A stretch of 36,147 nucleotides of DNA from a virus, in the IMG/VR virus record IMGVR_UViG_3300034198_003000, positions 1 to 36,147 of that record; one strand, written 5' to 3'. A program made the position numbers and the translations under genes. Of this stretch, positions 1 through 36,147 are shown piece by piece (within the stretch, counting starts at the first letter, position 1; every line of letters starts with the position of its first letter). Under the pieces are notes generated by a model. It searched no databases, had not been told where the DNA came from, and worked only from the letters and a program-made list of their open reading frames with translations.

Positions 1-87
1 CGCAGCAAAGCCTGCCTGGTACTTGTCGCGCAACGCCTTTTGCATTTGCGCTACGCCGTTACGCGCGCCTTCCTTGGCACGGTTCAC
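1..87. repeat. Left copy of 87-bp terminal direct repeat (contig overlap)
   Basis: Bases 1-87 are identical to bases 36061-36147. The repeat lies inside a coding frame, and joining the ends at it restores that frame exactly. It therefore marks circular closure of the assembly more likely than a biological terminal repeat. Exact overlaps of odd length are typical of de Bruijn assembly of circular or circularly permuted genomes. Confidence 0.97.
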
Positions 88-399
88 TCCGACTAAGATT
101 GCTTCAAGTCCTTCGGCATAATTGTTGCCAAAGTTGTTCAGCACAAATGACACCTTCTCGATGCGCTTGACCATGTTTAATGCGTGGTTGCGCTTCTCAA
201 TAACGGCAGACATCTGAATATTATTGGCAAGCTCTGAGGCGGCTTGCAATGCGGCCTCGCGATCGTCAGTGACAATGCCTTTGGCCTTGATGTATTTCTC
301 GCGCGCTTGCAACGCGGTCAGCATAGCGTCCAGCTCGTCGGCATCCAGCTTGCGGCCGGCAGCCTGCTCGATTGTTTTAATGCAATTTTCGTAGGCCAT
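1..399 (-). CDS. Large internal virion (ejection) protein, N-terminal part; gene continues at 36060
   Basis: These are the first 133 codons of a gene cut by the contig ends. The ATG at 397-399 is preceded by AAGGAG five bases away, just after the stop of the 1752-residue gene. The frame runs off base 1 and continues in phase at base 36060 to a stop at 34009-34011, giving 816 residues in the circular molecule. The N-terminal segment begins MAYENCIKTIEQ and is charged and helix-rich, with no catalytic motif that I recognise. Its place after the transglycosylase and polyvalent proteins and before the tail fibre fits a protein packed in the capsid and ejected with the DNA, in the position of T7 gp16. 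See the entry at 34009-36147 for the C-terminal part. Confidence 0.9.
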   Translation of the reverse strand, partial: MAYENCIKTIEQAAGRKLDADELDAMLTALQAREKYIKAKGIVTDDREAALQAASELANNIQMSAVIEKRNHALNMVKRIEKVSFVLNNFGNNYAEGLEAILVGVNRAKEGARNGVAQMQKALRDKYQAGFAA

Positions 400-400
400 G

Positions 401-3400
401 TCAGCTCCTTAGACCGCAGATTGCGGCAGCGTTCACGGCCTCACCGAGCTTCTCGGCGTCCTTGACCCCCTTGTCAAAGGTCTTTGTGCTGGCCTTAATG
501 TCTTCAACTATTCCGGCTTGGACGACTGCAACCTGGTCGCCTGCATTCCCACCGACAACGTTATCGGGTTCTCCCGAAACAGCCCCTCGGCCTGCCGTTC
601 TAGACTGGACAGCTGCTGCTTCAAGTCCTTCACGAACGGGGCGTCCGGTCCACGTTTCTGCTCTAACCGGTTGATCTGCTGCTGCAGCAGTTCTATTTGA
701 GATGGCATCTATAGCTCCTTGGTACTCGTGCTGGAAACGAACGTCTGTTGCATACCAAAACTGTTGCGCAAACGTCACGCCTTGTACTTTTTCTTTGACT
801 GCGTCGGCCAAGTCGACAAGTTCGTCGGCCTTCTGTTGCATTTTACTCCTCAGTTCGTCATCTGTCACATTCAGCATGGTTTCATCGCCATACCTGACAT
901 CAAACTCCGGAATGTATTGCAAGCGCACGCCGACGGCGTTGCCCATCTCGCCGGCCATCGCACCAGGCATGCGGCGCGCATCGACGATAACGGTGTAATA
1001 CTCGACGCCGACCTTGGCAAGGTCGTCCAGGATAGGTTGCATGTCAGCAACCGCTTTTCCTTCCCTAAAATAAATTTCGACACCAGGGCGGTGTTGCAAC
1101 AAATCAACATTTTCTTTGTAACGCAGCACACGCGACAGAAACATGCTGTCTTGCTGGGCATTCATTGCCTCGCGCAACATTTGCACTTGCAGCGCCGCCG
1201 GGTCATACCCCTCACGCGTAACCACCTCAAGATCGATTGAGCGCTCGACGCCGCCATAACGTCCTTCGGTCGACAGCACCTTAGAGCCAAGCACCGTCAC
1301 GCCATCGTCGTTTTCATAGATCGAGGTCTTCACGCGATTGGCGAGCTGCGCCATTTCCGGATCGTCCGGCACATAATCAATGCCTTGTGTCTCGGCGCTT
1401 TTTTGAATAGAAAGGCCGCCCTGGAAACGGTCGACCGAACGCGACAAGGTCTTTAGTTCGACAATCGCAGCATCGCGCTGGTCGGGTGAGCTCTTGCTCG
1501 AGTCGATCGTTTTGCGCAGCTCGGTAATCCGGTCCTGCAGTTTTGACCCGGTCAAGTCAGCCTCAAACTCAAACGAGCCGCCTTCCCCTGCTGCCGAGGT
1601 CCAGTTGTTTTTTGTCCAGACTTCCTTCTCAACAAACCAGACAACAGCTTGCAGGTCGTCGTCGTTTATCGAAGCCAAATTTTTATCAACTTTTAAATCT
1701 TGAGCTGCGCGAATGTCTTTGGCAGCCTGGCCAAACACATCCTGGCCAAAACCAAACTGCAAAGTCGTTTCACCGCTTGCCTTCATGTTGCCGGAAACGC
1801 CGCCCTCGGCCATCGACGGGATGCGCAGGAAACCAGCCAGGCGTTGCAGCATGCGCGCTGCCCACACGTCGATCGTCGCACGCTCGCGAAAGCCGATCAG
1901 GTTGCCGGAGAAGTTGAGCGCTTTTGGCTTGGTGCCGCCACGGCCAATGTCGGCGTCCTCATCTTTGACGACGCGCCACAAATTGATTAGCGCGCGCACG
2001 ACGTTGCGGCCATTAAAACCGTATTTCTTGCCGCTTTCCTTGAGCGGCATTAGGTCTTCAGGCAGCTCGCGCAGCACCTTGAGCTCTTCGCGAAAAGCCT
2101 TGTATTCAGGCATGTCTTTGATTGATTTCTTCGACAAACCTTCTTTGAGCTTGCTGTCAAACCAGCCGCGGAACTCGGCTTCTTTGGCGTTGACACCATC
2201 GGACCAGGCCGTCCACTTTGGCATAAGCTCATCAAAGTCACCGCGCATCGCACGACGTAGCGCGTCGATCGCATTATCCCAATTGCCCCGCACCGGCGTG
2301 TTTGGCGAGGTTGCGCCCAGCAGGTCAGCAAACAGGTCACCCAAACCACCAAACTCTTGACGCAAGCGGCTGCGCATTTCTTTGTACCAGCCGGCTTGCT
2401 TCAGAATATTTTTTGCCGCAGCGTCACCGGCCTGCGCGCGCTCAAATACCGAGCGCACCTCGTCGACCATGCGCTTGGCTACAGCGTTGACGCGCTTTAT
2501 GTATTCCGGCGTGCCAGGCTTAAGAGATTTTCCATCTGCGCCCGTGTTAAACGAATACGGCACTTCCTGGTATTGATAGGTCAGCTTGCCGTTGTCTTCG
2601 ACTTTAATGCCCTTGAACTCAAGCGGAGCCCAACCATCGTTCGCCGGGTGAGCGAGCTTATGGCCACGCACAACCTGCTCGACATCTTTCTGCGGCAACT
2701 TGGTGTCGGTGGCCGCCTTTGTAATAGCTGCACGTTCTGTATTGGACAGCGACACCCGTTTACCAACGGTTCGCGCTTCGCGCTCGACTCCCAACACATG
2801 GATGCCGACATCGCCACGGCGCTCGTCTTTTATCGCGTAATCGCCGGTGCGGCCTGTGATCTCGAACGCCGGCTGGCCGTTGCCACGCACGGTGCCAAGG
2901 CTAGTCTCAGTGGAGCTGTTTGCCTTTACTACGTCGTAACCGCGGCGTGCCAGAGCGTCATACATGCGCGCGGCCTCGGGCTGCACAGTGTCATCGCTAA
3001 CGACTCTTAGACCTTTGCCAAGCGCATTATCGACCAGCCTCTGGTAAAGTCGCACGCCTTCGCCTTGGCCACGCATCTCAAAAGCCACTTCAGAATTTGT
3101 GATATGCAGCGTGTTGCCGCGGATCTCGCCTGCCACAAAACCGGCTTTTGACTCGGCGCGCAGCAGGTTGCCTTGTGCGTTGATCTTGACGCCAAACTCG
3201 TCCGACGCCGCAGTGCGCTTGAGCGCTGCAATGGCCATTGTACGAATGTCATCGGCGTTGAGATCAATAAAGCGGCCGCCTAGCACGCGGTAGATGAACT
3301 GCTTAACCTGAGAAATAATGCGCTTGACCAACGGCAGGTCTGGCTGGTTTTGCACCAGGTAGGCGAGCATCTCGTCTTTTATGCGAGCGGCCGGAGTGTT

Positions 3401-5659
3401 TGCAGGCACAGCGTCAAGCGCGGCCCTAAACGTTAAAACGCCGGCCTTGGCCTTTGCTTCAATCTCCGACAGCAGCTGACGATAGAGCTGTGGACCAAGC
3501 ATCTTTTCCATGCCGTAATGCGCGCCAACTTCATGTAGCAGCACATTGGCAGCGTTGCCTGGGTCCAGATTGTCTGCCACCAGATAGGCGCGCTGGCCGT
3601 CAAAATAACCCATTGCATCGGCCGGGTGCGGCTTTTCATCGGCTCGCGGTGGTAATTCGTCGACCGATTGCACGACTCTTACAGCGCCGTTATCAATCAA
3701 CCTGCTGCCTGCGCCGTCAAAAGCGTCGCGCAGTTCGACAGTAGCGCCTTCAATGGTTTGGCCTGCGCCCTGGCCCTGGCTATATAAGGTGCCGTCTTGG
3801 TTCGCGGCTGCTTCTTTGCGCAACTTGGCGATCAGCTCTTTCGATGCGCCAGACGCTTCCAGGTTCTTGATAGCTGCGTCGAGCTGCTGCTGCGCCTTAT
3901 CGGCTTCAGCTCGCGCCACCTCGAGCTTGGCGTCTTTGGCGGCGCTGTTGCGGTAACGCTCGGTCGCCGCGGCAGCCGCTTCTGGATCAGCCGTCATTGA
4001 CGATCCGACATCTTGCTGTCGTGCGGCAGCGGCCTGCAGCTGGTCGATGTTAGGAACCATCATAAATGGTTCAATGTTTGGCGTCTGACCTTGGGCAAAG
4101 TGCGCAACAGCAACCTGTAGTGCAGCGGCTTGCTGTTCGGGTGTGGCCATTTGAGCGACCATCGAAGCGGGAGGCTGCATCATGCGATTCACAGCGCCTG
4201 CAATCTGCCCAGCACCTATCAGCTGATCTGCACGCGCTTTAACGCGGTCGGCGTACTGAGCAGGAATTTCGCCCTTTTCCAAAGCTGCCAACGCTTGCTC
4301 GGCCTGGCTAGCCGTAGCGTTGATGTCGATTTGCTCTTGCATGCGGTCGCGGGTCGCCTGCGCATTGGCGCGCTCGGTTTCGATTTGCTTTCTTGCGGCG
4401 CTTTCCGCTTCCTTGCGACTCATGCCCTGGCTTTGCATTTCCTTGGCGCGAGCTTTAAATTCTTCGGCGCTGGACAAGCGCGCGATAACCTGGTCTTGCC
4501 TGGTAATCTCGTTTTTTAAACCTAGAATCGCACCAGGCTCGGCACGGTTGCCGGCCGCTGCGGTAGCTTCACTGCGCAAATTGCTCTTGAGCTCGTCCAG
4601 CGCGCGTGCCTGTGCTGCTTCCGGCGTTATCTCATAGAGCTTTGCAAATGGTGCCTCTAGTGCAGTTGCCTCAGAACGTGCGCGCTCAATTGTGCGTCCT
4701 GGTGCCTCGCCGGTGACATCGATTGCCCGATCGGGCAAACCGGCAGCCTGACGCATGCGGTCAGAAAAATTAGCTGTCGCCGCTTCCACGTCGGTGACCT
4801 TGCCAGCCGCAACGTCTGCACGAAAACGCTGCACGTCCATCGCCTCGCGCATGGTCAAACCGCGCAGGTAATCAAAATCGTTCGGCAAGCCACGCATGCC
4901 ACGATAGCCTTCTCGCACGCCGCCGGCCATTATGTGCAGGCCGCCACCAAAGGCCGTGCCAAAAGCGATATTCGCCAGGCTGTCCATCATCGTGTAGTCG
5001 TTCTGCAGCTGCTGGTTCATGCCGTAGATCAGCGGCTCAATAAGCACAGAACCAACCGCACCTTCGGCAGCGCCAACGCCGGCTCGCACCGCAGTGCGGC
5101 CAAAGAAACCGCCGGCAGATCCCAGCAGTGCCATATAGCGCATCTCGCCCACTACTGGCACAAACGCCGAAGCGACGTTTAGCGGGTCAAGCGCAGAAAC
5201 CGCAAACGACGTTGCAAATCCTGCAATGTTTCTCAGGCCATCGGGCGAGCGTTCAATCACGACCTGACGCGCAATTCGATCCTGCTGATTTTTAATCATC
5301 AGGTCGAGCGCACCCGGCACAATGCCATCATCAGGCACGGTCAGCTTCACGCCGGCATCCTTGATGCGGCCGTCGGCTTCTTGCTTTGAAATCTTAGGTC
5401 TAGGCGGCCCGTAGATTGGTTGCACGTTGTAAAGCGGAACGCCGGTTATCGGATCATACGCATTTTGCATTTCCTGCATGTTTAAAGGCAGGTTGCTTTG
5501 AGCAGCGTCGATTGCGCCTTGCGTTGGCAGCAGGCCAGTAACGTAGTTTGATGCAAACGCTTCGTTTGCCTTGGCACCGATGTAAGCGCCAAACGAGCTC
5601 GGGTAGTCTAGTAACGACTGATCGTTAGGGTTGCGTGTTTCGTTCAGCAGGATCGGCAT
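401..5659 (-). CDS. Giant polyvalent virion protein with peptidase-like and acetyltransferase-like segments (1752 aa)
   Basis: Large multidomain protein whose start overlaps the stop of the transglycosylase gene (TAATG). Visible parts: hydrophobic, small-residue-rich stretches at about residues 150-245; a charged coiled-coil region at about 380-480; a zincin-like HEVGAHYG motif at 709-716 (H709, E710, H714, so spaced HExxxH and not classical HExxH); a GNAT-like segment at about 845-915 with RGQGEGVRLYQRL and a downstream ARRGYDV; and a block at about 1045-1360 with ATSPNTPVRGNW, TIDVWAARML and WFVEKEVWTKNNW that I know from large phage proteins but cannot assign a function. This fits the phage polyvalent proteins, which are packaged and delivered with the DNA to counter host functions. 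Position in the ejection module supports entry into the cell. Enzyme activities are inferred, not shown. Confidence 0.85.
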   Translation of the reverse strand: MPILLNETRNPNDQSLLDYPSSFGAYIGAKANEAFASNYVTGLLPTQGAIDAAQSNLPLNMQEMQNAYDPITGVPLYNVQPIYGPPRPKISKQEADGRIKDAGVKLTVPDDGIVPGALDLMIKNQQDRIARQVVIERSPDGLRNIAGFATSFAVSALDPLNVASAFVPVVGEMRYMALLGSAGGFFGRTAVRAGVGAAEGAVGSVLIEPLIYGMNQQLQNDYTMMDSLANIAFGTAFGGGLHIMAGGVREGYRGMRGLPNDFDYLRGLTMREAMDVQRFRADVAAGKVTDVEAATANFSDRMRQAAGLPDRAIDVTGEAPGRTIERARSEATALEAPFAKLYEITPEAAQARALDELKSNLRSEATAAAGNRAEPGAILGLKNEITRQDQVIARLSSAEEFKARAKEMQSQGMSRKEAESAARKQIETERANAQATRDRMQEQIDINATASQAEQALAALEKGEIPAQYADRVKARADQLIGAGQIAGAVNRMMQPPASMVAQMATPEQQAAALQVAVAHFAQGQTPNIEPFMMVPNIDQLQAAAARQQDVGSSMTADPEAAAAATERYRNSAAKDAKLEVARAEADKAQQQLDAAIKNLEASGASKELIAKLRKEAAANQDGTLYSQGQGAGQTIEGATVELRDAFDGAGSRLIDNGAVRVVQSVDELPPRADEKPHPADAMGYFDGQRAYLVADNLDPGNAANVLLHEVGAHYGMEKMLGPQLYRQLLSEIEAKAKAGVLTFRAALDAVPANTPAARIKDEMLAYLVQNQPDLPLVKRIISQVKQFIYRVLGGRFIDLNADDIRTMAIAALKRTAASDEFGVKINAQGNLLRAESKAGFVAGEIRGNTLHITNSEVAFEMRGQGEGVRLYQRLVDNALGKGLRVVSDDTVQPEAARMYDALARRGYDVVKANSSTETSLGTVRGNGQPAFEITGRTGDYAIKDERRGDVGIHVLGVEREARTVGKRVSLSNTERAAITKAATDTKLPQKDVEQVVRGHKLAHPANDGWAPLEFKGIKVEDNGKLTYQYQEVPYSFNTGADGKSLKPGTPEYIKRVNAVAKRMVDEVRSVFERAQAGDAAAKNILKQAGWYKEMRSRLRQEFGGLGDLFADLLGATSPNTPVRGNWDNAIDALRRAMRGDFDELMPKWTAWSDGVNAKEAEFRGWFDSKLKEGLSKKSIKDMPEYKAFREELKVLRELPEDLMPLKESGKKYGFNGRNVVRALINLWRVVKDEDADIGRGGTKPKALNFSGNLIGFRERATIDVWAARMLQRLAGFLRIPSMAEGGVSGNMKASGETTLQFGFGQDVFGQAAKDIRAAQDLKVDKNLASINDDDLQAVVWFVEKEVWTKNNWTSAAGEGGSFEFEADLTGSKLQDRITELRKTIDSSKSSPDQRDAAIVELKTLSRSVDRFQGGLSIQKSAETQGIDYVPDDPEMAQLANRVKTSIYENDDGVTVLGSKVLSTEGRYGGVERSIDLEVVTREGYDPAALQVQMLREAMNAQQDSMFLSRVLRYKENVDLLQHRPGVEIYFREGKAVADMQPILDDLAKVGVEYYTVIVDARRMPGAMAGEMGNAVGVRLQYIPEFDVRYGDETMLNVTDDELRSKMQQKADELVDLADAVKEKVQGVTFAQQFWYATDVRFQHEYQGAIDAISNRTAAAADQPVRAETWTGRPVREGLEAAAVQSRTAGRGAVSGEPDNVVGGNAGDQVAVVQAGIVEDIKASTKTFDKGVKDAEKLGEAVNAAAICGLRS
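508..708 (-). CDS. Possible embedded gene in alternate frame of the 1752-aa gene (66 aa, coiled coil)
   Basis: A 66-codon frame lies wholly inside the 3' end of the 1752-residue gene in a different phase. Its ATG is preceded by a perfect AAGGAG with six bases of spacing, as strong as any ribosome site in this genome. The product starts MPSQIELLQQQINRLEQ and has regularly spaced leucines over residues 5-42, a convincing short coiled coil. Over the same bases the host frame is rich in Ala, Gly, Arg and Thr, as a frame under dual constraint or a shadow frame would be. The extreme C-terminus of the large protein again looks like normal coding. No homolog is recognised. I consider it more likely real than not. 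Confidence 0.5.
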   Translation of the reverse strand: MPSQIELLQQQINRLEQKRGPDAPFVKDLKQQLSSLERQAEGLFRENPITLSVGMQATRLQSSKPE

Positions 5660-8600
5660 TAGGGAGCCCCGAAAAACGGTTCAGGTTTGAAAGTGCTTAC
5701 GCCGGCTTTTGGTTGCTGTAACAACTGCGCCCATGTGTATTTCACATCACGGCCGTCAGCTGTCTGTACCGGTGTGCGTGCAATGCTGTCATACAAAATA
5801 ATTCCGCTTTCATCGCCTGCAGTTACCCAAACGCCTGCGCTCTTTAAACCATCGGCGTATTGTGCTTGCGCGTCCTTCAAGTTCATTCCCTTCGGAATGC
5901 CAAGCGGTAATTTAAACTGCATCTTTGGCAATTCGGAAAACTTGCGATCTGCACCCGTCATTACATCTTTAATGTCGTACTGCTTTGGTACGCGCATATA
6001 ACCTTCAATGTTGTAGGCGCGTCCGATTGTGTTGTTGTAAGCACGCGTAGCAGCATCGGACGGGCTAGCACCTTCCTTGGCGTAAACATAGGCGAGCTTC
6101 TCAGCAGCATTGTAGAGCAGCGCAAATTGAGTGGTTCCACCAACTTGCAATGTCATCGTTTTTTGCAATGGGGCAAAAGCCTCCTGCGTCTTTTCCGAAA
6201 TTGTTTTTACATCGGTTGTGACAAGGCCTGCCTTAAGATCATTTTCTTTCATGTTGGCGGTCTGAATAATCAGCGCCGAGGTTGCCGAATCGACTGACGG
6301 GCCAAGCGATCCAACTACTTGGGCCACTGGCGGCAAATCTTTGTAGATCTCGCCAAACACTTGCGGCCAAGCATTTCCCCATACATTAGCCATTTGCTTC
6401 ATTAGCTGCGCCGCATTGTTGCCGCCTTCCTGCTGCTGACGGAACTGATTGCCAATCGCAATAGCTTGGCTGTCTGTCAGCAAACGTGGTGACATAATGC
6501 CCAAACGTTGTTGCTCTGCCGTGCTCGCGTTGACATAGTTGCGCGCAGCTGCCTGCTGTTGTTCGATCGTGCCGTTTTGCGACGTAGTCAGCTGATCTGC
6601 AGCCTGTTTAACAGAAGCTGAATTGCGCAGGACGTAGCCGGCTGGGTCTGCATTTCGTTCTTTGCGAACCTCGTCAATAGCCCTGATAAGCGTATCGCGC
6701 CGAGCAATGGCAGCTTCGGCACCAGGTCCAGTTGTTGGCCTGTAATTGTTGATAAGCCTGTCCTGGTCTTGAATTGACATTGTTTTGACCAGCTGTCTAT
6801 CTGCGCCGAGCTGAACAATATTGGCAAACTCATCAGAAAACCTTTTGCCTTGACCTGGGTGCCGACGTTCAAAATCGGCTTCGGTAATTTTTGGCCCTGT
6901 CCAAACTCCGCTATCTAAATAAGACTTTGTGGCGTCTTGCACGCGCTGGTCAAAAGTTTGATTCCACAGTGCGTTTTGCTGGTTAATTGAAGTCTGCGCC
7001 GAATTTAACATCGGAATCACTTTATCCTGCGGCAGGCGATTGACTATCTCCATTATTGTTGGATTGACGGCTGCTTTAGGAACAGCATTGTTTGGCTGCT
7101 GTTGATTAGTGACAGCCGACGAAACTTGATTGTTAGCAGCATTGCCGCCGCCAGATCTTCCGGCATTCGTCAAAATACTGTTGACGTAGTTCTGCACAGA
7201 CTTAGGCGAATTCTGTAGCCAATTTTCTCCATGCTTGGCAATCGCTTTTTGTACGTTGCCCTGGCCCCAGTTATAGCCAGCTAGTGCTTTTTGGTAGTCG
7301 CCATCAAACATCTTGAGCAAATCGCGCATGTAGAGCGCTTGCCCTTTAATAGATTGCTCTGGATCTTTTGGATCTATGTTGTATCGTGCTGCAGTTTTTG
7401 GCTGAAATTGCGATAAACCAATAGACGGATCGCCCGTTTTTTTTGCGTCTTCTTTGTTTATAGCAGCTGGGTTGCCGCCGCTTTCTGTTTTAATTTGCCA
7501 CAGCATGACGTTAGGATCGACGCCATTTTCGCTTGCTTGTTTTTCAACGGACGCCGACCAACGCGCAACGTTAGGCGGTAACGGTGTTACTTTTGCATTG
7601 CCTTGTTTGTTGCTATAAAACCGCTCCTGGTCTGCCGATAATTGTTTGCCATAAACGCTAGCCGCTTCTGGCGTCTCAAAAATACCAAGATGCTTGCCGT
7701 CCTTTTTATACTTATCGATTGCCTGCTGTTGCGACAAAACTTTGCCATCATCAGTAATAGGCGTCAGTAGCACCTCTTTGCCGTCGACATTGACTGAAAA
7801 CGAACTTACGGTCGAGATCGACCCGTCTTTGTTTTTGACTTGTGGTCGGTTAGTCAAATCTATATTGCCAGGCGTAACTAAACCTTTGACAGTTTTTAGA
7901 TCCGGACCTGGTTGCACAGCCTGGTTATTTGCTGGCAATCGATTGCCAGTAGCATTGATTGCTTGCACTTCTTCTGCCGACAAAGCAGTTGCACCCAACC
8001 GATTCATAATTGCCGACTTCACGCTATCGCTTTCACCTCTAGCAATAGCTCCTTGCAATGCGGCGATCGTCAAACGTTCAGAGAATTGACGAGCGGTTTT
8101 AAGTTTTACTTCTACATCTGAAGATGGATCATTTTGAATAACCGACAACGTATCTTTTAACAGCTTGTCATACAGCGACGAATCAGAAGAAACAAGACGT
8201 TCGTTATTAGAAACAACAGTTTCTAAATTGTCTTGGCGCTTAAAATAATCAGCTCTGGCTTCGACTTGTAACGCGTTAAGGCCGTAATGCTGGCCAAGCT
8301 GTGTAAGTGACCGTTGTGCATTTTGGCGAGCTGCATCGTTGCGAATACCGAAATACGGTTCCATTCCGGCTTGAGCTTGCGCTAAACGTTCCTCTTCGGT
8401 CGTATCACCATCGAGAACGCTTTTTGTAACTTCTGCCCATTTTTGATTTACTTGTTGAGCAAAATTAGGACCAGGATTTTTTGATGCTTCGTTGTACCAA
8501 CCCTGGAAAGAAACAGTCGCGTCAGATACCAGTTTACCTGCTTCCGTAATAGCATCAGCTTGCTCTTTGGCTTCTAACTTGCGCAACCGTTCTTGTTCTT

Positions 8601-8799
8601 GTTGCAGGAATTCTGCTTCGGCTTTTTCTTTCTCGCGCTTTTGAATTGCCATATTGACGCTGGCAAATCGCATCCCTGCTTCGCCAAGATTTTCTACAGC
8701 ACGACCTAGAGCTGGTGAAACTTCAGCACCTTGCGCGCGCGGCGTGACAAATCCGCTTGGCGTCAATCGATCTTCGTATTGTGGAATGCGCACGGCCAT
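5659..8799 (-). CDS. Internal virion protein with lytic transglycosylase domain (1046 aa)
   Basis: Ejection protein carrying an SLT-type lytic transglycosylase domain at about residues 425-545. The catalytic glutamate is E439 in the motif KTESGGNPAA, followed by a GLSQFQPKTAARY element and AGYNWGQGNV, both typical of the Slt/MltE fold. Such domains open the peptidoglycan locally so that the DNA and other internal proteins can cross the envelope. The N-terminal about 110 residues are charged and coiled-coil-like. The rest is helix-rich and unrecognised. In T7 the transglycosylase belongs to gp16; here it is in a separate, earlier gene. Base composition is visibly more AT-rich than in the adjacent 1752-residue gene. 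Confidence 0.9.
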   Translation of the reverse strand: MAVRIPQYEDRLTPSGFVTPRAQGAEVSPALGRAVENLGEAGMRFASVNMAIQKREKEKAEAEFLQQEQERLRKLEAKEQADAITEAGKLVSDATVSFQGWYNEASKNPGPNFAQQVNQKWAEVTKSVLDGDTTEEERLAQAQAGMEPYFGIRNDAARQNAQRSLTQLGQHYGLNALQVEARADYFKRQDNLETVVSNNERLVSSDSSLYDKLLKDTLSVIQNDPSSDVEVKLKTARQFSERLTIAALQGAIARGESDSVKSAIMNRLGATALSAEEVQAINATGNRLPANNQAVQPGPDLKTVKGLVTPGNIDLTNRPQVKNKDGSISTVSSFSVNVDGKEVLLTPITDDGKVLSQQQAIDKYKKDGKHLGIFETPEAASVYGKQLSADQERFYSNKQGNAKVTPLPPNVARWSASVEKQASENGVDPNVMLWQIKTESGGNPAAINKEDAKKTGDPSIGLSQFQPKTAARYNIDPKDPEQSIKGQALYMRDLLKMFDGDYQKALAGYNWGQGNVQKAIAKHGENWLQNSPKSVQNYVNSILTNAGRSGGGNAANNQVSSAVTNQQQPNNAVPKAAVNPTIMEIVNRLPQDKVIPMLNSAQTSINQQNALWNQTFDQRVQDATKSYLDSGVWTGPKITEADFERRHPGQGKRFSDEFANIVQLGADRQLVKTMSIQDQDRLINNYRPTTGPGAEAAIARRDTLIRAIDEVRKERNADPAGYVLRNSASVKQAADQLTTSQNGTIEQQQAAARNYVNASTAEQQRLGIMSPRLLTDSQAIAIGNQFRQQQEGGNNAAQLMKQMANVWGNAWPQVFGEIYKDLPPVAQVVGSLGPSVDSATSALIIQTANMKENDLKAGLVTTDVKTISEKTQEAFAPLQKTMTLQVGGTTQFALLYNAAEKLAYVYAKEGASPSDAATRAYNNTIGRAYNIEGYMRVPKQYDIKDVMTGADRKFSELPKMQFKLPLGIPKGMNLKDAQAQYADGLKSAGVWVTAGDESGIILYDSIARTPVQTADGRDVKYTWAQLLQQPKAGVSTFKPEPFFGAP

Positions 8800-9351
8800 T
8801 TATGACACCTTTGGAATTGTAATGCCCATGAAACCACCTTGACCAGGATTCGTGTACAGACCCCTGCTGTACATTGCATAATTAGTCGCGCCCGATAGTA
8901 GATTTGCACCAGCATTAAAAAATCCAGCTTGTCTTGCTGTATCTGCATTTCTACTTGCAGCAACAGCTTGGTATTTATCTAGCTGCGATTGCGTTTCAAA
9001 ATTTTTTGCCCTGGTTTGTCCTTCGTAGCGAATTGTCAACGCGTCCATTTCGTTCATCAACGCATTTTGCAAAAGAATGTCTCGATTGCTTCCATCAAGA
9101 CCAGCGCCAGATTGCGCAGCTCCAGCCGCGGCCTGGCCCTGCAACATTGCAAATTTTCTGCGTTGCTGCTCTTCTTGTACGCTGGCTTGCTGATTGGCCG
9201 CCGTCGCATTGTTTTTTGCGACCGTAGCGTTGTAATCCATCGCTTGCGCTTGCGCCTGGTAGCTCGCAGCTTGTGCCTGGCCTTGTTGAATAGCACCGAT
9301 TGCGCTGACCGCGGATCCCAAAGCCTGAAAAATTGGAAGAAATGCACCCAT
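8800..9351 (-). CDS. Internal virion protein, T7 gp14-like (183 aa)
   Basis: Small Ala/Gln-rich protein. It has a hydrophobic N-terminus (about residues 3-25, with small residues typical of a membrane-inserting helix), a long helical Gln/Ala middle and a Gly-rich C-terminus. The length, composition and location between the GNAT-like gene and the transglycosylase match the gp14 class of ejection proteins, which form the outer-membrane part of the ejection channel in T7. The start codon overlaps the stop of the upstream gene as TAATG, and the next gene begins one base after its stop. The match is by position and style rather than by a diagnostic motif. Confidence 0.75.
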   Translation of the reverse strand: MGAFLPIFQALGSAVSAIGAIQQGQAQAASYQAQAQAMDYNATVAKNNATAANQQASVQEEQQRRKFAMLQGQAAAGAAQSGAGLDGSNRDILLQNALMNEMDALTIRYEGQTRAKNFETQSQLDKYQAVAASRNADTARQAGFFNAGANLLSGATNYAMYSRGLYTNPGQGGFMGITIPKVS

Positions 9352-9776
9352 TATTTAATCCTTGCGTAAAGATGGCAATCGCGGCCGTCTGGCATAAATG
9401 CGCGCATTGTTCCCTCGCGCTGAAATCCCAGCATTTCTGCCCAACGATCGCCCTGCTTAAAGCCAACATCAACCGGCGTCTCAATTCGGCGATACTCACA
9501 CAGGTCCAAAAACCGCATAATTGCTTTGGTCAATGGCACAAAATGTCGCCTGGCTTTTTTGCCAATCAAACCCCACGCCACAGCTCTATTCTCCCACTGT
9601 GGCGTGATTCCTAGTGATGCAATTATCTCACCGTCTACCACAGCAGAAAATGCCGGGCCGTTTTTTTCTAGCCAATCGCCGTAATACGGTTCAGCAAACA
9701 ACGGTTGAAAATGCGCTTGCTTTTCCTGCAAAGACAGCAATTCCAAATGCCAGCCCTCAAATGGAACAACAATCAT
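9351..9776 (-). CDS. GNAT-like internal virion protein, T7 gp13-like (141 aa)
   Basis: Short GNAT-fold protein. The middle holds GLIGKKARRHFVPLTKAIMRF, where the acetyl-CoA-binding loop is expected, and the C-terminal third has the aromatic-rich GFQREGTMRAFMPDGRDCHLYARI typical of acetyltransferase ends. Phage proteins of this kind sit directly after the gp12-like tail nozzle gene and before the gp14-like gene, as here, and T7 gp13 occupies the same place. Whether it acetylates anything or is purely structural cannot be read from the sequence. The start overlaps the upstream stop by four bases (ATGA), so translation is probably coupled. Confidence 0.75.
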   Translation of the reverse strand: MIVVPFEGWHLELLSLQEKQAHFQPLFAEPYYGDWLEKNGPAFSAVVDGEIIASLGITPQWENRAVAWGLIGKKARRHFVPLTKAIMRFLDLCEYRRIETPVDVGFKQGDRWAEMLGFQREGTMRAFMPDGRDCHLYARIK

Positions 9777-12070
9777 CTGTCGAATGTATGCAGCTGCGGC
9801 ATGATGGCCACCACCGTCATCGGCAGCGGTTGCGGTTGCCGGACCATGACATACCCTTCAGTATCGTAGCCACTTGGCCATTCAATCATTTTGTCACCGC
9901 TAAACAGCGGCGGCGCTTGGTTCATCAAATTTTCAGGCGTTCGGAATTCCACCGTATCTAGCGCCGAAGCATCAGGACCAGCCTGCGCGCCCAGCGTATT
10001 AAGAAAACGAATTACGCACTTATTGATGCGCTTAGTTTTACCCTGGGCCGTACCGTCGGCAGCTCCGGCCTCCATCCTATTGGTCTGCAATGTAGCCACG
10101 CAGGCCAAGCCAACCTGGACTTTGCTGGCCGAGTTTTGCAACGTAATGGATCCGCTTGTTACTACCCGGTCAGGATGAGCCGCGCCGTCTGTCAGCACCT
10201 GGACGGTTTGCCCTTCCAGATAACCCAGGCCGGAAATAGTAGTCGTTGGAGCGCCTGAGTAAGTAGCGCCACAATCAACGTAAAAGCAATCGGCCTGTGT
10301 ATCCTGCTCTTCATCATAGGGCCGATTTAGATACTCGACATAGCGCTTAGTAACGCCGTTGATGGTGCGCTTCACGATCATCCAGAGATCGTCCTGGGTG
10401 CCGTCTGGCGCAGGAATACAGACAACCGATTCGACCTGGGCAATGCCCGTCGAAAAACTGCCGCCAATTTTGTGACGGTGCCAGCCAATTACGTCCTGCT
10501 CTTTGTTAAACGTAAAGCCCAACAGCTGACCGTCGGCACGCACCGCCCACAAAGCTACATAAGGTTCACGATGCCAGGCTGTTTGCGCAATGCCGTCACC
10601 AGTAATGTGGTTAGACAGCACGGTCAGATCTGTAGTCACAAAGCCGTTTTGTTGCAGGTTATAGGCCGCTTCTTTTAGCTTTTTGCCAGAACGTTGCACA
10701 AACAGAATAGAGTAACCCACGCGCGCTGGCGCAATAGCTCGGCTACCGTCGGATGTTTGCTGTTCAATCTTAATATTGCCAGGGGCAAATGCTTCGCTGG
10801 TCGAGTTTTCCATACAAGCGAATTCGCCGCCAGTTGTACCAATCACCAGCGCATTCGACGGCGCAAGCCAGGAAACCTGGTTCACCTGGTCAGATGAAAT
10901 CGTTGCTTTGATGGCCATGTCGGCCGTGACCAGACCGCTATCGTCCTTGGCCGCAAAGTTTTCAAAATCACCGGCCACCGAGAAAAACAGCTGCTGACCC
11001 TTGGCCAGCGCCAGGCGCTCACGGAAAAATGTTACTTTGCTAGGATAACCCTCAACAGCCGAGAATGCCGACAAAGCCCAGCGGAATGTCGCCTTGGTAG
11101 ATCCGACGACGCCACCTGGTAGCGGATTGTTGCCTTGGACCGTGGCCGTCACGACAGTCGAGCTAGTAAAACCCGTGATTTTGACGTAGCCAAAACCATT
11201 GTCGACAAAAAGCCAATCTAAACCGTTGCGATCGACTACAGTACCAGTAATCGCGCCGCCGTCGCCGTCAGCTTCGGTGCCATAGGTATGCACCGGTTTG
11301 TCGCCACCGGTGCGCCAAACTTTGCCAGAAGCCGGCGTGCCATTGGTAGTGCAAGAATAAGTCTTTCCTTCAGATCTGCGCAGCACGCCAAACGGATTAG
11401 TTGTAAATTCCTGGCCGGCATACCAGGGCTTGACGTTGGATAGATCCGACGGTTCCAGGTAGACGTAGCTGCCGACCATTGCCGCGGTAAACGTCGCAGA
11501 GCTGGCCGTCAGCGTGATCGAGCCTGTAGTTCCCGATGCGTAAATTGTGTTTGTGCGAACGGTGTTTTGATCTTTGAACGGGCCGTTAGCCAAATCAATC
11601 GGCGCAATGGTCCAGTTTGTATTGCCCAGGCGCGACAGTTTTTGGAACGGATAGCTTGGATGCGCCAGGTAAATAACGTCACCTGACTGCACCATATCAA
11701 TAGCAAAGTCGCCATCAGAATCAGTAAGATCAGCCAGGAGATACGGCGAGGCTATCTCATACGGCGTGCCGCCAGATAGCAGCTGACCGCGGTTGAAATA
11801 AAACCGAATGTATTGATTGCCAAACTCCAGGACAAACGATTGCGTGCTGGAAAACTCAAACCGAGCTAGCCAGGTTCGATGTGCGCTATTTTTGATTTCT
11901 GCAACGTAGCGCGTGCCGCCACGACGAACGGCCGGACCTTGTACCGACGGAATAAAGTTTTCTAATATCCGGCAGCCATTGCTGTATTTTGAAATGTCGA
12001 CGCGGCCGTCGACCAAAGGCGACAATTCGCCCGCATTAAAACTTGTCCGAATCGGTGAGGCTTTTGGCAT
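9773..12070 (-). CDS. Tail tubular / nozzle protein, T7 gp12-like (765 aa)
   Basis: Large beta-rich tail protein. The N-terminus has the conserved opening of phage nozzle proteins: SFNAGELSPLVDGRVDISKY, then NFIPSVQGPAVRRGGTRY within the first 55 residues. Later segments such as GEFACMENSTSEAF and RPYDEEQDT are typical of the same family. In podoviruses this protein forms the tube end through which DNA exits. It lies downstream of the gp11-like gene, with a 192-residue gene between them, and immediately before the ejection proteins. The start codon overlaps the upstream stop. Length is close to T7 gp12 (about 794 residues). Confidence 0.9.
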   Translation of the reverse strand: MPKASPIRTSFNAGELSPLVDGRVDISKYSNGCRILENFIPSVQGPAVRRGGTRYVAEIKNSAHRTWLARFEFSSTQSFVLEFGNQYIRFYFNRGQLLSGGTPYEIASPYLLADLTDSDGDFAIDMVQSGDVIYLAHPSYPFQKLSRLGNTNWTIAPIDLANGPFKDQNTVRTNTIYASGTTGSITLTASSATFTAAMVGSYVYLEPSDLSNVKPWYAGQEFTTNPFGVLRRSEGKTYSCTTNGTPASGKVWRTGGDKPVHTYGTEADGDGGAITGTVVDRNGLDWLFVDNGFGYVKITGFTSSTVVTATVQGNNPLPGGVVGSTKATFRWALSAFSAVEGYPSKVTFFRERLALAKGQQLFFSVAGDFENFAAKDDSGLVTADMAIKATISSDQVNQVSWLAPSNALVIGTTGGEFACMENSTSEAFAPGNIKIEQQTSDGSRAIAPARVGYSILFVQRSGKKLKEAAYNLQQNGFVTTDLTVLSNHITGDGIAQTAWHREPYVALWAVRADGQLLGFTFNKEQDVIGWHRHKIGGSFSTGIAQVESVVCIPAPDGTQDDLWMIVKRTINGVTKRYVEYLNRPYDEEQDTQADCFYVDCGATYSGAPTTTISGLGYLEGQTVQVLTDGAAHPDRVVTSGSITLQNSASKVQVGLACVATLQTNRMEAGAADGTAQGKTKRINKCVIRFLNTLGAQAGPDASALDTVEFRTPENLMNQAPPLFSGDKMIEWPSGYDTEGYVMVRQPQPLPMTVVAIMPQLHTFDR

Positions 12071-12648
12071 TATTCATACAACCAAAGGTTTACTTGAGCA
12101 ATTTGCGCGGAACCTGATACGTTCTTAACGCGCACCAAATAAACTTTACTAAACTGCGTCACAAACTCGCCAGTAAAACCACCGCCACCGCCGCCAGCTT
12201 TATGGCCTGTTCCTGCTGGTGCAAACGCAGATTCGAGCAATGTGCCGGCCGATGTAATGGTCGGCGTATGCACAACGGTCGCCGAGCTTGTCCTGGCCGA
12301 TCGTCGATTGCGATTGACCGGTGTGATTGCGGTGCCGCCAGTAATAACGGCATCTTCATAAAAATAAACTTCAGCATCACCGCCAACCTGGACATCCAGA
12401 ATAGTATGCGGTCCAATAGTTGAGCTAGTGGTAAATGCTATATCGGCAAATGCGTTGTTTGCAATTTTGCTGCCATTATCCCAAAGCCTGCCGGCGGTAA
12501 ACATGCGCCCTTCATGCGTGCGCAGCTGCGCCAGGTCAATGACCGGCAAAGGGTAATTAGAGCTAGTTTCGCTTAAAACATTGGCGCTATCGAATGTGGC
12601 CAGCCTGACCGCAGGCACCGACGAATTTGAATGAGGTAGTAGCGACAT
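12070..12648 (-). CDS. Unknown virion-associated protein between gp11-like and gp12-like genes (192 aa)
   Basis: I do not recognise this protein. It is Ser/Thr/Gly-rich with alternating beta-type hydrophobic patterns. A run of six glycines follows a KAG at about residues 150-157, and the end has KVYLVRVKNVSGSAQIAQVNLW. The composition suggests an extended beta structural protein. Its place between the two tail-tube genes suggests a neck or tail component. It ends in a four-base overlap with the gp12-like start and begins two bases after the preceding stop, so it belongs to the same translational unit. No signal peptide or membrane segment is visible. Confidence 0.75.
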   Translation of the reverse strand: MSLLPHSNSSVPAVRLATFDSANVLSETSSNYPLPVIDLAQLRTHEGRMFTAGRLWDNGSKIANNAFADIAFTTSSTIGPHTILDVQVGGDAEVYFYEDAVITGGTAITPVNRNRRSARTSSATVVHTPTITSAGTLLESAFAPAGTGHKAGGGGGGFTGEFVTQFSKVYLVRVKNVSGSAQIAQVNLWLYE

Positions 12649-12649
12649 A

Positions 12650-13249
12650 TTACAGCCTCGATATGATCCATTGGTTGTCTGGTGGCATTACGCTTGGCTT
12701 TTCAATTGCGCCAATACGAACGGCCTGCTGAATTGCGCGTCGGTAATCATTCATAGCAGCCTGCTTTTTGCTATCAGATTGCGTCAATTCCTCACAAATT
12801 TCCATCGCAATGCGAGAAGCCAGCGCCTCGCGGAAATTGCTATCCCAGCTGTTGGGTTCTGTTACTTGGGCAATGTAACGCAGCTTTAGTGGCGCAGCGA
12901 TATTTGTCAGGATAACGTTGCCTTCAACGGTCCATTCCAGATATTCGGAATCAATGTAATTGTCCATGATTGCCGACGGATAACGATCGTCGACCATATC
13001 AATGCGCAAAAAATCAGGCGGCAAACCGTATTGCTTTTCGTAGCCAAAAACCGGCGTCGCAGACAAAGCGGCCAGCTCGACGCGCTTCATTGCAAACTGC
13101 CACCGATGCGCACGCAGCTCGTCGTCACGCAGATCATCAAAGCAAGACACAACAGCGCGTGCCTGCTTGTTATCGTCGCCGAGAGAAATAATGCGTGCCG
13201 CGCCGAGCTTAGTCAGCGCTCGATTGGCTACCTGAATGACTGAGGCCAT
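12650..13249 (-). CDS. Tail tubular / head-tail adaptor protein, T7 gp11-like (199 aa)
   Basis: The N-terminus MASVIQVANRALTKLGA is the usual opening of the gp11-like head-tail adaptor family. It is followed by a helical segment with DELRAHRWQFAMKRVEL and a central beta region (GYEKQYGLPPDFLRID), a pattern common to podovirus gatekeeper proteins. The C-terminal half is helical, with repeated acidic and basic residues. Such proteins form the ring that joins the portal to the tail nozzle. The gene lies after the capsid genes and before the gp12-like gene, as expected. It has a G-rich ribosome site (AGGGGG) five bases before ATG. Confidence 0.85.
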   Translation of the reverse strand: MASVIQVANRALTKLGAARIISLGDDNKQARAVVSCFDDLRDDELRAHRWQFAMKRVELAALSATPVFGYEKQYGLPPDFLRIDMVDDRYPSAIMDNYIDSEYLEWTVEGNVILTNIAAPLKLRYIAQVTEPNSWDSNFREALASRIAMEICEELTQSDSKKQAAMNDYRRAIQQAVRIGAIEKPSVMPPDNQWIISRL

Positions 13250-13261
13250 GTTGACCCCCTA

Positions 13262-13576
13262 TTAACCAAGACCAATCAAATACGAAAAGATTGCAGATGG
13301 CGTGCCGCCAGTTAGCGCAAGGCGAACATCACCGGCCGGCAAATCAATCATTGTATCGACGTAAGGCAGCGTGGCCGACGCAACCAACGTATCGATAGCG
13401 TACACATTAGACCAGGTGCCGTTCGGCGTTTTAATCTGCAAAGACGCAGTAGTGCCGCCGGCGGTGCCTTCCACCATAAATATATACTGGCCGCCTTTGA
13501 TGGCAACCGCAGAGCCAGTTGCACTAACGTTCGACGCTAGCGTGTAGGCGGTATCATCTGCGCGACGAATGGGCAT
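13262..13576 (-). CDS. Small putative virion protein (104 aa)
   Basis: Unrecognised 104-residue protein with a beta-rich, Gly/Ala/Thr/Ser composition and few charges. It contains VAIKGGQYIFMVEGTAGG and the short segment KTPNGTWSNVY. Such small beta proteins in capsid-proximal clusters are often decoration or neck proteins, but there is no diagnostic motif here. A clear ribosome site (AAGGAG) sits seven bases before ATG. It lies downstream of the terminator that follows the capsid genes and upstream of the gp11-like gene. Confidence 0.75.
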   Translation of the reverse strand: MPIRRADDTAYTLASNVSATGSAVAIKGGQYIFMVEGTAGGTTASLQIKTPNGTWSNVYAIDTLVASATLPYVDTMIDLPAGDVRLALTGGTPSAIFSYLIGLG

Positions 13577-13586
13577 GATTTACTCC

Positions 13587-13775
13587 TTACGCCGGTGGAT
13601 AGTTTTGACGCAGAATAAAGTTTTTCAGATTGTCAATTGCAACCAGCAAGCTAGTGCGATCAGTAACCGCGGTGTCGTTGACCACGATTTCTACTTCTTT
13701 GCTTGTCGTTCCCGAGGTGCTGACAGCTGCTTCGTATTCGTTGTCGCCCTCATTGATACCGTAATAGATCGTCAT
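13587..13775 (-). CDS. Small conserved-looking phage protein (62 aa)
   Basis: Short acidic protein starting MTIYYGINEGDNEYE. Its second half forms a probable helix (SLLVAIDNLKNFILRQ) before a PPA end. GGAG precedes the ATG by seven bases. It is the first gene after the intrinsic terminator at 13793-13819, so it is expressed by read-through or from an unseen promoter. No function can be assigned. Proteins of this look occur next to capsid genes in podoviruses, which is my recollection and not a search result. Confidence 0.7.
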   Translation of the reverse strand: MTIYYGINEGDNEYEAAVSTSGTTSKEVEIVVNDTAVTDRTSLLVAIDNLKNFILRQNYPPA

Positions 13776-13792
13776 ATCAATTCTCCGATGTG

Positions 13793-13819
13793 AAAAAGGG
13801 GCCAGGTTTCCCCAGCCCC
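13793..13819 (-). terminator. Intrinsic terminator after the capsid/decoration genes
   Basis: On the minus strand a 22-base hairpin has a 9-bp stem (with two wobble pairs) and a GAAA tetraloop, followed directly by five T residues. It lies 10 bases past the stop of the 149-residue gene. This is the best terminator in the structural region, and it would lower expression of tail genes relative to capsid. Confidence 0.8.
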
Positions 13820-13829
13820 CGGAAGCCGA

Positions 13830-14279
13830 TTAGTTCGGCATCGAGTAGTACAGATCGACGACCAGCGTGCCAGACGACGGAAGGTTTGCGGCTGCAATAG
13901 TTGCAATCACATTCTCTTCAGCTGCCAAAGGCGACGCTGCACCCACCGTTGCCGCGGTGCCGAACAAAGTCGGGGTGTCGGCGCTGGTGAAGGTAGCAGC
14001 TGCACGGTATTTGCCGGCGGTGCCAGAAATACCGACTGCCACGGTTGAAGATCCCAAAGTTGCCGAAGTAGTCAGCACACCATAAGCGAACGTCGCGCCT
14101 GTTGGCAGGGTGCCAAGCAGGATTGTGTCGCTGGTAGTTTGACTAGCCAGGGTAACAGTTGCACGCAAGCGCTTGACGCGCGCGCCATAAACCGAAGCAA
14201 AAGGACGATAACCCGATGCTGCTGCGGTTGTGGTGCCGGTCGTAGTGCCAGCCAATTCATTAGAAAGATACTGAGGCAT
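13830..14279 (-). CDS. Probable capsid decoration / head-associated protein (149 aa)
   Basis: Thr/Ala/Gly/Ser-rich, beta-type protein with almost no charged residues over long stretches. The N-terminus, MPQYLSNELAGTTTG, is polar, and the body alternates hydrophobic and small residues (GTLPTGATFAYGVL, then VDLYYSMPN at the end). It follows the major capsid gene by 13 bases and has an AAGGAG ribosome site, and a strong terminator follows it. The abundant capsid protein and this product therefore share the transcript segment before the terminator, which suggests it is needed in high copy number, as a decoration protein would be. The assignment is by context. Confidence 0.65.
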   Translation of the reverse strand: MPQYLSNELAGTTTGTTTAAASGYRPFASVYGARVKRLRATVTLASQTTSDTILLGTLPTGATFAYGVLTTSATLGSSTVAVGISGTAGKYRAAATFTSADTPTLFGTAATVGAASPLAAEENVIATIAAANLPSSGTLVVDLYYSMPN

Positions 14280-14292
14280 GATCGGTTACTCC

Positions 14293-15249
14293 TTATGCGC
14301 AGTTGATAAGAACACACTTGCGCTCTTCCATGCGTGCGCCACCGAAAGTACCGGTCACATACACCTGGTAAGAATTGCGCTTGTCTGCACGACGGTCGAT
14401 CGAGGTGGTAATGTCGTTCCACACGCCAAGAGCCATGCCCGATTTGGCAAACACCGGCACCATGAAGCGCGAGCCAGTAGTGTAATTGCCATCGCTTGAG
14501 CCAGTAGCAATGCCGGTATTGATCGCAGCGTTGAAGCCGCTACCACCAGGGATTCGCTCCGAATTGATGAAGTTGAAACCCATGAACGACGTGATGCGAC
14601 CATCAACCAGGACAGGCTTGGTGTTGTAGTCGAGATTGATTGCTTGCGCCTCGTTCAACAGATCATCGTGCTGGCGCGAAGAAATCACGCAGTACAGAGG
14701 ATCGTTGTCGACATCGACTTCAGCAGCCATCAGGATACGCTTGGCGGCGCGCAGTTTGGCAATGTTCAGGCCAGTAGCAGCAGAAGCGCCAACGGTAGCA
14801 GCTACCGATTGCGAGTTGCTGTTAAAAGCGTACAAGGTGCCAGTAGCAGACGTGCCGTTTTCGCCGGTGTTGTTGGAACCAAAGAAACCAGCAATGATTT
14901 CATCGTCCATCGCGCGGCCCATCGCCCAGGCACCAGCCATTGCGTAAGAGCTGGTCGGATCGATCAGCATACGCAGCTTGTCCTGGTTATCGATCAGGTC
15001 AGCCCAATCATAGTCGTTTGGATAGATCCAACGCTTGTCCTGGGGTGTCGAGATCAGCGGAGTGTCAGAGTGACGCGACTGATTGCGAACCGGCGAGACG
15101 GAACCGAATTGTTCGGCCATCGACGCAGCTTTACCCTGGAACGACATGGGTTGGACCGCATCACGCAGACGCGAACCCTGCTGCTGGAGCAGCATTTGTA
15201 CATTCGTCGCGTACTGCTGGACGAACGCGGTAGATACATTGAAAGACAT
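14293..15249 (-). CDS. Major capsid protein (318 aa)
   Basis: The protein has the profile of a podovirus major capsid protein. It begins with helical MSFNVSTAFVQQYATNVQMLLQQQ, then has KRWIYPNDYDWADLIDNQDKLRM at about residues 72-95. A helix with AMDDEIIAGFFG follows, and the C-terminal part has NSERIPGGSGF and ends VYVTGTFGGARMEERKCV. Its place directly after the scaffold and a small gene, and before the decoration-like gene and terminator, is decisive. The ribosome site is AAGGGGG, six bases from ATG. I take it to be an HK97-fold protein from family knowledge; no cleavage site is evident. Confidence 0.9.
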   Translation of the reverse strand: MSFNVSTAFVQQYATNVQMLLQQQGSRLRDAVQPMSFQGKAASMAEQFGSVSPVRNQSRHSDTPLISTPQDKRWIYPNDYDWADLIDNQDKLRMLIDPTSSYAMAGAWAMGRAMDDEIIAGFFGSNNTGENGTSATGTLYAFNSNSQSVAATVGASAATGLNIAKLRAAKRILMAAEVDVDNDPLYCVISSRQHDDLLNEAQAINLDYNTKPVLVDGRITSFMGFNFINSERIPGGSGFNAAINTGIATGSSDGNYTTGSRFMVPVFAKSGMALGVWNDITTSIDRRADKRNSYQVYVTGTFGGARMEERKCVLINCA

Positions 15250-15272
15250 AATAATCCCCCTTGAGGATGAGT

Positions 15273-15503
15273 TTAGATTGTTGCCGCAGAGCGGCGCTTT
15301 TCAAGGGGCTTGTCCGATCGGGAAACCGACGGGGCCGGTCTGCCTTCTTTCAGGCTGTCATCCGGCCGCGCAGCGGTTATCGGATCCGGCATTCCGTTGA
15401 CCCACGCCAAATAATCACGCGCTGCCGCAATGATTTCATGAGGCGACAGGCCAGGTCGGCTTGCCAGTTTGAGACATTCTAATCTAATTTCTGAATTGTG
15501 CAT
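15273..15503 (-). CDS. Small helical phage protein between scaffold and capsid (76 aa)
   Basis: Small basic protein. I prefer the ATG at 15503 because MHNSEIRLECLKLA resembles the usual start of small phage proteins in this position. The frame could also begin at 15539, where ATG overlaps the scaffold stop, and neither start has a good ribosome site. The N-terminal half is helical (EIRLECLKLASR, then PHEIIAAARDYLAW). The C-terminal half is polar and Pro/Arg/Ser-rich and probably disordered. Function is unknown. Expression with the scaffold and capsid suggests a role in assembly or DNA binding inside the head. Confidence 0.7.
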   Translation of the reverse strand: MHNSEIRLECLKLASRPGLSPHEIIAAARDYLAWVNGMPDPITAARPDDSLKEGRPAPSVSRSDKPLEKRRSAATI

Positions 15504-15535
15504 GGTTTTTTCGCAAGAATGTTGATCCAAGCGCA

Positions 15536-16429
15536 TCATTCTGGATACGCCAAATTCATCAACCGCTGCATTTCAGATCTCGCATCAGCGTCGCCGCTAA
15601 TGTATTTGGCGGTCCAGGTTTTGTCGGCACGCAATGCGTTGATACGCTGCTGCGCTGCCGACGGCGTCATGCCAAAAGTATTGCCAGAGCTGGACGTTAC
15701 AAAGTCGCTCTCGCCCTGGGCGCGGCCAATAGTGGCCATTAGCTTTAGCATTTCGCTAGTGCCAAGCGAGTTTTCCAGAGCTGACAGCTTCTCAGCATTC
15801 AAGCCATATTCCCGCGCAGCTCGGCGGCCATACTCGACGTTCTCGTCAAATGCAGCGCCCCATTCCTGCTTTAAGGATTGCATGTCAGCCTCTGCTTTGG
15901 CGGCCTGCTGCTGTTGCATTTCATTCATGCGGCCAGATCCTTGCTCGTTGTACCAGGCAGCCAAACCCTCGGCTTGCTTGGCGGTCAAGCCCAGCTCATG
16001 AAACTTGCCTGCGGCCAGCTTGGCAAATCCACCGTCGTCGCCTTCTGGTACTGATAGCTTGTAGTCGTCGGCCGATTTAGGACGGCCCAGCGCATCGTAG
16101 ACGCGATTCCAGCCTTCGGCATCATCTGCCCCCTTGGGCATTGGCATTTTTTCTGCGCCCAGGAGTTTTTCCAAATTCTTGTAGCCAACAGCCAGGTCAG
16201 CTGGATCCTTCCAACCCTTGTTCTGGACGTAGCCTTTTAGCTCGTTATCCTGGAAACCATCCCACCAATTGCCAGAGGCATTGGGTGCTGGGTTGTTGAC
16301 GCCGCCAAGATCCGCAGTCGCCGTAATCTGGTTGTTGGAAGTCGGCGAACCAGCGCCACCATTGCCGGCAGCAGCGTCGCCTGCCGGGTTGCCGGATAAC
16401 ATTCCCGACCCGTTTGTTCCATCAGACAT
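15536..16429 (-). CDS. Scaffolding protein (297 aa)
   Basis: An acidic, low-complexity N-terminus rich in Gly, Asn, Ser and Ala (residues 1-50) is followed by a conserved-looking segment NWWDGFQDNELKGYVQNKGW (about 52-71) and helical regions with many Gln, Glu and Ala (about 165-235). The C-terminus is basic and helical (SEMQRLMNLAYPE). This arrangement is typical of podovirus scaffolds, which fill the procapsid and leave before or during DNA packaging. It lies between the portal group and the capsid gene and has an AAGGGG ribosome site. A weak terminator-like hairpin stands just upstream of it. Confidence 0.85.
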   Translation of the reverse strand: MSDGTNGSGMLSGNPAGDAAAGNGGAGSPTSNNQITATADLGGVNNPAPNASGNWWDGFQDNELKGYVQNKGWKDPADLAVGYKNLEKLLGAEKMPMPKGADDAEGWNRVYDALGRPKSADDYKLSVPEGDDGGFAKLAAGKFHELGLTAKQAEGLAAWYNEQGSGRMNEMQQQQAAKAEADMQSLKQEWGAAFDENVEYGRRAAREYGLNAEKLSALENSLGTSEMLKLMATIGRAQGESDFVTSSSGNTFGMTPSAAQQRINALRADKTWTAKYISGDADARSEMQRLMNLAYPE

Positions 16430-16450
16430 GGTATTCCCCTTGTATAGTTG

Positions 16451-16472
16451 AAAAGCGCCGGTCTTTCCCGGC
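16451..16472 (-). terminator. Weak intrinsic terminator or attenuator before the scaffold gene
   Basis: On the minus strand GCCGG, a six-base loop and CCGGC are followed by GC and four T residues. A longer pairing is also possible, because GCGCCGG upstream at about 16497-16503 can pair with CCGGCGC at the same 3' arm. It lies in the 100-bp gap between the Bbp19-like gene and the scaffold. The short T-run suggests partial termination. Confidence 0.45.
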
Positions 16473-16528
16473 TGTCATTGATCTACTCGCTGCCTCCGGC
16501 GCTCATAACACCGGCATCTGCTTTTGAA

Positions 16529-16831
16529 TCAATCCTGATCTCGTTCGTGTAGCTCAAACACCTGCTTTTCGTTGACGTACAGGTGAGCCATAATCCGGTT
16601 CCAGACTTCGCGGCGGCCCTCGGCCATAGCCATTGCAAGCGGATCGATTGTTTTTGACACCGGCGACAGGACCATCGTTGACCCGGTGGCCCGGCAAAAC
16701 TTGCGCAAATCGTTCAGGACCAGCTGCCCTTCGGCAGTTAGCTCGCCCTGGTCGTCCATAAAGGTCCGGCGATACGCCAGCTTTTTGCGCAATACTTTCT
16801 CAACGATTTTGTTGAAGATGCCGTTCATCAT
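16529..16831 (-). CDS. Bbp19-like phage protein (100 aa)
   Basis: The sequence has the signature of the Bbp19-like family, named after a protein of Bordetella phage BPP-1: an N-terminal YRRTFMDDQGELTAEGQLVL, a central RKFCRATGST and a C-terminal DPLAMAMAEGRREVWNRI. Members lie among the head genes of podoviruses and their role is unknown. The start overlaps the DUF3310 gene stop by four bases. The family name is recalled from pattern and context, not from a search. Confidence 0.75.
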   Translation of the reverse strand: MMNGIFNKIVEKVLRKKLAYRRTFMDDQGELTAEGQLVLNDLRKFCRATGSTMVLSPVSKTIDPLAMAMAEGRREVWNRIMAHLYVNEKQVFELHERDQD

Positions 16832-17139
16832 TCAGCTTCACCTTTTTGGATCATCTCGCGGTAAATGCACAGAAAGTGTATTGCCTTGTCGATGTCCTCC
16901 AGGCGCTTGGCCTGGCCGCCCTTCTTGCGCACAATGTATTTGATTGCCGAATGCTGGCAGGCATTGAGTTTGTTGGCCATCGAGAACTCGATCGGCTGAA
17001 TCGCCAGGTCGACGTAATGATTGCCGCCAACCTGGGTTTCCAATGCGCCAGCTGCAAATCTGCTTTGTGGCCGTCGCGTCGCCTCGCGATTAAGCACTTC
17101 GTCAATAGTGCTGCCGAGCGGCAGATTGTCTGTTGTCAT
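16828..17139 (-). CDS. DUF3310 family protein (103 aa)
   Basis: Residues about 35-100 carry the DUF3310 signature: QVGGNHY, then IQPIEF, IKYIVRKKGGQAKRLEDIDKA and HFLCIYREMI. This domain is common in phage genomes, often annotated as nucleotide-kinase-like, and its biochemical role is not settled. It is unusual to find it between the portal and scaffold genes; it is more often among early metabolic genes. The start overlaps the portal stop (ATGA) without a clear ribosome site, so it is probably made by translational coupling. Confidence 0.85.
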   Translation of the reverse strand: MTTDNLPLGSTIDEVLNREATRRPQSRFAAGALETQVGGNHYVDLAIQPIEFSMANKLNACQHSAIKYIVRKKGGQAKRLEDIDKAIHFLCIYREMIQKGEAE

Positions 17140-18815
17140 TGGGGGAATATGCTAGGTGCTTGTTGAGGTGGTGCCGCTGACGCCAATGAAGCGGCTTGGG
17201 CCAAACTTTTCGCTGAATTCGACACAACAGGAGCTGCCTGCAGCAGTGCAGCTGCTTGCGCTTGCTGTGTTTCTTCTGCTTCTTTTTGTTCCAATTGTTC
17301 TGGCGATCGCATGATCTTAGCTGGCACGCCATTGATGTCAGCCAGCTCGCGCGCCGTTTCAATCGGATCAAACAGATCCAGGACTTTTGGATTGATCTGC
17401 GCCAACGACGCTAGGCTTTCCAGCGTGCGCAGGATAGCAACGCCATCCTCGCTGCGTTGCGCCCGGTTTAGCGGAGAAACGTATTCGATCTCGACCATGC
17501 CGCCCATTTCTAGCAGCATTTCTGGCATTGGCGGCAGAGCGCCTGCTTTGGCCAGGATGTCGATCTCGCGCTCGATCATCGGCCCCAGGAACTCGGACTG
17601 CTGCCGGCCCATTGTCGGAGCCAGGAGCGCGCCTTTTTCTTGCGCCCGCAGCATAGCCTCGGTGGCCGTCATTTGCGGTGCGTCGACCAGGATCTGAAAC
17701 AGCGTAACCAGGAATGCGTCGTTGATTACCTTGCGGCGCTGGTCCATCATTGCTTCGCCAATGTCAATCCTGGCATTGGTAATCAACGGATGCACTAGCT
17801 GCTGGCCTTGTTCGTTGACGCCACCAAAGTTAAGCGCCGATGGTCGCATGTCAAATGCCTGCAAAGCGCCATCTTCCTGGAGCAACAGCGGTGGATCGAC
17901 AATTTTATGCGCTGCTCGAATGACCGTTTTGCTCATCTCGTTCAGCATTTTGATGTCAGGCAAAACCGTCATTGCCGGCGAGCGGCCGTAGATTTCTTTT
18001 GGGCTAGTTACATAACGGCCAACCGCATACGGCATGGTGCGATAGCCACCCTCATGCACCATTTGCCGGCCTTCTATGCTGATGTAGCAGCTAGAAAACA
18101 GCATGCCCTTGTAGTCTTTGCGACCATATTTAACGTCGTCATTGGGCTGCACGGCATGCAAAAAGTCAAACAGCTGCTCTGGAAACTTCTCAGCTGCTTC
18201 CTTGATCTTCTGCGGTATGTCCTCTGGCTTCCAGCGCAACGGCCCTTTAAGTGTCGTGCGCTGCATTACCTGGCGCGCCGTCATTTGGAACTTGCGATAA
18301 ACCGTATCGATAACGCCCTGGAAGTTTTCGGCAATGTACAGCTCAGACAGGTGAACCGATCGATAGCGAATGCCACCGCCGACCGCTTCGTCAATGTAAA
18401 CGCCACCGGTGCCAAATGCACCCAGCGACATAAACGCTTCATTGGCCTGGCTTGCAAAGTTTGCCTTCGGCGCATAACGCACAGAAAACAAAATCTGCGT
18501 TACCGCGTCGAGGTACTCTTTGATTTCTTTCTGATCATCAAGTTCTGGCACGCCGGTGCGCAGCTTATGCCACTTCTGCGTGCGCGGCGTCAGCATTGAT
18601 TCCATCGCAGCAGCAAACCGCTCGAGCGCCAGGTTAGCCGTCGCGTCAAACACGCGCTCGGTGTGCTTGTCGCCAGGCTGCCGGTTAGTACGGAACAGAT
18701 CTGACCGCGGCAGGATTCGTTCGGCAATCTCGCGCCAATGCTGATCAAACGTAGCTCGATCAGTCGACATCTTTTCCTGCCGACGGATTATGTCGTCGAC
18801 GCGATCATTGGCCAT
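17136..18815 (-). CDS. Portal / head-to-tail connecting protein (559 aa)
   Basis: Portal protein of the podovirus head-tail connector type. The N-terminus has IIRRQEKMSTDRATFDQHWR and ERFAAAMESMLTPRTQKWH, typical of the family. The central EIYGRSPAMTVLPDIKMLN (about residues 273-291) and AAHKIVDPPLLL are its most conserved parts. The C-terminal tail after about 500 is Gln/Ala-rich and likely forms the helical barrel. Length is close to T7 gp8 (about 536 residues). Twelve copies form the ring for DNA entry at one vertex. The ribosome site TAGGGG lies inside the last codons of the upstream gene. Confidence 0.93.
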   Translation of the reverse strand: MANDRVDDIIRRQEKMSTDRATFDQHWREIAERILPRSDLFRTNRQPGDKHTERVFDATANLALERFAAAMESMLTPRTQKWHKLRTGVPELDDQKEIKEYLDAVTQILFSVRYAPKANFASQANEAFMSLGAFGTGGVYIDEAVGGGIRYRSVHLSELYIAENFQGVIDTVYRKFQMTARQVMQRTTLKGPLRWKPEDIPQKIKEAAEKFPEQLFDFLHAVQPNDDVKYGRKDYKGMLFSSCYISIEGRQMVHEGGYRTMPYAVGRYVTSPKEIYGRSPAMTVLPDIKMLNEMSKTVIRAAHKIVDPPLLLQEDGALQAFDMRPSALNFGGVNEQGQQLVHPLITNARIDIGEAMMDQRRKVINDAFLVTLFQILVDAPQMTATEAMLRAQEKGALLAPTMGRQQSEFLGPMIEREIDILAKAGALPPMPEMLLEMGGMVEIEYVSPLNRAQRSEDGVAILRTLESLASLAQINPKVLDLFDPIETARELADINGVPAKIMRSPEQLEQKEAEETQQAQAAALLQAAPVVSNSAKSLAQAASLASAAPPQQAPSIFPQ

Positions 18816-18816
18816 A

Positions 18817-19113
18817 TTAGACCCCTAGTAAAGTTTTCGTGCCGGTAGGCGTAGTGCCAATGCCGCTGGACAGAACTGTCGCGCCTCGACCAAATGCTGA
18901 TCTGCCGCTTCTGGCCTGGGCCGTTTTGATCATCTCAACGTCAGCAATGCCCAGGCGATCTTCGCCGCCAATTCTTTCGGCGCTACCTGTAGCCGCTTTT
19001 GTTGCAATGCCGGTATTGATTTCGCGGTTTAACAAAGCAGATCGCTGGGCTTCTGCTTTTGCTTTGGCCTGCTGTTCGAGTTCGTATGCACTTGGTCCGC
19101 TGCTTCCACCCAT
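18817..19113 (-). CDS. Small head-region protein, tandem paralog 2 (98 aa)
   Basis: Small basic protein beginning MGGSSGPSAYELEQQ. It has a helical, Ala/Lys/Gln-rich first third and a C-terminus RGATVLSSGIG followed by TGTKTLLGV. The end closely matches the end of the adjacent 71-residue protein (RAATILTS... TGTKTLLGG), while the N-terminal parts are unrelated, so the two are likely paralogs sharing a C-terminal module. The last codons (CTAGGGG) also form the ribosome site of the portal gene. Proteins with this ending lie between terminase and portal in many podoviruses; the function is unknown. Confidence 0.75.
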   Translation of the reverse strand: MGGSSGPSAYELEQQAKAKAEAQRSALLNREINTGIATKAATGSAERIGGEDRLGIADVEMIKTAQARSGRSAFGRGATVLSSGIGTTPTGTKTLLGV

Positions 19114-19114
19114 A

Positions 19115-19330
19115 TCAACCCCCTAGCAAAGTTTTGGTTCCCGTCTTTGTTTCAGACAGATCGCCGGCTGGTGATGTCAAGATAGTTGCAGCTCGGCCCT
19201 GGCGCGACAGCCTGGTGTCGCTAACCTTGCGTGCGCTTTGCTGCGCGGTGTCCATTGTTGGAACTGGCGCTGGCGCTGGTGGCGGCGGTGGTGGTGGCGG
19301 TGGTTTAGGTGAACCGAATAAGAAGCCCAT
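19115..19330 (-). CDS. Proline-tract small protein, tandem paralog 1 (71 aa)
   Basis: A 71-residue protein beginning MGFLFGSPK followed by nine consecutive prolines and an Ala/Pro stretch up to about residue 24. The C-terminal half, RQGRAATILTS and TGTKTLLGG, is shared in form with the next gene. The uninterrupted prolines would stall ribosomes without EF-P, which may set its expression level. The final codons carry AGGGGG, which serves as the ribosome site of the next gene. No function is known; co-expression with terminase and portal suggests head assembly or DNA packaging. Confidence 0.75.
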   Translation of the reverse strand: MGFLFGSPKPPPPPPPPPAPAPVPTMDTAQQSARKVSDTRLSRQGRAATILTSPAGDLSETKTGTKTLLGG

Positions 19331-19333
19331 TAT

Positions 19334-20728
19334 TTACCCCAAAATGTTGTAGTCTGAGATTGCGTTCGCTCGTCTCATAACGGGGCGATCGCGCTTTACC
19401 AGCGTTCGCGCTTCACCAGCGCCCACTAGCATGTACTGGCCGGCTTCGCAAACGTGAGAATACATGCCTTTGTCAGGCACGTCACGGTAACGCTCTTGGC
19501 CAGATACTTGTACCCGCTTGTAATTGTATCCCCCGGCCATGCCTTTACGCAATTGCACGCATTGCGGGTGGACCATTAGACCAGGCTGCCCGTCAATCAG
19601 CCGCGACAAACACGCCACAACCGATTCGCGGCGCTTGGTGAAATCATTGGTCGGTGCCGGGTTTGCCTGGATATTGGCTGCCCGCAGGATCTGAAACGGC
19701 GTCGTCTCGTCGGTTTGCGCCCGGCCCTCGCCAGCAGGATCGCCAGTAATCTGCGCAAAGCTAAACCCGGCATAGCGTTCGTGCATTACCTGGCGCAACA
19801 GCTCGGCAAAGCGCTTTGCGCCCATGTCCTCTGTCACCAGCTCGGAATGCCAGCGCCATTGCCCCATCGGGCTGCGCTGCCCAAACACCGCGGCAGGCGT
19901 CAAGCCAAAGTCGATGCCGACGTAAATCGGCCAGCCATGCACCAGGTCAAACGTTTTGCAATGCACGCTGTCACGATATTCTGGATAAACCGGCTTGCCA
20001 TCACGCACAAAGCCATACTGGCCATCGACATAAACCTTGACCCAATCCTCGTCCTTGCCTGCAATCTGGCGCTCGTAATACTTTGGCGGCAGATGATCGA
20101 CGTTCTCAGCGCCAACATCCCGGCCGCCTGGCTGCTTGAAAAAGGCCCAGCCTTCTGGCTTTACTTCCTCGGCCAGCTTGTACCACCAATGATCGGTGTC
20201 CGGTGGGTTAGTGTCAGCAATGATTCCGGACCAGGTACAGCCGCCCATCAGCACAGACGGATAACGGCCGACGCGGCCGGTCAACCCGTCGATCACAGCC
20301 TTCGGCACTTCCCTGGCTTCGTTCACCCAGGCACCGGTCAGCTCCATCGACAGCAGCTTTGCAATGTCGTCAGGCCGGTCCAGCGCGATAAACAGCACTT
20401 CCAGGTCCAGATCGCCTTCGACGATGTGATGTGTCGGCGGTCCGGTGTCAACCCAACGGCCAAGCGACGGCGGCACCCATTGATGCCAGCTCTTGATCGT
20501 CGTCGTGCGCAGCTCCGGATAGGTGTTTCGGATCACGGCCCACCTGGTTTTCCGCTTGCCGTCAGCGTTGACCTTCTGCTCCTTGGCGCGGCGCAGGATC
20601 TCCATGATGCAGGCCGTTGATTTGCCGGACCCAAACGGCCCCATCAGACCACGGAAAAACTCCTGCGACAGCATAAACGCCCTGGCCACCTGGCCTGGCG
20701 GCCGATAATTGATCTGCGTTGCGGTCAA
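19334..20728 (-). CDS. Terminase large subunit (464 aa)
   Basis: ATP-driven DNA packaging motor and nuclease. The Walker A motif GPFGSGKST is at residues 30-38. The segment ELTGAWVNEAREVPK (about 130-145) holds the acidic Walker B/catalytic region, with Asn replacing the usual Asp before Glu. The RNase H-like nuclease begins at GIDFGLTPAAVFG (about 270), continues with ITGDPAG and ends with PDKGMYSHVCEAGQYM near the C-terminus. The start is TTG: it is the only start codon after the in-frame stop upstream, has GAGAGG ahead of it, and overlaps the preceding stop. Length is usual for the family. Confidence 0.95.
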   Translation of the reverse strand: MTATQINYRPPGQVARAFMLSQEFFRGLMGPFGSGKSTACIMEILRRAKEQKVNADGKRKTRWAVIRNTYPELRTTTIKSWHQWVPPSLGRWVDTGPPTHHIVEGDLDLEVLFIALDRPDDIAKLLSMELTGAWVNEAREVPKAVIDGLTGRVGRYPSVLMGGCTWSGIIADTNPPDTDHWWYKLAEEVKPEGWAFFKQPGGRDVGAENVDHLPPKYYERQIAGKDEDWVKVYVDGQYGFVRDGKPVYPEYRDSVHCKTFDLVHGWPIYVGIDFGLTPAAVFGQRSPMGQWRWHSELVTEDMGAKRFAELLRQVMHERYAGFSFAQITGDPAGEGRAQTDETTPFQILRAANIQANPAPTNDFTKRRESVVACLSRLIDGQPGLMVHPQCVQLRKGMAGGYNYKRVQVSGQERYRDVPDKGMYSHVCEAGQYMLVGAGEARTLVKRDRPVMRRANAISDYNILG

Positions 20729-20904
20729 GACTTGCGCCTCTCAATCATAGTCGCGCAGTAAAGCCAGCCGTCGTCGCGCAAAATGTCGACAATGCGCTCG
20801 CGTTCTGCCTGCGCTACCAGGGCCGCAAACCGCTCCAAGCCTGGACCAACGTCAAAATCAATCGCAGCCTCGCGCGCCAGGCGAATGATCTCCTCGCGCT
20901 TCAT
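20725..20904 (-). CDS. Small helical protein before terminase large subunit (59 aa)
   Basis: A 59-codon frame beginning MKREEIIRLAREAAIDF and ending ATMIERRKS. It exactly fills the space between two genes: its start overlaps the stop of the upstream gene as ATGA, and its stop overlaps the TTG start of the terminase large subunit. It is amphipathic and helical, with ERFAALVAQAERERIVDIL in the centre. This is a common form for tiny phage early proteins (cf. EERERIV segments), of unknown role. Translational coupling with the terminase is likely. Confidence 0.75.
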   Translation of the reverse strand: MKREEIIRLAREAAIDFDVGPGLERFAALVAQAERERIVDILRDDGWLYCATMIERRKS

Positions 20905-21098
20905 TGCACGCCTCGCGATCGAATCAGCTCGGCCACTTCATGCGCGCCATGCTCGCTGGCTATCGCCGCGCAGATCTCGCGCTCATACTCCATCGCAAGC
21001 ATTGCAAACACACGCAGGAAAATCGATTGCTCCGGAACTACCAGGGCATTTGCCAGGTTGATCCAGCTCTCGACGCGCTCATCATCGACTATCTCCAA
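20901..21098 (-). CDS. Small acidic helical protein (65 aa)
   Basis: A 65-residue frame starting at TTG with AGGAG eight bases upstream. The product begins MEIVDDERVESW and continues as a strongly helical segment (FLRVFAMLAMEYEREICAAIASEHGA). It ends with a four-base overlap onto the next gene. The start overlaps the end of a 34-codon frame by 10 bases. The sequence YEREICAAI resembles a short helix found in many small phage proteins next to terminase genes; the function is unknown. Confidence 0.65.
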   Translation of the reverse strand: MEIVDDERVESWINLANALVVPEQSIFLRVFAMLAMEYEREICAAIASEHGAHEVAELIRSRGVQ

Positions 21099-21193
21099 TT
21101 TTCAGCTCCTGGTGTTTCGCAAAAAGCCTCGACGGCAGCGTCAATCAAAACGCTTACCAGTACGCAAACAATCAAAATGGCTGCACTTGTCAT
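21089..21193 (-). CDS. Tiny putative membrane protein (34 aa)
   Basis: A 34-codon frame beginning MTSAAILIVCVLVSVLIDAAVEAF, a single hydrophobic helix with a short polar tail. ATG overlaps the terminase small subunit stop, and GGGGG lies four bases upstream, the same ribosome-site type used by neighbouring head genes. Otherwise this would be the only 90-bp hole in a continuous set of overlapping genes. Its role is unknown. The call rests on spacing, ribosome site and a plausible membrane segment. Confidence 0.5.
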   Translation of the reverse strand: MTSAAILIVCVLVSVLIDAAVEAFCETPGAENWR

Positions 21194-21651
21194 GATTCCC
21201 CCGCGGTTTGTTTGTCGGAAAGATCAATTGCAATAGCCAGACCAACGGCTTTACCGTCGCTGGTCACGTCAACCTTGTCGCCATAGCGTTTCGGGTTCCA
21301 TTTTGCCAACAGCTTCAAGCGCATTTCTGCTCGGTTCTTAAGCCAGGAAACGTGCGCGCTGTCGCGGTGATAGCTCTCGCCCTTCTCGCTGGTGCTGCCG
21401 GCCATCTCTGCTTCGGTGTCGATGATCGCCAGCGCCTCCTCTGCGATCACGTCCTGGCCGATCTCGCGCGCGCGCGCGAAGCGTGCATGGAACTCTGCGT
21501 CTTTCTCAAGCCAATCGTAAACGGTCCGGAAAACAGGATTGCCCTCAAGCCGGCACCATTCGCGCAGGGTTTTGCCGGCCGAGATCCATTCGATAATCTC
21601 GTCGACTTTGTCCTGCGGAATCGGCTGCGGCGGTCGTCCTATTCGTTTCAT
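21190..21651 (-). CDS. Terminase small subunit, Sf6-like (153 aa)
   Basis: The protein has the layout of Sf6-type small terminase subunits: a basic N-terminus with GRPPQPIPQDKVDEIIEWI, a helix-turn-helix-like region (GKTLREWCRLEG... FRTVYDWLEKDAEFHARFARARE), an oligomerisation region with EEALAIIDTEAEM and a conserved SAHVSWLKNRAEMRLKLLAKWNPKRYGDK (residues about 108-131). It recognises phage DNA and starts packaging with the large subunit, which lies three small genes downstream. The start overlaps the upstream stop as ATGA. Confidence 0.9.
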   Translation of the reverse strand: MKRIGRPPQPIPQDKVDEIIEWISAGKTLREWCRLEGNPVFRTVYDWLEKDAEFHARFARAREIGQDVIAEEALAIIDTEAEMAGSTSEKGESYHRDSAHVSWLKNRAEMRLKLLAKWNPKRYGDKVDVTSDGKAVGLAIAIDLSDKQTAGES

Positions 21652-21821
21652 CGTTGTGTTGTCTTTTTGCTAATCATGTGCGTGCCAGGGTTTTTCTTGC
21701 GCTTGTCGGCGGCGACAAACTCCCTGGCCACGGCCTGCGAAATGCCGGCACGTTTTGCAAACCCTGCATTGTGCGCAGCGGCCTGCATAAAACGCTCTTG
21801 TTTTGCTGATTTGCTAGGCAT
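21648..21821 (-). CDS. Small conserved phage protein upstream of terminase (57 aa)
   Basis: A 57-codon frame starting MPSKSAKQERFMQAAAHN. It has a basic helix followed by FAKRAGISQAVAREFVAADKRKK, a compact motif I have seen in small phage proteins near terminase and lysis genes. It starts after AGGGGG with short spacing, and its stop overlaps the small terminase start by four bases. It is the first gene after the candidate promoter at 21846-21875. The fold and role are unknown; the basic helices suggest nucleic-acid or capsid contact. Confidence 0.75.
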   Translation of the reverse strand: MPSKSAKQERFMQAAAHNAGFAKRAGISQAVAREFVAADKRKKNPGTHMISKKTTQR

Positions 21822-21845
21822 ATAACCCCCTGGTTTGATACTAGC

Positions 21846-21875
21846 ATAATCGATGAGAAAACAGCATCACGTCAA
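21846..21875 (-). promoter_or_regulatory. Candidate sigma70 promoter for the packaging/head operon
   Basis: On the minus strand TTGACG (five of six to consensus) and GATTAT (four of six) are separated by 18 bases, and the TGA within the -35 is the stop codon of the DnaC-like gene. The predicted start lies a few tens of bases before the 57-residue gene. It is the only visible promoter candidate between replication and packaging genes and is moderate in quality. Confidence 0.45.
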
Positions 21876-22624
21876 GCGCGGAAGCTATCCCAGGTAAAAG
21901 CCACCAGCTTGCCGCCGCCTTCCCGTAGTCGATCGACTACACGTTCGCCCAGGCACTCGCGCAACGCCTGCGGATCCAGGTTTGTCAGGATGATTGTCGG
22001 CCGGCAATTCTCATATCGCTTGTTGATGATGTCGAACACCAGCTGGACCTCGTACTCGGTGCCGCGGTTTGCGCCGACTTCGTCCAGGATCAGCAAGCCA
22101 GGATCAACAAAAGCCTGGATCGCCTGTACTTCGGTCATCTGGCTGCCGGCGTCATAGGTCCGCTTGATGGCCCGCATAGCGTCGGACACGGTCGTGAACA
22201 CAGACGACACGCCCTGGCCCATCAGCTCGTTGGCAATTGCGCATGCCAGGTGAGTTTTGCCGGTGCCAGCATTGCCAGAAAAAATCAGGCTAGTGCCGGC
22301 AGCGACGTTCTCGCGCCAGTTGTCGGCATAGGATCTGGCTTTGCGTAGCGCCTTGGCCTGGCCCTCGTTGTTTGCCTGGTAGTTGTCAAAGGTCCGAGAC
22401 TGAAAGCGCAGCGGAATGCCTGCTCGTTGGAACAAGCCCTCGATTCTGCGTCGCTCCTGGTCGGACTGCACAACGCGCTGGCGCTCTTGGGCCTGCTGCT
22501 CTTTGTGCTTTGCGCATGCCTGGCATTGACCGCCCATGACCCGGTCGCCAATGGTGTACAGCATGGCCTCGTATTCGCCGTGCGTAGTGCAAACGCGCAG
22601 CTCTGTTCGGTTAGAAATTTCCAT
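21872..22624 (-). CDS. DnaC-like helicase loader ATPase (250 aa)
   Basis: AAA+ protein that loads the host replicative helicase at the phage origin. An N-terminal zinc-finger-like set is visible (C12, H15, C34, C37), followed by a basic, coiled stretch. Walker A is GNAGTGKTH at about residues 117-125 and Walker B is LLILDEVGA at about 175-183. A sensor segment follows in PTIILTNLDPQAL, and an arginine-rich ERVVDRLREGG lies near the C-terminus. The length is usual for DnaC/IstB-type loaders. It overlaps the O-like gene by 14 bases, forming the initiator-loader pair known from lambdoid phages. Confidence 0.92.
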   Translation of the reverse strand: MEISNRTELRVCTTHGEYEAMLYTIGDRVMGGQCQACAKHKEQQAQERQRVVQSDQERRRIEGLFQRAGIPLRFQSRTFDNYQANNEGQAKALRKARSYADNWRENVAAGTSLIFSGNAGTGKTHLACAIANELMGQGVSSVFTTVSDAMRAIKRTYDAGSQMTEVQAIQAFVDPGLLILDEVGANRGTEYEVQLVFDIINKRYENCRPTIILTNLDPQALRECLGERVVDRLREGGGKLVAFTWDSFRA

Positions 22625-23255
22625 CTTCGTCGACTCCCTTGGTGTAATCCATTTTCGTCAGATCGTGAACGTACCCGTTTTGCTTTGGCACAGCCTTGCC
22701 GCGGTTAAAGCCGACAGCATTACGCAACCAGGTATTCAACGCGGCATCCCAATTTTTCATGGTTGTGCCTTTTGCCACATGGTAATCGCTGAACTTTGCC
22801 AGCTCGTCGTTCAACGTAACGCGCAGCTCTTCGGCCAATTTTTTGTGGCCGTCGTTTGGTACGAAATCGAGCGGCAGCGCGATAGCGCGACTCTGCCTCT
22901 GACTCTGTCTCTTCTCTGTCTCTGTCTCTGTCTCTGTAGTAGCATCTTGCTTGCAGTCTGCTAGCGTATTGCTAGCATCAACAAAGAATCCTTTTTCAAT
23001 CAACGGCTTAAGCGCTGCAATGAGATCCTTTTCGGTCATTCGCAAGCGGAATGCAATTTCCTCGGTGCTGGCCTCTATCTCACCCTCTTTTTCTTCTGAA
23101 GCTAGCAGCCAAAGACAAGGTGCTAGCGCTTTGCTAGCAACAGGCAAGCGGTGAAAATCATAGTCATCGAGCAATGATCGATGTAGTCTGATCCAGGGCG
23201 GGGAGCGATGTTTGTAATGCTGAAAAGTCGCCCAATTTTTGGCGAGTAACTTCAT
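22611..23255 (-). CDS. O-like replication initiation protein (214 aa)
   Basis: The N-terminal half resembles phage replication proteins with a winged-helix domain: WATFQHYKHRSPPWIRLHRSLLDDYDFHRL, then SKALAPCLWLLAS and RLRMTEKDLIAALKPLIEKGFF (about residues 60-93). A low-complexity linker with TETETETEK follows (about 105-115) and then a C-terminal domain with FSDYHVAKGTTMKNWDAALNTWLRNA, the helicase-loader interaction type. It is followed by the DnaC-like gene. Its own gene contains clustered repeats that may be the origin, as in lambda O. AAGGG precedes ATG by five bases. Confidence 0.8.
   Translation of the reverse strand: MKLLAKNWATFQHYKHRSPPWIRLHRSLLDDYDFHRLPVASKALAPCLWLLASEEKEGEIEASTEEIAFRLRMTEKDLIAALKPLIEKGFFVDASNTLADCKQDATTETETETEKRQSQRQSRAIALPLDFVPNDGHKKLAEELRVTLNDELAKFSDYHVAKGTTMKNWDAALNTWLRNAVGFNRGKAVPKQNGYVHDLTKMDYTKGVDEDGNF
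22913..22936. repeat. Tandem hexanucleotide repeat inside the replication gene
   Basis: Four perfect copies of TCTCTG on the plus strand, flanked at 22891-22912 by degenerate copies. On the coding (minus) strand each unit is ACAGAG, encoding Thr-Glu, so gain or loss of a unit keeps the frame. The tract is nearly pure pyrimidine on one strand. Confidence 0.95.
22959..23139. other. Candidate replication origin: GCTAGC-based iterons
   Basis: Five GCTAGC palindromes fall in 180 bp inside the O-like gene. Two pairs form matching 19-bp elements at 22959-22977 and 23121-23139, TGCTAGCG-nn-TTGCTAGCA, identical at 17 of 19 positions, and a single copy lies at 23101-23106. The hexamer tract at 22891-22936 is adjacent. 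Iterons within the initiator gene are the arrangement of lambda ori. Binding by the O-like protein is inferred. Confidence 0.4.
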
Positions 23256-23359
23256 AAAAACCCTTCGTCAAAAGGTTGTCGTCACAGAAAAAGATCGGGC
23301 AGGCCGGTGACGAATCGGCGGTTCGGGTTGCACTCCCTAGCCCTTCTCAAAAGTTTACC

Positions 23360-23779
23360 TCAAAAAGGTATGTCGTCATTAAAATTAGCTGGCAACCCCT
23401 GCTGCTGGGCCTGCTTTGGACGAGCAACGGGTGCCGCGGTAGGTTGCTGCTCCTGGTCCTGGTCCTGGTCGTTGCGGTTGCCCAGGAACTCGACTTCATT
23501 GCAGCTGACTTCAATGCGGAACCCAGGCGTGCCGTCTTTCTTTGTGTAGGTATCCTGGGCGACACGGCCAAGGACCGCAACTTTCTTGCCCTTTAGCAGG
23601 TAAGGCGCTAGCTTCTCAGCTCGTTTGCCCCACACGCTGCAATCGATCCACATAGTTTTTGAATTTTGCCTGGTGCCGGTTTCGACAGCCAGGGGAAAAT
23701 TTGCCACCGCGTCACCGTTACTAGCGTGACGCAACTCAGCATCGCGACCGAGGTTTCCCGTAAAAAATCCCGTGTTCAT
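23360..23779 (-). CDS. ssb: Single-stranded DNA-binding protein (139 aa)
   Basis: The OB-fold domain covers about residues 1-105: MNTGFFTGNLGRDAELRH, FPLAVETGT, WIDCSVWGKRAEKLAPYLLKGKKVAVLGRV, then FRIEVSCNEVEFLG. A Gln/Asp-rich linker (DQDQDQEQQ) leads to the acidic tip NFNDDIPF, which in SSB recruits replication and repair partners. The protein covers single-stranded DNA during replication and recombination. It is translationally coupled to rusA (ATGA overlap). A gap of about 100 bp with no recognisable gene follows before the O-like gene. Confidence 0.95.
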   Translation of the reverse strand: MNTGFFTGNLGRDAELRHASNGDAVANFPLAVETGTRQNSKTMWIDCSVWGKRAEKLAPYLLKGKKVAVLGRVAQDTYTKKDGTPGFRIEVSCNEVEFLGNRNDQDQDQEQQPTAAPVARPKQAQQQGLPANFNDDIPF

Positions 23780-24135
23780 TCTTCCAGCTCCTTCTCGTAA
23801 ATTCGCATCATCACATACCCACCAATGCCATCGGCGACGCTAACCGACAGCGGGTTAAATCTTCGATCGTTAATTTGCAGCGCGTCGGCCACGCCATCCA
23901 GGCCGGACTTCATCCTGGACAGAAGGTTGTCGTGATCATAAGACCGGCGATCGGGCCGGTAGAACGTGAGCTCAACGCGCAGGTATCCTAACTCGCCCAG
24001 GGTTTGTTTCGTCGCCTGGGTGACGGCACAGCATGCCTGGCGGTAGATCTTCTTGGCCCTGGCCAGCTGCGCCCAGTGCAACCTAGAATTCGGTGACAGC
24101 TCCGACGGCGGCCACGGTAAACGGATTTCAATCAT
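23776..24135 (-). CDS. rusA: RusA-like Holliday junction resolvase (119 aa)
   Basis: Endonuclease that resolves branched recombination intermediates, useful before packaging. The RusA pattern is clear: N-terminal LPWPPSELSPNSRLHW, central DHDNLLSRMKSGLDGVADAL with D67, D69 and K76, and INDRRF with D90, which matches the catalytic aspartates and lysine of the family. The length of 119 residues equals the usual size. It overlaps the regulator upstream and SSB downstream by four bases each, so the three belong to one operon. It fits with the exonuclease and RecT genes on the opposite strand. Confidence 0.92.
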   Translation of the reverse strand: MIEIRLPWPPSELSPNSRLHWAQLARAKKIYRQACCAVTQATKQTLGELGYLRVELTFYRPDRRSYDHDNLLSRMKSGLDGVADALQINDRRFNPLSVSVADGIGGYVMMRIYEKELEE

Positions 24136-24374
24136 TGTCTGCGGCCAAAGATAACGTCGTGCGCCGTGATGTCGATGCCACGCTCCCAGGCTAATTCCAG
24201 GACGCGGCGCTGATGCATGGCAGGAATGCGGCCGTTGATTCGCCAGCGGCTAACTGCCGACGGGTCCAGTGACAGAATTCTGGCGAGTTTTCTCACGCCA
24301 CCGAAGGATTCGACAGCAATGTCGACGGGTTGTTTAATTGATTCCATTTCATAATGATGCGCTTTTCTCATCAT
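24132..24374 (-). CDS. Cro/YdaS-like helix-turn-helix regulator
   Basis: The core AVESFGGVRKLARILSLDPSAVSRWRINGRIP is a Cro/YdaS-type helix-turn-helix, followed by AMHQRRVLELAWERGID. It probably controls the divergent promoter region beside it. The start is uncertain: the frame is open to 24434 (100 residues), ATG also occurs at 24374, 24371 and 24347, and none has a clear ribosome site. The longest version would overlap the rightward promoter at 24400-24429, while homology favours a start near 24347. I chose 24374 as a compromise. As first gene of the leftward unit it is placed like cro/cII, but no partner repressor or integrase is visible. Confidence 0.7.
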   Translation of the reverse strand: MMRKAHHYEMESIKQPVDIAVESFGGVRKLARILSLDPSAVSRWRINGRIPAMHQRRVLELAWERGIDITAHDVIFGRRQ

Positions 24375-24375
24375 T
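24353..24375. promoter_or_regulatory. Inverted repeat, possible operator
   Basis: AATGATG at 24353-24359 and CATCATT at 24369-24375 form a perfect 7-bp inverted repeat with a nine-base spacer. It lies 25 bp from the -35 box of the rightward promoter and inside the start region of the regulator gene. A related TCATTGTG occurs at 24371-24378 and again at 24431-24438, on both sides of the promoter. Operator function is inferred. Confidence 0.35.
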
Positions 24376-24399
24376 GTGTCAATTTCTTCTAATTGCCAG

Positions 24400-24429
24400 T
24401 TGACAACCGCAATAGAGCGTTGATATATT
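24400..24429 (+). promoter_or_regulatory. Sigma70-like promoter of the rightward operon
   Basis: TTGACA (24400-24405) and TATATT (24424-24429) are separated by 18 bases. The -35 is perfect and the -10 matches five of six. Transcription would begin near 24436 and leave about a 140-base leader before the first gene at 24574. The leader contains a short GCCGG/CCGGC hairpin at 24528-24544 without a T-run, of unknown use. No other plus-strand promoter of this quality is seen. Confidence 0.7.
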
Positions 24430-24573
24430 CTCATTGTGGTTGCGCAATTCGGCGTAATCTACAGCGGTCGTGATGGTGGCGCGTGGCGTATGCCTAGCAA
24501 GCAGATTCGATTCCCCACTCAGTCGACGCCGGACCGCAACCGGCACTTTAAATTGAATTGATTGGAGAAAATA

Positions 24574-24789
24574 ATGCAAACGAGAAATTTTAAGTATGAC
24601 GCCATTCACCACCTGGCCTGCGGTATCCCTGTAGACCTTACAGCAACATGGACCAAGTTACCCCTCGAAGACGTGCTGGCTATCATGACCAACTGCGCCA
24701 CAGAAATTGAAGAACGCCGCTTTGAATACCGCGAACAGGCGCGCATCGATGCAATGTTTGACGCTCGCTATTCTGGAGATGACGAATGA
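24574..24789 (+). CDS. First gene of the rightward operon, unknown (71 aa)
   Basis: A 71-residue protein beginning MQTRNFKYDAIHHLACG. GGAG precedes the ATG by six bases. A TTG 12 bases upstream is in frame but lies in the ribosome site, so it is not used. The sequence is acidic, with a helical C-terminal half (ATEIEERRFEYREQARIDAMFDAR). No family is recognised. As the first product after the promoter, it could act early against or on host functions, as leading early phage genes often do. The stop overlaps the next start by four bases. Confidence 0.7.
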   Translation: MQTRNFKYDAIHHLACGIPVDLTATWTKLPLEDVLAIMTNCATEIEERRFEYREQARIDAMFDARYSGDDE

Positions 24790-24977
24790 ACGCTCAAATT
24801 GTGCCGTTCCCATTATCGCAAAAAGGCCCGTTCCGGTTTACCTACACAGTCATTTTGCCAGACGGCCGCCGTGTTAGTGGCAAATCCGATCATGAGTTTT
24901 CGGCCGTCCTGGTTGAGCTGCTGCTAGACAAATACCCCGACGCAATCCGAGTTTCAGTAATTAAGGAGGAGTTTTAA
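24786..24977 (+). CDS. Unknown small protein before the exonuclease gene (63 aa)
   Basis: Short protein starting MNAQIVPFPLSQKGPF with a beta-type middle (FTYTVILPDGRRVSGKSD) and a helical EFSAVLVELLLDKYP. It is not recognised. GGAG lies seven bases before ATG. Its stop overlaps the exonuclease start as TAATG, and the end of its frame carries the strong AAGGAGG ribosome site of that gene. Tight coupling suggests a role in the recombination set. Confidence 0.65.
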   Translation: MNAQIVPFPLSQKGPFRFTYTVILPDGRRVSGKSDHEFSAVLVELLLDKYPDAIRVSVIKEEF

Positions 24978-25603
24978 TGGACACAATTACAGACGAACAA
25001 CGCACCGCGGAATGGTTCCAGGCGCGCGTAGGAAAAGCAACAGCGTCACGCTTCAAGGACGTGATGGCCAAGCTCAAGAACGGCAGCCCGGCCGCAGTAC
25101 GCACCAATTACCTGGTCGACATTGCCACCGAGCGGCTGACCAAATCAGCCACGCCGCATTACACCAACAGCGCCATGCAATGGGGCGTCACCCACGAAAC
25201 CGGCGCGCGTATTCTGTATGAACAGCGCCGCCAATTGCAGGTCGAGGAAACCGGATTCATTCAGCATGACGAGCTGGACGCCGGTGCATCGCCTGACGGC
25301 CTGGTTGATTGGGATGGCCTGATCGAAATCAAATGCCCATATAACAGCTCGGTCCATGTGCTGACCTGGATGGACGGCATGCCAGAAGACCACGTCGCCC
25401 AGGTCCAGGGCCAGCTCTGGATCACCGGCCGGCAGTGGTGCGACTTCGTATCATTTGACCCACGCATGCCGCCTGCTTTGCAGCTCTACGTTGAACGCAT
25501 CGAGCGCAACGACAGTTATATCGCCGGCCTAGAAACCGAGATCCGCAAATTTTTAATTGATGTAGACACAATGGTTGCAACCCTTTTGGAGAAATCAAAA
25601 TGA
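24977..25603 (+). CDS. YqaJ-type viral recombination exonuclease (208 aa)
   Basis: 5'-3' exonuclease of the lambda exo/YqaJ type, which makes single-stranded tails for the annealing protein encoded next. Characteristic parts are AEWFQARVGKATASRFKDVM at the N-terminus, MQWGVTHETGARILYE with E74, GASPDGLV with D107, and LIEIKCP with E117 and K119, which together give the PD-(D/E)XK active site. HVAQVQGQLWITGR (about 139-152) is the usual follow-on helix. It has the strongest ribosome site in the operon (AAGGAGG). Its stop overlaps the RecT start, so the pair is made together. Confidence 0.95.
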   Translation: MDTITDEQRTAEWFQARVGKATASRFKDVMAKLKNGSPAAVRTNYLVDIATERLTKSATPHYTNSAMQWGVTHETGARILYEQRRQLQVEETGFIQHDELDAGASPDGLVDWDGLIEIKCPYNSSVHVLTWMDGMPEDHVAQVQGQLWITGRQWCDFVSFDPRMPPALQLYVERIERNDSYIAGLETEIRKFLIDVDTMVATLLEKSK

Positions 25604-26352
25604 AAAACGAACTAATGACAGTCACCGACATCGAGCGCATGGCAGTCGCCGTCGCCAAATCCAACCTGTTTGGCGTGCGCACACCGGACCAGGCAATGGC
25701 CCTTATGCTAATTAGCCAGGCTGAAGGAATGCACCCGGCCATCGCGGCGCGCGATTACCACGTCATCAATGGCAAGCCTACCCTCAAGGCCGACGCCATG
25801 CTGGCGCGTTTCCAGCAGGCCGGCGGCACGGTAAAATGGTCCGAGTACACCGATACCGCAGTCTGCGCCGTCGTCTCACACCCGGCCGGCGGTAGCGTAG
25901 AAATTACCTGGACAATAGCTATGGCCGAAAAAGCTGGCTTGACCAAAAATCCAACCTGGCGGCAATACCCACGCCAGATGCTGCGCGCCCGCGTAATCAG
26001 CGAAGGTATCCGCACCGTGTTCCCAGGCGTTGCTGTCGGCGTCTATACGCCGGAGGAAGCGGCCGATTTTGACAAGCAGCCACCGGCACCAGCAGCCGCA
26101 GCGCCAGAGACGCAGCCCATGACAATTGACCTGGGGCCAGCTGACGTCGTCGAACAGTCGCCAGACCAGGCCGAGGCCGACGCCGCCGAGCTCAGTACCA
26201 AGATCGCCAAGGCCACGTCAATTCAAGACTTAGACAACCTGCGGCCGGCAATACGCCAGCTGCCGGAAGACCTGCGCAAAATTGCAATGGCCAAGGCGCG
26301 CGCCCAGGCAGCGGTTATTCGCGAAACAGAGGCCGATGAACAGGCGCTCTAA
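25600..26352 (+). CDS. recT: RecT-family single-strand annealing protein (250 aa)
   Basis: Recombination partner of the exonuclease. The RecT core covers about residues 8-165: AVAVAKSNLFGVRTPDQAMALML, MHPAIAARDYHVINGKPTLKADAMLARFQQAGG, and a conserved end with NPTWRQYPRQMLRARVISEGIRTVFPG. The C-terminal 80 residues are a Pro/Ala/Gln-rich linker followed by a helical tail (TKIAKATSIQDLDNLRPAIRQ). The linear fusion of core and acidic tail is common. The gene overlaps the exonuclease by four bases and its stop overlaps the next start (TAATG). Confidence 0.93.
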   Translation: MKNELMTVTDIERMAVAVAKSNLFGVRTPDQAMALMLISQAEGMHPAIAARDYHVINGKPTLKADAMLARFQQAGGTVKWSEYTDTAVCAVVSHPAGGSVEITWTIAMAEKAGLTKNPTWRQYPRQMLRARVISEGIRTVFPGVAVGVYTPEEAADFDKQPPAPAAAAPETQPMTIDLGPADVVEQSPDQAEADAAELSTKIAKATSIQDLDNLRPAIRQLPEDLRKIAMAKARAQAAVIRETEADEQAL

Positions 26353-26617
26353 TGGCAAAGAGGCGGGCAGCACTCTCCTTACAGGAAAAGCCTACGTTCC
26401 CGCCTCCGATACAAACATTCGCAAAACTTTTGCTCGGATCAGAAAAGAACAGCGAGATGTGGAGGCGAGAATGCGAGGCGAGAACGGTGCTGCGGTGGAC
26501 TCTGACGAAGCGAAGGGAGTTCATAGCAGCAGTCGAAACCAAACGCGGCCCGACAGCGGCAGCCATGTTGAAAGACGACATGTTGCTACTTTGGAACTCA
26601 TCAAAGGACAGAAATGA
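26336..26617 (+). CDS. Alternative overlapping frame beside the 89-aa gene (93 aa), doubtful
   Basis: A frame starting inside the end of recT and covering almost the same bases as the 26352-26621 gene in another phase. The N-terminal part, TGKAYVPASDTNIRKTFARI, resembles short phage motifs of the type YxPA...T..R. The second half is low in hydrophobic residues and looks like a shadow. It ends in an ATGA overlap with the secreted protein gene. Either of the two frames may be the real gene, or both may be used. I favour the other frame. Confidence 0.25.
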   Translation: MNRRSNGKEAGSTLLTGKAYVPASDTNIRKTFARIRKEQRDVEARMRGENGAAVDSDEAKGVHSSSRNQTRPDSGSHVERRHVATLELIKGQK

Positions 26618-26621
26618 GTAA
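26352..26621 (+). CDS. Unknown small phage protein after recT (89 aa)
   Basis: Basic protein, its start overlapping the recT stop. The C-terminal part, RECEARTVLRWTLTKRREFI, then VETKRGPTAAAMLKDDML, has the form of a recurrent short phage helix motif (ECEAR... VEKRRG...) that I recognise from early regions but cannot name. Function is unknown. A second open frame covers the same stretch (26336-26617), which makes this region worth a coding-potential test. Confidence 0.65.
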   Translation: MAKRRAALSLQEKPTFPPPIQTFAKLLLGSEKNSEMWRRECEARTVLRWTLTKRREFIAAVETKRGPTAAAMLKDDMLLLWNSSKDRNE

Positions 26622-26901
26622 GCTCAAAATCATTTTGCTTTGCCTGATTGCAGGCACTTGTCATGCGGAAGAATGGCTAGAAACTCAAAATGAAGCAGGC
26701 GGCAAAATTCTTTTTCTACATTACGGTTGTCCAGAAGGGAACACGGGCCGCAAAGTTATTGCTTCCACACGCGACGGCAGCACGATACACGGTTGCTGGT
26801 ATTTCTTTGCTGACATGGTCCATGTAGTTTGGATCGGCCAAGGCGGCAAAACATCTGCCTATGATCCGAAAACCCTGGTCTACAAAAAACAAAAGGATTG
26901 A
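26614..26901 (+). CDS. Secreted or periplasmic small protein (95 aa)
   Basis: The first 18 residues are a signal peptide (MSKLKIILLCLIAGTCHA) with a plausible cleavage site after CHA. The mature part is about 77 residues, with two cysteines (in HYGCPEG and HGCWYFF), and is rich in Trp, Tyr and Gly. It is exported but lacks a lipobox. No family is recognised; a role at the cell envelope, such as superinfection exclusion, is possible but unsupported. AAAGGA lies five bases before the start, which overlaps the preceding stop. Confidence 0.7.
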   Translation: MSKLKIILLCLIAGTCHAEEWLETQNEAGGKILFLHYGCPEGNTGRKVIASTRDGSTIHGCWYFFADMVHVVWIGQGGKTSAYDPKTLVYKKQKD

Positions 26902-26902
26902 A

Positions 26903-27106
26903 ATGAACGAAGAGCATAAACCTATGACGGCACCTGAAATTGCAGCAATTTGTTTTTATGCGGCGATCGCCCTGGCAAGTTTGTATTTTGCATCTAAGGT
27001 AATCACCACCGAGCCGCGCCTGGCGTGCAGCGTCGCAGAAATCAGCCCGGACTTTAGCCACCAGGACAGGGAGCGTTGCCGGGCAATAAGGGGGCATAAA
27101 TTATGA
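26903..27106 (+). CDS. Small single-pass membrane protein (67 aa)
   Basis: A 67-residue protein beginning MNEEHKPMTAPEIAAICF. One membrane segment spans about residues 12-31, followed by a polar tail with one cysteine in LACSVAE and one in ERCRAIRG. The start is the ATG with AAGGA upstream; an in-frame codon 42 bases earlier lies inside the previous gene and is not preferred. The next gene overlaps its stop by four bases. No function is assigned. It sits with other small envelope-type genes of the rightward operon. Confidence 0.65.
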   Translation: MNEEHKPMTAPEIAAICFYAAIALASLYFASKVITTEPRLACSVAEISPDFSHQDRERCRAIRGHKL

Positions 27107-27375
27107 GCGTAGCCGAAACGTCAATCATTGCCTACCATGAGCATCGAGACTCAGGAAAGATCGGCAAACAAGCGCAGCACATTCTAAATGTGATGGGTCC
27201 AATGGAAAGCTACTCACGTCGAGAGCTGGCCAAGGTTTGCAACCTGGAGCTGTCATCGGTCTGCGGTCGCGTCAACGAGCTGTTAAGCCTGGACCTGGTC
27301 CGAGAAGATCCACCGCGCAAATGCTCGATTACCGGCAAGATGATCAAGCCAGTTTTCAAAGTTATTTTGTTTTAA
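27103..27375 (+). CDS. Winged-helix DNA-binding protein (90 aa)
   Basis: The central segment SYSRRELAKVCNLELSSVCGRVNELLSLDLVRED is a winged helix-turn-helix. It is followed by a short wing with two cysteines near PPRKCSITGK and a hydrophobic end PVFKVILF. The single C27-type histidine-rich N-terminus (YHEHRDSGK) is unusual. It is probably a small transcriptional or replication regulator. The ribosome site AAGGGGG is eight bases before ATG. It is one of three small DNA-binding proteins in this genome and the only one of winged-helix type. Confidence 0.75.
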   Translation: MSVAETSIIAYHEHRDSGKIGKQAQHILNVMGPMESYSRRELAKVCNLELSSVCGRVNELLSLDLVREDPPRKCSITGKMIKPVFKVILF

Positions 27376-27382
27376 GGCCGGC

Positions 27383-27580
27383 ATGATGTTACAAATCTTG
27401 GCCGCTATTCTTGCCATCACCATTGCAGGCATAGTCGTCATCGGACTATTTGTAATCGGCATTGTTTTGATTGCCACTTACGCATCAATAGTTCACAACG
27501 AACGAAACAATAAACCAATTCGGCCACGCGGTATTACAGCCTGGCGCAAACGATCCATTATGGAGAAATACAACAAATGA
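27383..27580 (+). CDS. Small membrane protein (65 aa)
   Basis: One long hydrophobic stretch at about residues 4-34 (MLQILAAILAITIAGIVVIG and onward) is followed by a basic tail (KPIRPRGITAWRKRSIMEKY), so the C-terminus is probably cytoplasmic. The length of the hydrophobic part allows one long or two tight membrane helices. AAGG precedes the first ATG, and the next codon is also ATG. Function is unknown; small holin-like proteins can look like this, but it is far from the lysis genes. Confidence 0.65.
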   Translation: MMLQILAAILAITIAGIVVIGLFVIGIVLIATYASIVHNERNNKPIRPRGITAWRKRSIMEKYNK

Positions 27581-27804
27581 ACGGAATGAAATTGACACCC
27601 CATAAAATCCTGGACCTGGCGCGCGAAAAGTTAAACGCCAAGAATGATGCGGTCCTGGCCCACATGCTCGGCAAAGAGCCGTCATTGATTAGCCGGGTTC
27701 GCAATAGGCAGCGGCCAATGAGCGCGGAACTAATCCTGGCGATTCATGAAAGCGCCGACATACCAGTAGACCAGATCAAAGCAATGCTAGGTCAGCGAGG
27801 ATAA
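27577..27804 (+). CDS. Small helix-turn-helix protein, last rightward gene (75 aa)
   Basis: A lambda-repressor-like fold in small form: HKILDLAREKLNAKNDAVLAHMLGKEPSLISRVRNRQRPMS contains the helix-turn-helix (about residues 22-45), and the C-terminus has ELILAIHESADIPVDQIKAM. It is the promoter-distal gene of the rightward operon. The stop codon lies within the A-run of the convergent terminator. It could act on the divergent control region at 24.4 kb. A later ATG at 27586 is also possible. Confidence 0.8.
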   Translation: MNGMKLTPHKILDLAREKLNAKNDAVLAHMLGKEPSLISRVRNRQRPMSAELILAIHESADIPVDQIKAMLGQRG

Positions 27805-27828
27805 AAAAACCCCGGTTATTGGCCGGGG
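27803..27828 (-). terminator. Strong intrinsic terminator at the end of the leftward unit
   Basis: On the minus strand the hairpin CCCCGG, seven-base loop, CCGGGG is followed by seven T residues. It ends transcription after the Rz/Rz1 genes. It overlaps the stop codon of the convergent plus-strand gene. In the plus direction the same hairpin lacks a T-run. Confidence 0.85.
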
Positions 27829-27833
27829 CAAAA

Positions 27834-27872
27834 TCAAGCGCCCGTGGACAAGGAGAGGATCCAGGCGCTTGA
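27834..27872. repeat. Inverted repeat between convergent operons
   Basis: TCAAGCGCC (27834-27842) and GGCGCTTGA (27864-27872) are perfect 9-bp arms separated by 21 bases. They occupy most of the noncoding gap between the terminator and the Rz stop. No T-run follows on either strand. It may stabilise the 3' ends or stop read-through, but this is inference. Confidence 0.6.
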
Positions 27873-27876
27873 CAGC

Positions 27877-28359
27877 CTACTTAATCAACGATTGATATTG
27901 CGAGTAGCATTGTTTTAGCGCTAGTCTAAGCTCGTCGGCGTCCTTGCCTAGTTGGACAAGATCTTCTGCAGTCTCTCGATAAAGCTCTTTTCCAGAACAT
28001 CCTGCGGCAGCGGATCCAGGACCGGTGGACGTGGACAATCCACCGGCTTCGGCGGTGGCGCGACTCGGCCGGTCGCGCATGCTGTTAGAAAGAGCGGTAG
28101 CGCGAGCATTAAGATTACGGATTTCACGATCTTTCTCCTGCCTCAAATTATCAGCCGTTGCTTGCAGCTGCTGTTCTCGCTGGCGCGCCTCATCCTGGCG
28201 CTTTGCGTGATCAGCAAACTGCTCCGCTTTTTCCCGCGCCCATTCAGCCTGGACCTGGGATTTGCCTGCGTCGTGGCCCTTGTAATACCCAGCGCCAGCC
28301 GCACCGGCAACCGCCAGGACCAACGTCAGAAGCACCCAAGGGTTAAAGAACGCAGTCAC
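27877..28359 (-). CDS. Inner-membrane spanin, Rz-like (160 aa)
   Basis: A single N-terminal membrane anchor (about residues 7-27: PWVLLTLVLAVAGAAGAGYY) is followed by a long helical, Gln/Arg/Glu-rich periplasmic domain (about 30-95) and a C-terminal region with two cysteines (AGCSGKELY and KQCYSQYQ). This is the layout of lambda Rz, which pairs with the outer-membrane lipoprotein Rz1 to fuse the two membranes in the last step of lysis. Rz1 is found embedded in the same DNA. The gene is last in the leftward unit and is followed by a terminator. Confidence 0.88.
   Translation of the reverse strand: MTAFFNPWVLLTLVLAVAGAAGAGYYKGHDAGKSQVQAEWAREKAEQFADHAKRQDEARQREQQLQATADNLRQEKDREIRNLNARATALSNSMRDRPSRATAEAGGLSTSTGPGSAAAGCSGKELYRETAEDLVQLGKDADELRLALKQCYSQYQSLIK
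27948..28127 (-). CDS. Outer-membrane spanin lipoprotein Rz1, embedded in Rz (59 aa)
   Basis: A 59-codon frame inside the Rz gene in a +1 phase. It starts with GTG, preceded by AGGAG with seven bases of spacing. The product is a complete small lipoprotein: basic start MKSV, hydrophobic ILMLALPLF, lipobox LTAC with Cys17, and a mature proline-rich part (RVAPPPKPVDCPRPPVLDPLP) of the Rz1 type, followed by a helical end (FIERLQKILSN). The fully nested Rz1 within Rz is the classical lambda arrangement. The lipoprotein is anchored in the outer membrane and contacts Rz through the periplasm. Confidence 0.85.
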   Translation of the reverse strand: MKSVILMLALPLFLTACATGRVAPPPKPVDCPRPPVLDPLPQDVLEKSFIERLQKILSN

Positions 28360-28526
28360 TTTGGCGGCACCTTGGTGGCGCTGTCTAGCTTCTTATGCAC
28401 CCGGACATCTTTGCAAACCTGGACTTCTTTGCCCTTGTTGTCTTTTTGCTTGTTGCAAACTTTTTTTGTCTCAGCAGCAAACAAGACCAGCGGCACAAAC
28501 GCAATAAGTGCAATCAAGTTTTTCAT
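28356..28526 (-). CDS. Small exported cysteine-containing protein (56 aa)
   Basis: A 56-codon frame filling the space between the holin-like gene and Rz. Residues 1-18 form a signal peptide (MKNLIALIAFVPLVLFAA), then ETKKVCNKQKDNKGKEVQVCKDVRVHKKL with two cysteines 15 apart that may form a disulfide in the periplasm. Start and stop overlap the neighbouring genes by one to four bases. Similar short signal-peptide proteins ending in a Lys/His-rich tail occur in lysis modules of other podoviruses; the function is unknown. Confidence 0.75.
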   Translation of the reverse strand: MKNLIALIAFVPLVLFAAETKKVCNKQKDNKGKEVQVCKDVRVHKKLDSATKVPPK

Positions 28527-28990
28527 TAGCTAATCTCCGGATGTGGTGGTTGAACTGGTGCCGGTTTACCGCCGTAACCTGCGACGCTACCTGGTGCGCT
28601 TATTGGATCAATGGTCGGTTCCATGCGTACCGGTGCGTGAGCTGGTGCAGGCGACTTCGGTGCTGGCGGTGTTGGCTTATCGTCGCGATCTTCTTTGCTC
28701 GATAGACCAGGCGGCACAAACTGCTGGAGCGCATCTTTACCCTTGACAGCAAGTAATGTCGCCAAACTTCCGAGGATGTATTTCGACATATCGGACAAGA
28801 TTAGAAAAAATTGCTTGTCAGCTGGAGCCATCATTTGCGGTTGCTCGACAAATACTACCGAGTACAAGCTCACGCCCACCATGATTATCACGGTGCAGCA
28901 GAACGTGACAGCAATACAAAACTTAATTACTGCATCGTGCTGCTCCTGCGTCATTGCAAGGAACTGGCTTATTAGCTTTATTGGGTTCAT
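28526..28990 (-). CDS. Putative holin, two membrane segments (154 aa)
   Basis: Two hydrophobic segments lie at about residues 24-48 and 70-84, separated by a short polar loop, followed by a proline-rich, disordered tail (KPTPPAPKSPAPAHAPV) up to the end. The ribosome site AGGAGG with six bases of spacing is among the best in the genome. Its start lies inside the end of the lipoprotein gene (68-bp overlap). Location next to the endolysin, lipoprotein and spanin genes supports a holin that permits endolysin release. Other single-pass proteins nearby (30630-30851 and 29778-30083) are competing candidates. Confidence 0.6.
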   Translation of the reverse strand: MNPIKLISQFLAMTQEQHDAVIKFCIAVTFCCTVIIMVGVSLYSVVFVEQPQMMAPADKQFFLILSDMSKYILGSLATLLAVKGKDALQQFVPPGLSSKEDRDDKPTPPAPKSPAPAHAPVRMEPTIDPISAPGSVAGYGGKPAPVQPPHPEIS

Positions 28991-29174
28991 TTGTTTCCTC
29001 CTTCAGCACTTCCGGTTTTAGCAATTGATCCGGACAGGTTCCAGTTACAGCGCATCGCGGCCGCTGGCATTTTGGCTTATCCCAATTTTCAGGATCCTGG
29101 CAAAAATACCGAAAGCGCTCGCAGCCACTAAGCCAAACGACTGCCACTATCAAACATAGCCAACGCAATTTCAT
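28923..29174 (-). CDS. Lysis-module lipoprotein (83 aa)
   Basis: Lipoprotein signal MKLRWLCLIVAVVWLSGC with lipobox LSGC and Cys18. The mature part has several further cysteines (FCQDPENW, KPKCQRPRCAVTGTC and two near the end) and is otherwise Pro/Lys/Asn-rich. GGGAG lies seven bases before the chosen ATG; an in-frame start 21 bases earlier lacks one. The CQDPENW... KCQ.PRC pattern recurs in lysis modules of T7-like phages, from my recollection. It is a second lipoprotein beside Rz1, perhaps an outer-membrane partner or exclusion protein. It overlaps the endolysin end and the holin start. Confidence 0.8.
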   Translation of the reverse strand: MKLRWLCLIVAVVWLSGCERFRYFCQDPENWDKPKCQRPRCAVTGTCPDQLLKPEVLKEETNEPNKANKPVPCNDAGAARCSN

Positions 29175-29781
29175 AATGATGCTCCCTATCTGCAAGCCCG
29201 ATGTAACCGCCGTTAATCCTGCGCGTGAGTTGTTTTATGTCACCAGCGTCTGCCAGCGTGTTTAACTTGTTCGTTTCCCAAAACCAGCAGGCGCTTTGCG
29301 CTGCACCCTCGAATGTCTCAAGATATTCCGATGCCTGTTCCGGTGTCATCTCAAGTGAAGCACCAAACCAAAAATAATTGTCCTTGCCGGTCAGCTGCAA
29401 AATCCCGCGGCCACGGAACGCGAAGCCCTCCTGGCTGGCTTCATCGCCATTGCCCATGCGGTTAGCATATACCCGGCTAGCGATCTTTTTTGGATTGCGC
29501 TCGTATTGTTTAGCCAGGTCCATGCTAGAAAAATATTTCGGGAACACGCGCATCAGACCAGACGCGTTGTAGTTTAGATTCTCGGTGACAAACACAAAGC
29601 CACCAGACTCATGCGCGCATTGCGCCAGGAATGCGGCGACGCGTTTTGGTGTGTTGATCTGGTATTCATCTAACAGCGATTTGCCGCCCAGCTCGGTCTG
29701 CGGGCCAAACAGCGTGTCGTACCATTGCTGCTGGTATTTACTGTGTGGTGCAAACTTTTTGAATTGTGCCAACGTGATCAT
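29128..29781 (-). CDS. Endolysin, GH19 (chitinase-like) family (217 aa)
   Basis: Cell-wall hydrolase of the glycoside hydrolase 19 fold. The active region has QCAHESGGFVFVTENLNY, with E58 and E67 as the likely catalytic pair, and RVYANRMGNGDEASQEGFAF followed by RGRGILQLTGKDNY (about residues 103-136), the substrate-cleft motif of phage GH19 lysins. There is no signal peptide, so release needs a holin. It is a single-domain enzyme without a binding module, typical of phages of Gram-negative hosts. It overlaps the membrane protein gene upstream by four bases. Confidence 0.93.
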   Translation of the reverse strand: MITLAQFKKFAPHSKYQQQWYDTLFGPQTELGGKSLLDEYQINTPKRVAAFLAQCAHESGGFVFVTENLNYNASGLMRVFPKYFSSMDLAKQYERNPKKIASRVYANRMGNGDEASQEGFAFRGRGILQLTGKDNYFWFGASLEMTPEQASEYLETFEGAAQSACWFWETNKLNTLADAGDIKQLTRRINGGYIGLADREHHYEIALAMFDSGSRLA

Positions 29782-30083
29782 TTACCGTACATCCTTTCTT
29801 GCAAAATATCGCGCCGTAACTCTTTCATTTTCTGGACTTCTGCTACCGCCGCTTGTGTTGCAAAATACATATCGTAGTACATGAACGCCAGGATCGGCAT
29901 GATAATAAAGAACATTAATAACACGGCCATGACCACTACTAAAAGTGACCAAGGGACGTTCTCATCATCGCGCTTCTCATTGTTAGCCACATTAGACCCA
30001 CCGCCCATAGAACTACGAAAACTACTGCTGAAACCCATGCCACCTTTGACTTGATTTCCGCTATTCTTTTTCTGCGTCGCCAT
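29778..30083 (-). CDS. Single-pass membrane protein overlapping the 229-aa gene (101 aa)
   Basis: A polar, Gly/Ser/Asn-rich N-terminus (about residues 1-43), one strong membrane segment (45-69, LLVVVMAVLLMFFIIMPILAF) and a helical, charged tail. The chosen start at 30083 lies 145 bp inside the upstream gene; ATG codons at 30038 and 30008 would shorten the overlap, and none has a strong ribosome site. It directly precedes the endolysin gene with a four-base overlap, so a holin or lysis-control role is possible. The membrane segment lies outside the overlap, which supports the frame as real. Confidence 0.65.
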   Translation of the reverse strand: MATQKKNSGNQVKGGMGFSSSFRSSMGGGSNVANNEKRDDENVPWSLLVVVMAVLLMFFIIMPILAFMYYDMYFATQAAVAEVQKMKELRRDILQERMYGK

Positions 30084-30628
30084 GATGCTATCTGAGCTAG
30101 TCTAAGTTCTTCCGCATGAGCTGCCTCCTGCTCGGCAACGATGCGCTGCCACATCTCTTCAAACTTGCCCCACAATGCGCCCAATTCCGGCGGCGCTCGG
30201 AACACCATTGTTTCGCGTATCTCTGTCAACATTGCATCAAGCCTGGACGTTATTAGTATTCGCTTCAATGCTCTGCGACCAATACTTTCCTCGCCCTTAT
30301 AAACCTGTTTCGATTCCAGCTGTTCTTTCAAAAACAATTTACTGATTGCATCATAAGAATCCATCAATACGCCGAGCTGGTTGCCAATGTCCGTAAACAC
30401 GTCGTTTGGATCTGACTTCGCAATTTCTTGCACGCGCTGTACTTCAGCGTTGTATTGCATTTTTTGCGCAGGACTTGGATCAACTATCTTGTTGTACTGC
30501 TCCTTCAGATCTTTCAATACATCGCTTACGTCGCCGGCTGCGCCCTTTATGTCTTTGTAAAGTTTACATCCGGCTTTGACCGCGGCGACCGCAGCATTTG
30601 CCGCAGCCAGTAGGGTTAGCGGATCCAC
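29939..30628 (-). CDS. Helical protein with C-terminal membrane anchor (229 aa)
   Basis: The N-terminal region is Ala-rich and hydrophobic (PLTLLAAANAAVAAVKAGCKLY). The middle is helical and charged (about residues 30-180). A membrane segment lies near the C-terminus (VAWVSAVVFVVLWAVGLMWL, about 196-216), followed by a short tail. It resembles proteins found between tail-fibre and lysis genes of several podoviruses, whose role is not known to me. A virion or lysis-regulating part is plausible. The last 145 bases are shared with the next gene in another frame, including the bases that encode its anchor. Confidence 0.75.
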   Translation of the reverse strand: MDPLTLLAAANAAVAAVKAGCKLYKDIKGAAGDVSDVLKDLKEQYNKIVDPSPAQKMQYNAEVQRVQEIAKSDPNDVFTDIGNQLGVLMDSYDAISKLFLKEQLESKQVYKGEESIGRRALKRILITSRLDAMLTEIRETMVFRAPPELGALWGKFEEMWQRIVAEQEAAHAEELRLAQIASWRRRKRIAEIKSKVAWVSAVVFVVLWAVGLMWLTMRSAMMRTSLGHF

Positions 30629-30629
30629 C

Positions 30630-30851
30630 TCACTTGTCTTGCTTTGACTCTAATCGATCAAAAATCTTGCCGAGCATTTCTTTAACTTCACGCATGTCGT
30701 CGCGGTAATCTTCTCGGCTGACATAAGTGTGCGGCATTGAACGAACATCAACATCTAATCTATCGATAGATTTGTGGATATTGTTCAAAACCCAGCCGCC
30801 GAAAAACCCGGCGATCGCTACCGCAATGTTAAAAAGTATTTGTGTGTCCAT
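30630..30851 (-). CDS. Small N-terminal-anchored membrane protein (73 aa)
   Basis: Membrane segment at about residues 5-22 (ILFNIAVAIAGFFGGWVL) followed by a polar helical domain with SMPHTYVSREDYRDDMREVKEML. This pattern of short anchor and acidic coiled tail (YVSREDYR) is common in phage genomes near lysis genes and is sometimes annotated as a holin or as an unknown membrane protein. It lies one base before the 229-residue gene. I cannot decide whether it is a holin, since the other membrane proteins nearby compete for that role. Confidence 0.75.
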   Translation of the reverse strand: MDTQILFNIAVAIAGFFGGWVLNNIHKSIDRLDVDVRSMPHTYVSREDYRDDMREVKEMLGKIFDRLESKQDK

Positions 30852-30866
30852 ACAAGTTACAGCCTT

Positions 30867-31133
30867 TTATTTGGTAATGTTTACGATCCTTGTGTCATCT
30901 TCTAAAGCGACAAATTCATGCGACTGATTAGACGGAAAATCAATCACGGCCCCGGCGCTATACTCTGCGCTCCATTCATTACCATGCGCTTGCACGCGGC
31001 CACGCGCAACAATAGTTATATGCGCATTGCCTTCGGTGTGCGTGTGCATCGGCAGCACGTCACCTGCCTGCTCAAACGTATAAATCATGCCGGACAATTT
31101 GCCGGCATTGATCGGTGTATCAAGCAATGACAT
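30867..31133 (-). CDS. Cupin-fold protein (88 aa)
   Basis: Beta-barrel cupin of minimal size. Metal-binding-type residues are in LPMHTHTEGNAHITIVARG, with three histidines near residues 29-39, and the second motif GAVIDFPSNQSHEFVAL carries another histidine. I chose the ATG for MSLLDTPINAG because it has GGTGG nearby and fits the domain start; a longer form would start 15 bases upstream. Its frame begins inside the end of the preceding gene. Small cupins follow tail-fibre genes in several phages. Ligand and function are unknown. Confidence 0.8.
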   Translation of the reverse strand: MSLLDTPINAGKLSGMIYTFEQAGDVLPMHTHTEGNAHITIVARGRVQAHGNEWSAEYSAGAVIDFPSNQSHEFVALEDDTRIVNITK

Positions 31134-31350
31134 TAGGGGCGCCACCAATAGGCTGAACCGTCTCTACTGGAATTTCTTTCAATGTGCTGTCACTTGGATC
31201 AAACCAATATTGATCAGCAACAACCTGGTTATCGCAATCAATCCAAAAAAGCGGATCCGCAACAGGGAAAATGCTTTCGACTTCCTCAACCTGGGCTACT
31301 CTGTAACCGGCCTGCGCCGGTTCAATTGGAGAAATAAGAGCCTTTTTCAT
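31120..31350 (-). CDS. Small tail-fibre-adjacent protein (76 aa)
   Basis: Begins MKKALISPIEPAQAGYRVAQ and contains PLFWIDCDNQVVADQYWFDP, a motif I know from small proteins that follow podovirus tail-fibre genes. The ATG at 31350 has GGAG nine bases upstream; an ATG at 31365 and a TTG at 31368 are in frame but without a ribosome site. Many aromatic and acidic residues and no membrane segment suggest a soluble protein, possibly a fibre chaperone or accessory subunit. Confidence 0.7.
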   Translation of the reverse strand: MKKALISPIEPAQAGYRVAQVEEVESIFPVADPLFWIDCDNQVVADQYWFDPSDSTLKEIPVETVQPIGGAPNVIA

Positions 31351-31364
31351 AATTGCATGCTCCA

Positions 31365-33998
31365 TCAATATTCAAGAATGACAGCACCTGCTGCGCCAAC
31401 AAAACCAGCAGTTCCTCCACTTATTTGACCGCCAGCACCACCACCGTACAGTCTGCCTGCGGTATTTATAAGGGCACTACCGGCAAACGTGGTGCCGCCT
31501 CCATTTGCACCACCAGTAGCACCTATTCCGGCATCGCCACTAATATTTAAAATTCCACCAGAACCAGCGCCACCAGCTGAACCAACACCAGTCCCCCCAG
31601 CAGTACCAGCGCCACCTGTTGCGCTAATTGTCGTAATTACTTGAGTGCCGGAAGCAATAGATGACGTACCACCTGATCCACCAGCGCCAGGAGTGGCAGC
31701 ACCTGCTGTGCCGCCGACGCCAATAGTTACCGATAGCGTGTTTCCAGGAGTTAATCCACTAAGTAGCGCAATCGCTGTGCCTCCACCGCCAGCGCCACCA
31801 CTATTTACACAGCCGCCACCACCAGATCCACCACCACCACCAACAACATAAACTTTGGCTGACGTGACGCCGGCCGGAATAGTCCAGGTCGCCACGTTCG
31901 TACTCGCGGCAATAGTTGCAATTGTGTATGCCGGGCTAATCGTTCCAGCGGTGGTGGTCGACATTGCCGTGACTGTGTATGTCAGCGCGTTGCCGGTGAT
32001 GGAGCTGGTTGCGGAATCTAGGGCAGACGACAGAGTATATGTTCCAGCGCCACCGATGCCCGTGCCAAGCGCAGCAATTGTTCTTGTTGGAGGAACGGAG
32101 CTTAGAGTTGTAGCAGCAGACGCAACGGTCGAGAATGTCCGGTTTGTTGTGTATGTTCCAACGCCACCCTGGCCGGTGCCTAGCGCGCTGATTGTGGCTG
32201 TACCTGTGGCTGTTCTGCCGCCTGCTGAAGCCAGCGTTTGGCTAGTCGTCATGTTGTAAGTACCTGCGCCGCCCGTACCTGTACCAAAGCTGGCAATCGT
32301 ACCTGTGTGGCCAGTAACACTCATGCCCACACACAAGCCGCCAGCTGTGATGCCGGTAACTGTCATTACGGTAGTGGCTTGTGACGAAGTAATACCGCTA
32401 GCCGTAAGGTTGACAACAGAGCCGACATCTATTGCGCCGGCGCTGGCGATAACGATTGTCAGCGTCGTGCCTGAGTTTGTATAGGTGCCGGAAAAGCCTG
32501 GGAAGGTAACAGTCTGACCGACGCCAAATGCACCAGCTGACACGGCCGAGGCCGTCATCGTCGTGCCGCTTGACGTTGCCGTGCCTGCGCCGGTAGCGGT
32601 AAAGGTATGTCCAGCAGATAAGCCAGCTACGCTAGCCGTAAGAGCGCCAGCAGTTGCTGATACGTTGCCGCTAAACGCAGTCCAGACGTTGCGCGGAATG
32701 CCAAAGCCCGTGGAAATAACCGATGTGCCGGTTGCCCTGTTATAGCTAAAGCAGCGCCAGTTACCAGATCCAAGCGACACCAATTCGGCCACGTCACCAG
32801 CAGCTGTTGTGATGTTTGCGTTTCCAGGCAAGATTAGCGACGTGCCGTTGTGCGTCAATGTCAGCGCGCCCTGGAATAGCAGCCGACGTATCGCGCCGGC
32901 AGCTATCGTGCCGAATGACGTGATCGTCGTGGTGCCGGAAATATTGATTGTGTTTGACGCAGCTGCGCCAATGTCGACGGTAGAGGCAGAAGCCAGCGTT
33001 ACTGTTGTAGCTTCGTTAAATGCGCCGGTCATTGTGTCGCCGGCTTTGTTTACTGGTGTGTAGCCAATGTTAGAAACAGCTGCACCAGCCGCAAGTTTTG
33101 GCGCAGTCACCGAGCCGTCGGATGGAACGCTTAGTGCCTGGGTTGTCAGCCAGCGGACCAGGATATTATTGGTAGCAGCAGCTGGCGCAGTTACAAATGT
33201 CAGCGTTGTGCCACCGGTCCAGTCATAGTCTAGGACCGGATCTAACCGCAGGCCAGCCACAAACACTTCGATTGATTGCAGCGAACCAGGCGCGCTAGAT
33301 AAAGTAAATGCTGTCTGAGATCCGTTGCCAGAAAACACCTGGTACGGGAAGCTGGTGCCTGATGTTATATCGCCCCAGGCCGAGCCATTGTAAACACGGA
33401 CCGAACTGCTGACCGTATTGAAATATAAGTCGCCTGCTTGCAGCGCCGTGCCATCATTCCTGGTTGCTGGATCCGAGCTTTTTGCGCCGAGATAAATTTC
33501 TTCTGGCAGCGTGCCGTCGACTGTCGGCGCACCGGTAGCATCAAACGCCAGGTATTTGCTGGCGCGCGTTGCCGAGTTAGGCAGCTCACCAGAAATCGAC
33601 GTGCTATCTGTAACCGGGTAGTAAAGCGATCGCGCATTGCCGTCGGCCTGCTGCTGCGCAATCATCGTCAATTTGTCGAGCGCGCGTTCATGGCTTTCGG
33701 CAGGGAACGGATCGTTAGGCTGATAATCAACATCCTGCGATAGCGGCACGTTCCTGGTAATAACTAAGGTGGTGCCTGCCGCTGGAGCAGTTGTTGTCGT
33801 GATGCTTCCACCAGCCTGGTTGCCGGCACCAGTTACCGTATAATTGGTGTTTAGCGTCAACACGGTTTCAGCGCCCGTGCTGCTGCGACTAATCACTTTT
33901 AGGTGATCATTCGCCAAAAAGTAGAAATTAACTGCAAACGTAGTTGTCGAGCCGTTGCCCGAATAACTGACGCGTCCGGTTGATGAACTAACTGTCAA
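31365..33998 (-). CDS. Tail fibre protein with T7-like N-terminus and glycine-rich C-terminus (877 aa)
   Basis: Receptor-binding fibre. The first about 160 residues match the T7 tail-fibre attachment domain (GRVSYSGNGSTTTFAVNFYF, QPNDPFPAESHERALDKLTM). A region with KAGDTMTGAF and the QGALTLTHNG segment follows. At about 555-665 three similar units of the form [IV]-A-x-[LF]-GTG-x-GG-x-GTY occur. The last about 165 residues are glycine-rich with GGGGGSGGGG and end GAAGAVILEY, like fibre tips with polyglycine loops. The start is TTG at 33998: TAGGAGG lies six bases upstream and includes the stop of the previous gene. A start upstream would overlap that gene by 56 bp. Confidence 0.92.
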   Translation of the reverse strand: MTVSSSTGRVSYSGNGSTTTFAVNFYFLANDHLKVISRSSTGAETVLTLNTNYTVTGAGNQAGGSITTTTAPAAGTTLVITRNVPLSQDVDYQPNDPFPAESHERALDKLTMIAQQQADGNARSLYYPVTDSTSISGELPNSATRASKYLAFDATGAPTVDGTLPEEIYLGAKSSDPATRNDGTALQAGDLYFNTVSSSVRVYNGSAWGDITSGTSFPYQVFSGNGSQTAFTLSSAPGSLQSIEVFVAGLRLDPVLDYDWTGGTTLTFVTAPAAATNNILVRWLTTQALSVPSDGSVTAPKLAAGAAVSNIGYTPVNKAGDTMTGAFNEATTVTLASASTVDIGAAASNTINISGTTTITSFGTIAAGAIRRLLFQGALTLTHNGTSLILPGNANITTAAGDVAELVSLGSGNWRCFSYNRATGTSVISTGFGIPRNVWTAFSGNVSATAGALTASVAGLSAGHTFTATGAGTATSSGTTMTASAVSAGAFGVGQTVTFPGFSGTYTNSGTTLTIVIASAGAIDVGSVVNLTASGITSSQATTVMTVTGITAGGLCVGMSVTGHTGTIASFGTGTGGAGTYNMTTSQTLASAGGRTATGTATISALGTGQGGVGTYTTNRTFSTVASAATTLSSVPPTRTIAALGTGIGGAGTYTLSSALDSATSSITGNALTYTVTAMSTTTAGTISPAYTIATIAASTNVATWTIPAGVTSAKVYVVGGGGGSGGGGCVNSGGAGGGGTAIALLSGLTPGNTLSVTIGVGGTAGAATPGAGGSGGTSSIASGTQVITTISATGGAGTAGGTGVGSAGGAGSGGILNISGDAGIGATGGANGGGTTFAGSALINTAGRLYGGGAGGQISGGTAGFVGAAGAVILEY

Positions 33999-34008
33999 GA
34001 TAGGCCTC

Positions 34009-36147
34009 CTATCGCACCACTTCGGACGGACGGACAAGGAATGTCTGACCGTTTTCTTGCTCAACGCGTCGCTCCATTCGGCGTAAATAGCCCGGATTTA
34101 GAGCTTCCTGCATGCGGTAGAGCACCAAATAATCGAGTGCAATTCTAGTATAAAAAAGGTTCAAAAACGGGGTGTGGTTAATTATTGTGCGGACACTTTC
34201 CGCAGCAACGTCGTCACCTCTGATGGCCTTGTGATACAGGTCTACAAATTCGCCTGCGGCAGCCGGCACCGGGCCGACCAGGATGTCGGTAAACTTACCG
34301 CCAAAACGATTGACCTGGCCAAACAGCAGGTCGCCATAAATGCCCATGCCACCGCCCTGGAGCGCGGCCGCCGTCCATGTTTCTGGCTTCATCGGATCTC
34401 GAGGTGCTTTGCCCTTCATCATGTCTTTCATCGACATGGACGCGTACCCAGCGATTGTGGACCATACAATGATATTGACTAGCCCTTGCATCTCGCCATT
34501 GCCGTTGGCAAGCGCTTTGAAAATTCCAGAGAAACCAGCGTCACCTTCATAGCCACGGCCGTAGAGCTCACGCCCCATAACCTTCTGCATGTAGGCTCCC
34601 GTGAAGCTCTTAAACTGCACCAAAAAGCGCATCATCTCGCCCGTGACCGTACCGGCCTGGGTTCCCTGTAGCAGGATGGCGCGGGTCTTGGCGTCGGGTT
34701 CCAATGCGGCAAAGGTCGTGCGGTCGGTGAAATAAGTTCTGAGCTTGTCGGCAATCTCACGATCAGCCACCGTGTCTGGCGTGATGTAATTTCGGCCATC
34801 GACCAGCCTTTGGCTTGAGGCGCGGATCACATCCCAATCGAGCTCGCCAATGTTGTAAAGCGACAGCACGCGCTGATATTCGGGTGCCAATGCGCTCCAT
34901 GTTCTGTCGGCATTAAGCGCCATATGGTGGCTCATACCCATCGCAGCCGAAGCCTTCATATGCTCGGTCCACCATTGCGACAGGTTCATTTTCATAAAGA
35001 GCTGCAGCGCTTTTGAGGTCGAGCCGGGATCTTGCAGGCTTTCAGCATGACCCAGGCCTGACAGCATGCTCTCGAGCGCCACGTCGAGCGATGCCAGCAA
35101 CTGCTGACGTTCCTCGTTTTTCAGGTTGCGCCCCAGGCCCGTTACCGCTTCGTTCATGCCGGTGAAAAAACCGCGTCCTTGGTATCGCATCTCTGATGCG
35201 AAAACTGCAATATCGTTCAGCTGCGACATAATCATGCCGCCGAGCTTGGCCATCGTTTCCCAGCCGCGAATCATCGCCGATCGCTTGGCCAGCATAGCGT
35301 TGCCAGGCACGCTCATTGAGCCATCGACAGCCTTGCGGTAATTGTCGAGCATGGCCTTGGCGTCGTTCATTCTCTGCAGGTTATCAACGTCGCCGGCGGC
35401 GTTGGCGGCCTGCTTTAGATCGTTGGTAATGGTGTCAAGCATTGCCTCCGGATTGGTGCCAAGACCTCGCAACAGACCGACCTGATCGCCTTTCCTGACC
35501 AAACCACCAATTACTGCTTCGCGCAGATTGCTGGAACCGAACTGCTGGTTGTAGTCGTACCAGGCGTCGGCGTCTTTAAAGTAAATTTCGCGGCTGGCTG
35601 ATATTTTCTTTGCCAGGTTTGATGGTCCTTTAAAGCCGGCCATCTCGTCGTCGGGGATCGGCTTTAAATGCATGCCGGCAGCCAAATCGGTGTAGAGCTT
35701 GTTTAGCATTGGGATGACGTTCTCGCCGCCATTCTCAGCCGCCATACGGTTAAGGTCAAAATGGCGCTGGGCCACTTCGAGCCAAGCCTCACGGCCGGCC
35801 GACTTAATTTTTGCTGCGTCGTGCGACTGCTTGACGATATAGCCTTTAGCCTCGCGTATCCAGGCACCAGCGTCGTTGGCATCGGTGCGGGTGATTTCTT
35901 GATATTTGTGAATCACCTTGGCGATGTCGACGGCCTCCTTGGGAATTTTGGCCAGCGCGGCTTCTTCGCCATCTTTTCCCATTGCCCACAACGCACGCGA
36001 AACTTCGCGGTCAAGGGTGCCGGTGGTAAACAAATTGAGGTGGCCGGTAGCCTGTAGATCCGCAGCAAAGCCTGCCTGGTACTTGTCGCGCAACGCCTTT
36101 TGCATTTGCGCTACGCCGTTACGCGCGCCTTCCTTGGCACGGTTCAC
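34009..36147 (-). CDS. Large internal virion (ejection) protein, C-terminal part (816 aa when joined with 1-399)
   Basis: This is the C-terminal 683 residues of the 816-residue protein; bases 36061-36147 duplicate 1-87. A helix-rich middle is followed by a C-terminal region of a form I know from podovirus ejection proteins: MRFLVQFKSFTGAYMQKVMG, then AALQGGGMGIYGDLLFGQVNRFGG, NHTPFLNLFYTRIALDYLV and NPGYLRRMERRV close to the end. A hydrophobic stretch at IIVWSTIAGYASMSM (near joined residue 676) might insert in the membrane. No enzyme motif is visible. The stop codon is the first part of the tail fibre's TAGGAGG ribosome site. It is probably co-ejected with the transglycosylase and the 1752-residue protein. 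Confidence 0.9.
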   Translation of the reverse strand: MNRAKEGARNGVAQMQKALRDKYQAGFAADLQATGHLNLFTTGTLDREVSRALWAMGKDGEEAALAKIPKEAVDIAKVIHKYQEITRTDANDAGAWIREAKGYIVKQSHDAAKIKSAGREAWLEVAQRHFDLNRMAAENGGENVIPMLNKLYTDLAAGMHLKPIPDDEMAGFKGPSNLAKKISASREIYFKDADAWYDYNQQFGSSNLREAVIGGLVRKGDQVGLLRGLGTNPEAMLDTITNDLKQAANAAGDVDNLQRMNDAKAMLDNYRKAVDGSMSVPGNAMLAKRSAMIRGWETMAKLGGMIMSQLNDIAVFASEMRYQGRGFFTGMNEAVTGLGRNLKNEERQQLLASLDVALESMLSGLGHAESLQDPGSTSKALQLFMKMNLSQWWTEHMKASAAMGMSHHMALNADRTWSALAPEYQRVLSLYNIGELDWDVIRASSQRLVDGRNYITPDTVADREIADKLRTYFTDRTTFAALEPDAKTRAILLQGTQAGTVTGEMMRFLVQFKSFTGAYMQKVMGRELYGRGYEGDAGFSGIFKALANGNGEMQGLVNIIVWSTIAGYASMSMKDMMKGKAPRDPMKPETWTAAALQGGGMGIYGDLLFGQVNRFGGKFTDILVGPVPAAAGEFVDLYHKAIRGDDVAAESVRTIINHTPFLNLFYTRIALDYLVLYRMQEALNPGYLRRMERRVEQENGQTFLVRPSEVVR
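36061..36147. repeat. Right copy of 87-bp terminal direct repeat (contig overlap)
   Basis: Identical to bases 1-87. Removing one copy gives a circle of 36,060 bp in which the 816-residue gene is intact. Confidence 0.97.

Follow-up and report, generated by a model that had tools for sequence, protein, structure and literature searches.

The 1752-aa protein described here is read, with about as much confidence as doubt, as a polyvalent ejection protein of a T7-like podovirus that is delivered by the virion and carries, in a single chain, a zincin, a GNAT and a 765-aa module formed by an HhH-GPD-like N-glycosylase core and a tandem ferredoxin-like domain. The wider proposal, put forward more tentatively, is that a widespread class of uncultivated podoviruses delivers in this manner a virion-borne bifunctional DNA N-glycosylase/AP lyase (a DUF7178-related HhH-GPD enzyme), which would excise bases or nick nucleic acid in the host cell as soon as infection begins. 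For phages, polyvalent proteins are a major means of bringing ready-made enzymes into the cell, and the prediction suggests that base excision is among the activities delivered; if it is true, a DNA base-removing enzyme would be an unusual cargo for a virus particle. The features on which the discussion is based are the following, given in positions of the window, that is, the whole stretch of DNA analysed (a virus record of 36,147 bases).

401..5659, minus strand: whole 1752-aa ORF (P0001), with an ATG start
3800..5659, minus strand: aa 1-620, ejection/internal virion protein part (phrog_3003; weaker phrog_8824 and phrog_342)
3224..3694, minus strand: zincin-like peptidase domain of the polyvalent type, aa 656-812 (alignment to relatives)
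3512..3535, minus strand: HEVGAHYG (HExxxH), aa 709-716 (sequence)
3371..3373, minus strand: E763, predicted third metal ligand (Glu in 7/7 aligned sequences)
2915..3157, minus strand: GNAT-like segment with RGQGEG 863-868, aa 835-915 (Pfam matches below cut-offs; position after the zincin)
530..2827, minus strand: conserved block, aa 945-1710 (common to about 100 IMG/VR loci)
1478..2545, minus strand: DUF7178-related, HhH-GPD-glycosylase-like helical core, aa 1039-1394 (profile and structure comparison)
1922..1924, minus strand: K1246, invariant, predicted Schiff-base lysine (conservation)
1868..1870, minus strand: D1264, invariant, predicted catalytic aspartate (conservation)
734..1435, minus strand: tandem ferredoxin-like alpha/beta domain, aa 1409-1642 (structure comparison; adjoins the core in relatives long enough)
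5659..8799, minus strand: neighbouring 1046-aa protein with an SLT lytic transglycosylase domain
8800..9351, minus strand: neighbouring T7 gp14-like internal virion protein
9351..9776, minus strand: neighbouring phrog_4177/308 internal virion protein
9773..12070, minus strand: neighbouring nozzle/tail protein (phrog_376)

The open reading frame, which an earlier note had reported without a strand, is borne out as 1752 aa read from an ATG on the minus strand, and its translation holds the two motifs where they had been placed, HEVGAHYG at 709-716 and RGQGEG at 863-868. From the head side, the minus strand encodes the head-tail connector, the protease, the major head protein, a tail protein (phrog_394) and the nozzle (phrog_376), followed by the phrog_4177/308 protein, the gp14-like protein (phrog_418), the 1046-aa SLT protein, the 1752-aa protein and a virion protein of phrog_684. 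This gene set is a T7-like structural cassette in which the 1752-aa protein occupies the place of an ejection protein. The gene order around the block protein is the same in the relative L102, and in L079 the block protein is found between the nozzle and internal virion protein genes. A separate observation concerns the phrog_4177/308 protein (9351-9776, minus strand), which gives a weak GNAT match (Acetyltransf_1, E 0.04); a second acetyltransferase-like fold may be encoded in the same cassette.

The first 620 residues match phrog_3003 (E 1.9e-64) and, more weakly, phrog_8824 (E 8.4e-7) and the gp16-type phrog_342 (E 8.6e-4), and they also resemble ORF15 of Pseudomonas phage Tr60_Ab31 and the internal virion proteins of pelagiphages. 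The relative in Tr60_Ab31 (~580 aa, adjoining the structural lysozyme gene of that phage) corresponds to the N-terminal part alone, and thus some 1100 residues of payload are added in the window protein; a search of the Tr60_Ab31 region with the block, DUF7178 and zincin profiles gave no match. Both the N-terminal family (phrog_3003, and more weakly phrog_342) and the gene order (gp14-like, SLT and nozzle neighbours) are those of the T7-type internal virion or ejection proteins gp14-gp16, from which the window differs in having the SLT domain on a separate upstream ORF and in the addition of ~1100 aa of enzyme-like payload. Several unrelated enzyme-like domains (zincin, GNAT and glycosylase-like core) are present in the one chain, and the earlier reading of a polyvalent ejection protein is supported by the family, the domain order and the motif evidence. 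From its sequence and setting, the protein is probably injected into the host as part of the ejected protein set of the phage.

The predicted zincin is the first part of this payload. On the evidence of the alignment, its HExxxH is not a chance string, because the ~150 residues around it can be aligned to six proteins of phages or prophages in which the HE...H, the LVAD(N)L strand in front of it and the Glu farther on are all retained. The pairwise identity of this region (~656-812) to the phage relatives, among which are DarB-like and other multidomain proteins, is about 25-34%, and that of the prophage L143 aligns as well. The spacing of the motif varies among the seven aligned sequences: HExxxH is found in four (the window, L108, L110 and L143) and HExxH in three DarB-like proteins (L106, L107 and L109). 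The residues that define the HEXXXH polyvalent zincin metallopeptidases (MPTases), an HExxxH and a downstream Glu, are present as H709, E710, H714 and E763, the last of them in DEMLAY, downstream of HEVGAHYG. This HEXXXH set has already been described, with auto-processing as the suggested role (Iyer et al., 2017; PMC5512222); the window zincin shares with it the motif, the downstream Glu and the setting in a multidomain phage protein, and differs in having no match to Pfam MPTase-PolyVal. The hhalign comparison of the zincin with one ArdC-type MPTase was weak, its score being reached by 1 of 100 decoys.

With respect to the DarB-like antirestriction proteins of Parlo, Skulduggery and JC1, the zincin region is homologous at about 26% identity, although all three carry HExxH where the window protein has HExxxH. 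In Parlo and Skulduggery a GNAT comes after the zincin, the order seen in the window, but these two proteins add helicase/methyltransferase and LPD39 domains, and Parlo has no DUF7178 match. In addition, the prophage-type 3606-aa ORF of L143 has a zincin with HETVGHGG before a DUF7178 domain (about aa 265-663 of the open frame), as in the window, and a ferredoxin-like segment, judged by eye, may come after the DUF7178 domain.

The GNAT reading of the earlier note is supported by motifs and domain order. Motif A (R/QxxGxG/A) and an AxxxYxxxG-like motif are present, as RGQGEG 863-868 and AARMYDALARRGY, and the position after the zincin is that of the DarB-like proteins; the Pfam GNAT matches, however, are weak (E 0.004 and 0.052) and fall below the curated cut-offs (17.7 vs 30 bits and 14.3 vs 20.7 bits). 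A query formed by the zincin and the GNAT found no relatives in viral contigs, and the pair was not detectable in the carriers of the block. GNATs in polyvalent proteins, like the zincin variant, have already been described (Iyer et al., 2017; PMC5512222), and for this reason the two domains are new members of already known kinds and not the undescribed activity for which the protein had been called the strongest candidate; what is novel is the part that had been left unassigned.

This unassigned part had been delimited as a large block at 1045-1360, which proved to be real but understated, since the homology to other phages spans about 945 to 1710. Among the viral contigs found, no part of the protein except the block shows wide conservation. 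Its identity to relatives in other IMG/VR contigs, from uncultivated phages, is 39-67% over the aligned stretch (up to 75% in single segments), and no similarity outside it was found to the first 31 loci at E<=1e-5, nor was any detectable in L002/L028, where the block is 67% identical. Other carriers, of up to 3913 aa, have it fused to LPD22, ART-PolyVal, InPase, PBECR5 or glucosaminidase domains. A second clade is more remote (34-37% identity by BLAST); its proteins, of 900-1100 aa, consist mostly of the block, and their genes too are located among nozzle and internal virion genes (L079). The block is therefore a payload module, and a mobile one, of the ejection loci of podoviruses. In other searches, 50,697 phage records at E<=10 gave nothing except three chance-level matches, a pattern scan of species genomes returned only one contig, the comparison of the block sequence with the PDB gave chance-level matches only (mostly regulatory subunits of PKA), NCBIfam offered nothing useful, and the BFVD search led mainly to uncharacterised proteins of uncultured phages.

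The AlphaFold model of the whole block has a mean pLDDT of 84.6 and a pTM of 0.82, and it is predicted to consist of a DUF7178-related domain resembling the HhH-GPD DNA glycosylases, followed by a tandem ferredoxin-like domain. The latter (aa ~1409-1642) weakly resembles tandem ferredoxin-like folds, with Z of about 7-8, and is the source of the ferredoxin-like/ABM/RND-porter rows that Foldseek gives for the whole block.

The relationship of the core to DUF7178 (Pfam PF23802; phrog_3842 matches the same stretch) was assessed by profiles and by conserved residues. The Pfam profile scores the window at 21.4 bits (E 2.7e-4), below its gathering cut-off of 27, and is matched weakly by 22 of 25 block members (best E 5.7e-6), while hhalign of the block core against a 65-sequence DUF7178 alignment gives a Prob of 98.9 and an E of 2.3e-17. 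Nine positions are invariant in 46 block sequences (W1091, Y1092, S1118, N1126, K1246, D1264, W1266, Q1337 and W1341), and in the 65 DUF7178 sequences the corresponding columns vary little or not at all, seven of them (all but those of N1126 and W1341) being invariant there as well, so that the two share the same set of W-Y, S(P), N, K, TxDxW and Q..W; the sequences L202-L234 are intermediates that bridge them. The family relationship is solid. Since the gathering score is missed, the core is filed as a divergent relative of DUF7178 and not as a member, and the block represents a new related subfamily. It also differs from DUF7178 in its long insert, in its C-terminal ferredoxin-like domain and in its location inside an ejection protein, whereas many DUF7178 are solo genes of ~200 aa. 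For such solo genes of actinophages (Gordonia and Mycobacterium phages), annotators have chosen the names 'glycosylase', 'N-glycosylase' or 'N-glycosylase/DNA lyase'.

Four lines of evidence, none of them decisive, agree on an HhH-GPD-like core: the K/D motif, a profile score, the structural rows and these annotators' names. In PKALNFSGNLIGFRERATIDVWAARML the K and the D are 18 residues apart and N occurs at +3 and +7 from K, the same spacing and N positions as in 'GRKTANVVLNTAFGxPTIAVDTHIFR' of Nth; thus the catalytic Asp and the Lys of bifunctional enzymes have aligned counterparts, D1264 and K1246, at the conserved spacing. Compared with the Nth profile, the DUF7178 and superfamily profiles obtain scores of 20.5-21.4, a value reached by 0 of 150 block-shuffled decoys in each case, and against a mixed Nth/MutY profile the score is reached by 1/150 and 2/150; the probability given by hhalign itself for DUF7178 against HhH-GPD is only 2-3%. 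The above-decoy score comes from the broader DUF7178 profile only, as the block core by itself gave nothing in hhalign against HhH-GPD, and Pfam HhH-GPD (PF00730) has no match. The comparison set is limited to Nth and MutY because searches for OGG_N and Q_salvage genes found none in 150 genomes each.

Folded alone, the core has a pLDDT of 79.2. The only structural rows that cover the whole domain in VIA-align, all of them weak, are QNG1 (7u5a; Z 5.8, rmsd 5.2 A, 199 residues aligned), human MUTYH (3n5n; Z 5.1, rmsd 4.7 A, 179 residues) and EndoIII of D. radiodurans (8a5c; Z 4.8, rmsd 5.2 A, 174 residues), and DUF2419/QNG1 has itself been described as similar to DNA glycosylases (PMC9406330). 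None of these glycosylase Z-scores reaches 8, rows of short helical bundles tie with them, and Foldseek gave no significant PDB match (best E 3.8). In the whole-block model one helix starts beside the K and the next one just after the D. The core hence resembles the HhH-GPD glycosylases (endonuclease III, MutY, OGG1) in the Lys/Asp pair spaced as in Nth, the helix positions and the weak whole-domain matches, but it departs from them in the low scores, the missing Pfam match, the 'LPGVG' hairpin motif, replaced by 'GGTxPK', and the large insert that separates the first helical part from the second. Taken together, the fold is regarded as probable.

A way in which such a protein could work is the following. 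The N-terminal ~620 residues would serve for packaging and ejection and the remainder would be the payload; to judge by the family and the gene order, the virion most likely ejects the chain with the first DNA. In the cell, E710 would act as the base of a Glu-zincin HExxxH site with H709, H714 and E763 as ligands, and following published reasoning on polyvalent MPTases the zincin most likely cuts the chain itself or a host protein; the GNAT might modify a protein amine. Conservation and the weak fold match suggest that the core would act on nucleic acid, with D1264 for base removal and K1246 as the residue that would form a Schiff base and might nick the strand. Its substrate would most likely be host DNA, incoming DNA or a nucleoside/tRNA being possible.

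The substrate could also lie outside DNA altogether. An N-glycosidase of nucleosides, nucleotides or tRNA similar to QNG1, altering host nucleotide signalling or tRNA once delivered, would fit the first place of QNG1/DUF2419 (7u5a) among the whole-domain structural rows, as well as the nucleotide- or protein-directed partners of the block, ART and inorganic pyrophosphatase; nevertheless, Z differences of less than 1 are ties, the Lys-Asp pair lines up with that of Nth at equal spacing, and solo DUF7178 genes are annotated as N-glycosylase/DNA lyase, so this option is considered unlikely. The notion that the glycosylase-like fold has been kept without catalysis, to bind DNA or as a structural element of the ejection machinery, draws on the location among virion-structural genes in the window, L102 and L079, and on strongly conserved aromatic and basic residues that could bind DNA. 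It is made improbable by the K and the D, absolutely invariant in 111 divergent sequences that include solo genes outside structural cassettes, and by the enzymatic nature of the block partners in other carriers.

Known DNA glycosylase/AP lyases of the HhH-GPD superfamily are mostly repair enzymes, which favours a base excision repair activity carried in for damaged bases of the incoming phage genome instead of an attack on the host. No other repair gene was noticed among the ORFs scanned, however, and the polyvalent effector domain partners point to conflict, which leaves repair with little probability. Finally, a view in which zincin and GNAT are the main counter-defence activities, the block being incidental, agrees with the zincin-GNAT order common to DarB-like antirestriction proteins; it appears very unlikely in the light of a block kept at 39-67% identity and of a zincin-GNAT pair without relatives in viral contigs and undetected in block carriers.

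As for precedents of a delivered glycosylase-like core, the open-access subset of the literature that was searched contained no polyvalent protein delivered by a virion and read as HhH-GPD-like, and in the 2017 survey of polyvalent proteins (Iyer et al., 2017; PMC5512222), which lists many activities, the word 'glycosylase' does not occur. One paper that mentions a glycosylase and an internal virion protein was set aside, as it concerns a separate pyrimidine-dimer glycosylase gene. The prediction that DUF7178 is an HhH-GPD-like N-glycosylase makes a domain of unknown function assayable through two named residues, K1246 and D1264.

With regard to the rest of the record, its two ends interrupt the phrog_684 virion protein without a change of frame (1-399 and 34009-36147, minus strand; 133 + 712 aa for a family length of 840), and the record is therefore probably a complete circular or circularly permuted genome. 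A RecE-like exonuclease adjoins a RecT-like annealing protein on the plus strand (24977-26352), with an SSB gene near them on the opposite strand (23360-23779), and an IstB/DnaC-like ATPase, likely a helicase loader, is encoded at 21872-22624 on the minus strand. The ORF at 29131-29781 (minus strand) gives a weak match to chitinase class I/GH19-like proteins (E 0.0016) and is possibly an endolysin.
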